Notes under the pieces: model-generated | Databases searched by the model: none | What the model was told of the DNA's origin: nothing | The model's input: only the letters and a program-made list of their open reading frames with translations | In this document: piece by piece, positions 1 to 64,000 of the stretch | Layout: the number at the start of each line of letters is the position of its first letter | Position numbering within the stretch: position 1 is the stretch's first letter | Made by a program: the position numbers and the translations under genes | Assembly: GCA_902558885.1 (NCBI GenBank) | Contig: CACEFQ010000006.1 | Span: 1 to 64,000, forward strand | Reading direction: 5' to 3' | Length of the DNA: 64,000 nt | Origin: an uncultured SAR116 cluster alpha proteobacterium | Lineage (GTDB): Bacteria; Pseudomonadota; Alphaproteobacteria; Puniceispirillales; Marisalimonadaceae

Positions 1-1064
1 TCTTCGATATGTGAATCAAATGTTAAACCATTCATCTGTGCATCACTTCTATATATATCTATCATATCTAGTGCAGCTCTGTAGTAAGTTGCTTTAATAC
101 TTCTAAAAGTTTCAAGAGTAAAAATATTTCCCTGAGTGGCAAGTTTTCTAATTAAGGCTTTTGTTATATCAATAGACATTCTGGATAAACCTGCATTGTC
201 ATCATTTTCTGAGAGATCTTGGTGTTTATGATCATATTTTTGGGCCAAATCAACTTGACAAATCCTATTACTAGCGTGATTGCGTTGCATTTCAGATAGT
301 ACGCCAATTTCTAATCCCCAATCTGAAGGTATCCTTAGTCTTGGCAAAAGATCTCTTCTGAATGAAAATTCTCCAGCCAAAGGATAACGAAATGATTTCA
401 TAAAATCTAAATAATCACTTCTACCTATAGTTTTTTCCATTGCAAGTAATAAAGGAAATACCAATAATCTAGACACCCTTCCATTCATTTTCCCATCTGC
501 AACTCGAGGATAATAGCCTTTACAAAATTGAAAATTAAAAACTGGATTAGCTACTGGATAAAACAATTTAGCCAAAAGAGATTTTTGATAAGTTAGTATA
601 TCACAATCATGCAAAGCAATTGATTCAGCCTTTCCTCTAGCTAATGCCATTCCTATACAAAACCAAACATTCCTGCCCTTACCGAATTCCTTAGGCGATA
701 GCCCCTTATCTTTTAGTTCTTTATCAAGCTCCATTAACCTGGGCCCATCATTCCAGAGAATAGAGAAAGGAATTTGTAATTTTTTAAAAAAGTTAAATGA
801 TTTTATATATTCATCTTTGTTTGCTCTATCCAGTCCTACAACAATATGATTTAGGAATTTAGTTTTATTAATTTCAGAAATTATATTAGGTAAGGCTTTT
901 CCATTTATTTCAGAAAACAAACAAGGAAGTATTAGTTCCATAGGGTTATCTTTTGAAAAGTTAATAAGATCGCTTTCTAACTTTTTATAATTATCTTCTG
1001 ACGATGTTCCGTATGAAAAATCATGTAAGTTTGCAACAATACCATTTTGATAAAAACTACCCAT
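1..1064 (-). CDS. gpgS: Glucosyl-3-phosphoglycerate synthase, 3' end beyond window
   Basis: This frame has no stop from the ATG at 1064 to the left edge, so about 354 N-terminal codons are present and the C-terminus is missing. The translation fits the GpgS/GT81 family, which joins NDP-glucose to 3-phosphoglycerate, the first step of glucosylglycerate synthesis in the cytoplasm. Visible family traits are an N-terminal nucleotide-sugar fold, the segment LHDCDI (metal-binding acidic motif), then NPVFNFQFCKGYYPR, GEFSFRRDLLPRLRIPSDWG and HKHQDL. The start is supported by AGGA about 7 nt upstream, lying inside the end of the preceding gene; the gap to that gene is only 4 nt, so the two are one operon. 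The identification is by recognition of motifs, not by a search. Confidence 0.85.
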   Translation of the reverse strand, partial: MGSFYQNGIVANLHDFSYGTSSEDNYKKLESDLINFSKDNPMELILPCLFSEINGKALPNIISEINKTKFLNHIVVGLDRANKDEYIKSFNFFKKLQIPFSILWNDGPRLMELDKELKDKGLSPKEFGKGRNVWFCIGMALARGKAESIALHDCDILTYQKSLLAKLFYPVANPVFNFQFCKGYYPRVADGKMNGRVSRLLVFPLLLAMEKTIGRSDYLDFMKSFRYPLAGEFSFRRDLLPRLRIPSDWGLEIGVLSEMQRNHASNRICQVDLAQKYDHKHQDLSENDDNAGLSRMSIDITKALIRKLATQGNIFTLETFRSIKATYYRAALDMIDIYRSDAQMNGLTFDSHIE

Positions 1065-1068
1065 TGTA

Positions 1069-1893
1069 TTATCCTTCTAAATCAAAATTAATTTTCTTAA
1101 GAGAAGCTCTTACTACTTCTTCCCATCCTTCTGGAGCACTTTTAGTTGCTCTTATAATTTTATGATCTTTCAATTCAATTAAATTTCTCTTACCAGGTAA
1201 AGGAATTACACATGGTTGATCGCAAGAATTCAACATTGAAATATCATTAGGGCTATCACCAACAACTATAGTATGTGTTTTAAGGTCAAAATTATCATTA
1301 AGCATTTTAATCAATGTTTTCATTGCTTTACCTTTTGAACAATTATCACAAATATTTAAAACTCTTCCGCCTTCATGAAGTTTCATTCCATTTGTTTTTA
1401 ATAAAGTTGTAAACTCATTGATGTTATCTTTAGATCCCTCAAATATTAGAGGCATTGAATACTCTCTATTTAAAGCATATGGTAAATATTTATCATTAAG
1501 ACCAAGTACTTCCATTTGATCTTTAGGGCTCATATCTTTAACAAAAATACATTTTTTTTGAAATTCTATAGGAATATTATTTTTAAATACCTCAAGTATC
1601 TCACTTAAAGATCTACTAAAAATTAATGAACTATCTTTTGAATTAATTTCAGGATGAAGCAAGTCAACATTATGAATTGCTGCACCATTTTCACACACAA
1701 ATGGTAATTTTTGGCCTAATTTATCCAAAAATATATTAATTTCCTTATGTGTTTTACTAGTATTAGGTACAATTTTTATACCCTTACCAATACAACTAAG
1801 AATAAAATCTTTTATCTCTTTAAAATCGAAATTATTGTGATTTAATAACGAACCATCAAGATCTGTAAAAATTAAAATATTACTATTGCTCAT
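1069..1893 (-). CDS. HAD-IIB phosphatase, mannosyl/glucosyl-3-phosphoglycerate phosphatase type
   Basis: A 274-aa haloacid-dehalogenase-superfamily phosphatase. Motif I is D11-L-D13-G (nucleophile and general acid), and the late motif GDSPND (about 212-217) supplies Mg-binding acids. The overall form, including the C-terminal APEGW segment, matches the MPGP/YedP group that dephosphorylates glycosyl-3-phosphoglycerates. It is the first gene of a two-gene operon with gpgS, which makes glucosyl-3-phosphoglycerate the likely substrate and glucosylglycerate the likely product. Glucosylglycerate is an organic-anion compatible solute in some bacteria, often linked to nitrogen limitation and salt. 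Substrate choice (glucosyl versus mannosyl) is inferred only from the neighbour. Confidence 0.8.
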   Translation of the reverse strand: MSNSNILIFTDLDGSLLNHNNFDFKEIKDFILSCIGKGIKIVPNTSKTHKEINIFLDKLGQKLPFVCENGAAIHNVDLLHPEINSKDSSLIFSRSLSEILEVFKNNIPIEFQKKCIFVKDMSPKDQMEVLGLNDKYLPYALNREYSMPLIFEGSKDNINEFTTLLKTNGMKLHEGGRVLNICDNCSKGKAMKTLIKMLNDNFDLKTHTIVVGDSPNDISMLNSCDQPCVIPLPGKRNLIELKDHKIIRATKSAPEGWEEVVRASLKKINFDLEG

Positions 1894-1932
1894 GGCGTAA
1901 ATTTAGGCAATTTTAACATTTTATAAAGATTT

Positions 1933-3147
1933 TTATTTAACTAAGCTTATATTTGATGATTTGTTAGGCAAAAGTAATCCTGAAATTAGGATTGCTATTG
2001 ATATAAATGCTAATGATTTAAGAATATGTGAAAAATCATATCCATTTTGTAACAAAATTGATATAGCAGGTAATACTGCAGCCCCAGCGCATAAATTAAC
2101 CATAAATTTAATAGAGAGAACTCGACCTCGCCAATTATCTTGAACATATTTTACTAAAATAATATCAGTAATAGGCACTTGCCCAAAGACGAAAAGCATT
2201 CCTGCTAAGATAATAAATAACAAGTTATAATCAAATGAAGAACTTGCTAGATATATAAAAATTAATTGACCAAAACCCATAGCACACAAAACATATTTGG
2301 GTGGTATTTTATCAGCCAACCAACCAGTAAATATTTGAGAAAATGATGCAAATGCATAAACAAAACCTGCTAATAAGCCTGTAATAGCAATATCATTAGA
2401 AATTTCTGATAAATTTATTTCAAATAACCTTGGTATTAGAAATGTCATTGAACCAAAGATAAAGCCTCCAGATAATGTAACAATGCTTAAACAAACAAGG
2501 ACAGTTTTCCATCCTTCTCTTATAACTTGATTTTCTAAATTTTTATGTTCTGATTTCAAACTAGATTTAATTTCTTGTAATTCTATAAAAGCAAATAATT
2601 GAGTAATTCCGAAGAAACAACAAAAAATTGCAGGTATCGTAAAGGCCAGTCTCCAGTCAGCATGGGCTATAAGAAAGCCAGTTAGTACTGGTGCTAAAGC
2701 AACTCCCATATTACCCCAGACTCCGTTAATACCTAGTCTTAGACCTACTTTACCTGGTCTTTTTGTTATCATTGCAATACCTACCGGATGATAAATAGCA
2801 GCAAAAAAACCTAATATGCCTAACGATATTCCTAACATCTCTACAGAATTAGAAAGAGCAGTTAGAACTGATCCAAAAGCCAAACCAAATGGGTATATTG
2901 TAATTAATATAGCTCTAGAGTATTTATCAGCAAGCCATCCTGCTAATGGTGCAACGGCACCAAATAAAATTACTCCTAGTGTCCCGTAAACAATTATCTG
3001 TTCGTAAGATAATCCAAATTCTCTACCTGAATCAAACGCAGCTTTTGCAAAAATAAGCATCATAAAATGGTCAAGTAAATGACCTATATTGAGATAGATA
3101 TCTGGTATAGAGTAAGTTTTAGCACTATCTAGTTTTAAAATTTTCAT
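1933..3147 (-). CDS. MFS transporter, Fsr-like
   Basis: A 404-aa protein with about 12 hydrophobic segments spread over its whole length. It has the MFS loop motif after TM2 (GWLADKYSRA, about residues 70-79) and the IYHPVG motif near residue 120, typical of the fosmidomycin-resistance-like (Fsr) branch. A second, weaker loop motif (GWLADKIPPKY) lies in the second half. It should sit in the inner membrane as a secondary carrier; the substrate cannot be read from the sequence. It lies 39 nt downstream of nothing on its own strand and 39 nt upstream of the glucosylglycerate pair, so export or uptake of a related solute is possible but unproven. Confidence 0.8.
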   Translation of the reverse strand: MKILKLDSAKTYSIPDIYLNIGHLLDHFMMLIFAKAAFDSGREFGLSYEQIIVYGTLGVILFGAVAPLAGWLADKYSRAILITIYPFGLAFGSVLTALSNSVEMLGISLGILGFFAAIYHPVGIAMITKRPGKVGLRLGINGVWGNMGVALAPVLTGFLIAHADWRLAFTIPAIFCCFFGITQLFAFIELQEIKSSLKSEHKNLENQVIREGWKTVLVCLSIVTLSGGFIFGSMTFLIPRLFEINLSEISNDIAITGLLAGFVYAFASFSQIFTGWLADKIPPKYVLCAMGFGQLIFIYLASSSFDYNLLFIILAGMLFVFGQVPITDIILVKYVQDNWRGRVLSIKFMVNLCAGAAVLPAISILLQNGYDFSHILKSLAFISIAILISGLLLPNKSSNISLVK

Positions 3148-3185
3148 AATTATATATTTTATCTGAAATTAATTAATTTAATTTT

Positions 3186-3857
3186 TTATGATAAAAAAGT
3201 AGTGAATTCATCATATTTTAATTTTTCTACCCTTAGCGCGTTTTCAGGAGCATTTGTATCCTCATAACCAATTGATATACCACAAACTAACATCTCATTT
3301 TCTTTAAAGTTTAGATGATCACCAATTATTTTATGAAACCTAGTAAAAGCAACTTGACCACAGGTGTGTAATCCTTCACCTCTAGCACCAACTAAAATAC
3401 TCTGTATAAACATGCCAACATCCATAAACGTACCAGTTGCGAGTCTTCTGTCCATAGTTATAAACATTCCTAGAGGAGCTCCAAAAAAATGAAAGTTTTC
3501 CTGCATCTGTTTTTCTCTAGCCTCAAAATCATCTCTTTTAATATTTAGTAGTTTGTAAAGTTCAAAACCAACCGCTCTTCTTCTTGAAATAAATGGCTCA
3601 AACCACTCAGTTGGATAATAATCAAACTCTTGTTTAAAGCTTGTAGCAGAACCATCTCTAATAGTTTCCAAAATAGAGTTTGTTATAGCTTCCTTTTTTT
3701 TTCCTTCAACCACATACACATGCCAAGGCTGTATATTATGCCCACTGGGAGCAAATGCAGAACACTCAAGTATATTTTTTATTTTATCGTTTGGAACTGG
3801 ATCTGGAAGAAACCTTCTTACTGACCTTCTTGAAATGAAAGCTTCTTTTACATTCAT
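3186..3857 (-). CDS. Nitroreductase family protein (FMN)
   Basis: A 223-aa member of the nitroreductase/FMN oxidoreductase family. The N-terminal FMN-phosphate motif is ISRRSVRRF (about 8-16), followed by the typical SAFAPSGHNIQPWHVYVV segment, and GTFMDVGMFIQSILVGARGEGLHTCG in the middle. Such enzymes are dimers that use NAD(P)H to reduce nitroaromatics, quinones or flavin-like substrates; the natural substrate is not evident. The start is backed by GAGG 8 nt upstream of the ATG. Confidence 0.85.
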   Translation of the reverse strand: MNVKEAFISRRSVRRFLPDPVPNDKIKNILECSAFAPSGHNIQPWHVYVVEGKKKEAITNSILETIRDGSATSFKQEFDYYPTEWFEPFISRRRAVGFELYKLLNIKRDDFEAREKQMQENFHFFGAPLGMFITMDRRLATGTFMDVGMFIQSILVGARGEGLHTCGQVAFTRFHKIIGDHLNFKENEMLVCGISIGYEDTNAPENALRVEKLKYDEFTTFLS

Positions 3858-3933
3858 ACTTACAACCTCATTCTAATTTAAATAATTAACAATTAAATAT
3901 TTACATTATTTAACTTTTAATCAATTAATTAAT

Positions 3934-4626
3934 TCATTTTTGCGAAAATATATTTCTAAAAAACTTAACTTTATCAATTCTCTCAAACAGATAAGGTTGT
4001 CTTTCTCTAATCATATTAGCTAGTGAAATTTCTTTACTGTTTTTAAGACTTTCATATTTTATTTTTTTAGCTTTAATTATTTTTTTGCCAACTTCTTTTT
4101 CCCAAAAATTTTTAACTTTAATTAAGTAGGGATTATTTTTTTTTGGATCAGAAGAGTGGTAGTGCTTAATTGCTTTATCCCATGAACCATGTTTATTTTT
4201 TAATTGTTTTAAAAATGAAGCAGCGTAGAAAATGTTAGGATCAATCTCAAACATATCAGATATCTTTTTGAAATTATTTTTATGCCATTTAATATTTACC
4301 TGCATACAACCAACATCAATATTTAAATCATTTCTTTTTAAATGTTTAAATATGTAATTTGACATTTGTTTTTTATTATCAAAAAACAAACTTCTTCCAG
4401 CATGATTTATTGTCCAAGGCCAGATAATATATTTATTATTGATTTTTCTAATAGCCTCAGCTTTTCCTATGCCAAGAAGAAGTCCTTTTGGAATATCAGT
4501 TTGTAATTCTACGCTTTCAATTGTATTTTCGCATAATTTTAATTTTTCAATATTATCTGCGTATGCTTCCTTAACTGATGTAAGAAAGAATATAGTAAAT
4601 ATTATCGATGCTTTATATAACTTCAT
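3934..4626 (-). CDS. Lytic transglycosylase SLT-domain protein, exported
   Basis: A 230-aa protein with a signal peptide (hydrophobic stretch 7-17, probable cleavage after A21-Y-A23). The mature part resembles the SLT-fold subgroup with the conserved WPWTINHAGR block and the later DVGCMQVN, YAASFL and GSWDKAIKHYHS blocks. E57 in the segment GIGKAEA is the likely catalytic glutamate. The enzyme would cleave the glycan strands of peptidoglycan in the periplasm. In other alphaproteobacteria this subgroup is often found near flagellar genes, but none is present here. The C-terminal 60 residues are lysine-rich and poorly conserved. Confidence 0.75.
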   Translation of the reverse strand: MKLYKASIIFTIFFLTSVKEAYADNIEKLKLCENTIESVELQTDIPKGLLLGIGKAEAIRKINNKYIIWPWTINHAGRSLFFDNKKQMSNYIFKHLKRNDLNIDVGCMQVNIKWHKNNFKKISDMFEIDPNIFYAASFLKQLKNKHGSWDKAIKHYHSSDPKKNNPYLIKVKNFWEKEVGKKIIKAKKIKYESLKNSKEISLANMIRERQPYLFERIDKVKFFRNIFSQK

Positions 4627-4659
4627 ACTTTTTTATAAGCAATCAATATGCCAGACACA

Positions 4660-5448
4660 CTACTTCCTTAATTTTTTATAATCCGGTTCCCTTTTTTCAA
4701 GGAATGCATCAATACCCTCTATGCTCTCTTTGTCACCCATAGATTTTACCATTAAATCAGTTTCCATTTGAAGTTGCTCTGAAAAATTATTTCCATAAGC
4801 GAATCTAGATAACTTCTTTATTCTAGAAATTGAATTTTTTGGAAGATTATTAAAATTTTTAGATAACTCTAAAGCTGTTTCTTTAGCATTTCCTTTTTGA
4901 GATAAAACGTTTATAGCACCTATTTGATATAATCTAGAAGCATCTATTTTACCTCCTATCATTGCCATCTCACAAAGCATTTGACGTGGCATAGTTTCAG
5001 ATAAGAATTTAGTTGCGTTGCCGTCAGGTGTTAATCCAATTTTAACATAAGCTAATGAAAAAAAAGTATGTTCACTCATAACTACTAGATCACAAGCCAT
5101 AGCTAACGAAACACCTGCACCAGCCGCTCCACCTTCAATGGCTGAAATAATAGGTTTTGAGCATTCATATATTGCTTGAATTGTTCTATTTAACTGACCT
5201 AATGCTTTGTACCTTTCGTCTTCTGTCATTGCTCTTCTTGTTTTAAGACCATTGAGGTCACCACCTGCACAAAAGAAGTCTCCTGCACCTGTAATAATGA
5301 TTGAGTTTACATCATTATTTTCTTCACCCATATTGATCGTTGATTGTAATTCATCGTGAAAACCAATAACCATTGAATTACGTTTAGATGGGTTATTAAT
5401 AGTTACTAATAAAGTATTACCAATTAATTTATTTTCTATGATAGCCAT
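4660..5448 (-). CDS. Enoyl-CoA hydratase/isomerase (crotonase) family protein
   Basis: A 262-aa crotonase. The oxyanion-hole segments FCAGGDL (59-65) and GGAAGAGVSL (106-115) are intact, so it should bind acyl-CoA thioesters. The catalytic region reads GLTPDGNAT, with Asp142 where hydratases usually carry Glu; Asp at this place is common in isomerase or dehydratase branches such as PaaG, so the reaction may not be plain hydration. The start has AGGA just upstream. It stands in a minus-strand run with unrelated neighbours, so the pathway is open. Confidence 0.8.
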   Translation of the reverse strand: MAIIENKLIGNTLLVTINNPSKRNSMVIGFHDELQSTINMGEENNDVNSIIITGAGDFFCAGGDLNGLKTRRAMTEDERYKALGQLNRTIQAIYECSKPIISAIEGGAAGAGVSLAMACDLVVMSEHTFFSLAYVKIGLTPDGNATKFLSETMPRQMLCEMAMIGGKIDASRLYQIGAINVLSQKGNAKETALELSKNFNNLPKNSISRIKKLSRFAYGNNFSEQLQMETDLMVKSMGDKESIEGIDAFLEKREPDYKKLRK

Positions 5449-5538
5449 TTCATTCCTGTACTTTAATTTATTTTATGATTGAATTTAAAAACTTATGAAG
5501 TCATTCTTTAAGAAACTAACTAAAATTGCAAATTTATT

Positions 5539-6786
5539 ATGAATTTTGAAAAATCACTCAAATTGATTATGAAATCTGCTCTTGATGCAGCTAAACCTGA
5601 AGGTAAATTTAGAAATCTGCCTGAAAAGCCAAAAGGTAAACTAATTGTATTAGGTGCAGGTAAAGCAGGTGCAAGTATGGCACAAGAATTCGAAAATACT
5701 TATGATGCTCCTCTAGAAGGTTTAGTTATAACAAGGTATGGTCATTACACTAAAACTAAATTTATAGAAATTATTGAAGCATCTCATCCAGAACCAGATA
5801 AAAATGGTTTATTAGCATCTAAAAAAATATTTGAATTAGCTACAAAATCATCAAAAGACGATCATGTAGTTTTTCTAATTTCAGGTGGAGCATCGTCTTT
5901 ACTAACACTCCCTGCGAAAGGTGTTAGTTTTGAAGAAAAACAAAGAATTAATAAAGAACTTCTACGTTGTGGTGCTCCAATAGATGAAATGAATATTGTA
6001 AGACGATCTTTATCTCAAATCAAAGGTGGCCGTCTTGCTCAAGCAATTTTTCCAGCAAAACTTTCAACTTATATGATATCTGATATCCCTGGAGATGATC
6101 CTGCTTATATTGGTTCAGGCCCAACTATACAGGCTAATGGTTTAAATGAAGATTCAATTGAAATATTAGAAAAGTATGAGATTTCTATTAATAACCATTT
6201 AAATGATATTATTATAAAAAACACATTACCAAAATTAAATAAATCTCCTGAATATATGCTTGCAACCCCAATGATGGCTCTAAAAAAAGCAGCTGAAGTA
6301 GCTAAAAAACAGGATTTCATTCCTGTTATTATTTCAGACACACTTGAAGGAGAGTCTAAAATTGAAGGTAAAAAGATGGCTGAGTTAGCGATAAAAATTA
6401 AAAAAGAAAAAAAATATCAAGATATTAACTTACAAAAACCAATATTACTTTTATCTGGTGGAGAGACTACGGTGACTGTTAAAGGTAATGGTAAAGGAGG
6501 TAGAAATACCGAATTTATGCTTTCAATGGCAATTCACCTAAAAAATACAAGTGGTATAAATTGTCTAGCAATTGATACAGATGGGATAGATGGTGTTGAA
6601 GATAATGCCGGAGCATATATCTCAGAGGAAACTCTAAAAAAAGCGTACATGAAAAAAATAAACCCACTAAGTTATTTAAACGCTAATAACTCCTATGAAT
6701 TTTTTGAAAAAATAGATGATTTGATTTTTACTTCACCTACCTTAACAAATGTAAATGACTTTAGAGCTGTTTTAATTCAACCTTAG
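5539..6786 (+). CDS. Glycerate 2-kinase, MOFRL family
   Basis: A 415-aa protein of the GckA/TtuD family (DUF4147 plus MOFRL domain), which phosphorylates D-glycerate to 2-phosphoglycerate. Recognisable blocks are the N-terminal VLGAGKAGASMA (about 37-48), FLISGGASSLL (about 112-122), SDIPGDDPAYIGSGPT, and the MOFRL domain with LSGGETTVTVKGNGKGGRN near residue 310. It is read divergently from the crotonase. Glycerate is released when glucosylglycerate is hydrolysed, and is also formed from glyoxylate and tartrate breakdown, so this kinase could serve both the gpgS pathway at the left edge and the tartrate-type dehydrogenase at 15 kb. Older annotation calls the family hydroxypyruvate reductase. 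Confidence 0.85.
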   Translation: MNFEKSLKLIMKSALDAAKPEGKFRNLPEKPKGKLIVLGAGKAGASMAQEFENTYDAPLEGLVITRYGHYTKTKFIEIIEASHPEPDKNGLLASKKIFELATKSSKDDHVVFLISGGASSLLTLPAKGVSFEEKQRINKELLRCGAPIDEMNIVRRSLSQIKGGRLAQAIFPAKLSTYMISDIPGDDPAYIGSGPTIQANGLNEDSIEILEKYEISINNHLNDIIIKNTLPKLNKSPEYMLATPMMALKKAAEVAKKQDFIPVIISDTLEGESKIEGKKMAELAIKIKKEKKYQDINLQKPILLLSGGETTVTVKGNGKGGRNTEFMLSMAIHLKNTSGINCLAIDTDGIDGVEDNAGAYISEETLKKAYMKKINPLSYLNANNSYEFFEKIDDLIFTSPTLTNVNDFRAVLIQP

Positions 6787-6795
6787 ATTTACTTA

Positions 6796-7398
6796 TTATT
6801 TAGGAGCTGTCTTATCAAAACCTAAAAGTTTTGATGACACATCATCAAACCATTGACTTATTTTTGGTCTGTTTAATTTCCAGTTTCTAACATTTCTAAA
6901 TGACATGTAGTCAAGTGCAGTTGCTAAAGCGATATTTGCTGCATCAAACCCTTTTGGGTTTGACCAGTAAATAATATCAATTTCCAAAAAATCTAATGTT
7001 TTATCTATTTTACCTAATTGTAAATCTAGCCATAATTTTGAAGGTTTTTCACCTCCTGCATATCTTTCTGAATAAACAACAAGAAGTGATGCGTCAGTTA
7101 ATCCTTCAGCAAGAGCCGATCTACTTAATATAATATCCCTCTCTGATCCATTTTCAGGTATTAATCCACCTCCTAATTTATTTAAGTGATCAACAATTAC
7201 TCTACTATCAAATAAAAAATCTCCGTCAGGTTTTTGTAATACTGGGATTTTTCCAAGAGGGTTTTTACCTCTTAATAATGTATCATTTTCACTTCCTGCC
7301 TCAACGAGTTCTAATTCATCTTGAATTCCAGCTCTATAAGCTGATAATAAAACCTTACGTACATATGGAGAAGCAGGACTAAAAGTTAATTTAAACAT
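6796..7398 (-). CDS. Glutathione S-transferase family protein
   Basis: About 200 aa. The N-terminal thioredoxin-like domain begins FKLTFSPASPYVRKV and contains NPLGKIPVL and the DSRVIVDHL block, which form the glutathione site; the C-terminal part is the helical GST domain. I place the start at the ATG at 7398 because GGAGG lies 6 nt before it; an in-frame TTG at 7410 would put the ribosome site inside the gene. The protein probably acts in detoxification or thiol chemistry in the cytoplasm. The 3' end is only 9 nt from the convergent glycerate kinase. Confidence 0.85.
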   Translation of the reverse strand: MFKLTFSPASPYVRKVLLSAYRAGIQDELELVEAGSENDTLLRGKNPLGKIPVLQKPDGDFLFDSRVIVDHLNKLGGGLIPENGSERDIILSRSALAEGLTDASLLVVYSERYAGGEKPSKLWLDLQLGKIDKTLDFLEIDIIYWSNPKGFDAANIALATALDYMSFRNVRNWKLNRPKISQWFDDVSSKLLGFDKTAPK

Positions 7399-7489
7399 AA
7401 TAACCTCCAAAATTAATTTAATGTATAATATGAGATAATATTTAACCAGACATTTTGATTTATTTTAATTTTAATTATAGTAGATATTT

Positions 7490-8569
7490 ATGAAGTATTT
7501 AATTGTTACACAAACTTTTCCTCCTCGAACTGGTGGCATGCAAAATGTCATGGATTCAATTTGTAAAAGATTATCAATCAATAATGAGATACATATTTTT
7601 CCAGATCATTTTCTTTCAAAAAAATATAGCGATTCAAATTTCAATATTAATATTCACAATAATTTTTCTCCTAAAATATTTAGACCATATGTTAAAAAAA
7701 AATTTTTAAAAGTAATTTGTAAAAGTAATGATGTCATCATATGTGACAGCTGGAAATCTTTAAATGCAGTGCCTAAAACTATGAATAAAATATATGTCTT
7801 TGCTCATGGACAAGAATTTTTAACAAAAGAAAAAAAATTTAAAAAAATAAAAAATTCTTTAAACAGAGCTTCTTGTATAATTTGTAGTTCTCATTATACA
7901 GCTAACTTGATTGATAAATTAAAAATTTCAAATACAAAAAAAATAGTTATACCTCCTACTTATTCACTTGAAAAAACATCAGAAAATAAAATAAAATCTA
8001 CAGAAAATTCAGAAGTAGTTTCTCTTTTAACAATTTGTAGACTTGAAAAAAGAAAAGGCATCCTTCCCGTATTAAGATGCTTATCAGATTTAAATGCAAA
8101 TAACTTATTGAAACCTTTTAAGTGGAATATTTGTGGAGAAGGTTTACAATTTGAAGAATTAAAAGAAAATATTAAAAAGTTAAATTTATCAGAGAACGTA
8201 TTCTTGGTTGGAAAAATAAACGGAAATTTAAAACAAAAATTTTTAGAAAGTTCTGATGTTTTTGTTATGCCATCATATAAAGTAAACAACTCTATTGAGG
8301 GTTTTGGGATTTCTTATGTTGAAGCAGCCGCTTACAAAATTCCATCAATTGCGGGTTTAGATGGAGGAGTAACAGATGCTGTAATTGACTCACAAACCGG
8401 TTGGTGTGTAGATCCTTTGAATCAAGAAAATTTGGCTAATGTTTTAAAGAAAGCTATAAATAATAAAAATCTAAGACAAAAATATGGACTTCAAGCAGAA
8501 AAAAAATTTTTAAAAAGTTTTTTAGGAGAAAAAGTTTTTAGGAAATTCATGGATACCATCAGAGTTTAA
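7490..8569 (+). CDS. Glycosyltransferase family 4 (GT4)
   Basis: A 359-aa GT-B fold glycosyltransferase. The N-terminal acceptor domain starts VTQTFPPRTGGMQNVMDSI, the interdomain region has LLTICRLEKRKGI, and the nucleotide-sugar site contains the E-x7-E type motif in EGFGISYVEAAAYKIPSIAG (the two Glu near 269 and 277). It would add a sugar to a lipid-linked or other glycan intermediate; donor and acceptor are unknown. It is a lone glycosyltransferase gene. Its last 48 nt overlap the 3' end of the antiparallel DUF952 gene. Confidence 0.85.
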   Translation: MKYLIVTQTFPPRTGGMQNVMDSICKRLSINNEIHIFPDHFLSKKYSDSNFNINIHNNFSPKIFRPYVKKKFLKVICKSNDVIICDSWKSLNAVPKTMNKIYVFAHGQEFLTKEKKFKKIKNSLNRASCIICSSHYTANLIDKLKISNTKKIVIPPTYSLEKTSENKIKSTENSEVVSLLTICRLEKRKGILPVLRCLSDLNANNLLKPFKWNICGEGLQFEELKENIKKLNLSENVFLVGKINGNLKQKFLESSDVFVMPSYKVNNSIEGFGISYVEAAAYKIPSIAGLDGGVTDAVIDSQTGWCVDPLNQENLANVLKKAINNKNLRQKYGLQAEKKFLKSFLGEKVFRKFMDTIRV

Positions 8570-8869
8570 ATGCAAATCAAAAATTTCTTCTGCAAATTTT
8601 GTCTCTAAATCCCCATAATAATGTGGGAAAATATCGCCATTTCTTGAAACTTCCCATTTAAGATTATCTTGTATTTTTTCAATATTAAAAGATATAATTA
8701 TTAAGTTTTTCTTTCCCAAAAAATGTTTAGTTACTGTTTCATTCAATTGTTTTTTTGTAGATAAATGAATGAAACCGTCTTTATTGTCGACATCAGAACC
8801 AGAATAAAATTGATTTAAAATTGCTTGATCCCATTCATCTTTAGAACAGACTTTATAAACTAAATTCAT
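8522..8869 (-). CDS. DUF952 family protein
   Basis: A 115-aa protein recognised as DUF952 by its pattern: YKVCSKDEWDQA at the start, DGFIHLST in the middle (residues about 31-38) and the C-terminal FPHYYGDL. The family is small, cytoplasmic and of unknown function; its fold is related to ADP-ribosyltransferase-like proteins, which suggests but does not prove an NAD-linked activity. It is translationally coupled to the hydrolase before it (ATGA overlap, 8866-8869). Its C-terminal 16 codons are antisense to the end of the GT4 gene. Confidence 0.75.
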   Translation of the reverse strand: MNLVYKVCSKDEWDQAILNQFYSGSDVDNKDGFIHLSTKKQLNETVTKHFLGKKNLIIISFNIEKIQDNLKWEVSRNGDIFPHYYGDLETKFAEEIFDLHLNSDGIHEFPKNFFS

Positions 8870-9789
8870 AATTTATTATCATTTTCTTTCATAAATTCTT
8901 TTATTAAGTTTATTAAAAGTTCTGGTTCATCCTCTTGAGAATAATGACCAGCATTTGGCATTTCAACTACCTTTGAACCAGGGAAAAGAGATTTAAAGTC
9001 TCTTATAGCATAATCTGGTTCAATTGCTTTATCTTTCATTCCATAAGCCAAAATAGCTGGTTTCGAACATAAAGACTTAAGGTCACCTTGTTTAATACCT
9101 TCTACAATATAAGGTACAATCCTATTTAAAAGAGCATCTAATGGGAAATTAATAGCTCCTTTACAACTTGCTCTATCGGGAAACTGAGATGAATAAGCAT
9201 TAATCCACGTTTCATTAATAATATTATTATTTGTAAAGTTAGGTATCTTCATAACAGAAAGTAGTGTAGACCCAAGTTCACCCAAAATACCTTCTAATGT
9301 TTTGTCTTGATAATGTTTGTTTATCCATTGAAACCAAGGAGATAAATTCTTTGGCCTTTCTTCTTTGCTATATCCAAATAAGGTATTAATTAAAACAAAA
9401 CTATTTACCTTATTAACGTTTCTTATCGAATAAGCAGCTGTTATTGGACCACCCCAATCTTGACCAACAAATGTGATATTATTTAATTTTAAATAGTCTA
9501 TCAATCTACTCAAATTTTCTACATGAGTTTTTAGAGTATATTCCTTATTTTGCGGAGTTTCTGATTTACCAAAGCCCATCATATCCGGAACAACAACCCT
9601 GTATGATTTTGATAATTCAGGTATGAATTTTCTATATAAATACCCCCAGGTAGGTTCACCATGAAGAAGTATAATTGGATTAGCCTTTCTTGGCCCCTCA
9701 TCTACATAATGCTGTAGAAAACCATTACCATGAAAAAAGTTAGGTAGAAATGGCCATGTTCCTTCAAACGTTTCTGATTCTTTTATCAT
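8866..9789 (-). CDS. Haloalkane dehalogenase-like alpha/beta hydrolase
   Basis: A 307-aa alpha/beta-hydrolase. It closely follows the subfamily I haloalkane dehalogenase plan (DhlA): H43-G-E-P-T-W48 oxyanion loop, nucleophile D111 followed by W112 in GQDWGGP, acid D253 in GMKDK, and base H282 in NAGHYSQED. Trp112 after the nucleophile is the usual halide-stabilising residue. Known enzymes hydrolyse a carbon-halogen bond to an alcohol and halide. Whether the second halide-binding residue exists in the cap domain cannot be judged by eye, so an epoxide hydrolase or esterase role stays possible. AAGG 7 nt before the ATG supports the start. Confidence 0.75.
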   Translation of the reverse strand: MIKESETFEGTWPFLPNFFHGNGFLQHYVDEGPRKANPIILLHGEPTWGYLYRKFIPELSKSYRVVVPDMMGFGKSETPQNKEYTLKTHVENLSRLIDYLKLNNITFVGQDWGGPITAAYSIRNVNKVNSFVLINTLFGYSKEERPKNLSPWFQWINKHYQDKTLEGILGELGSTLLSVMKIPNFTNNNIINETWINAYSSQFPDRASCKGAINFPLDALLNRIVPYIVEGIKQGDLKSLCSKPAILAYGMKDKAIEPDYAIRDFKSLFPGSKVVEMPNAGHYSQEDEPELLINLIKEFMKENDNKL

Positions 9790-9812
9790 ATATAAACCTT
9801 CCTGGAAGCAAT

Positions 9813-10124
9813 CTACATTTCTGTGCTTGTGGCCTCTTTTTCATAAGTAAAAGTACAAACACCAACAAAATTATTTTCTTTAAAAACCAAACTTCCTTTT
9901 AGATCAGCAATAATATTTAAATAATTAGACTCAAAACTTTTCAATGCGTCTGGATTTTCAAATTTTATGGAAACATTTAGATCGCCAGATTGACTTATGA
10001 AAATATTAAGACCTACAATATTATATTCACTTATTTTTGAACCAAACTTTTCAGAGCAAAATGAGGCTGCCAACTTTGCTTCACTTATAGATGTAAATTT
10101 AAAATTTAAAATTTTGCCAAACAT
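9813..10124 (-). CDS. Small protein of unknown function
   Basis: A 103-aa soluble protein I do not recognise. It has an alternating strand/helix pattern, with one helix near residues 12-27 and possible strands near 34-39, 48-54 and 80-94, which could fit a ferredoxin-like or dimeric alpha+beta barrel fold. It starts 2 nt after the stop of the GAF-domain gene and ends 23 nt before the dehalogenase-like gene, so it is part of that minus-strand run. No signal peptide or membrane segment is seen. Confidence 0.6.
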   Translation of the reverse strand: MFGKILNFKFTSISEAKLAASFCSEKFGSKISEYNIVGLNIFISQSGDLNVSIKFENPDALKSFESNYLNIIADLKGSLVFKENNFVGVCTFTYEKEATSTEM

Positions 10125-10126
10125 TT

Positions 10127-10939
10127 TTAACCTTTAATTAGATCTAACATATTCATAAGTTGTTCATTGTCAGATGAAAGATTTTTAATACGTTTTAATA
10201 TTCCTATGTTGAGGTTTAATTCTGATTTTAAAATTTTTCCTTCTGAAGATAATTCTAGAATATCATTTTTTTTATGCGCAATACCAGATTGTATTAAAAA
10301 ATCTTCATCATCTTTAGAAATCTGTTCATTTATAAAAAATTTTAAAATTGTGATTACTTCTGTTATTTGAAGGTTTTGAAAATTTCCAATTAGTTTGTTT
10401 AATATATTAATTACAGATTCAGCTGTGCCTTTTCTTTGGTTAACTTGTACTTCTAGTTGGTAAGACAACTTCGAAGCCAAACCTTTTAATAATTTAATTT
10501 TGTTTTTTGTTAATCTTCTTACTCTATTATCACTTACACATAATGTTCCAAGAGTATAACCATCTGAAGTAGTAACAGGAAATGCTGCATAGAACTTTAC
10601 ACCAAAATCAACAACAGCTGGGTGGTTCTTAAAACGATAATCAATAGTCATGTCATTGATGATTAAGGGTTCTGTTTTTTCAATTGCAAATTGACAAAGT
10701 GTTTGGTTTCTTGGCATTTCCATTGGTACTTCATCTGGAAAACCATCTCTAGCTAAAACAAACTGTTTTTCACTATCTATAACTCCCGTCCAACTAACTG
10801 GACAACCAGTTATTTCTTTAGCAAGAAAACAATAAATATCATATAACTCTGCTTTATTTTCATCTAACACACCAGTTCTTTGAACTGCTTTAACCCTAAG
10901 TGCATCATTGGAAGGTATATTCGCTGGTTTAAAATTCAT
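10127..10939 (-). CDS. GAF domain-containing protein
   Basis: A 270-aa cytoplasmic protein. Residues about 20-165 form a GAF domain with the blocks LAKEITGCPVSWTGVID, RNQTLCQFAIEKTEPLIINDM and KFYAAFPVTTSDGYTLGTLCVSD, typical of stand-alone sensory GAF proteins in proteobacteria. The remaining 100 residues are helical with no recognised output domain (no GGDEF, kinase or HTH). It probably binds a small ligand and acts by protein contact. It is the first gene of the run down to DUF952 at 8522. Confidence 0.75.
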   Translation of the reverse strand: MNFKPANIPSNDALRVKAVQRTGVLDENKAELYDIYCFLAKEITGCPVSWTGVIDSEKQFVLARDGFPDEVPMEMPRNQTLCQFAIEKTEPLIINDMTIDYRFKNHPAVVDFGVKFYAAFPVTTSDGYTLGTLCVSDNRVRRLTKNKIKLLKGLASKLSYQLEVQVNQRKGTAESVINILNKLIGNFQNLQITEVITILKFFINEQISKDDEDFLIQSGIAHKKNDILELSSEGKILKSELNLNIGILKRIKNLSSDNEQLMNMLDLIKG

Positions 10940-11069
10940 TTAGCATACTTTATTTTTCATTAGAATTTTGAAATCGTAGTTTATACTAACTTTACAATTT
11001 CCATTCATCAAGTATCACTTATTATTAAATTAATGAAAATACTATAATGATTGATAAATTAACTAAATT

Positions 11070-12281
11070 TTAAAATTCAAATATAAGCAAGTAGCCATAA
11101 CTAACAATTATTGCTGGAAAAGCTGAGTAAATTGTAGCTATTACAGCGGCTTTAGGATGCAATGCAATTGCAGGAAACAATGCATCACCGTCATTTGAAA
11201 TTGCGTTACCTATTTGTGCAGATAACGGTATTATGCCATTTAAGTATAGAGTAGTAACCAATATTTGCGGTCCACAGCCAGGTAAAAAACCTATCAGTAT
11301 AGCAATTAATGGAATGAATATATAATATGATTTGAAGATGGTTTCTAAATTTAAACCTCCAAAATGAACAGTTAATTCATAAGCAAGGAAAGCTAAAATC
11401 ACCCAACCTGTTATAAAATTGGTATCTGAAACAGTTCTTCTAATTATCTTTTCATCAGATCCTGAGGGGCTATACTTGTAACCACTAATAATTGGTATAA
11501 TCCACATAATAAAACACAAAGAGCCTGCAAAAAATCCAAAAAATGTTATTGGATTTTCAATAAAATTATTTGAAAAATAGGCATCAAGATCAATTTGAAA
11601 AGCTGATAAAATTCCAAAAATCATGCCTGGTATAATTAGGACTAGCCAGATTAAATCTAAAGTTTTTGATGTCTTATACTTTGATGGTTTACAATTTAAT
11701 CTAATCAAGTCACAACCATTCATCTTCATGAAACTTTTCCCATGAATTGAATTAACTAGTAAACCGGATACATATCCTACAAAAAAACCAATTAATAGAA
11801 TTAATAATCCAGTTACTGGTTCTCTTGCGATTAATAGAAAAGCGGCATCACCCATTGTGGCAGTCAAAGCTGCAACAACAGATCCAAAAGATGCTTTGCC
11901 TCTTGAGTATTGAGTTAAAACAATAATTGCTCCGCCACAGCCGGGGAGAGCTCCAAGAAAGGAACTTATGAATACTTCTAATTTTGGTCTATTTAAAAGA
12001 ATATTTTTTACATCAATTTTTAGAAACTTCTCTAATGTAAAAAAAAGTAATAATGTTCCAGCCACAAAACTAGTAACACCTATATAAGCATCAGAGACTG
12101 ATGATTTTATAATTTTCCATGTCTGATTATCCATATTAAAAAACAGGTAAACTCCAACAAATAAAAACAAATAACTAAATATCTGCTGATACCTAATAAT
12201 AAATGGGTATATGGCGGCTTGTGATGAGTTATAATTCATAATTTTACTATAAAAGTTGTTAACACATCCTATATTGCACAT
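11070..12281 (-). CDS. Putative manganese/heavy-metal exporter, ArsP_2-like
   Basis: A polytopic inner-membrane protein (403 aa from this start, about 10 hydrophobic segments) with two related halves. Each carries a GCG motif: LPGCGGAIIVLTQYSRGKASFG in the first and LPGCGPQILVTTLYLNG in the second, followed by a GDA motif (MGDAAF and DGDALF). This is the form of the putative manganese transporter / ArsP_2 10-TM family. The start is uncertain: the ATG at 12281 has no ribosome site, and the ATG at 12239 (residue 15) is equally possible. A perfect 28-bp palindrome lies 24 nt upstream. Metal choice is inferred from the family. Confidence 0.7.
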   Translation of the reverse strand: MCNIGCVNNFYSKIMNYNSSQAAIYPFIIRYQQIFSYLFLFVGVYLFFNMDNQTWKIIKSSVSDAYIGVTSFVAGTLLLFFTLEKFLKIDVKNILLNRPKLEVFISSFLGALPGCGGAIIVLTQYSRGKASFGSVVAALTATMGDAAFLLIAREPVTGLLILLIGFFVGYVSGLLVNSIHGKSFMKMNGCDLIRLNCKPSKYKTSKTLDLIWLVLIIPGMIFGILSAFQIDLDAYFSNNFIENPITFFGFFAGSLCFIMWIIPIISGYKYSPSGSDEKIIRRTVSDTNFITGWVILAFLAYELTVHFGGLNLETIFKSYYIFIPLIAILIGFLPGCGPQILVTTLYLNGIIPLSAQIGNAISNDGDALFPAIALHPKAAVIATIYSAFPAIIVSYGYLLIFEF

Positions 12282-12304
12282 GACATTAATAACGTCAACA
12301 CACT

Positions 12305-12332
12305 AATAATATTAGCCATGGCTAATATTATT
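12305..12332. promoter_or_regulatory. Perfect 28-bp palindrome, probable operator
   Basis: Both arms read AATAATATTAGCCA with no mismatch and no loop, centred between 12318 and 12319 (CCATGG core). It lies in the gap between the divergent exporter and esterase genes. A TTGACG that could be a -35 element for the exporter starts 7 nt away on the minus strand (12293-12298). The position and perfect symmetry suit a dimeric regulator, and the exporter's family suggests a metal-responsive one; the regulator is not in the window. A role as transcription terminator is unlikely because both flanking genes start here. Confidence 0.6.
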
Positions 12333-12422
12333 GATTTTATAAAATATATTAAGATTTAAAAAATATGATTTAAAATAAATATTATTATGGTTATAAATAT
12401 ATTTAGTAAAAAGAGAAACCAC

Positions 12423-13376
12423 ATGCAAATTGACAAAGATACACAAGCTTTAATTAATGAACGTATAAATAATAATGCACCTGCTCTAGAGAGTTTTACT
12501 CCACAAGAGCTTAGAGCTTTAAGAGCAAAAATGGCAGAAACTCCTAAAGAGTTGAAAGTAGATATAACAGATGTAGAAGATTTCTCAGTTAGTGGCACTC
12601 TTGGAACTATTCCACTAAGAAAATATTTTAACAAATCTTCTCATAACACTAATAACGATAAGTTACCTTTAATAATATATTTTCATGGTGGCGGTTTTGT
12701 AATGGGCGATCTTGAAAGTCATGATTTAGTCTGCAGGCATCTTTGCAAGCAAACTAATGCAATAATAATTGCAGTTGATTATAAGCTTGCTCCTGAATAT
12801 AAATTTCCATCTCAAATTACTGAGACAAAAGATGCAATCACAGAAATTATAAATAAATCAAATGAACTTAAAATTGACAAAAATAAAATCATTTTGTCCG
12901 GAGATAGTGCCGGTGGTGCTTTAGCAACTGTTGGCACAATTATGTCAAGAGATAAAATCATACCAACAGTGCATGGTCAAATATTAGTTTATCCTTGGGT
13001 AGATATGACTATGTGTAGAAGATCCATGGATATAGAACTTGAAGGAATGATCCTTAATAAAAAAACTATAGAATATTTTGTGAATCATTATCTAAATTCT
13101 TATGAGGAACAGGTTGATTGGAGAGCATCACCAATTTTAACACCTAACTTAGCAAACATGCCACCAACTTATATTTTTGGAGCTGGCCTAGACCCTTTAG
13201 TTGACGAAGGTGAAGCATATAAAAGAAGGCTTATGTCTTTTGGAAATGAAGTTCATTATCGTCTCTTTCCAGGTCAAATGCACGCTTTTGTTAGCAATTC
13301 TGTACAACTACCAACTGCTCTAATATGTATAAAAGAAATGAGTGAGGCTGCTAATACAATCTTTTCAAAACTTTAA
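12423..13376 (+). CDS. Alpha/beta hydrolase, HSL-type esterase/lipase
   Basis: About 317 aa, family of hormone-sensitive-lipase-like esterases. It has the oxyanion motif HGGGFVMGD, the nucleophile motif GDSAGG, an acid in DPLVDEGEAY and a C-terminal His in GQMHAF. It hydrolyses carboxylic esters; the natural substrate is unknown. I choose the ATG at 12423 (MQIDKDTQALI) because homologues begin with such a sequence; an in-frame ATG at 12387 would add 12 residues without homologous character. It is read away from the exporter and shares the palindrome-bearing gap. Confidence 0.85.
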   Translation: MQIDKDTQALINERINNNAPALESFTPQELRALRAKMAETPKELKVDITDVEDFSVSGTLGTIPLRKYFNKSSHNTNNDKLPLIIYFHGGGFVMGDLESHDLVCRHLCKQTNAIIIAVDYKLAPEYKFPSQITETKDAITEIINKSNELKIDKNKIILSGDSAGGALATVGTIMSRDKIIPTVHGQILVYPWVDMTMCRRSMDIELEGMILNKKTIEYFVNHYLNSYEEQVDWRASPILTPNLANMPPTYIFGAGLDPLVDEGEAYKRRLMSFGNEVHYRLFPGQMHAFVSNSVQLPTALICIKEMSEAANTIFSKL

Positions 13377-13456
13377 ATAATACCGAATGATCATGGTTAA
13401 GCCAAATTCAAAATTATGATTTTAAAACTTAAAATTTACAATAATTTTAGATATGA

Positions 13457-14596
13457 TTATTTAGGAGTATAAATATTATCTCTATTTAAATCATGTATAT
13501 CTCTTCTACCACATAAAGCCATTGTCATATCTGTTTCAGTTTTAATGATGTTAAGAGCTTTTGATACACCTTCTTTTCCAAGCGCTCCTAAACCATACAA
13601 AAATGCTCTGCCAATATAGGTACCCTTGGCACCTAAACACATAGCTTTAACAACATCTTGACCAGATCTAATACCACCGTCTATATGAACTTCAACTAGT
13701 TTTCCAACTTTATCTACTATTTCAGGTAAAATATTTATAGTAGAGGACGCTCCATCAAGCTGTCTTCCTCCATGATTAGAAACAATTATAGCGTCAGCTC
13801 CTGTTTTGGATGCTAATAGAGCATCTTCGGAATCTAAAATGCCTTTAATTATTAATTTGCCACCCCATCTCTTTCTAATCCAATCTACTTCTTTCCAATC
13901 AAGTTTTTGATCAAACTGAGTGCTTATCCAAGAACCCAAAGATCTTACGTCTTTTATTCCTTCAACATGACCTACAATATTACCAAAAAAATGATTTTTA
14001 GTTGTTAGCATTCTTAAACACCACATAGGCCTAGTTAATACTTGATATATATGTTTAGGAATTAATTTGGGTGGCGTTGATAATCCATTTCTTAAATCTT
14101 TGTGCCTTTGGCCTAAAAGTTGTAAATCAAGTGTTAAAACTAAAGCACTACATCTAGCATCTTTGGCTCTGTCAATAAGACGTTCCATGAATTTTTTATC
14201 TTTCATAACATAAAGCTGAAACCAAAATGGTTTTTTTGTTTTTTCTGCAACTGCTTCAATAGAACAAACACTCATTGTTGATAAAGTGTAAGGAATACCA
14301 AACTCTTCTGCTGCTTGTGCTGCTAATATTTCTCCATCTGCTCTTTGCATTCCTGTCAAACCTGTTGGAGCTATTGCTACTGGCATTGAAACAGTTTGAT
14401 TAATCATCTTAGTTTCAAGAGTTCTATTTGACATATCAATAGCAACTCTTTGCCTAAGTTTAATCTTTTGAAAATCAGAAACATTTTCATTGTATGTTGA
14501 TTCAGTCCATGAACCAGAATTTACATAGTCAAAAAACATTTTTGGAACACGTTTTTTTGCTAATGTTTCTAAATCTTTAATTTCTAAAATTTGCAT
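13457..14596 (-). CDS. FMN-dependent alpha-hydroxy acid dehydrogenase (L-lactate dehydrogenase type)
   Basis: A 379-aa TIM-barrel flavoenzyme of the LldD/glycolate-oxidase family. It shows the N-terminal DYVNSGSWTE block, PVAIAPTGLTGM (FMN contacts), FQLYVMKD, the active-site SNHGGRQLDG with the catalytic His, and the FMN phosphate-binding VHIDGGIRSGQDVVKA. It oxidises L-2-hydroxy acids such as lactate to 2-oxo acids and passes electrons to quinone or oxygen. Substrate specificity within the family cannot be fixed. AGGA lies in front of the ATG. Confidence 0.85.
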   Translation of the reverse strand: MQILEIKDLETLAKKRVPKMFFDYVNSGSWTESTYNENVSDFQKIKLRQRVAIDMSNRTLETKMINQTVSMPVAIAPTGLTGMQRADGEILAAQAAEEFGIPYTLSTMSVCSIEAVAEKTKKPFWFQLYVMKDKKFMERLIDRAKDARCSALVLTLDLQLLGQRHKDLRNGLSTPPKLIPKHIYQVLTRPMWCLRMLTTKNHFFGNIVGHVEGIKDVRSLGSWISTQFDQKLDWKEVDWIRKRWGGKLIIKGILDSEDALLASKTGADAIIVSNHGGRQLDGASSTINILPEIVDKVGKLVEVHIDGGIRSGQDVVKAMCLGAKGTYIGRAFLYGLGALGKEGVSKALNIIKTETDMTMALCGRRDIHDLNRDNIYTPK

Positions 14597-14693
14597 TAAA
14601 TCTTCCTATTATTTCTTATATACATTATTAAATAAAATATAACAAAACTCAATAATGCAGTTGTGATAAGATTTTTTTATATTGGAGGAAATA

Positions 14694-15017
14694 TTGAAAA
14701 TTTTTGAATTAAGAACTTATACATTACATGTTGGTAAATTATCATCAGCTATAAAAATTTATGAAGATTTAGGCTGGCCAGCTTTAAAAAAATATAAGGA
14801 TAATATTATAAGATATTACATTGGTGATGTAGGTGCATTAAATCAAATAATTCACGTATGGCAATTCGAAGATGATAATAGTAGAAGAGAATTGTGGAAA
14901 ACTATATATAGTGATAAAGATTTTATAAAATTTGCCTCAAAGTTTAGACCACTTGTTTTAACACAAGAAAATAAAATAATGACAGCTGCTCCATGGACAC
15001 CTTATGAAACTACTTAG
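14694..15017 (+). CDS. NIPSNAP family protein
   Basis: About 107 aa. The pattern FELRTYTLHVGKL at the start, followed by Y-x-GDVGALNQIIHVWQF, is the NIPSNAP signature (dimeric alpha+beta barrel). The function of bacterial members is unclear; they often sit beside catabolic dehydrogenases. The start is the TTG at 14694, 5 nt after GGAGG at 14684-14688; reading from an earlier in-frame TTG (14682) would translate the ribosome site. It ends 9 nt before the dehydrogenase gene, so the two form an operon. Confidence 0.8.
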   Translation: MKIFELRTYTLHVGKLSSAIKIYEDLGWPALKKYKDNIIRYYIGDVGALNQIIHVWQFEDDNSRRELWKTIYSDKDFIKFASKFRPLVLTQENKIMTAAPWTPYETT

Positions 15018-15026
15018 GAAGATATA

Positions 15027-16097
15027 ATGAAAAAAAACAAATATAATATTGCCGTAATACCTGGTGATGGCATTGGTACAGAGGTTATGCCAGAAGCTCT
15101 AAAAGTATTGAATATAGTTTCAAACAGATATGGTATTAATCTACAATTTGATCACTTTGACTTTAGCTCTTATGAATATTATTCAAAAAACGGGCAAATG
15201 ATGCCAGACAATTGGAAAGAACAAATTGGAGAACACGATGCTTTATTTTTTGGATCAGTAGGTTGGCCTGAAAAAATCCCTGATCATGTTTCGTTATGGG
15301 GATCTTTATTAAAGTTTAGAAGAGAGTTTGATCAATATATTAACCTTAGACCAGTCAAATTAATGCCTGGAGTTCCCTCTCCTCTTGCAAATAGAAAACC
15401 AGGGGATATAGATTTTTATATTATTAGAGAAAATACTGAAGGAGAGTACTCTTCCATAGGTGGAAAAATGTTTCCGGATACTGAAAGAGAAATTGTAATG
15501 CAAGAAACTATTATGTCACGAGTGGGCGTAGATAGAGTTCTTAAATTTGCATTTGAATTAGCAAATAAAACAGAAAAAAAACATTTAACATCTGCTACAA
15601 AATCCAATGGCATTTCAATAACCATGCCCTATTGGGATGAGAGAGTAGAGGAAATGGCAAAGCAATATTCTGATGTTAAATGGGATAAATTTCATATTGA
15701 TATACTTTGTGCACATTTTGTACTTAACCCTGATAAATTTAATGTTGTGGTAGCTTCAAATTTGTTTGGTGATATTCTATCAGATTTAGGACCTGCTTGT
15801 ACTGGCACAATAGGTATTGCTCCATCTGGCAATATCAACCCTGAGAAAAAATTTCCATCATTATTTGAACCAGTTCATGGATCTGCGCCAGATATTGCTG
15901 GACAAGGAATTGCCAATCCTGTTGGTCAAATTTGGGCAGGCGCAATGATGCTTGAATATCTTGGATTTAAAAAAGCATCAGAACATATTGTTAAAGCAAT
16001 AGAAGAAGTTTTAGAAAAAGAAGAATATAGAACTTGCGATTTAGGAGGAAAAGCAAATACTATTAGTTGTGGATCGGCGATAGCAGATGCAATTTAA
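15027..16097 (+). CDS. Tartrate/D-malate dehydrogenase-type oxidative decarboxylase
   Basis: A 356-aa member of the isocitrate/isopropylmalate dehydrogenase family, closest by eye to TtuC/DmlA. Diagnostic parts are AVIPGDGIGTEVMPEAL at the start, RRE-like substrate segment FRREFDQYINLRPV, IRENTEGEYSSIGG, the Mg-binding NLFGDILSDLGP and the NAD site HGSAPDIAGQGIANP. Such enzymes oxidise D-malate, tartrate or similar 2-hydroxy diacids with NAD. AGGAAG precedes the ATG. With NIPSNAP it forms a small catabolic operon; glycerate produced from tartrate could feed the kinase at 5.5 kb. Confidence 0.8.
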   Translation: MKKNKYNIAVIPGDGIGTEVMPEALKVLNIVSNRYGINLQFDHFDFSSYEYYSKNGQMMPDNWKEQIGEHDALFFGSVGWPEKIPDHVSLWGSLLKFRREFDQYINLRPVKLMPGVPSPLANRKPGDIDFYIIRENTEGEYSSIGGKMFPDTEREIVMQETIMSRVGVDRVLKFAFELANKTEKKHLTSATKSNGISITMPYWDERVEEMAKQYSDVKWDKFHIDILCAHFVLNPDKFNVVVASNLFGDILSDLGPACTGTIGIAPSGNINPEKKFPSLFEPVHGSAPDIAGQGIANPVGQIWAGAMMLEYLGFKKASEHIVKAIEEVLEKEEYRTCDLGGKANTISCGSAIADAI

Positions 16098-16100
16098 AAT

Positions 16101-16859
16101 TCAAGAGTTTAGTTTCTGCCTTAATTTTTGCATACCACCAATCCACCTAGAATAATTATTAGCTTTATTTTGAAAGTAACCTAAAACCTGGTCATGTGGT
16201 GAAATAAGAAAAGTTTCTTCTTTAATAGCATTTATGACGTCTAAAGCTACCTGAGTTGGTTTCATCATTCCATCAAGCGCTGAAACCTCTTTTTCTCTGC
16301 CCATTGTCATGGCTGTCTCTACAGCCTGAGGACATAAGATTGAAACTCCTATACCTTGCTTTCCATAGGTAATCGCAATCCATTCAGCAAATCCTATAGC
16401 AGCATGCTTAGTAGTTGAATATGTAACAGAATCTATATGGCTAAGCAAACCTGCTGCAGATGATGTGTTTACAAAATATCCACTACCTCTTTTTAACATT
16501 TCAGGTATTAGTTTTTTTGCTGCAAAAACATGAGACATCACGTGCAGATTCCAGTTTTTATTCCAATCTTCTCTGGATGTCTGTTCGTTACCTAAACTTA
16601 ATATTCCAGCGTTAGAGCAGAAAATATCAATAAGACCAAAATCATGATTAATTTCATCGATAATTTTAGTTAATTCCTTTTCATTCGTTACATCACAAAC
16701 TTTAGAAATTAATTTATTGCTTCCTGACTCAAAATTATCAAAATTTATATCAAGTACTATTACAACTTTTGCATTTTCATTTATAAAAGTCGTTGCTAAG
16801 GCTTGACCAATACCGCCTGATCCGCCAGTAACAACAATAACTTTGTTTTCTATTTCCAA
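16101..16859 (-). CDS. Short-chain dehydrogenase/reductase (SDR)
   Basis: A 252-aa classical SDR. The cofactor motif TGGSGGIGQA (about 11-20) and an acidic residue at the end of strand 2 (LDIN) suggest NAD(H) preference. The NAG motif (SNAGIL), catalytic Ser in NTSSAAG and YSTTKHA (Tyr-x3-Lys) are all present, so it should be active. The reading frame opens with TTG at 16859, with no ATG before the cofactor motif, so a TTG start is assumed. It lies 17 nt after the HTH-regulator gene and converges on the dehydrogenase gene with a 3-nt gap. Substrate unknown. Confidence 0.8.
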   Translation of the reverse strand: MEIENKVIVVTGGSGGIGQALATTFINENAKVVIVLDINFDNFESGSNKLISKVCDVTNEKELTKIIDEINHDFGLIDIFCSNAGILSLGNEQTSREDWNKNWNLHVMSHVFAAKKLIPEMLKRGSGYFVNTSSAAGLLSHIDSVTYSTTKHAAIGFAEWIAITYGKQGIGVSILCPQAVETAMTMGREKEVSALDGMMKPTQVALDVINAIKEETFLISPHDQVLGYFQNKANNYSRWIGGMQKLRQKLNS

Positions 16860-16876
16860 ATTTCAAACCTAGTGTT

Positions 16877-17338
16877 TTATTTTTGTTTTTCTATTATATC
16901 AAGAAAACGCCCTAAATCTTTAACTTCTTTAACATTAAAAACTTCTGCCAGAAACTTATTATTTTCCTCACTAGGACTAAACTTAACACCCTCTTTTTTT
17001 GAATAAATAACCCAATTATTTTTTTCTAGTTTTTTTACATGTCTTCTAACAGTTTCTATACTTAACGAAGTTAATGATGATATAAGAGTATAAGTTAAAA
17101 CACTACGTGTCTTGAACCCAGTTTTAGTTAATTGAAACCATAGTTCTACCGCTTCCTCTCTTATTTTAGACTCAGCTTGATCTGTCATTACTAAAATATG
17201 ATGCCAAGCAATAACTTGAAAAATTAAATAAGCGTTTCCACTACCCCAAGTTTCAACTGCAAGTTTTGATCTGCTAATTTCAAAAGAAAGAAAATGATGC
17301 CAAACTGCAACGAAATTTTGTTGCAAAAAATTTTCCAT
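16877..17338 (-). CDS. Winged-helix DNA-binding protein, uncharacterised
   Basis: About 153 aa. The C-terminal half carries a helix-turn-helix with the pattern SSLTSLSIETVRRHVKKLEK followed by a wing (NWVIYSKKEGV), as in MarR/GntR-like winged helices. The N-terminal 80 residues are helical and aromatic-rich, probably a dimerisation or sensing part. I start at the ATG 17338; a TTG 12 nt upstream is less likely. It precedes an SDR gene and may regulate it, the divergent region, or itself through the palindrome at 17517. Not assigned to a known family. Confidence 0.7.
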   Translation of the reverse strand: MENFLQQNFVAVWHHFLSFEISRSKLAVETWGSGNAYLIFQVIAWHHILVMTDQAESKIREEAVELWFQLTKTGFKTRSVLTYTLISSLTSLSIETVRRHVKKLEKNNWVIYSKKEGVKFSPSEENNKFLAEVFNVKEVKDLGRFLDIIEKQK

Positions 17339-17431
17339 TTTATTTTGCAAAAATGATCTCCCAACTAGTTTTTTTAGCTTAAGACAAAGCTTGAAAAATA
17401 TCTAGATAGAAATTATTATCATGTTAATGAA

Positions 17432-17472
17432 GTGAACTCAGTAATGCTAGTTGGAAAATTAACTGAGTTCAC
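17432..17472. repeat. Inverted repeat, 11-bp arms, 19-nt loop
   Basis: GTGAACTCAGT (17432-17442) is repeated perfectly in reverse complement as ACTGAGTTCAC (17462-17472). It lies in the 300-nt non-coding gap upstream of the winged-helix gene. There is no T-run on either side, so a rho-independent terminator is unlikely. A paired operator or a small structured RNA are possible. Confidence 0.5.
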
Positions 17473-17516
17473 AATCGTAAATAAATTTAATTTTGATTTT
17501 AAATCAAGAATATGTA

Positions 17517-17531
17517 TTCACGTAACGTGAA
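17517..17531. promoter_or_regulatory. Palindrome TTCACGTAACGTGAA, possible operator
   Basis: Perfect 7-bp arms around a single central A. It is 179 nt upstream of the winged-helix gene and 122 nt upstream of the small gene before pal. Flanking TGTA on the left and ACA on the right extend the symmetry with one gap. It looks like a dimeric regulator site; the binding protein is not known, and the neighbouring winged-helix protein is only a candidate. Confidence 0.4.
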
Positions 17532-17652
17532 ACATTTAAGATTGACTATTTAAAAAAAAACAATTAAATTCATTCGATTATTTAGGTGGCCGCTCCCTAG
17601 TAAAAAAAATGGTATGTGCACTTTTTTAATTTGGGGTTTATGGGGTACTAAA

Positions 17653-17922
17653 ATGGCAGAAATTGAAATAAACACAAAAATTTTTAGAAAAGATAATTTA
17701 GATATAGTTTATTCTGTTAGTGGTAAAAAACATTTAAATGGAATCCTTCATTATAAACTAAAATCAGAAAATGCTGGTGAAATTTTTTTAAGTGAACATG
17801 CAGTAAATGATAGATTTGTTACTGAAAATAAACATTGTGCAAAACCAAACAACTCCGTTTCTAGATTATTTAATAAATTAATTAAAAATGGTTATATTAT
17901 AGGAAAATCAAATGAAAAATAA
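17653..17922 (+). CDS. Small protein of unknown function upstream of pal
   Basis: About 89 aa from the ATG at 17653 (an in-frame ATG at 17614 would add 13 hydrophobic/tryptophan-rich residues and is less likely). It is a soluble, charged protein with no motif I know. The last 11 nt overlap the start of pal, so the two should be translated together. It lacks the PilZ, Tol or YbgF features expected next to pal. Its coding reality rests on the tight overlap and the clean frame rather than on homology. Confidence 0.5.
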   Translation: MAEIEINTKIFRKDNLDIVYSVSGKKHLNGILHYKLKSENAGEIFLSEHAVNDRFVTENKHCAKPNNSVSRLFNKLIKNGYIIGKSNEK

Positions 17923-18430
17923 AATTTTAATAGCTACAGCTATTTCTTCTCTTCTATTGCTTTCAGCATGTGAGACTGCCTCACAAAAGGTAGTGAGTGG
18001 TGGTACATCTGCATCAGGTAGTACTTCAACTTCAAGCTCTGTTGATAAAAAGAAAAGTCTATTTGCTGCTGCTAAACAAACCGCAGCTGACAAACTAATT
18101 GCTGTAGGTGATAGGGTATTATTTGACTATGACTCTGCTAAACTAGATTCAAGTGCAAAAATACTTCTTGATGCACAATCAAGATTTTTAAGAGCTAATA
18201 CAGACCTTAATTTTATAATTGAAGGTCATTGTGATGAGCGCGGTACTAGAGAATATAACTTAGCTTTAGGTGAGCAAAGAGCTACAGCAGTAAGAGATTA
18301 TTTGGTTATACAAGGGATAGATCCGGATAGAATAAAAGTTATTTCTTATGGAAAAGAGAAGCCAGCTGTAGTTGGATCAAATACAATGGCTTGGTCTAAA
18401 AATAGACGTGCTGTTACTATTATCGATTAA
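17912..18430 (+). CDS. pal: Peptidoglycan-associated lipoprotein, OmpA-like
   Basis: A 172-aa lipoprotein. The signal peptide ends in the lipobox LLSAC with C20 as the lipidated residue; a Ser/Thr/Gly-rich linker follows (about 30-48). Residues about 65-172 are an OmpA C-terminal domain with VLFDYDSAKLD, IIEGHCDERGTREYNLALGEQRA and YGKEKP, which bind the diaminopimelate of peptidoglycan. This is the Pal arrangement, anchoring the outer membrane to the wall. The usual tolQRAB genes are not next to it; instead an unknown small gene overlaps it by 11 nt and an SDR gene converges on it. Confidence 0.88.
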   Translation: MKNKILIATAISSLLLLSACETASQKVVSGGTSASGSTSTSSSVDKKKSLFAAAKQTAADKLIAVGDRVLFDYDSAKLDSSAKILLDAQSRFLRANTDLNFIIEGHCDERGTREYNLALGEQRATAVRDYLVIQGIDPDRIKVISYGKEKPAVVGSNTMAWSKNRRAVTIID

Positions 18431-18431
18431 A

Positions 18432-19136
18432 TCATTTAAATTTTATCGACTTCTTTAAAGGTGAAAGATTAATTTCATCTACAATAGTATTTCTGTTTAG
18501 TGATAGAATATAAGCTACAGTAGATGAAATATCTTTTATACTTATTACGTTTTCCTGATTATTTCCTGGCTCAAAATTTAAATTTTTAAAAAAATCAGTT
18601 CTAATCATGCCAGGGTTAATTATACTTACTCTTATATTTTTGTTCGCAACATCCTTACTTAATGCCTCAGAAAAACCTCTTAATCCAAATTTTGCAGTAC
18701 AATAAAGGCTTCCATTTTTTGCGCCCAATAACCCTGATTCAGATCCAATAAAAATTATATCTCCAATTTTAATTCTTTTAAAATGAGGTAATAAAAGTTT
18801 GGTTATGACCAAATGTGAGGTTAAATTCGTAGCAATGAAATTATCGATTTGTAATGTTGAAAAATTTTCAAGAGGACCAAAATCACCATAACCTGCATTA
18901 CTTATTAAACAATTAATTTCAGGATGTTTTTTTAAAATTTGTTTTAAAAGTATTTCTAATTTCTGATGAACACTTACATCACAGTCGTATGTTATGTACT
19001 TCTTGTTTTCTAAATTGGATCTATCATGATTTCTAGCTATTCCAATTACCTTTGCACCTAAATCAAGAAGTTTTGAGGTTATTTCATAACCTATTCCACT
19101 TGAACTTCCAGTAACCAAAACACATTTATCTTTCAT
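18432..19136 (-). CDS. Short-chain dehydrogenase/reductase (SDR)
   Basis: A 234-aa SDR with TGSSSGIGYEI (cofactor loop, 9-19), an Arg after strand 2 (IARNHDRSN) that favours NADP(H), SNAGYGD, the catalytic Ser in IGSESGLLG and YCTAKFGLRG (Tyr-x3-Lys). All catalytic residues are present. It is the last gene of the minus-strand run from 22275 and starts 18 nt after the radical-SAM gene. Substrate unknown; the C-terminus is short and lysine-rich. Confidence 0.8.
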   Translation of the reverse strand: MKDKCVLVTGSSSGIGYEITSKLLDLGAKVIGIARNHDRSNLENKKYITYDCDVSVHQKLEILLKQILKKHPEINCLISNAGYGDFGPLENFSTLQIDNFIATNLTSHLVITKLLLPHFKRIKIGDIIFIGSESGLLGAKNGSLYCTAKFGLRGFSEALSKDVANKNIRVSIINPGMIRTDFFKNLNFEPGNNQENVISIKDISSTVAYILSLNRNTIVDEINLSPLKKSIKFK

Positions 19137-19154
19137 AAATAATTACCAATAAAC

Positions 19155-20147
19155 TTAGATAGAACATTTAAATATTTGATCTTCATTTATATACTTTAAT
19201 GATAAGTTTTTACAAAATGAAGTCATTTCTTCCTCTATCTCAATGTCATAGGATATCATTTTATTTTTAAGAGATAATGGAGTAGTAAACAATGATTCAT
19301 GAGGATAAAGTTTAAAAATATCTTTAAACATTCTCTTAGGAAATCTTAATGAGCCAAAACTGACAGAATGTAAATCATTAAGAGAGATTTTGTTATATAT
19401 ATTTTCTAAAAGTTCTTTATATAACTCTTTCCAATTTTTACCATGTATCAATGGATCGAATCTTAAACCTATCTTCCAGCCTTTTGAAGCTAATTCAGAA
19501 ATAACTCGAATACGTTTTGAAATAGAAGGCGCTTTGTAATCCAACGAATTTGACATTAATTCTGGCATAAGACTATAAGCTAAAATAACATTCTGCATAG
19601 GTTTCACTGACAAAAATGGTTCTTTTTGAATACTTTTTGTTCTAAATTCTATTTCAATATGGGGATATGTTCTAAAAATTGATAAAATATGTTTTGCAAA
19701 TCCTGTAACATTCTCAAGTGCAAGTGAGTCACAATCATAACCAGAAAAAAAAGTTACTTTTGAGCCTACATTATCTTCTATAGTTTTTTTAATGGCAATA
19801 TTAAAATCTTCAAAGTTGACAAAGATAACATAATTAGCGGAAGAATACATTCCTTGTAGAAAGCAATATCTACAATCATAAATACAATTATACATGTGTG
19901 AAAAATAAAAATTTTTTGATGAGCCTATTCCAAATCCTTCAGGTGCTGGTAATACAAAACTATTTTTTTTATGAGCCAGAATTAAATTAGGATTAGCTTT
20001 TTGAATTCTAAAATTTTGATTTCTTTTATTAAATATTTCTCCATATTTATTTATCGAAATAATTCGAGAATTTTTAAATTTCTTTAAAATAAATTTTGTT
20101 CTTGGATGATTTTTAATTGCTTCTTCAATATATATTGTTTCAATCAA
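19155..20147 (-). CDS. Radical SAM protein, spore photoproduct lyase (SPL) family
   Basis: A 330-aa radical-SAM enzyme. The [4Fe-4S] motif is C88-x3-C92-x2-C95 within CIYDCRYCFLQ, matching the SPL consensus ending YCYLQ. The downstream barrel contains VTFFSGYDCDSLALE, IEFRTKS and KIGLRFDPLIHG. SPL repairs a thymine dimer in spores of Firmicutes; homologues in non-spore-forming proteobacteria have no settled role. Translation probably starts at TTG 20147, which overlaps the stop of the phosphorylase-like gene (TTGA), so the two are coupled. Confidence 0.8.
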   Translation of the reverse strand: MIETIYIEEAIKNHPRTKFILKKFKNSRIISINKYGEIFNKRNQNFRIQKANPNLILAHKKNSFVLPAPEGFGIGSSKNFYFSHMYNCIYDCRYCFLQGMYSSANYVIFVNFEDFNIAIKKTIEDNVGSKVTFFSGYDCDSLALENVTGFAKHILSIFRTYPHIEIEFRTKSIQKEPFLSVKPMQNVILAYSLMPELMSNSLDYKAPSISKRIRVISELASKGWKIGLRFDPLIHGKNWKELYKELLENIYNKISLNDLHSVSFGSLRFPKRMFKDIFKLYPHESLFTTPLSLKNKMISYDIEIEEEMTSFCKNLSLKYINEDQIFKCSI

Positions 20148-20995
20148 ATTTTACTCCAATTGACTAAATTTTTTTTTATCATTAAATTTAAAACATTAAT
20201 AACAGAATTAGATGTTTCACAAAGTTTGATTTTTTCTTCAATATCTCTTTTATTACAAAAAATTTCAATACGTTTCAACAAAGTTTCAAGCCTATAAGAT
20301 TGTGTTGCTGTAAAATGCCATTTCGATTTAATTACATAAAATAATTCAGGTTTTTCTGTTATTTGAATTTCTTCCTCAGATAGTTTCTCGTAATAAGAAA
20401 TCACATCGATAATCTTCAAAAGATTTTCTTTTATTAAATTACTTATTTTGGACTTATTTATTTCTTTAATATCATTTTTTGGACCATCAGATATTACCTT
20501 CATCAAACAAATAAATTCTTTTGACGACAACTTACTTGCAATATCAAAAAAAGCACTTCCTTCCATATCAATCAATTCATGAGTTGAATAATCTGATATG
20601 GGAACATCAGACGTAAATAAATGCATTTTTGGCAAAGATGTCTTTGGCAATGTTGATGGATACGTACTTTTTTTGCCTTGATAAGTTGAAATTTTATCTA
20701 CTAAATACAAATCTCCATAATTACCCTTATCAGATCCTGCAATTCCTATATTTATCCATGATGTATATTTTGATGCTTTACTATATAAATAAAGATAAGC
20801 AATTGAAGCTGCTGCATTACTTCGACCAATTCCAGATATAATTAACCAATGTGTTTCTTCTTCGTTCTTATAAATTGGGTAAATAGTTTTTTCATTAACT
20901 ACTTTAAGTTTAAAATAATCTAAGATTATTTGAGCCTCTTCCTTTAAAGCCACGACCCATCTAATAGAAGTTTTTTTTATTTTAAAATTATTCAT
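20144..20995 (-). CDS. Nucleoside phosphorylase/nucleosidase-like protein
   Basis: A 283-aa protein. The first 180 residues match the purine nucleoside phosphorylase / MTA-SAH nucleosidase fold: VALKEEAQ (15-22), SGIGRSNAAAS (54-64), NIGIAGS (82-88), the catalytic MEG (M144-E145-G146) and VISD with D170. So the base- and ribose-binding residues of the family seem kept. About 100 C-terminal residues are a helical extension not found in Pfs/MTAN. It overlaps the GT2 gene upstream by 8 nt and the SPL gene downstream by 4 nt. The substrate is unknown; coupling to a radical-SAM enzyme suggests a modified nucleoside or an adenosyl adduct. Confidence 0.7.
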   Translation of the reverse strand: MNNFKIKKTSIRWVVALKEEAQIILDYFKLKVVNEKTIYPIYKNEEETHWLIISGIGRSNAAASIAYLYLYSKASKYTSWINIGIAGSDKGNYGDLYLVDKISTYQGKKSTYPSTLPKTSLPKMHLFTSDVPISDYSTHELIDMEGSAFFDIASKLSSKEFICLMKVISDGPKNDIKEINKSKISNLIKENLLKIIDVISYYEKLSEEEIQITEKPELFYVIKSKWHFTATQSYRLETLLKRIEIFCNKRDIEEKIKLCETSNSVINVLNLMIKKNLVNWSKI

Positions 20996-21857
20996 TTTTA
21001 TATTTATCTAATTCCAATGACCAATAATTCAATTTCTCCGAATATTTTTTGTAGATGTCTTCATTATCTCTTTTTTTTGCGCCATTTGACATAATAGATA
21101 ATTTATTAATTAATATATTGAGAACACTTTTTTTTTGCTCTGAGGTAAAACAATTATTTTTTAAATTTTTTTCAAGAGATTTAATTCTAAATCTATCCAT
21201 TCCCCAATATTTTTTTGAAAGTTGATCATCATGTCCTCCATATTTTATTACCAATGGCTTATCTAAAAAACCAACCTCTTCTTTTGCTGTTATTCTTATC
21301 CACATATCATAATCTTCACAAACTTCTAAACCTTCATCAAAAAAACCATAATCATCAAAAATTTCTTTTTTAATAAAAGCACTGCTGGGAGAAATACAAC
21401 AAAGTTCAAGAGATTTTTGAAATATATCTCCTCCTGATTTTTGATGTTTTTTTAATTGATTTTGAAATTTATTATTTTTATACCAAATTTCATTTGTATG
21501 AATAAGCCTATATTTTTTGTTGATATTATTTGTAAAAAAGAGTTGTTTTTCTAATTTTTGTGGTTCCCAAGCATCATCAGAATCTAAAAAAGCAATCCAT
21601 GATGAGTGACAATTTTTTATTCCTAGGTTTCTAGCAATACTTACCCCTTTTCTTTTCTCATTAATGTATGTTATTTCAGGAAATAATGATGGTATCACTT
21701 CATACGTATTATCTGTTGAACCATTATCAACAATAATAATTTCTCTAACACAAATAGTTTGGTTTAAAACAGAACTTATAGCTCTTTTTAGCAATTCGCA
21801 TCTGTTATATGTGGGTATTACAACAGATATATCAGCAACATTTAGAACATTTGACAT
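20988..21857 (-). CDS. Glycosyltransferase family 2 (GT2)
   Basis: About 289 aa. A GT-A domain fills the first 200 residues: VVIPTYNRCELLKRAISSVLNQT, IIVDNGSTDNT, and the metal-binding FLDSDDAW; CEDYDMWIRI follows with the likely catalytic Asp region. It transfers sugar from an NDP-sugar to an unknown acceptor. I prefer the ATG at 21857; a TTG at 21890 would overlap the GFA gene by 17 nt. Its 3' end overlaps the phosphorylase-like gene by 8 nt. Confidence 0.8.
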   Translation of the reverse strand: MSNVLNVADISVVIPTYNRCELLKRAISSVLNQTICVREIIIVDNGSTDNTYEVIPSLFPEITYINEKRKGVSIARNLGIKNCHSSWIAFLDSDDAWEPQKLEKQLFFTNNINKKYRLIHTNEIWYKNNKFQNQLKKHQKSGGDIFQKSLELCCISPSSAFIKKEIFDDYGFFDEGLEVCEDYDMWIRITAKEEVGFLDKPLVIKYGGHDDQLSKKYWGMDRFRIKSLEKNLKNNCFTSEQKKSVLNILINKLSIMSNGAKKRDNEDIYKKYSEKLNYWSLELDKYKNE

Positions 21858-21873
21858 TAACAAAATTTTTGTT

Positions 21874-22275
21874 TTAAGGCCTTTTATCAAAACACTTTAA
21901 ATTATCATCTATATGATGAAATTTTTGTTTATCAATTGTAAAAATTGCTATTTTAGGATCAAAAATTGATGGGTCATCAAACGTACCAACTTTCAAAATA
22001 ATGGATTCTGGTCTCATTGGACTTCTTGTACCAATTGCAGTCCCACATTTATTACAAAAAAGTCTAGTAACAGCATTATCTAGATCACTTCTTTTAAACT
22101 CTTTTGGTTTTCCACTAACAAATTTAAACCCTTCAAGTGGCATTATCACAATAACGTTAGGATTGCCACCAGTTATATATTGGCATTCTCTACAATAACA
22201 TTGAATAGAGGCTTGGACTTCTCCTTTGGATTCATATCGTATTTCACTACAGTAACATCCTCCTTTTATACTCAT
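21874..22275 (-). CDS. GFA family zinc protein (CENP-V/GFA domain)
   Basis: A 133-aa protein with the GFA/Mss4-like zinc pattern: GGCYCSEIRYE (C7, C9), CYCRECQ and FCNKCGT, which together hold two zinc ions. The family is named for glutathione-dependent formaldehyde-activating enzyme, but enzymatic action of most members is doubtful. AGGAGG 9 nt before the ATG gives a strong start. It is the first gene of a closely spaced minus-strand run. Confidence 0.85.
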   Translation of the reverse strand: MSIKGGCYCSEIRYESKGEVQASIQCYCRECQYITGGNPNVIVIMPLEGFKFVSGKPKEFKRSDLDNAVTRLFCNKCGTAIGTRSPMRPESIILKVGTFDDPSIFDPKIAIFTIDKQKFHHIDDNLKCFDKRP

Positions 22276-22308
22276 AATAACTATCCTCCTAACTTTATGT
22301 TCTCAAAA

Positions 22309-22629
22309 TTATATTTTAATAACTTCTAAGACTTCAACTGTTTCTTGGTCATACTTTATTTTTGGATCGTTATAATCATGGGGTAATTTTGTCAGCTTTT
22401 CAATTGGTAAAGTATCAACCCAAAGTAAAAAGTTAATTTCAACATTTGCAACATTATTAAAAGGTAATTTATTTTCAATTTTAAATTGATCATTAAAAAC
22501 TATATTATCTTCTTTAATTTCTCTAAATGATCCTTTGTTTGGATCATTACCGTAAAATGTAACTTCAAATCTTACATTCCAATCATTTCTATTTGAGTAC
22601 TTCACTTTAGAACAATTATTAGCTTTCAA
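22309..22629 (-). CDS. Small protein of unknown function
   Basis: About 106 aa from a TTG at 22629 that overlaps the preceding gene by 11 nt; a GTG at 22605 is an alternative start. It is soluble with alternating hydrophobic residues (WNVRFEVTFYGN, VANVEINFLLWVD), suggesting a small beta-rich domain. I do not recognise a family. It lies 33 nt before the GFA gene and could be in one transcript with it. Confidence 0.5.
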   Translation of the reverse strand: MKANNCSKVKYSNRNDWNVRFEVTFYGNDPNKGSFREIKEDNIVFNDQFKIENKLPFNNVANVEINFLLWVDTLPIEKLTKLPHDYNDPKIKYDQETVEVLEVIKI

Positions 22630-22843
22630 CTTTTATTTTTTGTTTTTTTTCAGTAGACCGTGCTAAAGCTGGAGCTGGGATGTCTTCTGTGATTTCAGCT
22701 TTATGACAATTTAAAAGATTTATAACCTCTTCTGCTTTTTCTCTTCTACTCCATGTATGTACCACATGATCTTCTAAGTCTTTATAAAGAAACCAATCTT
22801 TTTCACTTTTGGACAACCATATTTTTATTGCATAAACTGACAT
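22619..22843 (-). CDS. Small protein of unknown function
   Basis: About 74 aa beginning MSVYAIKIWLSKSEKDWFL. The ATG at 22843 has GGAG 6 nt upstream, so it is preferred over the TTG at 22855. The first 60 residues look like a compact alpha/beta domain, then a proline- and lysine-rich tail. It seems paired with the next small gene by an 11-nt overlap. No family recognised. Confidence 0.5.
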   Translation of the reverse strand: MSVYAIKIWLSKSEKDWFLYKDLEDHVVHTWSRREKAEEVINLLNCHKAEITEDIPAPALARSTEKKQKIKVES

Positions 22844-23112
22844 TAAAAACTCCAAACTTTATAATTAACCATTCTAAAATAATACGTCAATAAACACGTT
22901 TTATGTAGTATTATATGAACTTTTAATGATAATTAAATTATTCTATTATGATACAATGAAACATTTCAGAGTTTTATGTTAATTTATATTTAAGCCATTC
23001 TATGAATAAAAGTACAAAAATAATAATTGGTCCAGTGGTAAACCTATATAATCAAAGTTATATTTCAATTAGCAGTAATTAATTTATTTAAATTACTTTA
23101 AAAAAAATATTT

Positions 23113-23502
23113 TTAATATTTGGAATATGATTTTTCTTCAATAATTTTAGATCCAAAAGTTTTATTTATGTTTCTTTTGATTCTTGAACGTTCATCGTTA
23201 GTGAAGTAAACATTTCGAGCCAGTTCAATAAATTCTTCGTCAAATTTTTTACTTCTTTCTTTATCCCTAATTTTATCTTCTACATCCCAAAGTTGTTGAT
23301 TAATTTTTTTAAGATCATTAAAAAGACCTCTTGCAATTTTATCTTCTAAAAAATTATTATTATAAATTTTATTTAGTTGTTTATGCTCTGTTTTAACGTT
23401 CTTTAAAGCATTTTTTTCTTGAAGATTTTCTATTTTTATCTCAAGAATTGTAATTTTATCAAACAACTCTCCCCAAGAGATTGGTATTAATGGTATCTTC
23501 AT
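23113..23502 (-). CDS. DUF6165 family protein
   Basis: A 129-aa protein beginning IPISWGELFDKITILEIK and continuing as long charged helices (about 20-50 and 60-95), which is the pattern of DUF6165. Members are usually beside TPR proteins with a C-terminal glycosyltransferase-like domain, as here. The gene is coupled to the TPR gene by an ATGA overlap (23499-23502). The function is unknown; a partner role in glycan transfer is an inference from the pairing. Confidence 0.75.
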   Translation of the reverse strand: MKIPLIPISWGELFDKITILEIKIENLQEKNALKNVKTEHKQLNKIYNNNFLEDKIARGLFNDLKKINQQLWDVEDKIRDKERSKKFDEEFIELARNVYFTNDERSRIKRNINKTFGSKIIEEKSYSKY

Positions 23503-25187
23503 TTAATTCTCTTCTTTTGTGTTATGAGCAATTCTAAGTCTTTTTTGATTGACTCAAAAACATAGTTCCAATTTTCTGTTTCTCTTTGGCGATATAACTT
23601 CATATTTGGGTACCAAGGACTATCATTTTTCTCCAACATCCATCTCCAATCTGGAATTTTTTTAAGCGCAACCCAAGTAGGACAACCTAATGCTCCAGCC
23701 AAATGAGCTATCACAGTATCAGAGGTTATAATTAAGTCACAATTCATCATAATTGCAGCTGTATCCTCGAATGCGTTTTCTGCAGCATCAAAATCATCAC
23801 CTAAGGTTGTTAAATCAAAGCTAATATCTTTAATTTGATTTTCACCTTCACCTTTATGAAGACTTATAAGTTCTATATTTGGTAACTTAGATATATCTTT
23901 CAATAATTTTAGAGCAAAAGATCTACCAAAATCAATTTTTTTCTTGCTTCCCTGCCAACATATACCAATTTTAAAAATATCTTTTGTTAAACGTTCACTC
24001 CAAAACTTAATTTTTTCTTGATCAGCATAAAGATATGAAGTCATCGACGGTATAGTATTTAGATCAGTCTTAAACAAATAGGGAAGACTCATAAGTGGTG
24101 TTTCAAAATCGATATTATTGTAGTCTGGATCACTCTCAACAAGAATTATTTCCTCATCTAATGTTTTTAAAAGAGCATGCATCTTTTTTTTAACTCTGAA
24201 AGTTACTTCAGCTCCTCTTTTCTTTAATAAAAGTAAATATCTAGCAAATTGTATAATATCTCCTAGGCCTTGCTCTTCATAAACAAAAATATTTTTTCCC
24301 AAAACAGACTTTTTTCCATTCCATATCAAATTTTTTCTTGGAGTTCTAGCAATAAATCTCTTCTCTCTTAGTCTCCATTCATATAGTTTAAAACCGTTTT
24401 CTAAATCTCCTCTTAAATTATAAGAAAATGATAAACTATAATAAGCTTCAGCATAATCTGGTTTTAATATGATTGCCTTATTACAAGCTTCTATAGCTTC
24501 AGAAATTTTACCTTGATCTCTAAGTACAGCTCCTAAATTATTATAGGCTTCAGCATAATCTGGTTTTAATATGATTGCCTTATTACAAACTTCTATAGCT
24601 TCAGAAATTTTACCTTGATCTCTAAGTATAGCTCCTAAATTATTATAAGCTTCAGCATAATCTGGTTTTAATATGATTGCCTTATTACAAGCTTCTATAG
24701 CTTCAGAAATTTTACCTTGATCTCTAAGTATAGCTCCTAAGTTATTATAAGCCTCAGCATAATCTGATTTTAATAATATTGCCTTATTACAAGCCTCTAT
24801 AGCTTCATTGTTCTTTCCTTGTTCAGAAAGCAAGGCAGCCAAGTTATTGTAAAATAAAGCGTTACCAGGTTTATTTAATATTGCTTTTTCATAAGCTTCT
24901 ATTGCACTATCAAGTTTTCCTTGATCTCTTAATACAAGACCTAAGTTATTGTAAGCATGTTCATATTTTGGGTTTATTGAGATTGCTTTTTTGTAAGACA
25001 TTATTGCATAATCATATTTTTGTATTTCATATGCTGCTACACCAAGTAAGTTCCATATAATAAAAGAGTTTGGATAATTTTGAACAATATTTTCAGCATG
25101 TTCGAAAACAAGCGAATATTTACCTTTAACTAAAAGGCTTTTTAATTGATCAATTTCCTCTTGTGGTGGATTTTGCTTTATATTCAT
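23499..25187 (-). CDS. TPR protein with GT9/SPINDLY-like C-terminal domain
   Basis: A 562-aa cytoplasmic protein. About seven TPRs fill residues 30-270; three consecutive 34-aa units (DYAEAYNNLGA plus LRDQGKISEAIE) are almost identical. The C-terminal 290 residues look like a GT-B fold: KNIFVYEEQGLGDIIQFARYL, KIGICWQGS, and DLIITSDTVIAHLAGALGCPTWV, as in heptosyltransferase-like (GT9) proteins fused to TPRs. It probably moves a sugar onto protein or a surface glycan. The ATG overlaps the stop of a short degraded reading frame upstream. Confidence 0.8.
   Translation of the reverse strand: MNIKQNPPQEEIDQLKSLLVKGKYSLVFEHAENIVQNYPNSFIIWNLLGVAAYEIQKYDYAIMSYKKAISINPKYEHAYNNLGLVLRDQGKLDSAIEAYEKAILNKPGNALFYNNLAALLSEQGKNNEAIEACNKAILLKSDYAEAYNNLGAILRDQGKISEAIEACNKAIILKPDYAEAYNNLGAILRDQGKISEAIEVCNKAIILKPDYAEAYNNLGAVLRDQGKISEAIEACNKAIILKPDYAEAYYSLSFSYNLRGDLENGFKLYEWRLREKRFIARTPRKNLIWNGKKSVLGKNIFVYEEQGLGDIIQFARYLLLLKKRGAEVTFRVKKKMHALLKTLDEEIILVESDPDYNNIDFETPLMSLPYLFKTDLNTIPSMTSYLYADQEKIKFWSERLTKDIFKIGICWQGSKKKIDFGRSFALKLLKDISKLPNIELISLHKGEGENQIKDISFDLTTLGDDFDAAENAFEDTAAIMMNCDLIITSDTVIAHLAGALGCPTWVALKKIPDWRWMLEKNDSPWYPNMKLYRQRETENWNYVFESIKKDLELLITQKKRIK
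24445..24852 (-). repeat. Four 102-bp tandem repeat units inside the TPR gene
   Basis: Units begin at 24445, 24547, 24649 and 24751. The first three differ at only a few positions; the fourth (24751-24852) has diverged more. Each unit encodes one 34-aa TPR. Near-identity in DNA, not only in protein, points to recent duplication or ongoing unequal recombination. Confidence 0.85.
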
Positions 25188-25345
25188 TTATAAGCTTTGT
25201 CATCAGATCTTTTAATCATTGCTTTTCTTTTACCTTTTGATGCAACTTTGAATAATTCATGTAGTTGTTCAATAATTTTGTCTTTTTATTGTCATCAACT
25301 TCAATTACATTAGTATTTTATTTTTGCATTTTCTACAGACATTTT
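25185..25345 (-). pseudogene. Possible decayed short reading frame upstream of the TPR gene
   Basis: On the minus strand an ATG near 25344 opens MSVENAKIKY, then meets a stop. Further on, the same frame reopens as KDKIIEQLHELFKVASKGKRK and ends in a TGA that overlaps the ATG of the TPR gene. Between them, a shifted frame reads NVIEVDDNKK. Two compensating single-base shifts next to A-runs would join these into about 53 residues. It may be a frame-shifted small gene, an assembly error, or chance in AT-rich DNA. Confidence 0.25.
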
Positions 25346-25395
25346 TCTCAAAGAAAACCTCAGCCACAAATACAGCTTAAATTTTATTTTTAAAG

Positions 25396-25481
25396 CTTAG
25401 AATAACTAGGCATTTCTTGGGTGGTGTAGAAGTGCAGATAATTTTCCCTAAAGTTTGTTCCTACCCATTTCAATCTCTAAG
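25396..25481. other. Nested inverted repeats, possible structured RNA
   Basis: CTTAGA (25396-25401) pairs with TCTAAG (25476-25481), and inside it TGGGTGG (25418-25424) pairs with CCTACCCA (25460-25467) with one bulged base. On the minus strand the element would lie in RNA read from the tRNA-Met towards the TPR gene. The GC-rich inner stem stands out in a non-coding region of low GC. I cannot match it to a known riboswitch, 6S or SRP RNA. Confidence 0.3.
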
Positions 25482-25544
25482 TCACAATTGCTTTGACTTT
25501 TCAAAATATCCTGAGATTCTAAAATTATAAAAAGTTAGGTGTAG

Positions 25545-25559
25545 CCTTTTATTCAAAGG
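25545..25559 (-). terminator. Weak hairpin just after tRNA-Met
   Basis: CCTTT and AAAGG form a 5-bp stem around a 5-nt loop, 6 nt downstream of the tRNA CCA end on the minus strand. A run of five T follows 11 nt later. This is a poor rho-independent terminator and may be only a processing structure. Confidence 0.25.
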
Positions 25560-25564
25560 TTTAT

Positions 25565-25641
25565 TGGTAGCGGAGGAGGGACTTGAACCCCCGACACCCG
25601 GATTATGATTCCGGTGCTCTAACCAGCTGAGCTACTCCGCC
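25565..25641 (-). tRNA. tRNA-Met (anticodon CAT), elongator type
   Basis: A 77-nt cloverleaf on the minus strand. It starts GGCGGAGTAGCTCAGCTGG, has anticodon stem CCGGA/TCCGG with loop ATCATAA (anticodon CAT), T-arm GGGGGTTCAAGTCCC, and an encoded CCA. The anticodon stem lacks the three G-C pairs of initiator tRNA, so it is not tRNA-fMet. The G1-U72 pair and the sequence match elongator Met tRNAs of alphaproteobacteria; tRNA-Ile2 (also CAT) is the alternative. Confidence 0.9.
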
Positions 25642-25707
25642 AAATTATTAAATATTTACTAAATATAATTTATTTTGTAGTCAAGTAATTAGATTCACAA
25701 ATATAAT

Positions 25708-26358
25708 TTATATTGATATAACCACATCCCTTAAATTATCTTTAAGTTTTAACTTAAAGATTGATGTACTTTCTCTTGTTGTTATTGAAAATGAAACATT
25801 CTCAATTTCTCCAAAGGATTTAAGAAAAGTATAAAAATGTTGCTGTGACTCAGCGAGTTCAATTTCAAAGTTAATTAGTTCAAATTGATTTTTTTTCATT
25901 TGGTATATTGGTTTTTCACTTTTCCAAGAAATTAAACTAGGTATGATTCCTGTTTCTATAATTTTACTATTGAAAATAGTGTTTTTAAAAGTTGGCATTG
26001 CAAATTGCCATTTAAAATTACCACGCGATGCTTCAAAAAAAGGATCATAATACTTATTAATGTTTATATTATTATTTTCAATTACATAACCAATAATTTG
26101 TGGTGATTTTTTTAATTTAGATTGTAAATTTGAGTTATCCAAGTTGAACCATTTTCTATTATTTAAACTCCTCTTTTGAGGATCAATTGCAACTACCTCT
26201 AGGTAAACCTTTTCACTAATCCTTATCACTCTATTGTGTGTTCCCATATCTTTGTGATATCCAATATCACTTAGCTTTGCTTGAAGTATATGTTCAATAT
26301 ATTCAGTTCCCTCTTCTAAAGTGAAAGATCCAAATACAATATGATCTAATTTATGCAT
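25708..26358 (-). CDS. VOC / glyoxalase-like domain protein
   Basis: A 216-aa protein with the opening KLDHIVFGSFTLEEG, typical of the Glyoxalase_3 (VOC superfamily) group, and a middle region VYLEVVAIDPQ that would contribute a metal ligand (Glu). Function in this group is unknown. Its ATG overlaps the last 8 nt of mnmA, so it is the last gene of the cysE-mnmA operon. It is poorly conserved towards the C-terminus. Confidence 0.7.
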   Translation of the reverse strand: MHKLDHIVFGSFTLEEGTEYIEHILQAKLSDIGYHKDMGTHNRVIRISEKVYLEVVAIDPQKRSLNNRKWFNLDNSNLQSKLKKSPQIIGYVIENNNININKYYDPFFEASRGNFKWQFAMPTFKNTIFNSKIIETGIIPSLISWKSEKPIYQMKKNQFELINFEIELAESQQHFYTFLKSFGEIENVSFSITTRESTSIFKLKLKDNLRDVVISI

Positions 26359-27541
26359 TATAAAGGTTAATATCTGCTAACTTATTAGGAGCTTCTGTTA
26401 TCCATCCACCACCTAATATATGAGAACTTTCTTTAAAATCGTAAAAAACAGCAGCTTGACCAGTTGAAACGCCAAATTGAGGCTTATCAAATGATAGATA
26501 GGCAATGCTATTGTCAAAATTAACTTTAATTGTTCCTATGACCGGTTGTGATGAATTTCTTAACTTAACTAAAACTCTAAATTCTGCTTCATTTATAAGA
26601 TCAATTAGCCAGTTGCATTCAGATATTTTAATTTTATTACACGATAAGAACTCTTTAGGACCAACAACTACATTATTTTTTTCTGTATCAAGAGCAATGA
26701 CATATAAAATACTATTGTTATCATTAATCCCTTTTCTACCACCAACACCAATCCCTTTTCTCTGACCAATGGTAAAATCAATTATACCATTATGTTTACC
26801 TAAAACATTCCCATTTACATCAATTATATTACCTGCTTCAATACTTCCTGGTCTTAATTTTCTTACTACATCTGCATATTTACCTTCAGGCACAAAACAT
26901 ATATCTTGGCTATCAGGTTTATTTGCAACATTAAGATCATGACGTTTAGCAACAGCTCTAGTTTCACCTTTTGTTAACGATCCAAGAGGAAATCTTACAA
27001 ATTCAAGTTGTTTTTTAGTTGTAGCAAATAAAAAATATGATTGATCTTTTGAAAGATCTATTCCTGTATGCAAACTTGGTTTGCCTAATTTTATTTTTCT
27101 TCTAATATAATGCCCAGTAGCCATCGCACTAGCACCAAGGTTTTTTGCTCTATCAAACATATCTGTAAATTTAACTGTCTGATTACATCTTACACATGGA
27201 ATTGGAGTTGCACCTCTGAGATAAGAATCTGCAAAGTCATCGATAACTTGATCTTGAAAAATACTTTCGTAGTTCAAAACATAATGAGGAATTCCAAGCT
27301 TACTTGAAACTAATCTGGCATCATTAATATCAGAACCGGCACAACATGCTCCTTTTTTTTGAAGAGCTTTACCATAATCGTAAAGTTGCATGGTTAAACC
27401 AATCACTTCAAAACCTGCCTCTACAAGCAATGCGGCAGTTACAGAGGAATCTACACCGCCGGACATTGCCACAACTACACGATGATCAGATGGATTGCCC
27501 TCTAAATCCATTTCTTTTATCACTTGGTTAATATTTATCAT
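26351..27541 (-). CDS. mnmA: tRNA-specific 2-thiouridylase MnmA
   Basis: A 396-aa enzyme that thiolates U34 of tRNA-Lys, -Glu and -Gln. It has the PP-loop SGGVDSS (27-33) for ATP, the catalytic Cys pair with C116 in PCVRCN and the second Cys in SQDICFVPEG, and GQRKGIGVGG for tRNA contact. Length fits the family (about 360-400). It sits 5 nt after the ferredoxin gene and downstream of a cysteine desulfurase, which would deliver the persulfide sulfur. This gives the operon a sulfur-relay logic. Confidence 0.95.
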   Translation of the reverse strand: MININQVIKEMDLEGNPSDHRVVVAMSGGVDSSVTAALLVEAGFEVIGLTMQLYDYGKALQKKGACCAGSDINDARLVSSKLGIPHYVLNYESIFQDQVIDDFADSYLRGATPIPCVRCNQTVKFTDMFDRAKNLGASAMATGHYIRRKIKLGKPSLHTGIDLSKDQSYFLFATTKKQLEFVRFPLGSLTKGETRAVAKRHDLNVANKPDSQDICFVPEGKYADVVRKLRPGSIEAGNIIDVNGNVLGKHNGIIDFTIGQRKGIGVGGRKGINDNNSILYVIALDTEKNNVVVGPKEFLSCNKIKISECNWLIDLINEAEFRVLVKLRNSSQPVIGTIKVNFDNSIAYLSFDKPQFGVSTGQAAVFYDFKESSHILGGGWITEAPNKLADINLYNA

Positions 27542-27546
27542 TAACC

Positions 27547-27870
27547 TTACTCTTCAGGTATTAAAACTCTTAATCCATCTAGCTTATCACTAACTTCAAT
27601 TTGACATCCTAATCGAGAAGTTTCTTGTAATCCATCTGCTAAATCAAGCATGTCTTCCTCATCTGGATTAGGACCTCCAACTACTGAAAACCATTCCTTA
27701 TCTATTATAATATGACATGTACAACATGAGATTGATCCTCCACAAGTTCCTTCAATTCCCAAATCATTATCCCTGGCTACTTCCATTAAGGATAATCCAT
27801 TATCTGCTTCCACAGATTTTTCAACACCATCTGAATTAATAAATACAAGTTTTGGCACATTAAACTCCAT
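27547..27870 (-). CDS. 2Fe-2S ferredoxin
   Basis: About 107 aa, adrenodoxin/ISC type ferredoxin. The cluster cysteines are in GTCGGSISCCTCH and, about 37 residues on, SRLGCQ. The segment GPNPDEEDMLDLADG is also characteristic. It carries electrons for Fe-S assembly or other biosynthesis. I start at the ATG 27870, 17 nt after the cysteine desulfurase stop; a TTG at 27906 would force a 19-nt overlap. Confidence 0.88.
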   Translation of the reverse strand: MEFNVPKLVFINSDGVEKSVEADNGLSLMEVARDNDLGIEGTCGGSISCCTCHIIIDKEWFSVVGGPNPDEEDMLDLADGLQETSRLGCQIEVSDKLDGLRVLIPEE

Positions 27871-27887
27871 AGTATTATTTTTTTTGC

Positions 27888-29006
27888 TTACAAATTTGAC
27901 CAACAACGAGCCAACATATCTAATTCTTTTGTAGTTATCAAGCTTTCTGAATTTAAAATAGCATCATTTGGAGGAAAGGAAAAACGTACAGAATTTGATG
28001 CAAGCTTATCATAACCCATTGAGCTAACAACATGACTTTTAGAAATTTTACCAGAACTACAAGCAGAACCAGAACTAACTGAAAACGATTCTAAATCTAA
28101 TTTGATTAAAGCTAAATCCCCAGGTATTTGTGGCAAAGCTATTAACAATGTATTTGCAACTCTATTTGCTTTTTCACCAAAAATAATTGTTTCAGGACGA
28201 TAATCTTTTATTTTTTGTTGAAAAAAATCTCTAAGAACTTCTACTTGTGAACAATTATTTTCTTTTGTGTTAATCATGATTTTAGCAGCTTCACCAAAGC
28301 CTCTAATTCCTAGAATATTTTCTGTTCCTGCTCTCATCCCTTTTTCTTGTCCACCACCTAAAATTTGCGGTGTTAAATTTATCTTGTCATTATAAACTAA
28401 AGCTCCTATTCCAGTTGGAGCTCCAATTTTGTGACCTGAGAGTGTTAAAAAATCTAATTCTATTTCTTCGAGATTTATTTTTATTTTACCAAGAGCTTGT
28501 GCAGCATCACAATGAACTAAACATTCATATTTTTTTGCAATCTCAACAACTTCTTCAATTGGCTGTATTACGCCCGACTCATTATTTACCCACATAACTG
28601 AAACAAGTGTTTTTTTATTATTTTTAACTAATTTTTTTAGATATGTTTCTAGAAAATTCAAATCCACAATACCATCTCGAGTTACAGGGATTATGTGATC
28701 ACTTTTAGATGAAGATAACACCGCCAAGTGTTCTATAGAACTTACAACAATAGTATTAAAATTACTAAACAAAAGATTAATAGCTTCTGTTGCAGAACCA
28801 GTAAAAATTATATTATTCTTATTTGTATTAATTAGTTTACCTAAGTTTGTCCTAGCAACATCAATTATATCTTTACCTTTTCTACCATAGTAATGGATTG
28901 AGGATGCATTCAATGGACCAACATCCATACAATCTATTAAAGATTTTTTTACTTCCTTCAAGAGTGGAACAGTTGCATTATAATCTAGATATATTTGTTT
29001 ATTCAC
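27888..29006 (-). CDS. Cysteine desulfurase (NifS/IscS class V aminotransferase)
   Basis: A 372-aa PLP enzyme that removes sulfur from cysteine as a persulfide. It starts IYLDYNATVPLL, binds PLP with His in SIEHLAVL and Lys in LSGHKIGAPTGIG, and has the active Cys loop SVSSGSACSSGK near residue 325. The frame opens with GTG at 29006. It lies between cysE (makes O-acetylserine for cysteine) and ferredoxin/mnmA, so likely serves Fe-S assembly and tRNA thiolation. Confidence 0.9.
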   Translation of the reverse strand: MNKQIYLDYNATVPLLKEVKKSLIDCMDVGPLNASSIHYYGRKGKDIIDVARTNLGKLINTNKNNIIFTGSATEAINLLFSNFNTIVVSSIEHLAVLSSSKSDHIIPVTRDGIVDLNFLETYLKKLVKNNKKTLVSVMWVNNESGVIQPIEEVVEIAKKYECLVHCDAAQALGKIKINLEEIELDFLTLSGHKIGAPTGIGALVYNDKINLTPQILGGGQEKGMRAGTENILGIRGFGEAAKIMINTKENNCSQVEVLRDFFQQKIKDYRPETIIFGEKANRVANTLLIALPQIPGDLALIKLDLESFSVSSGSACSSGKISKSHVVSSMGYDKLASNSVRFSFPPNDAILNSESLITTKELDMLARCWSNL

Positions 29007-29045
29007 AACTAAAGCTTCATACCTAACATAAAAAATTTATTATAT

Positions 29046-29756
29046 TTATTTTTCATAATTTTTATTTTTTTTTATTTTTTTATTATCTAAAGTTTTTATT
29101 TTCTTCTCTAAATTTTCTACTTTTTTAAGTAAACTAACCAATATTTTTTCTCTTGGATCAGAAGCATTTTCTGATATTCCATAAGCTTTAAAAGATTCTT
29201 TTTTCTTTGATCTGGCAAATTCTCTTGCAGGTACTCCTGCTACAGTAACATTAGGCGACACATCTCTTGAAACAACAGAATTAGCTCCAATTCTTGCATT
29301 GTCTCCAACTTTTATTGCTCCTAAAATTTGAGCACCAGAGCCAATAATTACATTGTTTCCAATTGTCGGATGTCTTTTTTGATTTCTTTGTAAATCACTT
29401 TCTATTGATGGCATAATACCTCCTAGAGTAACACCTTGATAAATAGTTACGTTATCTCCTATTTCAGTTGTTTCTCCTATTACTATACCTAAACCATGAT
29501 CCATAAAAAAATTCCTTCCTATTTTAGCTGCTGGATGTATTTCTATACCTGTGAAAATCCTAGCAAAATACATAATCATTCTTCCAAGAAATTTTAAATT
29601 GTATCTCCAAAGAATATTTCCAATCTTATAAAAAAACATTACATGAAATGTCGGATACAAAAAAATAACACCTAGCCTACTTCCAGCGGCTGGATCTCTT
29701 TCTATAATAGAATCAATTTCGTTTATCAAATTTTTAAAAAACATTATTTTATCCAC
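29046..29756 (-). CDS. cysE: Serine O-acetyltransferase
   Basis: A 236-aa hexapeptide-repeat (left-handed beta-helix) acyltransferase that makes O-acetylserine, the first step of cysteine synthesis. The helical N-terminal region is followed by IHPAAKIGRNFFMDHGLGIVIGET, GDNVTIYQGVTLGG and KRHPTIGNNVIIGSGAQILGAI, all conserved in CysE. The start is GTG 29756 or ATG 29744; neither has a clear ribosome site. The C-terminal 35 residues are lysine-rich. It leads the sulfur operon. Confidence 0.92.
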   Translation of the reverse strand: MDKIMFFKNLINEIDSIIERDPAAGSRLGVIFLYPTFHVMFFYKIGNILWRYNLKFLGRMIMYFARIFTGIEIHPAAKIGRNFFMDHGLGIVIGETTEIGDNVTIYQGVTLGGIMPSIESDLQRNQKRHPTIGNNVIIGSGAQILGAIKVGDNARIGANSVVSRDVSPNVTVAGVPAREFARSKKKESFKAYGISENASDPREKILVSLLKKVENLEKKIKTLDNKKIKKNKNYEK

Positions 29757-29921
29757 AAAACTAACATGATTTTATACTATATTATTAATAAAATTAATTT
29801 TAAATTTTAATTCTAATTAAATTTTAATACTTAATTAATATTGACATATCTAAATTAAGTTATTAATGGGTGAAATATTAATTTGTATCTTAATATCTTT
29901 AGAGTTTTATGCGAACTTTAT

Positions 29922-29963
29922 TTTATGATATGAAGTCATTAATTTATGATATGAAATCATTGA
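29922..29963. promoter_or_regulatory. Two tandem 21-bp repeats, possible double operator
   Basis: Units at 29922-29942 and 29943-29963 agree at 19 of 21 positions. The second holds the palindrome ATGATATGAAATCAT (5-bp arms), the first the near form with GTCAT. A 21-bp period is two turns of DNA, so both sites face the same side of the helix. They lie 22-63 nt before the ATG of the alpha/beta-hydrolase gene, where they would overlap or follow its promoter, and about 170-210 nt from cysE. Confidence 0.5.
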
Positions 29964-29984
29964 TTAATTTTCTGGAGAAAACAA

Positions 29985-30644
29985 ATGCCTGAGGTAATTC
30001 TAAATGGTCCGCACGGAAGAATAGAGTGTAGATACCATTCTGGACAATCACCTGACAGCCCAATAGCTCTAATATTACATCCTGAACCTAACCAAGGTGG
30101 GAGTATGAATAATAAAGTTTCTTATGGTATGTATCACGAGTTTAGAAACAGAGGCTTTTCAGTTTTACGATTTAACTTTAGAGGTGTAGGAAGAAGTGAA
30201 GGTCTTTATGAGGGGGGTGAAGGTGAACTTGCAGATGCAGCTGCAGTCTTAGATTGGATGCAATCACAAAACATTCATTCTAGATACACATTTATTGCTG
30301 GATTTTCTTTCGGTTCATGGGTGGGAATGCAATTAATGATGAGAAGACCAGAGATTGTAGGTTTTATTGCAGTATCACCTCCTGCTGACAAATTTGATTT
30401 TTCTTTCCTTGCACCATGTCCAGCATCAGGTCTGATCATTCATGGTGAAAATAACAAAAGAGTACCAAGTGAAGTTATTCAAAGACTTATAGATAAAATA
30501 TCTATCCAAAAAGGTATAAAAATTGAGGTGGAATTCATAAAAGAAGCTAATCATATGTTTTCAAATCATGATGAAGAATTATTATCTGCAATAAAAAAAT
30601 ACCTTAATAATGCTCTGGATTCTTCTGAGTATATTGAACTTTGA
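29985..30644 (+). CDS. Alpha/beta hydrolase
   Basis: A 219-aa small alpha/beta hydrolase of a type widely kept in alphaproteobacteria, with LILHPEPNQGGSM, VLRFNFRGVGRSEG, the nucleophile elbow GFSFGSWVG, and a late His in EANHMFS. The substrate is unknown. GGAG 10 nt before the ATG supports the start. It faces away from cysE and lies 23 nt before tyrS, so the two form a likely operon. Confidence 0.8.
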   Translation: MPEVILNGPHGRIECRYHSGQSPDSPIALILHPEPNQGGSMNNKVSYGMYHEFRNRGFSVLRFNFRGVGRSEGLYEGGEGELADAAAVLDWMQSQNIHSRYTFIAGFSFGSWVGMQLMMRRPEIVGFIAVSPPADKFDFSFLAPCPASGLIIHGENNKRVPSEVIQRLIDKISIQKGIKIEVEFIKEANHMFSNHDEELLSAIKKYLNNALDSSEYIEL

Positions 30645-30667
30645 TATAATAATTATGAGTTTACAAA

Positions 30668-31909
30668 ATGAGTAAGATTAATAACTCAGATTTTATAAAT
30701 ATTATGAATGAACGGGGCTTCATTCATCAAATTACTGACAAAGATAATCTTCAAAAAGAAATGATTACCAATCCTATAGTTGGGTATATTGGATTTGATT
30801 GTACCGCACCATCATTACATGTTGGATCTCTAATTCAAATAATGATGTTACGTTGGTTTCAAAAAACTGGAAACAAACCAATAGTGCTGATGGGAGGAGG
30901 TACAACAAAAGTTGGAGATCCTTCTGGTAAAGATAGAGCAAGACCTCTACTTTCTTCAGAACAAATAAAATTCAATAAAGAGAAAATTAAAACTATTTTT
31001 GAGAAATTCTTAAACTTTGGTGTAAATGAAAATGATGCTATTATGGTAGATAATGCAGATTGGCTAGAGAATTTGAATTATATATCATTTTTAAGAGATT
31101 ATGGATCATATTTTTCAGTTAACAAACTTATTAACCTAGAAAGCGTTAAACTTAGACTTGAAAGAGAACAAAATTTATCTTTTTTAGAATTTAACTACTC
31201 ACTTCTGCAAGCTTTTGATTTTCTACAACTCATAAAAAATTATGATTGTAAAATACAAATGGGTGGTTCTGATCAATGGGGTAATATTATTACAGGCATA
31301 GAATTAGTCAGAAAAGCATCCTCAAAACAAGCTTTCGGCCTCACATCTCCACTTCTAACAACTAGCAGTGGATCAAAAATGGGCAAAACAGCTAATGGTG
31401 CTATTTGGTTAAATAATGATCAATTATCTGATTGGGATTTCTGGCAATATTGGAGAAATACCGAGGATTTGGATGTCATTAAATTCTTAAAATTATTCAC
31501 TGAACTTCCCATTTCAGAAATAAGTAAATTGGAGAAATTAAAAGGCGCTAAAATTAATGATGCTAAAATAATTTTAGCAAACGAAGTTACAAAGTTATGT
31601 AGAAGTTCAGAAGCAGCCGATAAAATTTCTTCATCATCCGCAAACTTATTCAGTAAATATAAGGTAGATGATATTTTACCAAGTGTTAAAGTTGCTAATA
31701 GTGAAATAAGTTTTATTGAAGCCTTAAAGATTCTTAATTTTTTAAACACCAATGGAGAAGCAAGAAGATTAATTAGGGGAAATGGCGCTAGAATAAATAA
31801 CGTTGTCATAAATGACGAAAACTATACTTTATCTGATAAAGATTATAAAAATGGGAAAGTAAAAATTTCGTGTGGGAAAAAAAAACATGGTCTACTCATA
31901 TCAAGTTAA
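30668..31909 (+). CDS. tyrS: Tyrosyl-tRNA synthetase
   Basis: A 413-aa class I synthetase. The HIGH-like motif is HVGS (51-54), the tyrosine-binding region has MGGSDQWGNI, the KMSKS-like motif is KMGKT, and the C-terminal S4 domain (EARRLIRGNGARINN) binds tRNA. Length and motifs match TyrS of alphaproteobacteria. The stop codon ends directly at the stop of the convergent AsmA-like gene with no gap. Confidence 0.96.
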   Translation: MSKINNSDFINIMNERGFIHQITDKDNLQKEMITNPIVGYIGFDCTAPSLHVGSLIQIMMLRWFQKTGNKPIVLMGGGTTKVGDPSGKDRARPLLSSEQIKFNKEKIKTIFEKFLNFGVNENDAIMVDNADWLENLNYISFLRDYGSYFSVNKLINLESVKLRLEREQNLSFLEFNYSLLQAFDFLQLIKNYDCKIQMGGSDQWGNIITGIELVRKASSKQAFGLTSPLLTTSSGSKMGKTANGAIWLNNDQLSDWDFWQYWRNTEDLDVIKFLKLFTELPISEISKLEKLKGAKINDAKIILANEVTKLCRSSEAADKISSSSANLFSKYKVDDILPSVKVANSEISFIEALKILNFLNTNGEARRLIRGNGARINNVVINDENYTLSDKDYKNGKVKISCGKKKHGLLISS

Positions 31910-34900
31910 TTAATCTATAGCCCTGTTTATAAAAAAATTATTATTGTCGAGCCAATCTTCTGAAAATAAGTCTCTTAAAATTCCTGGAGCAAATGACATC
32001 GCATTATATTTAATTTTTGGATTTTCAATTAGTCCTTTCATTTCAAATTGTCCTGCAAACAAACCTTCTTTTTTTAATCCTGTTAATAATTCACCAACAG
32101 CAGGTACAACACTTAGTATTTTGGATATTAACTTAATTGGAGCAACTGAACCTGTCATTTGAATTGATTTTTTTTCTAAGTTTAAGTTACCATTTGCTGC
32201 AATTCCTAGTGATTCACTTGTTAGGTAAAGCTTATCAAAGTTAAAATTTTTATTTTTAACCTTGATATTCACCTCTCCTTTATCAAAGAAAACTCCTTCA
32301 CCAGTTATTATTGATCCAATTCCTGATAAGCTTAAAATTGAAAGTGAGTTTATTATTCCAGGTGCATTTATAATACTAAACTTTTTTGATTTTATTCGTC
32401 CTTCATAATGATCATATTCATCATTCAAAAATTTTATATTAATTTTCATATCCCCACTTTTTATGTTCTGCGTAAAACCCAAAGCGCTTAGAAGCTTCCC
32501 CCCATTAGAAGTATCAAATATTAAACTGGGAAAGTTATTAACTTGTTTTTGGAAATTAATTTTTGTTTCTGCTCCTCCAACCAAACCTATACCTTCTAAT
32601 CTAGAAATTTTACTATCTGAGTAAATTTCAAATTTACCATTATCAAGTAATGACGATCCACCTAATAATACTTTACCAAATGCTATAGACTCAAATGAAG
32701 AACCTTTTAATTCACCTTTTAAATTACCTGTTAAAGATATTTTAGAATTTAATTGTATTAAATCTGCGGTTAAATCAAGAATTATATCTTTAGTAAAATT
32801 AGTTTTATTTATTAAATTTTTATTAAGGCTGGATAAATCAATTTTTTTACCTGATGCTTGTAGATTTAAATTATTAGCATTATTCGATATAATTATATTA
32901 CCTATATCTAGGTTAGGAGTTAATAAATTTTTGAGTAAAAATTTATTTATATTTTCCTTGTTAAATTCAATAAGACCTATTTTATAGGTTTTACTATCAA
33001 TGATTAAATACGTGTTTTTTAAAAAAGCAATTCTACCTTCAATTATTGATATTTCAGTTTCAATAGTAGATGTGATATTTTCTTTCTTAATTAAATCTAA
33101 ATAATGTATTTTCAGAAATGATTTTTTTAAATTAGAATTCAACTTTAAATTAAAGTTAAAATTTGTAAGATTCCCTTTTAGGAAAAAATTAAAATCTGTA
33201 TTTCCAATCAGTTCAATATCAAATTTACTTTTAATATAATTTGTTACATCGGCATTGTTTTTTATTTTTAAATTACTTTTAGTAATATTCATATTATTTA
33301 TAGTTGTGTCACTAATAATATATTGTACTTTTTTTTCCTTGAGGTACTTTGCTTGTTCGATATTAAGTAAGTTTTTACTAACCCTAACATTGTTAAAAGT
33401 ATACTCTAAGTCTGAGTTTTTAAAGAAATTTGCCTTGGTAACTAAAAGTTCATTATTATTAAATTGACCACTTACTATTGCCTCACTAAATTTATATTGA
33501 ATTTTATTATTAACTAATATAATTCCATCATTTGCATTAAGATTTACGTTAATGATACTATAATCAAGGTTTTGAGGTTTTAATTTAAAATCAAAATTAC
33601 CTGAAATAGTGCTAAGTAATCTCTTAAAAATTTTGTCATTATAGTCAAATCTAGTATTACTGAAATTTGATGATCCTATAATTTCTTCTACAACAAGTTC
33701 TTTATATAAAGAAAATCTTACATTTATTTTAAGATTATTAAGGTTACCTCCACTGAATTTATTTGAAATTTTATTAAAGTTTGATACTGAAGGAAAATGG
33801 TAGTAATTAAAAATTTCATTTAAATAATTTTTAGTCTCTTTGACTGAGATTTTTTGTATTGAGAAATTTGAAAAACCCTTATGGGATATTAAGTCAATTT
33901 CACCAGATACAGCTAATTGTTTACCTAAAATTATATCATAAAATTGTAAATGATTTTTTTTCTTTTCCCAAGATAATAAACCACTTAGACTTGTTTTTAA
34001 ACTTTTTCTACCTTCAATGTTTTTAAACTCTAAAATTGACTCATCTGATACAAAATTAACACTTTGCATGCTAAAGTCTTTATTTGTTTTAATGTTATAA
34101 CTTCCGTTTAATTTACTATCCAAACCTGTTTTTAAAAAATTAAAATTTTTATTAAATAAATGACCCTGCATTAGATTTGGATTAATATTTTTTATTTTAC
34201 CACTAAAGTTATTAAAATCTTTATTTAAATTAGCCCTTAGTGAAAATTGATTGTCTTTTCCTTTGCTACAATCCATATCTAAGTATCTAGATTTATGAAT
34301 ACTTTTCGATATTGTAACATTTTGACACTTTATTTCTAAAATTTCTTCTTTATCTAGATCTCTATTATCTGTTATTACAAGATTTGTTTTTCCAATTACA
34401 ATTTTGCTATCTAAAATTTGTTTTAAAGAAGGTGGGACTGGCAAATTATTTTCGTTAATTAGTGAAAAAATTTTCACTAAAGGACCAGGTAATAACTTAT
34501 TTTTTTCAATTCTTACATTTAACGTCAAATCTTGCAATTTTATGTAACTAAACTGAATATCGTTTTCATTTAGAAAAAAATTTGTTAAGAGTTTATCGTA
34601 AGAAAACCCAAATTCTATCAACTTAATTTTTGAGTTCCTTTTTTGTTTCAAAGAATAAAAGTTGACTTCATTTAATTCAAATCTTGCAATATTTGGCCAG
34701 TTTGGTTTCAAAAAATTTATTGTTTCTATATCAACATTTATATTGCCGTCGTTAATTTTTCTTGAAATGAAGTTCTTAATCTTTTTATTTAAAAAGTTTT
34801 TTAAATTTAAAGAATCCATAATAAAGTTTTGAGTTCTCTCTGGGTAAACAAATGATGTAAAGATTGATCCAACTATTAATAGACTGAATATAAAAAATGA

Positions 34901-34921
34901 TTTTAAAATAAAATTTTTCAT
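31910..34921 (-). CDS. Large AsmA/YhdP-like protein (DUF3971)
   Basis: About 1003 aa. One N-terminal membrane segment (about 8-28) is followed by a long, beta-rich periplasmic region, and the C-terminal 150 residues carry the AsmA-like block (GEGVFFDKGEVNIKVKNKNF, LNLEKKSIQMTGSVAPIKLI). This plan matches DUF3971/YhdP-type proteins, now viewed as bridge-like carriers of phospholipids between the inner and outer membranes. I use the ATG at 34921 with GGA close upstream instead of a GTG at 34933. The assignment to YhdP rather than AsmA/TamB is by the C-terminal pattern and length. Confidence 0.75.
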   Translation of the reverse strand: MKNFILKSFFIFSLLIVGSIFTSFVYPERTQNFIMDSLNLKNFLNKKIKNFISRKINDGNINVDIETINFLKPNWPNIARFELNEVNFYSLKQKRNSKIKLIEFGFSYDKLLTNFFLNENDIQFSYIKLQDLTLNVRIEKNKLLPGPLVKIFSLINENNLPVPPSLKQILDSKIVIGKTNLVITDNRDLDKEEILEIKCQNVTISKSIHKSRYLDMDCSKGKDNQFSLRANLNKDFNNFSGKIKNINPNLMQGHLFNKNFNFLKTGLDSKLNGSYNIKTNKDFSMQSVNFVSDESILEFKNIEGRKSLKTSLSGLLSWEKKKNHLQFYDIILGKQLAVSGEIDLISHKGFSNFSIQKISVKETKNYLNEIFNYYHFPSVSNFNKISNKFSGGNLNNLKINVRFSLYKELVVEEIIGSSNFSNTRFDYNDKIFKRLLSTISGNFDFKLKPQNLDYSIINVNLNANDGIILVNNKIQYKFSEAIVSGQFNNNELLVTKANFFKNSDLEYTFNNVRVSKNLLNIEQAKYLKEKKVQYIISDTTINNMNITKSNLKIKNNADVTNYIKSKFDIELIGNTDFNFFLKGNLTNFNFNLKLNSNLKKSFLKIHYLDLIKKENITSTIETEISIIEGRIAFLKNTYLIIDSKTYKIGLIEFNKENINKFLLKNLLTPNLDIGNIIISNNANNLNLQASGKKIDLSSLNKNLINKTNFTKDIILDLTADLIQLNSKISLTGNLKGELKGSSFESIAFGKVLLGGSSLLDNGKFEIYSDSKISRLEGIGLVGGAETKINFQKQVNNFPSLIFDTSNGGKLLSALGFTQNIKSGDMKINIKFLNDEYDHYEGRIKSKKFSIINAPGIINSLSILSLSGIGSIITGEGVFFDKGEVNIKVKNKNFNFDKLYLTSESLGIAANGNLNLEKKSIQMTGSVAPIKLISKILSVVPAVGELLTGLKKEGLFAGQFEMKGLIENPKIKYNAMSFAPGILRDLFSEDWLDNNNFFINRAID

Positions 34922-35017
34922 TCTTCCTTTCACTCTCTTAAAATGATAGTTGATAAATTATTTTCATATAATATAACTTAATAACAAAATTAATCCTACT
35001 TATATAAGAGATTATTC

Positions 35018-35482
35018 ATGTTAAAAATAAATGCTAAAATGCCTAATTTTGAAATATTAACTGATAAAGGCGAATTTAAACTCTCAAACCATCTTGGTAA
35101 GAAAATAGTTGTTTTCTTTTTCCCTAGAGCTGATACTTCTGGCTGCACAGCAGAATCTATTGCATTTACAAATTTTCAAAAAAAGTTTGACCAATTAAAT
35201 TGTATTGTTATTGGGATTTCAAAAGATAATGTAAAGAAACAAGCTAAATTTAGAGATAAATATGATCTTACTTGTGAGCTTGGTGCTGATTTCGAAAATA
35301 ATGTTTGTGAACAATTTGGTGTTTGGGTTGAAAAATCTATGTATGGCAGAAAATATATGGGGATACAAAGGGCTACTTTTTTGTGTAATGAAAAAGGTAT
35401 TATTACAAATGTTTGGGAGAAAGTAAAAGTACCTGGTCATGCTGATGAAGTGCTAGCAGCTGTTGAAAAAATGAATATGTAA
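35018..35482 (+). CDS. bcp: Thioredoxin-dependent peroxiredoxin (Bcp type)
   Basis: A 154-aa peroxiredoxin of the BCP/PrxQ class. The peroxidatic Cys lies in FPRADTSGCTAE near residue 45, and a GCTAES / DVKKQAKF-like order follows. It reduces hydroperoxides with thioredoxin. The resolving Cys five residues on, found in some members, is absent, so it may be a 1-Cys form or use a distal Cys (C83 or C91 region). Read divergently from the AsmA-like gene and converging on prfB. Confidence 0.9.
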   Translation: MLKINAKMPNFEILTDKGEFKLSNHLGKKIVVFFFPRADTSGCTAESIAFTNFQKKFDQLNCIVIGISKDNVKKQAKFRDKYDLTCELGADFENNVCEQFGVWVEKSMYGRKYMGIQRATFLCNEKGIITNVWEKVKVPGHADEVLAAVEKMNM

Positions 35483-35486
35483 TTCC

Positions 35487-36593
35487 CTATCTTTTCATAC
35501 CCACTTTTAGAGCAAGAGCAGATTCAATAAAGATATCTATATCTCCATCCAATACAGATTGAGTATTTCCTACCTCCACATTAGTTCGAAGATCCTTAAC
35601 CATTTGGTATGGATGAAGCACATATGATCTAATTTGACTCCCCCATCCAATTTCACCTTTATCAACTTTATTTTGATTATTTGCCTCTTCTCTTTTTTTT
35701 AATTCTATTTCATATAATTTAGCTTTGAGCATTGACATTGCTTGTGCTTTGTTTCTGTGTTGTGACCTATCATTTTGGCATTGAACTACAGTATTAGTAG
35801 GTAAATGTGTAATTCTTATAGCTGAATCTGTTTTATTAACATGCTGACCACCTGCACCAGATGCTCTATATGTGTCTATTCTAAGATCTTTATCTTCTAT
35901 TTCTATATCTATATTGTTATTAATTTCAGGATAAACCCATATTGAAGCAAAACTTGTATGTCTTCTAGCAGATGAATCAAATGGAGAAATACGTACTAAT
36001 CTGTGAACACCAGATTCTGTTTTTCCCCAACCGTATGCATTAAAACCATCTAATAACAAAGTACAGGACTTTATACCGGCTTCATCACCCGAGCTTTCTT
36101 CTATATAAGATACTTTAAAACCTCTTTTTTCAGACCATCTTGAATACATTCTTTGAAGCATTAGAGCCCAATCTTGAGCTTCAGTTCCTCCTGCCCCTGC
36201 ATGTATTTCTATATAACAATTATTTGCATCAGCTTCACCAGATAACAAACTTTCTAATTGAAGCTTGTTACAAGTTTTAACTAAAATTTCTATTTGTTCG
36301 ATAGTTTCTTCAATTAATATATTATCTTTTTCTTCTTCTGCTAATTGAATTAACTCAAGTAAATTCTCTTTTTCAATTTCGACATATTTTATCTGATCAA
36401 TAGTTCTTTCAAGTTGTTTCTTTTCTTTCATTATTGATTGGGCTTTGATTGTATCATTCCAAAAATTTTGTGATTCTACTAAATTATTAAATTCTCTTAC
36501 ACGATTAAGAGAATTTTCCCAATTAACATGTTTCTTTAAAATATTAATTGAATGATCAATATCATTAAATTTTACTTGAATCTCTGCTTGCAT
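35487..36593 (-). CDS. prfB: Peptide chain release factor 2
   Basis: A 368-aa release factor. The stop-codon reading motif SPF (in RISPFDSSARRH) marks it as RF2, not RF1, and the peptidyl-tRNA hydrolysis motif GGQ is in RASGAGGQHVNKTDSA. The gene is one uninterrupted frame, so it does not use the programmed frameshift known from E. coli prfB. It follows mrcA by 17 nt, the usual alphaproteobacterial order. Confidence 0.96.
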   Translation of the reverse strand: MQAEIQVKFNDIDHSINILKKHVNWENSLNRVREFNNLVESQNFWNDTIKAQSIMKEKKQLERTIDQIKYVEIEKENLLELIQLAEEEKDNILIEETIEQIEILVKTCNKLQLESLLSGEADANNCYIEIHAGAGGTEAQDWALMLQRMYSRWSEKRGFKVSYIEESSGDEAGIKSCTLLLDGFNAYGWGKTESGVHRLVRISPFDSSARRHTSFASIWVYPEINNNIDIEIEDKDLRIDTYRASGAGGQHVNKTDSAIRITHLPTNTVVQCQNDRSQHRNKAQAMSMLKAKLYEIELKKREEANNQNKVDKGEIGWGSQIRSYVLHPYQMVKDLRTNVEVGNTQSVLDGDIDIFIESALALKVGMKR

Positions 36594-36610
36594 TAGTTGA
36601 AAACCAAATT

Positions 36611-39181
36611 TTAATATAGAGGAGATAAATGTTTTTGAGTGTTTTTCAAGTCTATTATTCTCTTATCATAATCTAAGTTGGGCATTTGTCCAGGTTTGAA
36701 AGCTTCTAAAATGGATCCTTTTTTTTTGGAGCTAACTTTAAATCCAGTTTTAGGATTTACTAAAATAAGTTTAATACCAGCTGGCCTCCTAAACGGTAAA
36801 TCTGGAGTCTTTTCAAGTGCTTTTTTCATAAATTCTCTAAAGATTGGAGCAGCCACGGAACTACCAGTTTCTTTATAACCAAGTGGACGTGGATCATCAA
36901 AGCCAACAAAAATACCAGCAACTAAATCACTTGAGAAACCAACAAACCAAGCATCAGTATTTGCGTTTGTTGTTCCTGTTTTTCCAGCTAAATTTCTTCC
37001 TAAAGAATTAATTTTACTACCTGTTCCTCTAATTACTGCACCTTGTAACATTGATACCATCTGATAGGCAGAAGAAGAGGAAATGATTTTTTTTCTTGTA
37101 TCTTTTGTTGCTAACAAAGGGATTTCAAGAGCATTGGATTTTTTTCCATTACAATTTTTGCAATCTCTTTCATCATGTCGAAATATAGTAGCACCTCTTC
37201 TATCTTGAACACGATCTATTAATGTTGGTTTTATTTTTTTACCTCCATTGACAATAATGCCATACGCGTTAGTCAAACTTAGTAAATCAGTTTCACCTGC
37301 ACCTAGAGACATTGATAAATAAGATGGTAAAACTTCACTTATACCAAATTTTGCAGCATAATCTTGAATGACATTTTTATTTTTATTTCTATTGTCACTT
37401 TGTTTTTTTTTAACATAATTGACCATAAAATTAACATCAGGAATATCTTTATTAAGCTTCTCTGAAATAATTTTATTTGTATAACCTTTTTCAATATAAT
37501 TTTTTATAATTTCTTCTTCTTCTATTAATTTGATAGCTAAACGTGCAGTCATTAAGTTTCTAGATTTTTCAATTCCTAGCCTCAGTGGACTTGGACCATA
37601 GAATTTCTTTGTGTAATTTGCAGGTTTCCATTTTTTACAACCAGAGCATTGATCATACGCTAATGCTGCATCAAGAAATAAATCTGTTGGTTTATAATTT
37701 CTTTCTAAACCTGCTAAATATACAAAGGGTTTAAAAGCAGATCCAGGCTGTCTTTTGGCTTGAGTTGCTCTGTTAAACTCACTAATTTGAAAATTATAAC
37801 CTCCACTCATTGCTAAAACTCTTCCAGTATTAGGGTCTATGGCAACTATAGCACCATTTACATTTGGTATTTGTGAAAGAGAATAGTTTGTAATATTTTT
37901 ATTTTTGTTTTCTTTAACTACAATTATATCTCCATTAGAAATAAATTGTTCGAAATTTTTATATTTTGCTCCTAAGTGAATAATTAAACGGTTTTTATCA
38001 TCTTTTTTTAAAGTCTGTGGTCTTAACCAAGAACCATTTTTAAATTCTATTTTTATTTTTTTCTGTTTATGAAGCATGACATCAATAAAGTTTTTTGATA
38101 CTTTAGTAACAATTGCAGCATGTCTTTTTTTTGGTAATTGCGTTTGAACTTCTTGTAAATATTTAGATAATTCTTCGTTTGTAAAATCTAACAAATTGTG
38201 ATTACTAATTGGCCCCCTCCAACCTTGCCTTTTATCTAACTTTTCTAATCCTTCAATTAGCGCTTCTTCTGCTTTAAGTTGAATAGATGGATCAAGTGTA
38301 GTTCTAACTGAGTATCCGTTTGTATATAATTTTGATCCAATTTTTTCATTTTTGATCAGGATTTTTCTTACTTCTTCCGTAAAATATGGAGCATACCCCT
38401 CATCTATCCCACTTGATTTACGAATGTTAATTAATTTTTTGCTCTCTACTTCTTTAGTTTCATCTTGAATAAATCCGTTTTTACTCATTTGAGACAAAAC
38501 CCAGTTTCGTCTCATGATAGCCTGTTTCTTTTTATAAATTGGATTATAATTGTTAGGAGCCTTAGGTAAAGCTGCTAAAAAGGCAGATTCGGACAAATCA
38601 AGTTTATCTAGACTTTTATCAAAATAGTTTAAAGCAGCAGCAGCAACACCGTAGGATTTAAAACCTAAATAAATTTCATTTAAGTACAATTCTAGGATTT
38701 CATTTTTTGATAATGCTCTTTCAATACGTATTGCTAAAATAGCTTCTTTAATTTTTCTTTCATATGACATTTCTGATGATAAAAGAAAGTTTTTTGCGAC
38801 TTGTTGAGTAATTGTTGATGCCCCAATTAATCTTTTATTAGTACCAATGTTTTTAACATTAGTTATTAAGGCTCTCAATGTGGCCATTAGATCAATGCCA
38901 AAATGATTATAAAAATCTTTGTCTTCTGCTGAAATAAAAGCGTTTATTACTTTTTTAGGAATGACATTTATTGGAACAAAAACTCTTTTTTGAATTGCAT
39001 ATTCTGCTAATAAGGCACCATTTCCAGCATGAATTCTTGTTACAACATTTGGATTATACTTTGACAATTCTTTATAATCTGGAAGATCTTTTCCAAAATA
39101 CCATAAACCATAAAAGAATACAGCTATTCCAGAGAGAATAAATAAAAAAATTAAAGTGATAAAATAAGAAAAAAGTTTCAT
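36611..39181 (-). CDS. mrcA: Penicillin-binding protein 1A
   Basis: An 856-aa bifunctional peptidoglycan synthase. An N-terminal membrane anchor (5-28) is followed by the GT51 glycosyltransferase domain (EDKDFYNHFGID, GASTITQQVAKNFLL), an OB-like insert, and the transpeptidase domain with SxxK in GSAFKPF, SxN-type segment and KTGTT near residue 730. It polymerises and cross-links glycan strands at the periplasmic face. It is in a minus-strand run amiC / mrcA / prfB with gaps of 94 and 17 nt. Confidence 0.95.
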   Translation of the reverse strand: MKLFSYFITLIFLFILSGIAVFFYGLWYFGKDLPDYKELSKYNPNVVTRIHAGNGALLAEYAIQKRVFVPINVIPKKVINAFISAEDKDFYNHFGIDLMATLRALITNVKNIGTNKRLIGASTITQQVAKNFLLSSEMSYERKIKEAILAIRIERALSKNEILELYLNEIYLGFKSYGVAAAALNYFDKSLDKLDLSESAFLAALPKAPNNYNPIYKKKQAIMRRNWVLSQMSKNGFIQDETKEVESKKLINIRKSSGIDEGYAPYFTEEVRKILIKNEKIGSKLYTNGYSVRTTLDPSIQLKAEEALIEGLEKLDKRQGWRGPISNHNLLDFTNEELSKYLQEVQTQLPKKRHAAIVTKVSKNFIDVMLHKQKKIKIEFKNGSWLRPQTLKKDDKNRLIIHLGAKYKNFEQFISNGDIIVVKENKNKNITNYSLSQIPNVNGAIVAIDPNTGRVLAMSGGYNFQISEFNRATQAKRQPGSAFKPFVYLAGLERNYKPTDLFLDAALAYDQCSGCKKWKPANYTKKFYGPSPLRLGIEKSRNLMTARLAIKLIEEEEIIKNYIEKGYTNKIISEKLNKDIPDVNFMVNYVKKKQSDNRNKNKNVIQDYAAKFGISEVLPSYLSMSLGAGETDLLSLTNAYGIIVNGGKKIKPTLIDRVQDRRGATIFRHDERDCKNCNGKKSNALEIPLLATKDTRKKIISSSSAYQMVSMLQGAVIRGTGSKINSLGRNLAGKTGTTNANTDAWFVGFSSDLVAGIFVGFDDPRPLGYKETGSSVAAPIFREFMKKALEKTPDLPFRRPAGIKLILVNPKTGFKVSSKKKGSILEAFKPGQMPNLDYDKRIIDLKNTQKHLSPLY

Positions 39182-39275
39182 TCTAGATTATTATTAAACA
39201 ATTTTGACATTTTTAGGACAAAGTTATTTTATTATAAAATATGATATTTTGATAAAGACATTTAAAAAACAATTC

Positions 39276-40502
39276 TCAATTTTCATTATTTACAAAATAA
39301 TTTTCTATGGCAATTGCCAAATTTGTACTAAGTTCATTTAAATATTTTGAATTTAATAACTTTTTTTCTTCTTGCTTATTAGACAAGAAACCAATTTCAA
39401 TTAACACAGATGGAATATCATAAGATTTTAGAACTTTAAAACCAGCAAACCTGTGACCTCGATTTACTGCTAATTTTGTTTTTTCTAAATTAGATAAAAT
39501 ATTTTTAGCTAGTAATGCGCTATCATTCATTGCCTCTCTTTGAAACATTTTAATCAACGTGCCATAAATCAATGGATCTTCAATTTTTTCATTACCAGTT
39601 AACATGATGTCAACTTGATTTTCTCTCTTAGCTAACAATAGAGCCTCTTCATCTGAAGCTTTATCAGAAAGACTAAATACTGAAATTCCTTTTGCTTTTT
39701 TATTTTTACTTGAATCTGCATGTATTGAAACAAAAATATCCGCTTTGTTTTTTCTTGCTAACAAGGTTCTTTTTCTTAATGATAAATAAATATCTTTATT
39801 TCGTGATAAAATTGGAATTATTTTTTTATTCTTTCGCAACGATTTTGCCAATAAAATTGACGCCTTTAAAGTTATATTTTTTTCTAATGAACCTAATTGA
39901 CCAATTGCTCCAGGATCTTTACCACCATGTCCTGGATCTATAAAAACAACATAATCTTTCTTTGATTTTTTTTTATTAATTTTTTTTTTTATAACAGGCA
40001 AATCAACATTTTTAACTGAAATATTAACATTATCCTTGAAAGAAAAAATATCTCCTTCATTTTTATTTAAAGCATGTTTGGCAATGGCATAATTTACTTC
40101 TGAAGTATCGGAAAAGTACATGCTTAAATTGATAGTTTGATTATTAATTTTGTAATATTTGATATCTGATATGATAGTGGGGTTTTTAAATTCTATTACC
40201 AACTTAGTTCTAGTCTTAATAAATTGATTGACTCTTACGCTTTTAATAAATTGACTATTATTAGTTGTATTTTTTTTTATTATTAATTTATTTCTAAATT
40301 TTATTTGCATTCTATATGGGTCGTTAAATAATTTAATTTTAATGACTTCACTTGAATGTATGTTTAGACAATTAATGTTAATGTTTGTAATTTCACAAGT
40401 TGGACTATTTTTTGATGCAAAACCATTTGAAACAAATATATTAGATGAAGAAAAAAAGAATAATACTAAGAACAACAGTTTATAATATTTTTTTGAAATC
40501 AT
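39276..40502 (-). CDS. amiC: N-acetylmuramoyl-L-alanine amidase
   Basis: A 408-aa exported amidase. A signal peptide spans about residues 5-30 (hydrophobic, ending near NGFASK). Residues about 35-150 are an AMIN-like beta domain. The C-terminal Amidase_3 domain has the zinc motif VFIDPGHGGKDPGA, IFVSIHAD, and the catalytic Glu in VLIEIGFLSNKQEE. It cleaves the stem peptide from muramic acid during daughter-cell separation. Position before mrcA and prfB matches other alphaproteobacteria. Confidence 0.92.
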   Translation of the reverse strand: MISKKYYKLLFLVLFFFSSSNIFVSNGFASKNSPTCEITNININCLNIHSSEVIKIKLFNDPYRMQIKFRNKLIIKKNTTNNSQFIKSVRVNQFIKTRTKLVIEFKNPTIISDIKYYKINNQTINLSMYFSDTSEVNYAIAKHALNKNEGDIFSFKDNVNISVKNVDLPVIKKKINKKKSKKDYVVFIDPGHGGKDPGAIGQLGSLEKNITLKASILLAKSLRKNKKIIPILSRNKDIYLSLRKRTLLARKNKADIFVSIHADSSKNKKAKGISVFSLSDKASDEEALLLAKRENQVDIMLTGNEKIEDPLIYGTLIKMFQREAMNDSALLAKNILSNLEKTKLAVNRGHRFAGFKVLKSYDIPSVLIEIGFLSNKQEEKKLLNSKYLNELSTNLAIAIENYFVNNEN

Positions 40503-40922
40503 TACAGTCGTATTTAAATTTTAATATATCTACAGACATTATTTATATATCAAAAAATAAAGTTTGTCTTGATAACATTTAGACTATATAGTTAATTTCG
40601 GAATTTTGAATTAATCACGTATTAATTTTTTTAGTAAAAGAAAGAAGAAGAAGTATCTAAAGCTAATATTATAACGCAGGTGCGTATAAATAAATTGAAT
40701 GAGTTAAAGATTAAGTAGGATTGTATCAATAATAATGAGGTAGTTATTGTATTTTTATATCAAAGATGTATTTATATTTTTAAATTATAAAAATACTTTT
40801 TATATATAAATCATAAACATATTACATATAATTTTATATTTCCATTTATTTTTATAAAACTCATTCCAGTTTTAATGTGCTATCAAACTTGTTTGGTAAC
40901 TCATTTTGTTTGGAGATTAATT
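40503..40922. other. Intergenic region between amiC and rne
   Basis: About 420 nt between divergent genes with no reading frame I can support. The only marked structure is ACGCA-GG-TGCGT at 40674-40685. The length leaves room for a long rne leader; RNase E is known in other bacteria to control its own mRNA through the 5' leader, but no conserved hairpin could be confirmed here. Confidence 0.4.
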
Positions 40923-42983
40923 ATGAGTAAACGTTTATTAATTGATGCAAGGCAGTCTGAAGAAACTAGAGTAATAACAACAACAAATGATATTATAGAT
41001 GATTTTGAATATGAAGTTCATTCTCGAAGACAGCTAAAAGGAAATATTTATCTAGCTAGAGTTACAAGAGTAGAACCTAGCCTTCAGGCAGCTTTTGTTG
41101 AATATGGAGGGAACCGTCAAGGCTTCTTAGCTTTTAGTGAAATTCATCCAGACTATTATAGAATTCCTGTAGAGGACAAAAAGAAACTTCTAGCTGAGGC
41201 ATCTGCTAAAACTGATGAAGAACTTTCTTCCAATGATGAAGTTAATGAAGATTCAACAGATGATTATAATGAAGAAGAACTAAAAAAAATAAAAAGAAAT
41301 TTATACAGAAATTATAAAATTCAAGAAGTTATTGCGCGTCGTCAAATCTTGTTAGTTCAAGTTGTAAAAGAAGAACGTGGAACAAAAGGGGCTGCTTTAA
41401 CCACATATATATCTATAGCAGGAAGATATTGTGTACTTATGCCAAATACTCCTAGAGGTGGAGGGGTAAGTAGAAAAATTGCTAATATTACAGATAGAAA
41501 AAGACTAAAGAAAATCGTTGATGATCTGGACGTTGCAGATGGAATGGCTGTAATTATTAGAACAGCTGGTAGCAAAAGAACTAAGATAGAAATCAAAAGA
41601 GATTATTCTAATTCAGTGTCTATTTGGGAAAATGTAAAAAAATTAACTTTAGAGTCTAATGCTCCTTTTTTAATCCATGAGGAAGGATCGTTGGTTAAAA
41701 GGGCTATAAGAGATCTTTATAACAACGAAATTGACGAAGTGTTAGTTGAAGGAATTGATGCTTATAAGGTTTGTAAAAATTATATGAAAGCTGTGATGCC
41801 TAGCCATGCAAAAAAGGTTCAACAATACAATGATGATAGAAGTCCTTTATTTCAAAAATTCAGATTAGACGCACAATTACAGGATATTTTCAATCCAAGA
41901 GTTAATCTTAAATCAGGTGGGTATTTGATTATTGATCAAACAGAGGCACTAGTTGCAATAGACGTTAATTCCGGAAAAGCCACAAGGGAACGATCGATAG
42001 AAGATACAGCACTTAAAACAAATTTGGAAGCTGCAGAAGAGTTTTCACGTCAATCAAGACTGAGAGATCTGTCTGGATTAATTGTAATTGATTTTATAGA
42101 TATGGAAGAAGGTAAAAATCGTAATCTTGTTGAAAAAAAATTAAAAGAAGCAATGAGAAAAGATAGAGCAAGAATTCAAATTGGTGAAATTAGTAACTTT
42201 GGGCTTCTTGAGCTATCTAGACAAAGATTAAGGCCCTCAGTAATTGAAAACTCTTCTGAGTTATGTCCACAATGTGGTGGTTCAGGCAGGATCCAATCAA
42301 TAGAATTAAGCGCAATTCAAATACTTAGATCTATTCAAGAAGAAGGAAATTCTAATGATAATGTAGGCATTAAGGTTTCAGCACATTCAGACCTCATACT
42401 ACATATACTCAATAAAAAACGCTCTGAATTAAATGAAATTGAATCAAGGTTGGATATATCAATTGATTTTATAAACGATAACTCAATTATTCCTCCTCAA
42501 AAAAAATTAGAAGTTATTAAAAACAACTCAACTACAAACGGAGAACTAATAGAGATTAAAACTGATTTTAGTTCTGGTGAAGAGGATGAAAACCAAAATA
42601 GAAAAAAAAGAGGCAAGAAGTTAAATAAAAAGAAGAAAAGAGTCCCCAAACAAGATAAAAATGATGTTAACAATGCTTTTCAAGAAGAAGAAATTATTGA
42701 AGAAAAAAATAAAGTTCAGGTTGTTTCTGAAAAAGTGCCAAAAAAGAAATCTCGAACAAAAACTAAAAAATCATCAATAAAACAAACAAAAATTAAATCT
42801 AATAACAAATTAAAAGACTCTAACTCAAAAAATACAGAGAAAGAAAAAATAATAGAAACAGAAACTAAGGATAATCATACTGAAATAAGAGAAATTAAAT
42901 CTTCATCTCCTATCGAAGTTACACAAATAGATGATAACTCAAGTTCTAAAAAGCCTAAGAAAAAGGGTTGGTGGTCGCAATAA
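40923..42983 (+). CDS. rne: Ribonuclease E/G
   Basis: About 686 aa from the ATG 40923, which has GGAG 9 nt upstream; an in-frame ATG at 40875 would add 16 non-conserved residues. The S1 domain (GNIYLARVTRVEPSLQAAFVEYG) is followed by the 5' sensor and the catalytic DNase-like domain with the two Mg-binding Asp in VAIDVNSG and IVIDFIDM, then the zinc-link CPQCGGSG. The last 170 residues are a disordered lysine/glutamate-rich tail ending in KGWWSQ, a tail common in alphaproteobacterial RNase E. It processes rRNA and degrades mRNA. Confidence 0.95.
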   Translation: MSKRLLIDARQSEETRVITTTNDIIDDFEYEVHSRRQLKGNIYLARVTRVEPSLQAAFVEYGGNRQGFLAFSEIHPDYYRIPVEDKKKLLAEASAKTDEELSSNDEVNEDSTDDYNEEELKKIKRNLYRNYKIQEVIARRQILLVQVVKEERGTKGAALTTYISIAGRYCVLMPNTPRGGGVSRKIANITDRKRLKKIVDDLDVADGMAVIIRTAGSKRTKIEIKRDYSNSVSIWENVKKLTLESNAPFLIHEEGSLVKRAIRDLYNNEIDEVLVEGIDAYKVCKNYMKAVMPSHAKKVQQYNDDRSPLFQKFRLDAQLQDIFNPRVNLKSGGYLIIDQTEALVAIDVNSGKATRERSIEDTALKTNLEAAEEFSRQSRLRDLSGLIVIDFIDMEEGKNRNLVEKKLKEAMRKDRARIQIGEISNFGLLELSRQRLRPSVIENSSELCPQCGGSGRIQSIELSAIQILRSIQEEGNSNDNVGIKVSAHSDLILHILNKKRSELNEIESRLDISIDFINDNSIIPPQKKLEVIKNNSTTNGELIEIKTDFSSGEEDENQNRKKRGKKLNKKKKRVPKQDKNDVNNAFQEEEIIEEKNKVQVVSEKVPKKKSRTKTKKSSIKQTKIKSNNKLKDSNSKNTEKEKIIETETKDNHTEIREIKSSSPIEVTQIDDNSSSKKPKKKGWWSQ

Positions 42984-44323
42984 AATTAATAGCATTAATA
43001 TTTTTTATTTTTTTTTCAAATAACTCATATTCTGCACAAAAGTTTCAAATAATTCGAGATGCGGAAATTGAACTTTTTTTGCATGAAATTATAAAATCAA
43101 CTATTGAGGAAAGTAAAAGTAAAAATTTTTATCCTAGACTAGTCTTAAATAGTGAATACAATGCATTTGTTACTGGTTCTAACAAAATTTATATAAACAC
43201 TGGTTTGATTGATAAATCAAATTCTTTAAGTGAAATTCAAGCTGTGTTGGCTCATGAAATTGGACACTTGGCTTTAAACCATTACACTTCAAGGTTAATT
43301 AATTCTAACAACTTGTCAAATTATTCAAAACTTGCCACATTTGCAGGCATGGCTCTGTCAGCTAAAGGAAGACTAGATACTAACTCAGCTGTTGGATTGA
43401 TGATTGGATCTAATGATCTAGCTAAAAAATCTTTACTACAATTTTCTAGAATACAAGAACAACAAGCAGACAAATTTGCGTTGGATCAGTTGATAAAAAA
43501 TAAAATATCTTTAACAGGTCTAGAAAATTTATTAACAAATTTAGCAAATGAAGAATTTAACAATTCAAATACATCAACAAATTATTATAGATCACATCCT
43601 TTTTCAAAACAAAGATTAGAACAGGTAAAAAAATATAAATTGCAATATCAAAAAGTATCATGGGTAGAGCAATCAATATCAATAAATGAAAATTTAATTT
43701 CATTAAGGTATATAAAAAATAAGATAAAGGCGTATACTATTGATCCTAATGAGATGATAAAAAATTTGGAAAATAAAAATGATTTTTTATCTAACTATTC
43801 ACGAATGATTGCCTTATTTAGGATTGGTAAATATGATTTAGCTCAAGATAAACTATCTTTAATAAAAAATAAATACGCAGCATATCCATTTTTTTTTGAG
43901 TTAAAAGGTGATATTCACTTCAACGAAGGTAATTTCAATATAGCAATTAATGAGTATGAAAAAGCAATTCAGACTTTACAAGAAGTTTTCACCCCTTCCA
44001 CTGATCTTATAAAATACTCTCTAATTAAGACATATTTACAAACTAATAACAAAGCTTATTTAGAAAAATCAATTATACTCCTAGAAAAATTACTATTAAA
44101 TAATCCTAATTGGAGTTATTTATGGAGATTATTATCCAAAGCATCTGGTAAATTAAACAAAAAAGGAATTGCTTATATCGCTCTAGCTGAAGAGGCGCTT
44201 ATTAAAAAAAACTTTATTAAAGCAAAAAAATATGTAGATTTAGCAAATAAACAAACTTCTTTACCTCTATCTTATAAGTTAAGAGGTTCTGATATACTTA
44301 CTAAAATAAAACTAACAAATTAA
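42968..44323 (+). CDS. M48 family metalloprotease with TPR region (BepA-like)
   Basis: About 451 aa. A short signal peptide (hydrophobic residues 4-18) leads to an M48 peptidase domain with HEIGH in VLAHEIGHLALNH (zinc ligands) and the third ligand in EQQADKFA. The C-terminal half (about 270-430) is TPR-like. The plan is that of BepA/YfgC, a periplasmic protease and chaperone for outer-membrane proteins. There is no ATG before the signal peptide: TTG 42968 or GTG 42971 must be used, both inside the end of rne (16- or 13-nt overlap), so the two are translationally coupled. Confidence 0.85.
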   Translation: MVVAIKLIALIFFIFFSNNSYSAQKFQIIRDAEIELFLHEIIKSTIEESKSKNFYPRLVLNSEYNAFVTGSNKIYINTGLIDKSNSLSEIQAVLAHEIGHLALNHYTSRLINSNNLSNYSKLATFAGMALSAKGRLDTNSAVGLMIGSNDLAKKSLLQFSRIQEQQADKFALDQLIKNKISLTGLENLLTNLANEEFNNSNTSTNYYRSHPFSKQRLEQVKKYKLQYQKVSWVEQSISINENLISLRYIKNKIKAYTIDPNEMIKNLENKNDFLSNYSRMIALFRIGKYDLAQDKLSLIKNKYAAYPFFFELKGDIHFNEGNFNIAINEYEKAIQTLQEVFTPSTDLIKYSLIKTYLQTNNKAYLEKSIILLEKLLLNNPNWSYLWRLLSKASGKLNKKGIAYIALAEEALIKKNFIKAKKYVDLANKQTSLPLSYKLRGSDILTKIKLTN

Positions 44324-44351
44324 AATAACAAATTAACAACAAGCAAGAAAA

Positions 44352-45059
44352 GTGAAAAGAATTATCCTTACATCAATGTCTATTTTGGTATCTATTCTTT
44401 TGATAACCAATTCATCCCATTCGCATGAGATAGATAAAAATCAAATAGAAAAAATAATAAAAAAATTTATAATAGAAAATCCTGATTTGATTAAATCTAC
44501 ACTAGATGGTTATAAGATTTCTCTCGAAAATCAAAAAAAACAAAATGCTATAAAATTATTAAAAAATATTAACAATCCAGGTATTTTTCCAAAACAAGCT
44601 GATGTTACTATTTATGAATTTTTTGATTATAATTGTGGGTACTGTAAATCAGTAGTTAAAACAATTTTGGATGTTTTATCTGAAGATAAAAAAATTAATT
44701 TTGTTTTTGTTGAATTTCCAATTTTATCTCAACAATCATACATTGCTGCTAAAGCAGCCCTTGCCTCAAAAAAACAAGGTTTATATAATAAATTTCATCT
44801 ATCATTAATGAGTATAAGAGGTAGAGTTGATGAAGAAAAAACACTCAACACTGCTAAGAAAATAGGTTTAGATGTAGATCAACTAAAAATAGATATGAAC
44901 AATCCAGAGATTGAAGAAATCTTATTACAAAACAGAGAGATTGCAAAATTACTTGATTTAAATGGAACACCTGCATTTATAATCGGAAACACTATTTATC
45001 CTGGTGCATTGAACTTAAATAATTTAAAAAAAATAATAAAACAATTTCGAGAAAGTTAA
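44352..45059 (+). CDS. DsbA family thiol oxidoreductase
   Basis: A 235-aa periplasmic thioredoxin-fold protein starting with GTG at 44352. It has a signal peptide (about 1-24), an N-terminal helical segment as in Com1/ScsC-like proteins, the active site C-G-Y-C in FFDYNCGYCKS, and a cis-Pro loop NGTPAFIIGN. It should make or correct disulfides in exported proteins. It lies 28 nt after the M48 gene. Confidence 0.88.
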   Translation: MKRIILTSMSILVSILLITNSSHSHEIDKNQIEKIIKKFIIENPDLIKSTLDGYKISLENQKKQNAIKLLKNINNPGIFPKQADVTIYEFFDYNCGYCKSVVKTILDVLSEDKKINFVFVEFPILSQQSYIAAKAALASKKQGLYNKFHLSLMSIRGRVDEEKTLNTAKKIGLDVDQLKIDMNNPEIEEILLQNREIAKLLDLNGTPAFIIGNTIYPGALNLNNLKKIIKQFRES

Positions 45060-45124
45060 ACTGTCTTTATAATTAGTCTTAAAATTGACAAAAACTATAA
45101 TTATGTATTCGTCGGAGAAATGTT

Positions 45125-45565
45125 TTGATTAAAAAATTGTACATTATAAATGGGCCCAACTTAAATCTTCTTGGAACAAGAGAACCTGAAAAATATGGAA
45201 ATATTTCTCTTGATAAAATAAAGACATTATGTAGTGAAAAATGTAAAAAATACAATTTTGATCTAATTTTTTTTCAATCAAATATCGAAGGTGAGTTGAT
45301 TGGTAAAATACATAACGCTATTAATGATGGACAAGGAATTATAATAAATGCAGGAGCATTAACTCATACCTCTATTGGACTCCTTGATGCTCTAAATATG
45401 TTTAAAGGCCCTAAAATAGAATTGCATATAACTAATATTTACGCTCGTGAAAATTTTCGTCATAAATCTTATATTTCACCAGTTGTAAATGGGATAATCG
45501 CTGGATTTGGTTTTAATTCTTACCTCCACGCTATAGATGCCATCAAAGACCTTATAAAAGATTAA
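45125..45565 (+). CDS. aroQ: 3-dehydroquinate dehydratase, type II
   Basis: A 146-aa enzyme of the shikimate pathway that converts 3-dehydroquinate to 3-dehydroshikimate. Motifs: NGPNLNLLGTREPEKYG (catalytic Tyr loop), FQSNIEGELI, NAGALTHTSIGL and ELHITNIYARENFRHKSY with the catalytic His. Translation begins at TTG 45125, 7 nt after GGAG at 45114-45117; no ATG is suitably placed. It is followed by accB, a common alphaproteobacterial order. Confidence 0.95.
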   Translation: MIKKLYIINGPNLNLLGTREPEKYGNISLDKIKTLCSEKCKKYNFDLIFFQSNIEGELIGKIHNAINDGQGIIINAGALTHTSIGLLDALNMFKGPKIELHITNIYARENFRHKSYISPVVNGIIAGFGFNSYLHAIDAIKDLIKD

Positions 45566-45583
45566 ATTAGAAAAGGTAGTTTT

Positions 45584-46060
45584 ATGACAAAAAAAAATGT
45601 CCACAAAGAAAATTTGAGTATAGTCCAAGAGTTCGTTGATATGGTCAACAAAGATAATTTATTGGAATTGGAATATGAGGCAAATGACTTTAAGGTTAAA
45701 GTTGTAAAAAACATGAAAACTTCTTTTTCAACACCTCAAGAAACTATTGTTAGTATTCCTAACGCTAGCGAGAATAAAGAGGCTTCTAAATCAATTGAAA
45801 AGGTAGAACAATTTACCAACAAACATCCTGGTGCAGTAAATTCTCCAATGGTTGGTACTGCATATTCTGCACCTGAACCTGGAAAAGATCCATTTATCAA
45901 ATTAAATTCTCAAGTTACAAAGGGAGATACATTGCTAATTATTGAGGCTATGAAAGTAATGAATACAATTGCAGCCCCTAAATCTGGAAAGTTAGTGTTT
46001 ATTGGATTTGAGGATAGTCAACCAGTAGAATTTGATCAATTACTAGTTGTGATTGAGTAA
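45584..46060 (+). CDS. accB: Biotin carboxyl carrier protein of acetyl-CoA carboxylase
   Basis: A 158-aa protein. The N-terminal helix region is followed by a Ser/Glu-rich linker (about 50-85) and the biotinyl domain, with the biotinylated Lys in IIEAMKVMN and the GTAYSAPEPGKDPFI thumb region. It carries CO2 for malonyl-CoA formation. AAAGG 7 nt before the ATG marks the start. It is followed by accC 8 nt later. Confidence 0.96.
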   Translation: MTKKNVHKENLSIVQEFVDMVNKDNLLELEYEANDFKVKVVKNMKTSFSTPQETIVSIPNASENKEASKSIEKVEQFTNKHPGAVNSPMVGTAYSAPEPGKDPFIKLNSQVTKGDTLLIIEAMKVMNTIAAPKSGKLVFIGFEDSQPVEFDQLLVVIE

Positions 46061-46067
46061 TTAAATT

Positions 46068-47414
46068 ATGATGTTCAAAAAAATATTAATAGCCAATCGT
46101 GGTGATGTGGCATTGAGAGTTTTAAGAGCCTGCAAAGAACTTAATATTCAAACAGTCGCTATTCATTCAACTGCTGACAGCGAGGCAATGCATGTTAGAT
46201 TGGCAGACGAAACTGTCTGTATTGGTGGACCATCATCATCAGAATCATATTTGAACATCCCTGCTATTATAACTGCAGCTCAGTTGGTGGGAGCAGATGC
46301 TATCCATCCCGGAGTAGGTTTTTTATCAGAAAATTCTGATTTTGCAGAAATCGTGGAGGCTCATAATATTGTTTTTATTGGACCAAAACCAGAGCATATA
46401 AAATGTATGGGTGATAAAATACAAGCAAAAAATACAGCAAAAGAACTAGGTATTCCTCTTGTTCCAGGCTCAAAAAGTGACGTTGTAGATTTTAAAAATG
46501 CATTAATTGAAGCAAAAGAAATTGGCTATCCAGTGCTAATCAAAGCCGCATCAGGTGGTGGTGGTAGGGGTATGAAAGTAGCTATGAGTGAGAAAGATTT
46601 AGAATCTGCTTTTACTTCAGCAAAAAGTGAAGCAAAGGCAGCCTTTGGTGATGATCGTGTTTATATGGAAAGATATCTTCAAAAACCAAGGCATATTGAA
46701 GTTCAAATTATTGGAGATAAATTTGGCAATACCGTCCATCTTGGTGAAAGAGAATGTTCGATACAAAGACGTCATCAAAAAGTAATTGAAGAAGCTCCGT
46801 CACCAATCATAGACCAGAGCACAAGAGATAAAATAGGTAATATTGCATCTATGGCTGTGGCAAAAATGGGCTATCTAGGATTAGGTACAATTGAATTCTT
46901 ATATGAAGATGGTCAATTTTTTTTCATTGAGATGAATACAAGGCTTCAGGTTGAGCATCCAATTACAGAGGCTATTACTGGAATAGATCTAGTTAAAGAA
47001 CAAATTATGATTGCTGCTGGTCAACCTATATCTTTCAAACAAAATGATGTAAAGTTTAATGGACACGCTATTGAATGTAGGATTAATGCAGAAGATCCAA
47101 AAACATTTATACCTTCACCTGGCAAAATCACACAATTCCATTCTCCTTGTGGGTTAGGAATTAGAATAGAGTCATGTGTATATTCTGGTTACGTAGTTCC
47201 TCCATATTATGATAGTTTAATTGCCAAACTAATTGTGCATGCGTCTGATAGAGAACAATGTATATTAAGGTTAAAGCAAGCTTTAAAAGAAATTGTTATT
47301 GAACCTATTGCAACTACTATTGATTTACATAAAGATATATTAGAAACCTCTGTGATGAAAGATGGGTCATATGATATAAGATGGTTAGAAAATAAATTGT
47401 TAAATAATAATTAA
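46068..47414 (+). CDS. accC: Biotin carboxylase subunit of acetyl-CoA carboxylase
   Basis: A 448-aa ATP-grasp enzyme that carboxylates biotin on AccB. Motifs: ILIANRGDVALRVLRACKEL at the N-terminus, the glycine-rich KAASGGGGRGMK loop, GERECSIQRRHQKVIEEAPS, FIEMNTRLQVEHPITE and the C-terminal domain. Length is standard. The start is one of two adjacent ATG codons (46068 or 46071). Fixed operon partner of accB. Confidence 0.97.
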   Translation: MMFKKILIANRGDVALRVLRACKELNIQTVAIHSTADSEAMHVRLADETVCIGGPSSSESYLNIPAIITAAQLVGADAIHPGVGFLSENSDFAEIVEAHNIVFIGPKPEHIKCMGDKIQAKNTAKELGIPLVPGSKSDVVDFKNALIEAKEIGYPVLIKAASGGGGRGMKVAMSEKDLESAFTSAKSEAKAAFGDDRVYMERYLQKPRHIEVQIIGDKFGNTVHLGERECSIQRRHQKVIEEAPSPIIDQSTRDKIGNIASMAVAKMGYLGLGTIEFLYEDGQFFFIEMNTRLQVEHPITEAITGIDLVKEQIMIAAGQPISFKQNDVKFNGHAIECRINAEDPKTFIPSPGKITQFHSPCGLGIRIESCVYSGYVVPPYYDSLIAKLIVHASDREQCILRLKQALKEIVIEPIATTIDLHKDILETSVMKDGSYDIRWLENKLLNNN

Positions 47415-47444
47415 AAAATTTATCATTCGACCCAATATATATAT

Positions 47445-48119
47445 TTGAGCACTAAAGATAATAAAATAATTACCTCAAACCAGCTTATAAGAGCTTATAT
47501 GCTCGGTATGTTTCCGATGTCTGAAAGTAGAACAAATAAGAAGTTTTTCTTTGTTGATCCAGAATTTAGAGCTGTAATTCCAATCTTTAATTTTCATATC
47601 TCAAAAAGTCTTTTGCGACTTGTAAAAAAAAGACCTTTTAAAATTACTATAAATAAAGCCTTTCCAGATGTTATTAAATCATGCGCAACTATCAACAGAA
47701 CTGAAACATGGATAAACAAAGAAATAGAAAGCTTATTTATTTCTCTGTATGAGATGAAACACGCTCATTCAGTAGAATGTTGGCAAGATGACCAATTGGT
47801 TGGAGGTATATATGGATTAGCAATAGGAGGCGTTTTTTTTGCAGAATCTATGTTTAGCGCTGTGCCAAATGGAAGTAAAATAGCTTTATTAAATCTTGTA
47901 GCAAGGTTATGGAGAACGGGTTTTAGAATTTTAGATGTTCAGTTTTTAAATAATCATTTATTACAATTTGGAGCGCATGAAATCTGTAAGAATGAATTCC
48001 AAGCTAATCTTCAAAAAGCAATTCAATTAGAAGTAGACATTCTTTCTTTTGGCGAAACAGACGATGATTTTTCTGATTGTTTATCGACCTTTTTACAAGC
48101 AAGAATGGAAATGTCATAA
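47445..48119 (+). CDS. aat: Leucyl/phenylalanyl-tRNA--protein transferase
   Basis: A 224-aa enzyme that adds Leu or Phe to the N-terminus of proteins with N-terminal Lys or Arg, creating N-degrons read by ClpS/ClpAP. It has LIRAYMLGMFPMSE, FFVDPEFRAVIP, GGIYGLAIGGVFFAESMFS and LDVQFLNNHLLQFGAHE. The frame opens at TTG 47445 with no clear ribosome site, so the start is uncertain. clpS and clpA are present at 54.6-57.2 kb. Its last 97 nt are antisense to the DUF2155 gene. Confidence 0.94.
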   Translation: MSTKDNKIITSNQLIRAYMLGMFPMSESRTNKKFFFVDPEFRAVIPIFNFHISKSLLRLVKKRPFKITINKAFPDVIKSCATINRTETWINKEIESLFISLYEMKHAHSVECWQDDQLVGGIYGLAIGGVFFAESMFSAVPNGSKIALLNLVARLWRTGFRILDVQFLNNHLLQFGAHEICKNEFQANLQKAIQLEVDILSFGETDDDFSDCLSTFLQARMEMS

Positions 48120-48454
48120 ACTGAGTTCTCCAAAGCACTTAGCGCAGGACTAGAAGCAAACATCCAACCTTTAAACTTTACTTCTGACAATCTATCAGAG
48201 TTATCTTTTATTCTAATATATGCTAATGATTCAGGTTTAAAAATAGGTTTAGAAAAAATACATCTTTCAACGAAAATATCTAATACTCCAAATTTATGAG
48301 TTTTGGATACATCGACTTCAAAAGTCTTTATTCTGGCCGTAATTTTGTCCAAACCTTGGATTACTATTCTATTCCCTTCAATCCATTGAGAAGCCAATGT
48401 GGTTTTTGAAATTGATAATAAAGTTATTAAGATAAATAAGTTTAAAGTTCGCAT
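48023..48454 (-). CDS. DUF2155 domain protein, exported
   Basis: A 143-aa protein with a signal peptide (1-21, ending TLAS) and the DUF2155 core GLDKITARIKTFEVD, ILDIFVERC-like FGVLDIFVERC and KFKGWMFASSPALSALENSVYDISILAC. The family is periplasmic, of unknown function, and always near mlaD/aat in alphaproteobacteria. The core ends at about residue 121; the last 22 residues are a charged Ser/Lys-rich tail. Most of this tail and the end of the core lie within the 97-nt antiparallel overlap with aat. Confidence 0.85.
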   Translation of the reverse strand: MRTLNLFILITLLSISKTTLASQWIEGNRIVIQGLDKITARIKTFEVDVSKTHKFGVLDIFVERCIFSKPIFKPESLAYIRIKDNSDRLSEVKFKGWMFASSPALSALENSVYDISILACKKVDKQSEKSSSVSPKERMSTSN

Positions 48455-48485
48455 TGTTGAAACCTAGATGATTTTTAATTATTTG

Positions 48486-48926
48486 TTACTCTTTTGAAAA
48501 TACAACTTTTCCTAATAAATCTGTAAAACTTACAGCATCAGTTGTATCATATATAATATCATCTGGTTTAAGATAAGTTTCAGACGAACCTGGTATAATA
48601 TCCAAAAAGTTACTCCCTAAGAGAGATGAAGATGTAATTCTTGCTTGTGAGTCATCTGGTATTTTTATTTCATTGTTGAGCTTAACATGAATTTTGGCAT
48701 TATAGTCTGCTAGATCAAGATCTAACTTAGTAATCTTTCCTACATTTATTCCTGATATTTTTACGTCATCACCATTTTTTAAACCTGCTGAAGAACCAAA
48801 TATAAGAGATATATTATACCCGTCAGTTTGATTCTTATCAATCGATTGCATACCTAATATTAAAAAGAATATGGCTGTTACTAAAACAACTGCCCCCATC
48901 AAAATTTCAATAGAACTGTATCTCAT
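48486..48926 (-). CDS. mlaD: MlaD-like MCE-domain protein
   Basis: A 146-aa single-pass inner-membrane protein. A membrane segment (about 8-27) is followed by one MCE domain with SSAGLKNGDDVKISGINVGKI and ITSSSLLGSNFLDIIPG. MlaD forms a hexameric ring that passes phospholipid between the inner-membrane Mla ABC transporter and the periplasm. The rest of the Mla complex is not in the window. AGGA lies 9 nt before the ATG; DUF2155 follows after 31 nt. Confidence 0.9.
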   Translation of the reverse strand: MRYSSIEILMGAVVLVTAIFFLILGMQSIDKNQTDGYNISLIFGSSAGLKNGDDVKISGINVGKITKLDLDLADYNAKIHVKLNNEIKIPDDSQARITSSSLLGSNFLDIIPGSSETYLKPDDIIYDTTDAVSFTDLLGKVVFSKE

Positions 48927-49098
48927 ATCTAATATTCCTAGTCAGATTATTTACAAATATTATATCTCATTTATAAAAATAATAAATCAGCATTATCAAT
49001 TTTATTTTTAATAAATTTTTTTGACACTTAAAAATTAAGTAAAATTAATGAGTTAAAAAAAAAAGTAAAAAAAATTGAATTATGTACTTTACGAATGC

Positions 49099-49114
49099 AT
49101 ACTAAATCATGTAC
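49099..49114 (+). promoter_or_regulatory. NrdR-like box 2 (distal)
   Basis: ATACTAAATCATGTAC matches about 10 of 16 positions of the NrdR consensus acaCwatATAtwGtgt, keeping the key C, the central AT and the G-T. It begins exactly 31 bp before the second box, which is the spacing of paired NrdR boxes. Confidence 0.5.
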
Positions 49115-49129
49115 TTTAAACATTCGTTA

Positions 49130-49145
49130 TTACTATATCTTGTGT
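49130..49145 (+). promoter_or_regulatory. NrdR-like box 1 (proximal)
   Basis: TTACTATATCTTGTGT matches 13 of 16 positions of the NrdR consensus. It shares ACTAxATCxTGT with the distal box and touches the first DnaA box at 49146. NrdR is the ATP/dATP-sensing repressor of ribonucleotide reductase genes. Confidence 0.65.
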
Positions 49146-49154
49146 TTATCCACA
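49146..49154 (+). promoter_or_regulatory. DnaA box
   Basis: TTATCCACA, a perfect match to TTATNCACA. It follows the proximal NrdR-like box without a gap, 177 nt upstream of the nrdJ ATG. Confidence 0.65.
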
Positions 49155-49253
49155 GGCAACCGTAGTAGCAAAAATTCATAAAACAAAGATTAAATTAAGG
49201 AAAAACAACGCTTTATTGAAACAAAATTTTTAAATTAACTACTAAAGAGCAAG

Positions 49254-49262
49254 TTATCCACA
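49254..49262 (+). promoter_or_regulatory. DnaA box
   Basis: A second perfect TTATCCACA on the same strand, 108 bp after the first and 68 nt upstream of the nrdJ ATG. Two perfect boxes in one gap are more than chance would usually give. Confidence 0.65.
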
Positions 49263-49330
49263 GGTAGTTTTTTAAAAATAAAAAAACAGATTCTAAGTAT
49301 TGTTTTCTTTATTGTAAAAAAGGGAAGAAG

Positions 49331-52300
49331 ATGAAAATTGAAAGACAATTTACAAAAAAAGGAAATGATGCATATGCAGGTATTGAATTTAAAACAACTA
49401 CTAGTGAAATTAAGAACCCTGACGGTACAGTAGTATTTAGTGCACCTAACATTGAAGTACCCGCTAACTATTCTCAGGTTGCAGCAGATATTATTGCACA
49501 AAAATATTTTCGTAAAGCTGGTGTTCCAGTTTATCTGAAAAAAGTAAAAGAAGAAAATGTACCAAACTGGTTATGGCGATCAGAACCACATAAATCAAAA
49601 TTAGATGAAATACCGGAAGACCAAAGATACAAAGGCGAAGAATCAGCAAAGCAAGTTTTTGACAGACTAGCTGGAACGTGGACATACTGGGGATGGAAAG
49701 GTAATTATTTTACAACTGAAGAAGATGCAAAAACGTACTTTGATGAAATGAGATTCATGCTAGCCGCTCAAATGTGTGCTCCAAACTCACCACAATGGTT
49801 TAACACAGGTTTACACTGGGCTTATGGTATAGATGGTCCTAGTCAAGGTCACTACTATGTTGACTTCAAGACAAAAAAACTTGTTAAATCTCAATCTTCA
49901 TATGAACATCCTCAACCTCACGCCTGTTTCATTCAATCTGTAGCAGATGACCTTGTCAATGAAGGTGGAATAATGGACCTTTGGGTTAGAGAAGCCAGGT
50001 TATTCAAGTATGGTTCTGGAACAGGATCAAACTTTTCTAAATTAAGGGGCAGTACAGAAGGTTTATCAGGTGGCGGAAGATCTTCAGGAATGATGAGTTT
50101 TTTAAGAATTGGTGATAGAGCAGCAGGAGCAATCAAATCTGGTGGCACTACAAGAAGAGCTGCAAAAATGGTTACAGTTGATATAGACCACCCTGACATC
50201 GAAGAGTACATAAACTGGAAAGTTGTTGAAGAACAAAAAGTTGCTGCATTAGTAGCAGGTTCAAAATTAACAGCAAAAAATTTAAAATCTATAATGGATG
50301 CATGTAATTTAGATAATTATAATGACGAAGACAGATTAAATCCAAAGGTTAATAACGAACTTAAAAAAGCAATATTGAATTGCCGTGCAGTAATGATACC
50401 TGAAAATTACATACAAAGAGTAATTCAATTTGCTGGCCAAGGATTTAAAGAAATTGAATTCCAAACTTACGATACAGACTGGGATAGCGAAGCATACTTA
50501 ACTGTATCTGGACAAAATTCAAATAACTCAGTTAGAGTCAGTAATGAGTTCTTAGAAAAAGTATCTCAAAATGGCAAATGGGATCTAAAAAAGAGAACTG
50601 ACGGTAGTGTTCATAAAACAGTAGATGCAAAAGAATTATGGTCTAAGATTTCTGAAGCTGCATGGGCTTGCGCAGATCCCGGCTTGCAATATGATACAAC
50701 TATTAACGAATGGCATACTTGCCCTAATGCTGGTAGAATTAATGCATCTAATCCTTGCTCTGAATATATGTTTATTGACGACACTGCCTGTAATTTAGCT
50801 TCAATAAATTTATTACAATTTAAGAAAGACGATGCCTCATTTGATATAAAAGCATATGAGTATACAACTAGATTGTGGACATTAACTCTTGAAATCTCTG
50901 TGATGATGGCACAATTCCCTTCAAAAGAAATCGCACAAAAATCTTATGAATATAGGACACTTGGATTAGGTTACGCAAACATAGGAGGTTTATTGATGTC
51001 TTGGGGTATTCCTTATGATAGTGATCAAGGAAGATCAATCTGCGCTGCTCTAACATCAATAATGACTGGCATATCATACTCAACATCCGCAGAAATTGCT
51101 GGTGAATTAGGGCCATTTCCTAAGTATAAAGAAAATGCAAACAGTATGTTGAAAGTGATAAGAAATCACAAAAGAGCGTCAGAAGGGAAAACTAGAGGTT
51201 ATGAAGACTTATCTATAAATCCTGTACCTCTAATGTCTGAGGACTGTCCTGATCAAAACTTAATTACGGCTGCTAGAGATGCATGGGCAAAAGCACTCTC
51301 TTTAGGTGAAAAAAATGGTTACAGGAATGCTCAAGCTACAGTCATAGCTCCAACTGGAACAATTGGACTAGTTATGGATTGTGATACCACGGGTATTGAA
51401 CCAGATTTTGCTATGGTTAAATTTAAAAAATTAGCAGGTGGTGGCTATTTTAAAATCATCAATCGTGTAGTTCCAGAGGCTCTTGCACATTTAGGGTATG
51501 ATGCAGATCAGATAAGCGATATGCAAAGATATGCAGTAGGCGCTGGAAGCTTAAAAGATTGTCAAGCTGTAAGCCACAACGCATTAATTTCAAAAGGATT
51601 CACTGACAGAGAGATAAAATTAATTGAAGACACTTTAGAGTCAGCTTTTGATATCAAATACGTATTCAATCAATTTATTTTAGGTGAAGAATTTTGTAAA
51701 AATACACTAGGAATTTCATCAGAACAATTGAATGATTTTAGTTTCAATATGTTGGAGTTTTTAGGTTTCACCCAAGAAGAAATAGATGTGGCAAATATTC
51801 ACGTTTGTGGAGCTATGACTCTTGAAAATGCTCCTCACTTGAATAAAGAACACCTTGCAGTATTTGATTGTGCAAATGTGTGTGGTCGAATAGGCAAGAG
51901 ATTCCTATCCGTTGAAAGTCATATCAAAATGATGGCAGCAGCTCAATCTTTTATATCTGGAGCGATATCCAAAACTATAAATATGCCGAATGATGCTTCT
52001 ATTGATGATTGTAGTGATGCCTATATGCTGTCATGGAAATTAGGAATCAAAGCTAATGCACTGTATAGAGATGGATCTAAATTAAGCCAACCACTAAACT
52101 CCGCGCTTCTAGATGATGATATTGATGAAGATAATACTACAAACGAACAAGATATTACAAAACGAACCAACGAAGTTGTTGAGAAAATTGTTGAAAGAGT
52201 TGTTAGAGCAGAACGTGAAAAATTACCTCATAGACGGAAGGGCTATACCCAAAAAGCAATGGTAGGTGGTCATAAAGTGTATCTTAGAACTGGTGAATAT

Positions 52301-52936
52301 GAAAATGGAAAATTAGGTGAAATTTTTATAGATATGCATAAAGAGGGTGCTGCTTTTAGATCATTGATGAATAACTTTGCTATTGCTGTATCAATTGGTT
52401 TGCAATATGGAGTTCCTTTAGAGGAATTTGTCGAAGCTTATACCTTTACACGTTTTGAACCTCAAGGAATGGTAACTGGTAATGATACTATAAAAATGTC
52501 AACTTCAATCCTTGATTATATTTTTAGGGAGTTAGCTATATCATATTTGGATCGAAATGATCTTGGACATGTAGGACCAGATGATCTAGATTCGAGTACT
52601 ACTGGTTCAGGTGATAACAAAGCACTGTTCTCAGAAAAAGTGGCAAGTCGAGGATTTGTTAGAAGAGAATTAAAAGTTGTATCTGGAGGTTCAAATAACA
52701 TTTCAGTAATGCCACAAACCACTTCTCTTAAAGATGAAGGTGTAGAATTATCAGATAACAATACTGCTACAATTACTATTGATGAAACAAAGGCTCCAAG
52801 TCTTTCTCAAGAAATAGAAGCTAAAATCAAAGGCTATGAAGGTGAAGCTTGTGGAGAATGTGGAAATTTCACTCTAGTTAGAAATGGTACATGTATGAAA
52901 TGTAATACATGTGGCGCTACTTCGGGTTGTTCTTAA
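49331..52936 (+). CDS. nrdJ: Adenosylcobalamin-dependent (class II) ribonucleotide reductase
   Basis: A 1201-aa reductase converting ribonucleotides to deoxyribonucleotides with adenosylcobalamin as radical source. The N-terminal part has [11 protein letters not shown]; the catalytic barrel includes [49 protein letters not shown] and [11 protein letters not shown]. The C-terminal 25 residues form a zinc ribbon (CGECGNF and [13 protein letters not shown]) that also supplies redox cysteines. AAGGG precedes the ATG. Length and order are those of the long alphaproteobacterial NrdJ. Need for B12 follows; no B12 synthesis gene is in the window. Confidence 0.96.
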
Positions 52937-52950
52937 ATTAAGGATTTTAA

Positions 52951-53421
52951 ATGAGTAAAGATATTAACAAACGATTAGAAGAATTAAATATACAGATTGA
53001 TAAAGCAAGTCCTCCAGCAGGAAGCTATGTTCCATACGTAATATCAAATAACTTAGTTTTCATATCAGGACAATTACCTTTTATTAGTGGGGAATTAACT
53101 ATAAAAGGAAAAATTGGAGATAATGTATCTGTTGAAGAAGGAATTAGAATGGCTCAGGCTTGCGCAATGGCTTTGCTAAGCCAATTAAAGCAAGCTTGCA
53201 ATGGTGATCTAAACAAAGTCAAAAAAGTTGTTAAATTAGGTGGGTTTGTAGCCTCCACACCAGACTTTACTGATCAACCTAAGATAATAAATGGAGCATC
53301 AGATTTGTTTGTTAAAATTTTTGAAGAAAAAGGGAAACACGCCAGATTTGCAGTTGGAGCACCTGCTCTTCCAAGAAACGTCCCAGTAGAAATTGAAGGT
53401 ATTTTTGAGATTGAAAATTAA
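52951..53421 (+). CDS. RidA family protein
   Basis: A 156-aa member of the RidA/YjgF/TdcF superfamily, of the longer subgroup with segment AGSYVPYVISNNLVFISGQLP at the N-terminus and RFAVGAPALPRNVPVEIEG at the end (substrate Arg in KHARFAVG). RidA removes reactive enamine/imine intermediates by hydrolysis; this subgroup is less well studied. AAGGA 6 nt before the ATG. 14 nt after nrdJ, so probably co-transcribed. Confidence 0.88.
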   Translation: MSKDINKRLEELNIQIDKASPPAGSYVPYVISNNLVFISGQLPFISGELTIKGKIGDNVSVEEGIRMAQACAMALLSQLKQACNGDLNKVKKVVKLGGFVASTPDFTDQPKIINGASDLFVKIFEEKGKHARFAVGAPALPRNVPVEIEGIFEIEN

Positions 53422-53447
53422 GTTATATTTTCTTAAAACCTTTGATA

Positions 53448-54590
53448 ATGAAAGTTGAATTATTATCCAAATTATCTGATATTAATAAAAATGATTGGGA
53501 CAATCTAAATACCTTTAATCATCCATTTATATCTTTTGATTTTTTGAATTCTTTGGAAGTTTCAAAATCCGTAACCTCTTCAACTGGTTGGAACCCTCAA
53601 CACATAGTAGTTAAAAATACAAATAATGAAATAATTGGTGTTTCTCCAAATTATTTAAAAATGCATTCATACGGTGAATATATTTTTGATCATTCATGGG
53701 CAAATGCGTTTGAAAATGCTGGTGGGCAATATTATCCAAAATTACTTTGTGCGATCCCTTTTACACCTGCTACAGGTCCAAGAATTTTGATTAATCCTGA
53801 AAATTCAAACTACGAAAAAATTTTCAAATTGATAATAAACACATATGAATTGATTGTGAAAAATAACAAACTAAGTTCAGCACATATTAATTTTACTACT
53901 GATAAGTTGAATAAAAAATTAAAAGAAGAAAATTGGATAAGAAGAAAAGGATTACAGTTCCACTGGCACAATAATGATTATAAAACATTTGACGATTTTT
54001 TAAATCAATTGAAAAGTTCAAAAAGAAAAGCAATTAGAAATGAAAGAAAAAAAATAAAGAATTCAAATCTAATTATTGAAAAATTAACTGGCAAACAACT
54101 AAATGTTGAAATATGGGATTCATTTTATAACTTCTATTTAAATACAATAGATAAAAAATGGGGAGGTGCATATTTAACAAAAGATTTTTTTTATTTGATA
54201 AATGAAACAATGAAAAATGATATTCTGTTAATTATAGCAAAACAAGATGACAAGATTGTTGCCGGTGCTTTGAATTTTATTAGTAAAAACACTCTTTATG
54301 GAAGAAATTGGGGTTCAATTGTAAATATACCATTTTTACATTTTGAACTTTGTTACTATCAGGCCATTGATTATGCAATCGAGAAAAAAATTAAGATAGT
54401 AGAGGCAGGTGCTCAAGGTCATCATAAAATACAAAGAGGATATATTGCTAGACCAACCTACAGTAGCCATTTCATTCCAAATTACTCTTTTGCTAAAGCT
54501 ATTAGAAATTTTACTAGGCTTGAAGAATTAGAAGTTAATAAACAAATAGAGTTAATTAATATAGAAAATTCACCATATTCTAATAATTAA
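53448..54590 (+). CDS. FemAB-like GNAT-fold protein (COG3146 / PF04339 family)
   Basis: About 380 aa. The blocks HPFISFDFLNSLE, HSWANAFENAGGQYYPKLLCAIPFTPATGPRIL, SAHINF, and NFISKNTLYGRNWGSI with the late HFELCYYQAIDYAIEK and EAGAQGHHKIQRGYI are typical of this peptidogalycan-recognition/GNAT family. The enzyme class is thought to transfer an acyl or aminoacyl group; the substrate is not known. ATG 53448 is preferred to TTG 53442. Its 3' end overlaps clpA by 4 nt on the other strand. Confidence 0.8.
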   Translation: MKVELLSKLSDINKNDWDNLNTFNHPFISFDFLNSLEVSKSVTSSTGWNPQHIVVKNTNNEIIGVSPNYLKMHSYGEYIFDHSWANAFENAGGQYYPKLLCAIPFTPATGPRILINPENSNYEKIFKLIINTYELIVKNNKLSSAHINFTTDKLNKKLKEENWIRRKGLQFHWHNNDYKTFDDFLNQLKSSKRKAIRNERKKIKNSNLIIEKLTGKQLNVEIWDSFYNFYLNTIDKKWGGAYLTKDFFYLINETMKNDILLIIAKQDDKIVAGALNFISKNTLYGRNWGSIVNIPFLHFELCYYQAIDYAIEKKIKIVEAGAQGHHKIQRGYIARPTYSSHFIPNYSFAKAIRNFTRLEELEVNKQIELINIENSPYSNN

Positions 54591-56911
54591 GTTAATTCTG
54601 TTGCATCTCTACTTTTATTTTTAGAATTGTTGTTCTTTAGTTTTGTATCTTTACTATTTGAGCCATCTGTTTTTAGTGTAAGTTTATCTTTTTTTAAATC
54701 AACATACACTATTCCACCGTCAATTAATCTTCCAAATAGTAATTCCTCAGCCAGAGGCTTTTTAATATGTTCTTGAATGACTCTTCCTAATGGTCTAGCA
54801 CCAAAAGTTTTATCATATCCTTTTGTTGCCAGCCAATCTCTAGCTTTATCAGTTAAGACAACAGATACACCTTTTTCAGATAGCTGTGCTTCTAATTGCA
54901 TAATAAATTTATCAACAACCATTCTTACAACTTCTAATGGCAAGTATCCGAAAGGTATTATAGCGTCTAATCTATTTCTAAATTCTGGCGCAAATAACTT
55001 GTCTATCGCTTCACTATCAGCACCTTCACGATTTTCTTGCTTAAAGCCAATTGCTGCCTTTGATAACTCTTGTGCTCCTGCGTTTGTAGTCATAATTAAA
55101 ATTGTATTTCTAAAGTCTATAGATTTACCGTTGTTATCAGTTAATTTTCCATGATCCATCACTTGAAGTAGTAAGTTAAATAAATCTGGATGAGCTTTTT
55201 CTATCTCGTCTAATAAAAGTACTGAGTGAGGGTTTTGATCTACGGCATCAGTCAAAAGACCACCTTGATCAAAACCAACATAACCTGGAGGTGCACCAAT
55301 TAATCTTGATACAGTATGTCTTTCCATATATTCCGACATATCAAACCTGATGAGTTTAACACCAGTAGCTTCAGCTAATTGTTTAGCAACTTCAGTTTTT
55401 CCAACACCAGTTGGTCCAGAAAACAAGTAACAGCCAACAGGTTTTTCACCTTCTCTTAATCCAGCTCTAGATAATTTGATACTTGAAACTAATTCAGAAA
55501 CTGCTTTGTCTTGTCCATACACCATTATTTTTAAATCGTTTTCTAACTTCGAAAGTGCTTTTCTATCGTCAGTAGAAACATTTCTAGGCGGAATTCTTGC
55601 AATCAAAGCAATAGTTTCTTCAATCTCAACTTTACCAATAATTCGTTTTCTTTTTGATTTATTTTTTAACATTTGTGCTGCAGCAGTCTCGTCTATAACG
55701 TCTATTGCTTTATCAGGTAACTTTCTATCATTTATGTATCTAGCAGATAATTCAACAGCTGTTTTAATAGCAATATTTGTAAATTTTAAATTATGATGTT
55801 TTTCATAACGTGATTTTAAACCCATTAATATTTTTATAGTATCTTCAACATTTGGCTCTGGAACATCAATTTTTTGAAATCTTCTCACTAATGCCCTATC
55901 TTTATCAAAATAACCTCTGTATTCCTTATAAGTTGTTGAACCTATACATTTTAAGGAACCATTTTGAAGTGCTGGTTTTAATAAATTAGATGCATCCATA
56001 GCACCACCACTAGTCGCCCCTGCACCAATTATGGTATGTATTTCATCAATAAATAATATAGCATTTTCATTCTGTTCAATCTCTTTCATCACAGCCTTCA
56101 AACGCTCTTCAAAATCACCTCTGTATCTTGTGCCTGCTAACAACGCACCCATATCTAAAGCATATATTTCTGAATTTAATAGAACTTCAGGAACATTACC
56201 ATTAACAACTTTATCGGCTAAACCTTCTGCAATTGCAGTTTTTCCTACACCAGGGTCACCAACTAATAAAGGATTATTCTTTGTTCTTCTACATAAAACT
56301 TGAATAGTCCTATCTAACTCAGATTGTCTACCTATTAAAGGGTCAACCTTACTCTCAGCTGCTTTCTCATTTAGATTAACAGCATATTTATCTAGAGCTT
56401 TTTCAGATTTTTTGTTATCGGCATCTTCAATCTCATTATCAGCCCCAGATGGTGTATTAGATTTTGAATAATTGGGATCTTTCGCCAAACCATGACTAAT
56501 AAAACTGACTGCATCAAGACGTTTCATGTCCTGCTTCTGAAGTAAATATACTGCATAGCAGTCTCTTTCAGTAAACATAGCTACTAAGATATTTGCTCCT
56601 GTTGCTTCACTTCTGCCTGAGGATTGAGTGTGTATTACAGCTCTTTGAACAACTCTTTGAAAACCTGCTGTTGGCTGTGTATCTGCTTCTTTATCTGATG
56701 TAACAATTGCCTTCAATTCTTCTTTTAAATATTTATCTATGTCTTCTTCTAATATTTTTATATTCACTGAACACGCTTTTAATACCTCAACAGCGTCCTG
56801 ATCTTTCAACAAAGCAGAAAGCAAATGTTCTAATGTTGCAAACTCGTGCTTTAATGAATAAGCATTTGTCATTGCTCGTTTAACTGTTTCTTCTAAGGAT
56901 TTAGATAACAT
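54587..56911 (-). CDS. clpA: ATP-dependent Clp protease ATP-binding subunit ClpA
   Basis: A 774-aa AAA+ unfoldase. The N-domain (1-150) with ALEHLL-like ATLEHLLSALL binds ClpS; two ATPase modules follow with Walker A GDPGVGKTA (near 216) and GPTGVGKTE (near 500), and Walker B LFIDEIHT and LLLDEIEKA. The C-terminus has FAPEFRNRLDAII and a serine/lysine-rich tail. It feeds substrates to ClpP. ClpS is just upstream (2-nt gap), giving the usual clpS-clpA pair. Confidence 0.96.
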   Translation of the reverse strand: MLSKSLEETVKRAMTNAYSLKHEFATLEHLLSALLKDQDAVEVLKACSVNIKILEEDIDKYLKEELKAIVTSDKEADTQPTAGFQRVVQRAVIHTQSSGRSEATGANILVAMFTERDCYAVYLLQKQDMKRLDAVSFISHGLAKDPNYSKSNTPSGADNEIEDADNKKSEKALDKYAVNLNEKAAESKVDPLIGRQSELDRTIQVLCRRTKNNPLLVGDPGVGKTAIAEGLADKVVNGNVPEVLLNSEIYALDMGALLAGTRYRGDFEERLKAVMKEIEQNENAILFIDEIHTIIGAGATSGGAMDASNLLKPALQNGSLKCIGSTTYKEYRGYFDKDRALVRRFQKIDVPEPNVEDTIKILMGLKSRYEKHHNLKFTNIAIKTAVELSARYINDRKLPDKAIDVIDETAAAQMLKNKSKRKRIIGKVEIEETIALIARIPPRNVSTDDRKALSKLENDLKIMVYGQDKAVSELVSSIKLSRAGLREGEKPVGCYLFSGPTGVGKTEVAKQLAEATGVKLIRFDMSEYMERHTVSRLIGAPPGYVGFDQGGLLTDAVDQNPHSVLLLDEIEKAHPDLFNLLLQVMDHGKLTDNNGKSIDFRNTILIMTTNAGAQELSKAAIGFKQENREGADSEAIDKLFAPEFRNRLDAIIPFGYLPLEVVRMVVDKFIMQLEAQLSEKGVSVVLTDKARDWLATKGYDKTFGARPLGRVIQEHIKKPLAEELLFGRLIDGGIVYVDLKKDKLTLKTDGSNSKDTKLKNNNSKNKSRDATELT

Positions 56912-56913
56912 TG

Positions 56914-57237
56914 TTATTCCTTTTCTAATTGAACTTGTAAAGGATGCTCATATTTACGGGCATAGTTCATTACTTGCATCGCTTTGGTTTCTGCTAAATC
57001 ATATGCATAAATTCCACATACACCAACACCACGTTGATGGACATGAAGCATTATTTGCGTTGCCTCTTCTCTATTTTTTTTAAAAAACTTTTCGAGAACT
57101 TCAATAACAAACTCCATTGGGGTGTAATCATCATTCATCATTAATACTCTATAAAGTGGTGGGATTTTTGTTTTTGGCTTTACAGCTAATTTTACGTTTC
57201 CTTCAACATCATCCTTACTATCTTTATCTTCACCCAT
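56914..57237 (-). CDS. clpS: Clp adaptor ClpS
   Basis: About 107 aa from ATG 57237; upstream in-frame TTG codons (57303) would add 22 residues not typical of ClpS. The core [25 protein letters not shown], the Met gate and [23 protein letters not shown] form the N-degron pocket (NDD, M and H-x-x-G). It delivers N-end-rule substrates to ClpA. Combined with aat at 47 kb, an N-degron pathway is complete except for ClpP, which is outside the window. Confidence 0.93.
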
Positions 57238-57424
57238 AGAAATTGATGGTATAATTCTTAAACCAAGATCTTCAAAATTTTTATATTTTGTACTATTCAA
57301 CAATTTTCTGAATATTCCTTTTTAGTATAATTTCTATAATAATATAAGAACGACGGATGAGTTCGACAAGTTTAAGTTAATTTTTTTTTAATACACTCTT
57401 TCATAAAAGTTGCTCGTATTCTAT

Positions 57425-57489
57425 ACTAAATGTAGTGTTTAGTTAGAAAAATAATCTAAATGATGTGTTTCTTTTAATTTTTAGATTAT
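57425..57489 (+). other. Two tandem stem-loops in the clpS-dac gap
   Basis: Stem 1: ACTAAA (57425-57430) with TTTAGT (57438-57443), 7-nt loop. Stem 2: ATAATCTAAA (57451-57460) with TTTAGATTAT (57480-57489), 10 bp, 19-nt loop, followed by a T-rich stretch. They lie 126-190 nt before the carboxypeptidase ATG within an otherwise featureless 377-nt gap. They may be a leader structure or a small RNA; both stems are AT-only and could be chance. Confidence 0.3.
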
Positions 57490-57614
57490 AATTTTTTTAA
57501 CTTTTATGCTAATAAAAATCTTTAAATTAATTTTTTTGGATAAAAAAATTGCTTAAAAATTGTACTAAAATATTAAATTATCTTAAAATCTTTTTGTTTC
57601 AAAAAAACTATTCA

Positions 57615-58823
57615 ATGCGTTTAATAAAATTAATTTTCAATTCTATATTTATTTTATTTTTTATTGCCATTGCTTCATCTGCTAAAGCTAAGTATGCCTC
57701 TTTTATTATAAATGAAAATACTAAACGTATTTATCATAATACTAATGCAGATACACGAAACTACCCTGCCTCTTTAACAAAAATTATGACTTTGTACATG
57801 GTATTTGATGCTTTAAAAAACAAGAAAATTTCTATGAATACTAAGTTCAAAATTTCCAAACGTGCAACTAGACAACCACCATCTAAATTAAATCTTTCTG
57901 CTGGTTCTAGTATTACAGTTAAAAATGCTGTTTTAGCTTTAATTACCAAATCAGCTAATGATGTAGCAACAGTTGTAGCTGAAAATCTTGGAAAATCAGA
58001 AAGAAATTTTGCTAGATTAATGACAAGGAAAGCTAAAAAATTGGGTATGACACGTACAATCTTTAAAAATGCTTCAGGATTACCTAATAGGGGTCAATTA
58101 TCAACAGCTAGAGATATGGCGATTCTCGGAATGGCTATTAGAAAAAATCACCCTAATTTTTTTAAATTATTCAAGACGAAATCTTTTGTTTATAAAGGAG
58201 TTAAATATACCAATCATAATAATCTGTTAAGTAGCTATTCTGGAACAGATGGTATTAAAACTGGTTATACAAATGCCTCTGGTTTTAACCTTGTCGCTTC
58301 TGTTGAAAGAAACGGGCAAAGAATTATTGGTGTTGTTTTTGGTGGGAAAAAGGCAAGATCACGTGATAAACATATGATAAATTTACTAAACAAATACTTT
58401 AAAACCAGTCCTTCTAAACCACTTGTTAGAATAGCAAAACCGTCAGAAATGCCTAAAGTTCGACCTAAAATTATTATTGCAAAAAAAAATGTGAAAAGTT
58501 TTAAAATACCTCCTAAAACCTCCAAAACTCTGCACTCTGAAAGCGTTCAAGATGATTGGTTTGTTCAAATTGGCGCTTTTAAGAATAGATTAAATGCTCA
58601 TAAAGCAGCTCGCAACGCTAGAAATATTGTTCCGGAACAACTTGGTAATTTACCTGCTTCATTAAGTAAAATAACTAAAACTAATAATGTAAATAATAAT
58701 TCAGAGTACTTATGGAGGGTTCGCTTTATCGAACTAGCTGAAAATCAAGCACGTTCAGTTTGTGCAGAACTTTGGACTTCTGGTCTAAGTTGTATCCCAC
58801 TACCTTCAAATAATAAATCCTAG
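57615..58823 (+). CDS. D-alanyl-D-alanine carboxypeptidase with SPOR domain
   Basis: About 402 aa from ATG 57615, which begins directly with a signal peptide (RLIKLIFNSIFILFFIAIASSAKA); a TTG at 57549 would place 22 extra residues before it. Peptidase S11 motifs: SxxK in ASLTKIMT, SxN in KSANDVA and KTG in IKTGYTNASG. A basic linker rich in K/R/P (about 245-315) leads to a C-terminal SPOR domain (DDWFVQIGAFKNRLNAHKAA to WRVRF) that binds denuded glycan at the septum. It trims the terminal D-Ala in the periplasm. Confidence 0.92.
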   Translation: MRLIKLIFNSIFILFFIAIASSAKAKYASFIINENTKRIYHNTNADTRNYPASLTKIMTLYMVFDALKNKKISMNTKFKISKRATRQPPSKLNLSAGSSITVKNAVLALITKSANDVATVVAENLGKSERNFARLMTRKAKKLGMTRTIFKNASGLPNRGQLSTARDMAILGMAIRKNHPNFFKLFKTKSFVYKGVKYTNHNNLLSSYSGTDGIKTGYTNASGFNLVASVERNGQRIIGVVFGGKKARSRDKHMINLLNKYFKTSPSKPLVRIAKPSEMPKVRPKIIIAKKNVKSFKIPPKTSKTLHSESVQDDWFVQIGAFKNRLNAHKAARNARNIVPEQLGNLPASLSKITKTNNVNNNSEYLWRVRFIELAENQARSVCAELWTSGLSCIPLPSNNKS

Positions 58824-58836
58824 TACAAATACTTCT

Positions 58837-60159
58837 CTAGGATACTTTTAATATGTCAGCCCAACTTGTAGTGTAAAAAGGAGATCTATAAAAAGATCGC
58901 ATTCTCCATTTATCGTTTTCCATTTTTTTTCTTCCTGAATATTTTACTATCCCTTGAGAACCATAAAAGATTGTCATTTTCCCCATTTTAGTATTTATGT
59001 TATCTAACATTTTCATACGAATATCAGATTCATTAGCAATATTTTTATAATTTTTGTCATATGTGAACAGGTTGTCTTGAATAACATAATTGTTATTTTT
59101 AAAGTCTCTTTTCCTTTGTTTTAAATTAAGTAATATTACTCCAATTTTTTTATAATTATAATTTGGGCGATAAAGTCTATCTAATACCTTAAATGCTTTT
59201 TTCATTATGATATTTGTATTATCTGTTAAATCGTCAAAAGGTAATATTGCACTATTATTATATTGCAAATCATTCTTTCTAAAACGATTGGTATTAATAA
59301 AAACACAAATCTCTCCACATAAACTATCTTGACTTCTCAACTTCTCTGCCGCTCTTGCCACATGGTTTGCCAATGCTTGTTTGAGATTATATTTATCGTT
59401 AACCATATTGCCAAAAGACCTGGAAACTGTAATAGATTTTTTATTCACTATATTTTCTAGAGCAACGCAAGGATTTCCTCTTAATTCATAAACCATACGT
59501 TCACCAACGACTGATACTACTTTTCTGATCTGACGAGGATCTGATTGCTGTAAATCAAATGGATTATTAATTCCTATTGATTTTAAACGATTTGCCCATC
59601 CTTTAGAGATACCCCAAATATCTTCTAATTGAATATTACTTAGTATATTTCTTAAATGATCAGATATAGTTAAAACATAAACACCATTAGATGAATGTTT
59701 CTTAGCCATTTTATTTGCTAATTTTGCCAATGTTTTAGTAGGTCCCACTCCAATCGAAACAGGTATACCAGTCCACTGATAAATAAATTGTCTAATTTTA
59801 AACATTTCTTCTAAAATAATTTTTTCATTGAATTTTCTTAAGTCAAGGAATGCTTCATCAATAGAGTATATTTCCATATCAGGTACAAAATAATTTAATG
59901 AGCTCATTACCCGAGAAGACATGTCCCCATACAAAGTATAATTTGAGGAATATGTGAATATTTTATTCTTCTTTATTAATGTTTTGTATAAATGTAATGG
60001 GGCTCCCATAGGTATGCCCAAAGATTTTACTTCATTAGATCTAGCAATAATACAGCCATCATTATTGGACAATACCACAACTGGCTTTTTTCTTAATAAA
60101 GGATTAAAAACTCTTTCGCAGGAAACATAAAAATTGTTACAATCAACTAGTCCATACAT
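58837..60159 (-). CDS. umuC: DNA polymerase V catalytic subunit (Y-family)
   Basis: A 440-aa Y-family polymerase. MYGLVDCNNFYVSCERVFNP holds the first Mg-binding Asp, and EIYSIDEAFLDL the second acidic pair; VGPTKTLAKLANK and a helix-hairpin-helix segment follow. The C-terminal part (UmuC-specific) ends near FYRSPFYTTSWADIL. It copies damaged DNA. It begins 1 nt after the umuD stop, so the two are one operon under the SOS box upstream of umuD. Confidence 0.94.
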   Translation of the reverse strand: MYGLVDCNNFYVSCERVFNPLLRKKPVVVLSNNDGCIIARSNEVKSLGIPMGAPLHLYKTLIKKNKIFTYSSNYTLYGDMSSRVMSSLNYFVPDMEIYSIDEAFLDLRKFNEKIILEEMFKIRQFIYQWTGIPVSIGVGPTKTLAKLANKMAKKHSSNGVYVLTISDHLRNILSNIQLEDIWGISKGWANRLKSIGINNPFDLQQSDPRQIRKVVSVVGERMVYELRGNPCVALENIVNKKSITVSRSFGNMVNDKYNLKQALANHVARAAEKLRSQDSLCGEICVFINTNRFRKNDLQYNNSAILPFDDLTDNTNIIMKKAFKVLDRLYRPNYNYKKIGVILLNLKQRKRDFKNNNYVIQDNLFTYDKNYKNIANESDIRMKMLDNINTKMGKMTIFYGSQGIVKYSGRKKMENDKWRMRSFYRSPFYTTSWADILKVS

Positions 60160-60160
60160 A

Positions 60161-60649
60161 TCACAAAAAATGAACCGAACTAGTTACCACTCCCCAAATT
60201 TCCATATTCATATGGTCTTCAATTTCAATTGGCTTATATAAATCATTTTCTGGCATCAATATTATTTTTCCAGACCGCTTGTATAATCTTTTAACAGTCA
60301 TTTGTCCGTCTAAAACAGCTATAATCACTTTTCCGTGTGCAGGCTTAATACTCCTGTCAACAACCAAGATATCGTTATCATTTATACCAGCATTAATCAT
60401 TGAATCACCATTAACACGAACAAAAAATGTTGCAGCAGGACGTTTGATTAGATAGCTATTTAAATCTAAACTTCTCTCTAAGTCATCATCTGCAGGAGAA
60501 GGGAAACCTGCTGAAACTTTAGAACTATAAAGAGGAAAAGCTTGAGAACGATTTAAACATGGCCTAAATACTTCTAATTTATCTGACAGCTTATAGTGTC
60601 CATTTTGAGCTAGAATTCTTTTAGTTTCTTCTAAATTTAAATTAATCAT
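60161..60649 (-). CDS. umuD: UmuD, self-cleaving SOS mutagenesis protein
   Basis: About 162 aa from the ATG at 60649. It is an S24/LexA-fold protein: cleavage site A47-G48 in VSAGFPSPADD, nucleophile S83 in GDSMINAGI and K120 in MTVKRLY. The spacing (36 and 37 residues) equals that of E. coli UmuD (24/60/97), with an N-terminus about 23 residues longer. An upstream in-frame ATG at 60709 is rejected because the SOS box (60670-60684) would lie inside the gene. RecA-promoted cleavage activates the UmuD'2C polymerase. Confidence 0.92.
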   Translation of the reverse strand: MINLNLEETKRILAQNGHYKLSDKLEVFRPCLNRSQAFPLYSSKVSAGFPSPADDDLERSLDLNSYLIKRPAATFFVRVNGDSMINAGINDNDILVVDRSIKPAHGKVIIAVLDGQMTVKRLYKRSGKIILMPENDLYKPIEIEDHMNMEIWGVVTSSVHFL

Positions 60650-60669
60650 TATTTCATTCCAAATATTTT

Positions 60670-60684
60670 GTTCATGTTTTGTTC
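60670..60684 (-). promoter_or_regulatory. SOS (LexA) box of the alphaproteobacterial type
   Basis: GTTCATGTTTTGTTC on the plus strand, i.e. GAAC-N7-GAAC in the reading sense of umuD, exactly the direct-repeat LexA site of alphaproteobacteria. It lies 21 nt upstream of the umuD ATG and just downstream of a TATAAG that could be a -10 element, with TTGACT further up. This supports LexA repression of umuDC. Confidence 0.85.
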
Positions 60685-60780
60685 TTATATAGATATAAGA
60701 AAAAGTCAACTATTAAAAGTGAAATTAAATAATAATTATATCAAAAAGGTAAATAAAAAAGTTTAAAATCTATTAGAATA

Positions 60781-61041
60781 TTAGCGATCTTTCAGCTTTT
60801 CAAGCAAACTATCTAAGTTATGATCTACTTGATCATCAAAACCATTTTTAGATGAAAAATAAGCTAAAGACATTAAGCCAGAACCCAATAAAATAGTAAA
60901 AAAAGAACCAAAAAAAATTGCTATTTTTCCATTATAACTAATTGTAACGTCTGACATTTGTAACCATAAATTAATTGCAAATATTGTTATTAATATCACA
61001 GTAGAAACAGCTAGAATAATTAGGAATAAGGTATTTTTCAT
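60781..61041 (-). CDS. Small membrane protein of unknown function
   Basis: An 86-aa protein with two hydrophobic segments (about 4-26 and 40-62) and a charged cytosolic tail (SSKNGFDDQVDHNLDSLLEKLKDR). No family recognised. It lies between the M20 gene and umuD on the same strand with gaps of 42 and 71 nt; whether it belongs to either is unclear. Confidence 0.6.
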   Translation of the reverse strand: MKNTLFLIILAVSTVILITIFAINLWLQMSDVTISYNGKIAIFFGSFFTILLGSGLMSLAYFSSKNGFDDQVDHNLDSLLEKLKDR

Positions 61042-61083
61042 ACAGATATGTATATTAGTAAATTCAAGACAAGTCTATCAATA

Positions 61084-62271
61084 TTATCTAAGGGGCATTT
61101 CTGCTTTAACTAATTGCTCCCAGTATGCAATACCTAAAGGTAAAATATCGTCATTAAAATCATATTTACTATTATGTAGCATACAACCTGACTTACCTTC
61201 ACCTGCACCCAACCATATATATGACCCAGGTATTTTTTCTAACATATAAGCAAAATCTTCAGCACCCATAGAAGGTGCCATATTAGTTTTAACCGAATCT
61301 TTACCAAATAAATTTGATAAAACTTGAATTGCTTTTTCACTAGATTCAATGTCATTTACTGTTACAGGATAACCTTTAATCACAGATACATTAGCTAAAC
61401 AACCATAAGCTATTGCTGTAGCCTCACAAATTTCTGTAAATTGTTTATGAACACTTATTCTAGTATCTGGGTTAACAGTTCTAATAGTACCAATAAAATT
61501 TGCTGTTTGGGGTATAATGTTAAATCCAGAACCTGCATTGATTTGAGTTACAGAAATCACAACTGCATCAAGAGGATTCTGTCTTCGAGAAACTATCTGT
61601 TGCACAGCCTGAACAATAGCAGTAACAGCTAAAACGGGGTCATTTGTTGCTTGAGGCATTGCGGCATGACCGCCGTTTCCATTTATATTAACTTCAAATT
61701 TGTCTGCTGCTGCCATAACAGATCCTTTATGAACCGCAACACTTCCTTCACTCATACCTGGCCAATTGTGCATACCCCAAACACTATCCATAGGAAATTG
61801 TTGAAACAGGCCATCCTCTATCATGGCAAGTCCACCACCTCCACCTTCTTCTGCGGGCTGGAATATAAAATACACAGTTCCATCAAAGTCCTTTTTTAAA
61901 GATAATAATTTAGCTGCCCCAAGTAGCATGGCTGTATGACCATCATGACCACATGCATGCATACGGCCATCAAACTTTGACTTATAAGAAAAATCATTTT
62001 CTTCAGTCATTGGCAACGCATCCATATCAGCTCTTAATCCAATGGCTTTATTTCCTCCGCCACCAAGACTGGCATTAGCTCCTTTTAAAACTCCAACAAC
62101 ACCAGTTTTAGCCATCCCTCTATGAATCTCCAAACCAAAAGATGTGAGTTTATCTGCAACAAAATTAGATGTCCACTCCTCTTCATAGCCAAGCTCTGGA
62201 TGAGCATGCAACTCATGCCTCCACTTTTTTATTTCAGGAAAAATATTAATAATTTCATTTGATACTTTCAT
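61084..62271 (-). CDS. M20 family amidohydrolase (N-acyl-L-amino acid / hippurate type)
   Basis: About 395 aa from the ATG 62271, which has AGGAG 7 nt before it; an ATG at 62331 would add 20 residues without homologous character. Zinc and substrate residues: LHAHPELGYEE, ALRADMDALPM, MHACGHDGHTAMLLGAA, PAEEGGGGGLAMI and the late MGAEDFAYML. It splits N-acyl amino acids (or N-acetyl-diaminopimelate-like compounds); a catabolic or salvage role is likely. Divergent from the MFS gene, with a palindrome in the gap. Confidence 0.9.
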   Translation of the reverse strand: MKVSNEIINIFPEIKKWRHELHAHPELGYEEEWTSNFVADKLTSFGLEIHRGMAKTGVVGVLKGANASLGGGGNKAIGLRADMDALPMTEENDFSYKSKFDGRMHACGHDGHTAMLLGAAKLLSLKKDFDGTVYFIFQPAEEGGGGGLAMIEDGLFQQFPMDSVWGMHNWPGMSEGSVAVHKGSVMAAADKFEVNINGNGGHAAMPQATNDPVLAVTAIVQAVQQIVSRRQNPLDAVVISVTQINAGSGFNIIPQTANFIGTIRTVNPDTRISVHKQFTEICEATAIAYGCLANVSVIKGYPVTVNDIESSEKAIQVLSNLFGKDSVKTNMAPSMGAEDFAYMLEKIPGSYIWLGAGEGKSGCMLHNSKYDFNDDILPLGIAYWEQLVKAEMPLR

Positions 62272-62333
62272 GTAACTCTCCTTGAAATTATTATAAATAC
62301 TCTTAAAACAAAAGGTCAACTTTCTAATCATTG

Positions 62334-62348
62334 ATCTATCGTATAGAT
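62334..62348. promoter_or_regulatory. Palindrome ATCTATCGTATAGAT, possible operator
   Basis: Six-base perfect arms around CGT in the gap between the divergent M20 and MFS genes, 63 nt from the M20 ATG and 85 nt from the MFS start. The position suits a shared regulator of uptake and hydrolysis of one substrate. The regulator is not in the window. Confidence 0.4.
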
Positions 62349-62433
62349 AGTTAATGTGCTAACTTGTTGAAAACTTAATCTTAAAATCCATAAATCAATT
62401 TTTTTAATAATAATTTTTTGGAGTTTGGTGAAT

Positions 62434-63708
62434 ATGAAACGAATGAATATTCTTCCTGAAAACAACTTACAAAAATTCATGTTTATTTTTTTACCTTTCG
62501 CTTGTGGGTATTTTTTATCTTATCTTTATCGGTCAACCAATGCTGTTCTTGCCCCATATCTAAGTAATGACCTAAACCTAAATGCGGAGCAACTAGGATT
62601 AATTACATCTGCATATTTTTTAACGTTTGGTTTGTTTCAATTACCCTTAGGGGTTTTACTTGATAAGTTTGGTGCCAGGAGAGTTCAAAGTATTCTATTT
62701 TTAGTTGCAGCAACGGGAGCTATATTATTTAGCTTTGGAAACAATGTTTGGTCATTAGTTATAGCTCGTGGATTAATTGGACTGGGCGTTTCTGGTGCTT
62801 TGATGGGAGCATTCAAAGCCTTTGCAGTTTGGTTTCCTAAAGAAAGGCTTCCACTTTTAATAGGCCTGTTTATGTCGGCAGGTGGAATGGGTGCAATTGT
62901 AGCATCAACACCTTTGGAAATGGCTATGCAAATAACTAATTGGAGAGGGGTTTATTTATTTCTTGGAATAATTACAATTTTTATAGGAATTCTAATATTC
63001 TTTATAGTTCCAGAAAAAGAAGAAAACACCCAGAATGAACAAACATTGCCCATTTTGAAAGTATTAAAGGAAATTTATACAAGTTACGCTTTTTGGAGAA
63101 TTGGTCCATTATCTGGAATTGCAGGAGGTACTGGTCTAGCTATATTAGGTCTATGGGCAGGTCCTTGGCTAGCTGACATAGGTAAGTTTAATAAAAGTGA
63201 AATTGCTAATATTCTCTTTATTTCAACAATAATGATGACTATTGGAACAACATCTTTAGGAATAATCACAGATTATTTAAGAAAATTCAACATATCTCCT
63301 GTTGGTGTTATGGGAGGCGCTTTACTAGTATTTATAATTCCATTTACAATAATTACGTTTGGGTTAATGCCAAAAGCAATATGGCCATGGGTTATCTTAA
63401 GCATCACATCATTAGCAGCTACATTAGCTTATGCTGGGCTTAGCCAATATTTTCCTAACAGCTATGCTGCTCGTGCATCGACAGCTATAAATTTGATATG
63501 TTTTTTAATGGCTTTTATAGCTCAATATGCAATTGGTTTTATAATGCAAATAGTTGAGCCAGGAAAGCAAAGTGGATATTCAATAAAGGCTTATCAAGCA
63601 GGTTTTGGCTTATTTTTAGTATTGCTTGTTATTTGTTATGTTATTTTTTTGGTAATGAGTCTAATAGAAATAAAAAATAAAAAAAAAATTACGGATAATG
63701 ACGTTTAG
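62434..63708 (+). CDS. MFS transporter
   Basis: About 424 aa, 12 hydrophobic segments. Typical motifs are PLGVLLDKFGARR after TM2 and GLGVSGALMGAFKAFAVWFPKERLP in the first half, as in sugar-acid/organic-anion:cation symporters; FPNSYAARASTAINL appears in the second half. Starts at ATG 62434 or GTG 62428; GGAG at 62420-62423 is 10 or 4 nt away. Paired divergently with an N-acyl-amino-acid hydrolase, so uptake of its substrate is a fair guess. Its end overlaps pdxH by 20 nt on the other strand. Confidence 0.85.
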   Translation: MKRMNILPENNLQKFMFIFLPFACGYFLSYLYRSTNAVLAPYLSNDLNLNAEQLGLITSAYFLTFGLFQLPLGVLLDKFGARRVQSILFLVAATGAILFSFGNNVWSLVIARGLIGLGVSGALMGAFKAFAVWFPKERLPLLIGLFMSAGGMGAIVASTPLEMAMQITNWRGVYLFLGIITIFIGILIFFIVPEKEENTQNEQTLPILKVLKEIYTSYAFWRIGPLSGIAGGTGLAILGLWAGPWLADIGKFNKSEIANILFISTIMMTIGTTSLGIITDYLRKFNISPVGVMGGALLVFIIPFTIITFGLMPKAIWPWVILSITSLAATLAYAGLSQYFPNSYAARASTAINLICFLMAFIAQYAIGFIMQIVEPGKQSGYSIKAYQAGFGLFLVLLVICYVIFLVMSLIEIKNKKKITDNDV

Positions 63709-64000
63709 CAATCCATTCATTTTTTACATTAGTGGGTTTTAAAATAAATCTATCGTGCAATCTAAAATCACTATCTTCCCAGAACTCAAACTCTTCTGGC
63801 TTTAATGCAAATCCACCCCAAAAACTTGGACGAGGAATATCATTATCCTTATATTTTTCTTCGAGTAATTTTACCTGTTGCATTAAGAGCTCTCTTGATT
63901 CTAATTCTCTTGATTGTTTTGAGGCCCAGGCACCAATTCGACTACCTTTTGAACGAGATTGATAATATCTGTCAGACACTTCATCAGAAACTTTATCAAG
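63689..64000 (-). CDS. pdxH: Pyridoxamine 5'-phosphate oxidase, 5' part beyond window
   Basis: The C-terminal 103 codons of PdxH, open to the right edge. The blocks RSKGSRIGAWASKQS (FMN/substrate site), RPSFWGGFALKPEEFEFWED and LHDRFIL with a C-terminal RHYP are characteristic of the family. The enzyme makes pyridoxal 5'-phosphate from pyridoxine or pyridoxamine phosphate, using FMN and oxygen. The end overlaps the convergent MFS gene by 20 nt. The N-terminal half is not in the window. Confidence 0.92.
   Translation of the reverse strand, partial: LDKVSDEVSDRYYQSRSKGSRIGAWASKQSRELESRELLMQQVKLLEEKYKDNDIPRPSFWGGFALKPEEFEFWEDSDFRLHDRFILKPTNVKNEWIAKRHYP

Follow-up and report, generated by a model that had tools for sequence, protein, structure and literature searches.

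A candidate dual NrdR and DnaA operator upstream of the class II ribonucleotide reductase gene nrdJ in a genus of the SAR116 cluster

Two NrdR-like boxes and two DnaA boxes lie upstream of a ribonucleotide reductase (RNR) gene in the window (the whole stretch of 64,000 nucleotides analysed, from an alphaproteobacterium of the SAR116 cluster). The question raised by this arrangement is whether the gene is tied both to the dNTP level, through NrdR, and to the start of replication, through DnaA, as an earlier note on this DNA had proposed, or whether one set of boxes is kept for another reason.

The gene, the regulators and the upstream sites

The host genome of the window (1.65 Mb, 36 contigs, 76% complete) has SAR116-cluster genomes and a MAG labelled AAA536-G10 as its nearest named genomes. 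The gene downstream of the boxes, taken in the earlier note for a B12-dependent reductase, is indeed nrdJ (Table 1), the sole PF02867 locus in this 76% complete assembly. The small subunit of class I RNR was found in 0 of 37 genomes (genus and order relatives searched), and class III RNR above the cut-off likewise in 0 of 37, with one sub-cut-off match in G040; nrdJ is therefore probably the sole RNR of these bacteria.

The nrdR gene, whose presence the proposal called for, was found in the same genome (TIGR00244, 176.6 bits; cut-off 124.65), and its product aligns to solved NrdR chains over 143 residues. Among the 37 genomes nrdR was found in 25 (13/23 genus, 12/14 order); the 10 of 23 genus assemblies in which it was not found are 52–90% complete (one 90%), and assembly incompleteness is the likely explanation. 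A search of 6 genomes for dnaA succeeded in 5 (4/4 genus relatives and one order relative); the gene was not found in the own assembly (76% complete).

Table 1. Features upstream of nrdJ and the gene itself (window coordinates)
Feature	Position	Strand	Particulars
Conserved A-tract block, just upstream of the NrdR pair	49055..49092	+	conservation only; ends in invariant CTTTAC (49087-49092)
Distal NrdR-like box, ATACTAAATCATGTAC	49099..49114	+	10/16 of consensus; counterpart at 31 bp in 33/33 genus loci (30 distinct)
Proximal NrdR-like box, TTACTATATCTTGTGT	49130..49145	+	13/16 of consensus; starts 31 bp after the distal box, 15-bp spacer
Perfect DnaA box 1, TTATCCACA	49146..49154	+	abuts the proximal NrdR box; all 9 columns invariant across the 30 distinct genus sequences
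Conserved TAAATTAAGGAAAAACAA between the two DnaA boxes	49191..49208	+	invariant 7-mer AAAACAA at 49202-49208
Perfect DnaA box 2	49254..49262	+	108 bp on from box 1, ends 68 bp before the start codon; all 9 columns invariant across the 30 distinct genus sequences
nrdJ, adenosylcobalamin-dependent class II RNR, 1201 aa	49331..52936	+	NCBIfam NF005736, 2159.8 bits (cut-off 1737)

The NrdR-like boxes were scored against acaCwAtATaTwGtgt (the published form, PMC4009431, stops at the 15th letter; the final t was added here). The paired sites and the score of the proximal one were reproduced as first described, and the distal one was found to be the weaker match (Table 1). The spacer fits the NrdR standard, given as commonly 15–16 bp in PMC12051234, and sets the boxes about three helix turns apart, centre to centre. 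A matrix was built from 58 sites of non-SAR116 alphaproteobacteria, chosen with the same consensus. The matrix scoring suggested in the earlier note favoured the region as a pair, not box by box: among 63,985 window positions the proximal box ranked 5 and the distal box 56, and among pairs at 31–32 bp the nrdJ pair topped the window by far (12.0 vs 1.7 for the runner-up). Single-box scoring was therefore set aside as weak, the pair alone standing out. With a degenerate pair pattern (at most 3 mismatches) one match per genome was obtained, at nrdJ, in 5/5 genus genomes; the reversed control gave 0 matches in the same five.

Both DnaA boxes were found where they had been described, one touching the proximal NrdR-like box and the other farther on. 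Markov shuffling of the 404-bp intergenic region (20,000 rounds) produced one or more perfect boxes with P = 0.002 and never produced two. A partner box was sought at 2–3 bp from either box and none was found (best neighbour 4/9); the nrdJ boxes are therefore not classed as an E. coli-type double-box target.

As to other elements, a consensus scan gave no promoter on the + strand (its 3 hits lie on the − strand, against a chance expectation of 3.1). A −35/−10 pair overlapping the proximal NrdR box was picked out by eye and is speculation; speculative, too, is a possible role of the A-tract block (Table 1) as a promoter or UP-like element. No Rfam match at gathering score was obtained in 40000–60000 of the window, and a known cobalamin riboswitch, or another known RNA near nrdJ, was therefore rejected. 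Control of nrdJ by CcrM was rejected as well: GANTC occurs within 300 bp in just 12 of the 33 genus upstream regions.

Conservation in the genus, the order and the class

Four sets of nrdJ loci were compared. Genus set, 33 loci: 28 from the own and same-genus genomes and 5 (L055–L059) placed in the genus by 87–96% identity; over the aligned stretch L055, L056 and L058 repeat other rows, so that 30 are distinct. Dropped from it were L017 and L026 (contig ends at the gene), L061 and L062 (no upstream sequence), G016 and G019 (gene at the contig edge) and L060 (128 bp upstream; DnaA box 2 is present there at −85); G003, G008, G011, G027 and G033 gave no match in the locus search and were left out. 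Order set, 23 loci: 22 of 23 fetched (L049 dropped, 52 bp) and L063, which was placed there; G060 gave no match. Class set 1, 70 loci: nrdJ loci of other alphaproteobacteria, most of them titled as Rhodobacterales (L120 dropped, no upstream sequence); L080 was also dropped from the intergenic box comparison (69 loci). Class set 2, an even draw: 107 loci, reduced to 104 after removal of L242, L307 and L323 (odd start). This set leaves out L216 and L217 as SAR116, nine nearly whole matches (G246, G159, G080, G095, G118, G122, G231, G139 and G092) and the partial matches G208 and G249. Class sets 1 and 2 may share species.

Within the genus an NrdR-like pair at exactly 31 bp was present in 33/33 loci having 300 bp or more upstream (30 distinct); the pair at 31/32 bp beat 95% of its own shuffles in 30/30 distinct upstream regions, and the best pair over distances of 20–45 bp fell at 31 bp in 28/30. 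All 33 loci (30 distinct) also carry a pair of perfect DnaA boxes in the same orientation; the first touches the proximal NrdR box in every locus (32 by script, L059 by eye), and the distance from the first to the second varies from 107 to 129 bp. In the upstream alignment of the 30 distinct sequences 89 of 380 columns are invariant (pairwise identity: mean 0.77, minimum 0.60), and of its 372 9-mers only two are fully invariant, namely the two DnaA boxes.

Outside the genus the two halves part. In the order a 31/32-bp pair beat 95% of its own shuffles in 20 of 23 members, the best pair over 20–45 bp falling at 31/32 in just 13; the distal motif ATCATGTAG is common to 10 of the 23. A perfect DnaA box within 400 bp upstream of nrdJ was found in just 3 order members (20/23 without), and the abutting DnaA/NrdR arrangement in one, L038, of another family. 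The expectation that the whole arrangement would be kept in relatives is thus borne out throughout the genus, for the pair and both DnaA boxes, and fails for the DnaA boxes in most of the order. In the class the 31/32-bp pair beat 95% of its own shuffles in 67/70 loci (set 1) and 92/104 (set 2), and the best pair over 20–45 bp lay at 31 or 32 bp in 54/70 and 64/104, respectively. Such pairs being general in the order and the class, the putative NrdR half is ordinary for alphaproteobacterial nrdJ.

For the DnaA half, a perfect box within 400 bp upstream of nrdJ was found in 12/70 loci of class set 1 (0.23 expected in shuffles; 58/70 without); Kiloniella (L064/L065) and Thioclava (L104) are examples. 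Of the intergenic DNA of the 69 loci compared, that at nrdJ (29.4 kb) contains 12 perfect boxes and the remainder (42.3 kb) 0; with at most one mismatch the counts are 39 and 7. Another 6 perfect boxes fall in the remaining 621 kb of these loci, most of which is coding. In class set 2 a perfect box was found within 400 bp in 14/104 loci (0.25 loci expected in shuffles; 90/104 without); the control window 500–900 bp upstream, probably mostly coding, had one in 0/104, and the other 152 kb of upstream flank contained 0. With one mismatch allowed at most, a box was found in 28 loci of this set and in 5 control windows, against 6.4 loci in shuffles. Across Alphaproteobacteria the DNA upstream of nrdJ is enriched in perfect DnaA boxes, a recurrent and not universal feature; since the boxes differ in position and strand between groups, the sites seem to have been gained repeatedly. 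In one genus outside SAR116 (L236 and L247) two DnaA-type boxes 88 bp apart have closely similar positions in front of nrdJ: −296/−208, both perfect, in one locus; −294, TTATGCACA, and −206, perfect, in the other. This is another lineage keeping a DnaA box pair.

These counts bear on the simplest alternative: that only the NrdR operator works and the DnaA boxes have no effect on nrdJ, serving, for example, as datA-like titration sinks. It draws on the NrdR-like pair being general in the order and the class while perfect DnaA boxes are few in the order. It draws also on E. coli, where DnaA is reported to prefer double boxes and just 13 of 32 consensus single boxes are described as associated (PMC11317965), so that single boxes seem poor binders there. 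We consider it unlikely, given that the DnaA/NrdR abutment is fixed in the 33 genus loci and recurs in L038 of another family, that DnaA boxes are recurrently enriched upstream of nrdJ across the class, and that a titration site has no reason to recur at this gene.

Possible control of nrdJ and its relation to known systems

The conservation of the pair together with both DnaA boxes thus supports dual NrdR plus DnaA control, and the upstream region of nrdJ in this SAR116 genus is, on the strength of its sequence, probably a dual operator. When dNTPs are plentiful, NrdR with dATP plus ATP would bridge the pair across three helix turns, and nrdJ would be repressed; bridging and repression are established in other organisms and are carried over to SAR116 nrdJ by analogy. 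DnaA, to judge from the exact conservation of the two 9-mers and from their being its box sequence, would occupy 49146–49154 and 49254–49262, and expression of nrdJ would then be tied to the replication-initiation state; we infer the link to replication start from these sites. Since box 1 touches the proximal NrdR box and box 2 follows downstream, bound DnaA is expected to influence NrdR as well as RNA polymerase; contact or competition between DnaA and NrdR is suggested by the touching sites. As to the sign of the effect, DnaA-ATP as a brake on nrdJ, released on initiation, is slightly favoured, at about an even chance, and DnaA as an activator or anti-repressor comes somewhat below that.

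Among known systems the nearest is the nrdAB promoter of E. coli (class Ia; DnaA, NrdR and Fis), where a perfect DnaA box and an NrdR-like pair likewise occur together upstream; scored with the same consensus, its pair reaches 29.5 against 28.5 for SAR116 nrdJ. There a double DnaA box, one perfect box with a 7/9 partner 3 bp on, lies upstream of the NrdR pair by 28 or 60 bp (two pairs tie in score), whereas at SAR116 nrdJ single DnaA boxes lie downstream of the pair, one of them abutting it, and the enzyme is of class II and probably the only RNR. DnaA is described as activating or repressing E. coli nrdAB according to its nucleotide state and level (PMC8203912). Binding of DnaA was also reported, by ChIP-seq, upstream of the class III operon nrdDG of E. 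coli (PMC11317965), a parallel in being a non-class-I RNR promoter that differs from nrdJ in its class. The statement in the earlier note that the dual logic is known for class I in E. coli thus stands for class Ia and is too narrow for DnaA, which binds at class III nrdD as well.

NrdR control of class II RNR is known from Streptomyces and Pseudomonas (PMC4009431, PMC4409342). S. coelicolor and P. aeruginosa resemble the present case in having NrdR boxes upstream of a class II RNR; unlike it, they carry further RNR classes, and DnaA sites are not mentioned in the parts of these two papers available to us. Control of RNR genes by DnaA has been proposed for B. subtilis and C. crescentus (PMC8203912, PMC11317965). 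Caulobacter crescentus is likewise an alphaproteobacterium with DnaA as a transcription factor for DNA-precursor genes; what is named for its DnaA regulon, in the part of PMC8203912 available, is nrdAB or RNR in general and not nrdJ. A report of DnaA at a class II RNR was sought in the open-licence PMC literature and none was found. The claim that the combined logic is undescribed for nrdJ accordingly narrows: as NrdR at class II RNR was already known (PMC4009431, PMC4409342), only the DnaA half is new. What SAR116 nrdJ would add, as read from its sites, is the DnaA plus NrdR logic on another RNR class and in a different, touching arrangement.

If the dual-operator reading is true, coupling of RNR to DnaA is not peculiar to class I and III enzymes, and B12 supply, dNTP level and replication initiation meet at one gene, probably the only RNR of these ocean bacteria. 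The recurrence across Alphaproteobacteria offers a natural comparative set for the combining of initiator and dNTP-sensor sites.

Perfect DnaA boxes elsewhere in the genus and the replication origin

Perfect DnaA boxes are scarce in the own genome, with 10 in 1.65 Mb: 2 at nrdJ, 1 upstream of a CcrM-like methyltransferase gene, 1 at the start of ORF 29046–29756 and 6 in coding DNA. All 15 boxes were placed in G014 (99% complete): nrdJ 2, ccrM 1, coaE/hemE 1, coding 11, the intergenic ones being confined to the first three places. All 18 were placed in G021 (93% complete): nrdJ 2, ccrM 1, other intergenic 1 (L214), CDS end 1, coding 13; none of these 18 is at coaE/hemE. The box at ORF 29046–29756 (minus strand; by eye it looks like a serine acetyltransferase gene) lies at 29749–29757 and overlaps the start of the ORF.

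Could the region upstream of nrdJ be the chromosomal origin or a part of it, with boxes for replication rather than for nrdJ? One intergenic region there combines two perfect boxes with a very AT-rich stretch, and in the own genome and the 8 genus relatives with full listings a box pair within 150 bp occurs only at nrdJ, the exception being a coaE–hemE pair in G024. Against this, the latter intergenic region (L153, G024:C10) has two perfect boxes 109 bp apart, and one perfect box lies between coaE and hemE in G014 (L201, G014:C27; the gene names were tested in G014 and read by eye in G024); this neighbourhood is that of oriC in Caulobacter. Moreover, only two DnaA boxes stand at nrdJ, and no sustained switch of third-position GC skew was found at the gene in the own contig (104 kb) or in that of G021 (200 kb). 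An oriC at nrdJ was rejected on the skew and the coaE–hemE boxes, which together make it very improbable; the origin of the genus probably lies between coaE and hemE.

The CcrM-like methyltransferase of the own genome scores 607 bits, below the curated cut-off of 830. In 16 of 17 genus loci (L159–L176; own genome C13, 26738–26746) the CcrM-like gene has a perfect DnaA box 43–49 bp upstream, and the 17th has CTATCCACA, one mismatch off the perfect box, a pattern that suggests control of ccrM by DnaA in this genus. In the order no perfect box was found near ccrM in the 9 loci with a start placed by script; 3 others were not placed.

The ccrM boxes also weigh on the notion that the two 9-mers at nrdJ are kept for some other reason, either a leader RNA structure or a different factor reading TTATCCACA. 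Transcription starting near the NrdR boxes would put both 9-mers in or near the leader, and a further conserved block lies between them (Table 1); but the stretch around nrdJ gave no Rfam match at gathering score, and the recurrence of the same 9-mer upstream of ccrM and at coaE–hemE fits DnaA. We think this explanation improbable.

With dual control of nrdJ by NrdR and DnaA as the preferred reading, a wider one is put forward tentatively, at somewhat less than even confidence. In these streamlined SAR116 bacteria the network of intergenic perfect DnaA boxes would have shrunk to little beyond the origin locus, nrdJ and ccrM. At nrdJ, DnaA and NrdR would compete or cooperate at the adjoining sites of one composite operator, through which this probably sole RNR gene would respond jointly to initiation state and dNTP level; and DnaA capture of nrdJ would have been repeated across Alphaproteobacteria.

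Perfect DnaA boxes were rarer than a reversed control pattern in 11 of the 12 genus genomes counted (own and 11 relatives), for example 15 vs 43 in G014, the exception being G013 with 26 vs 25, hinting that stray DnaA sites are avoided in these genomes.
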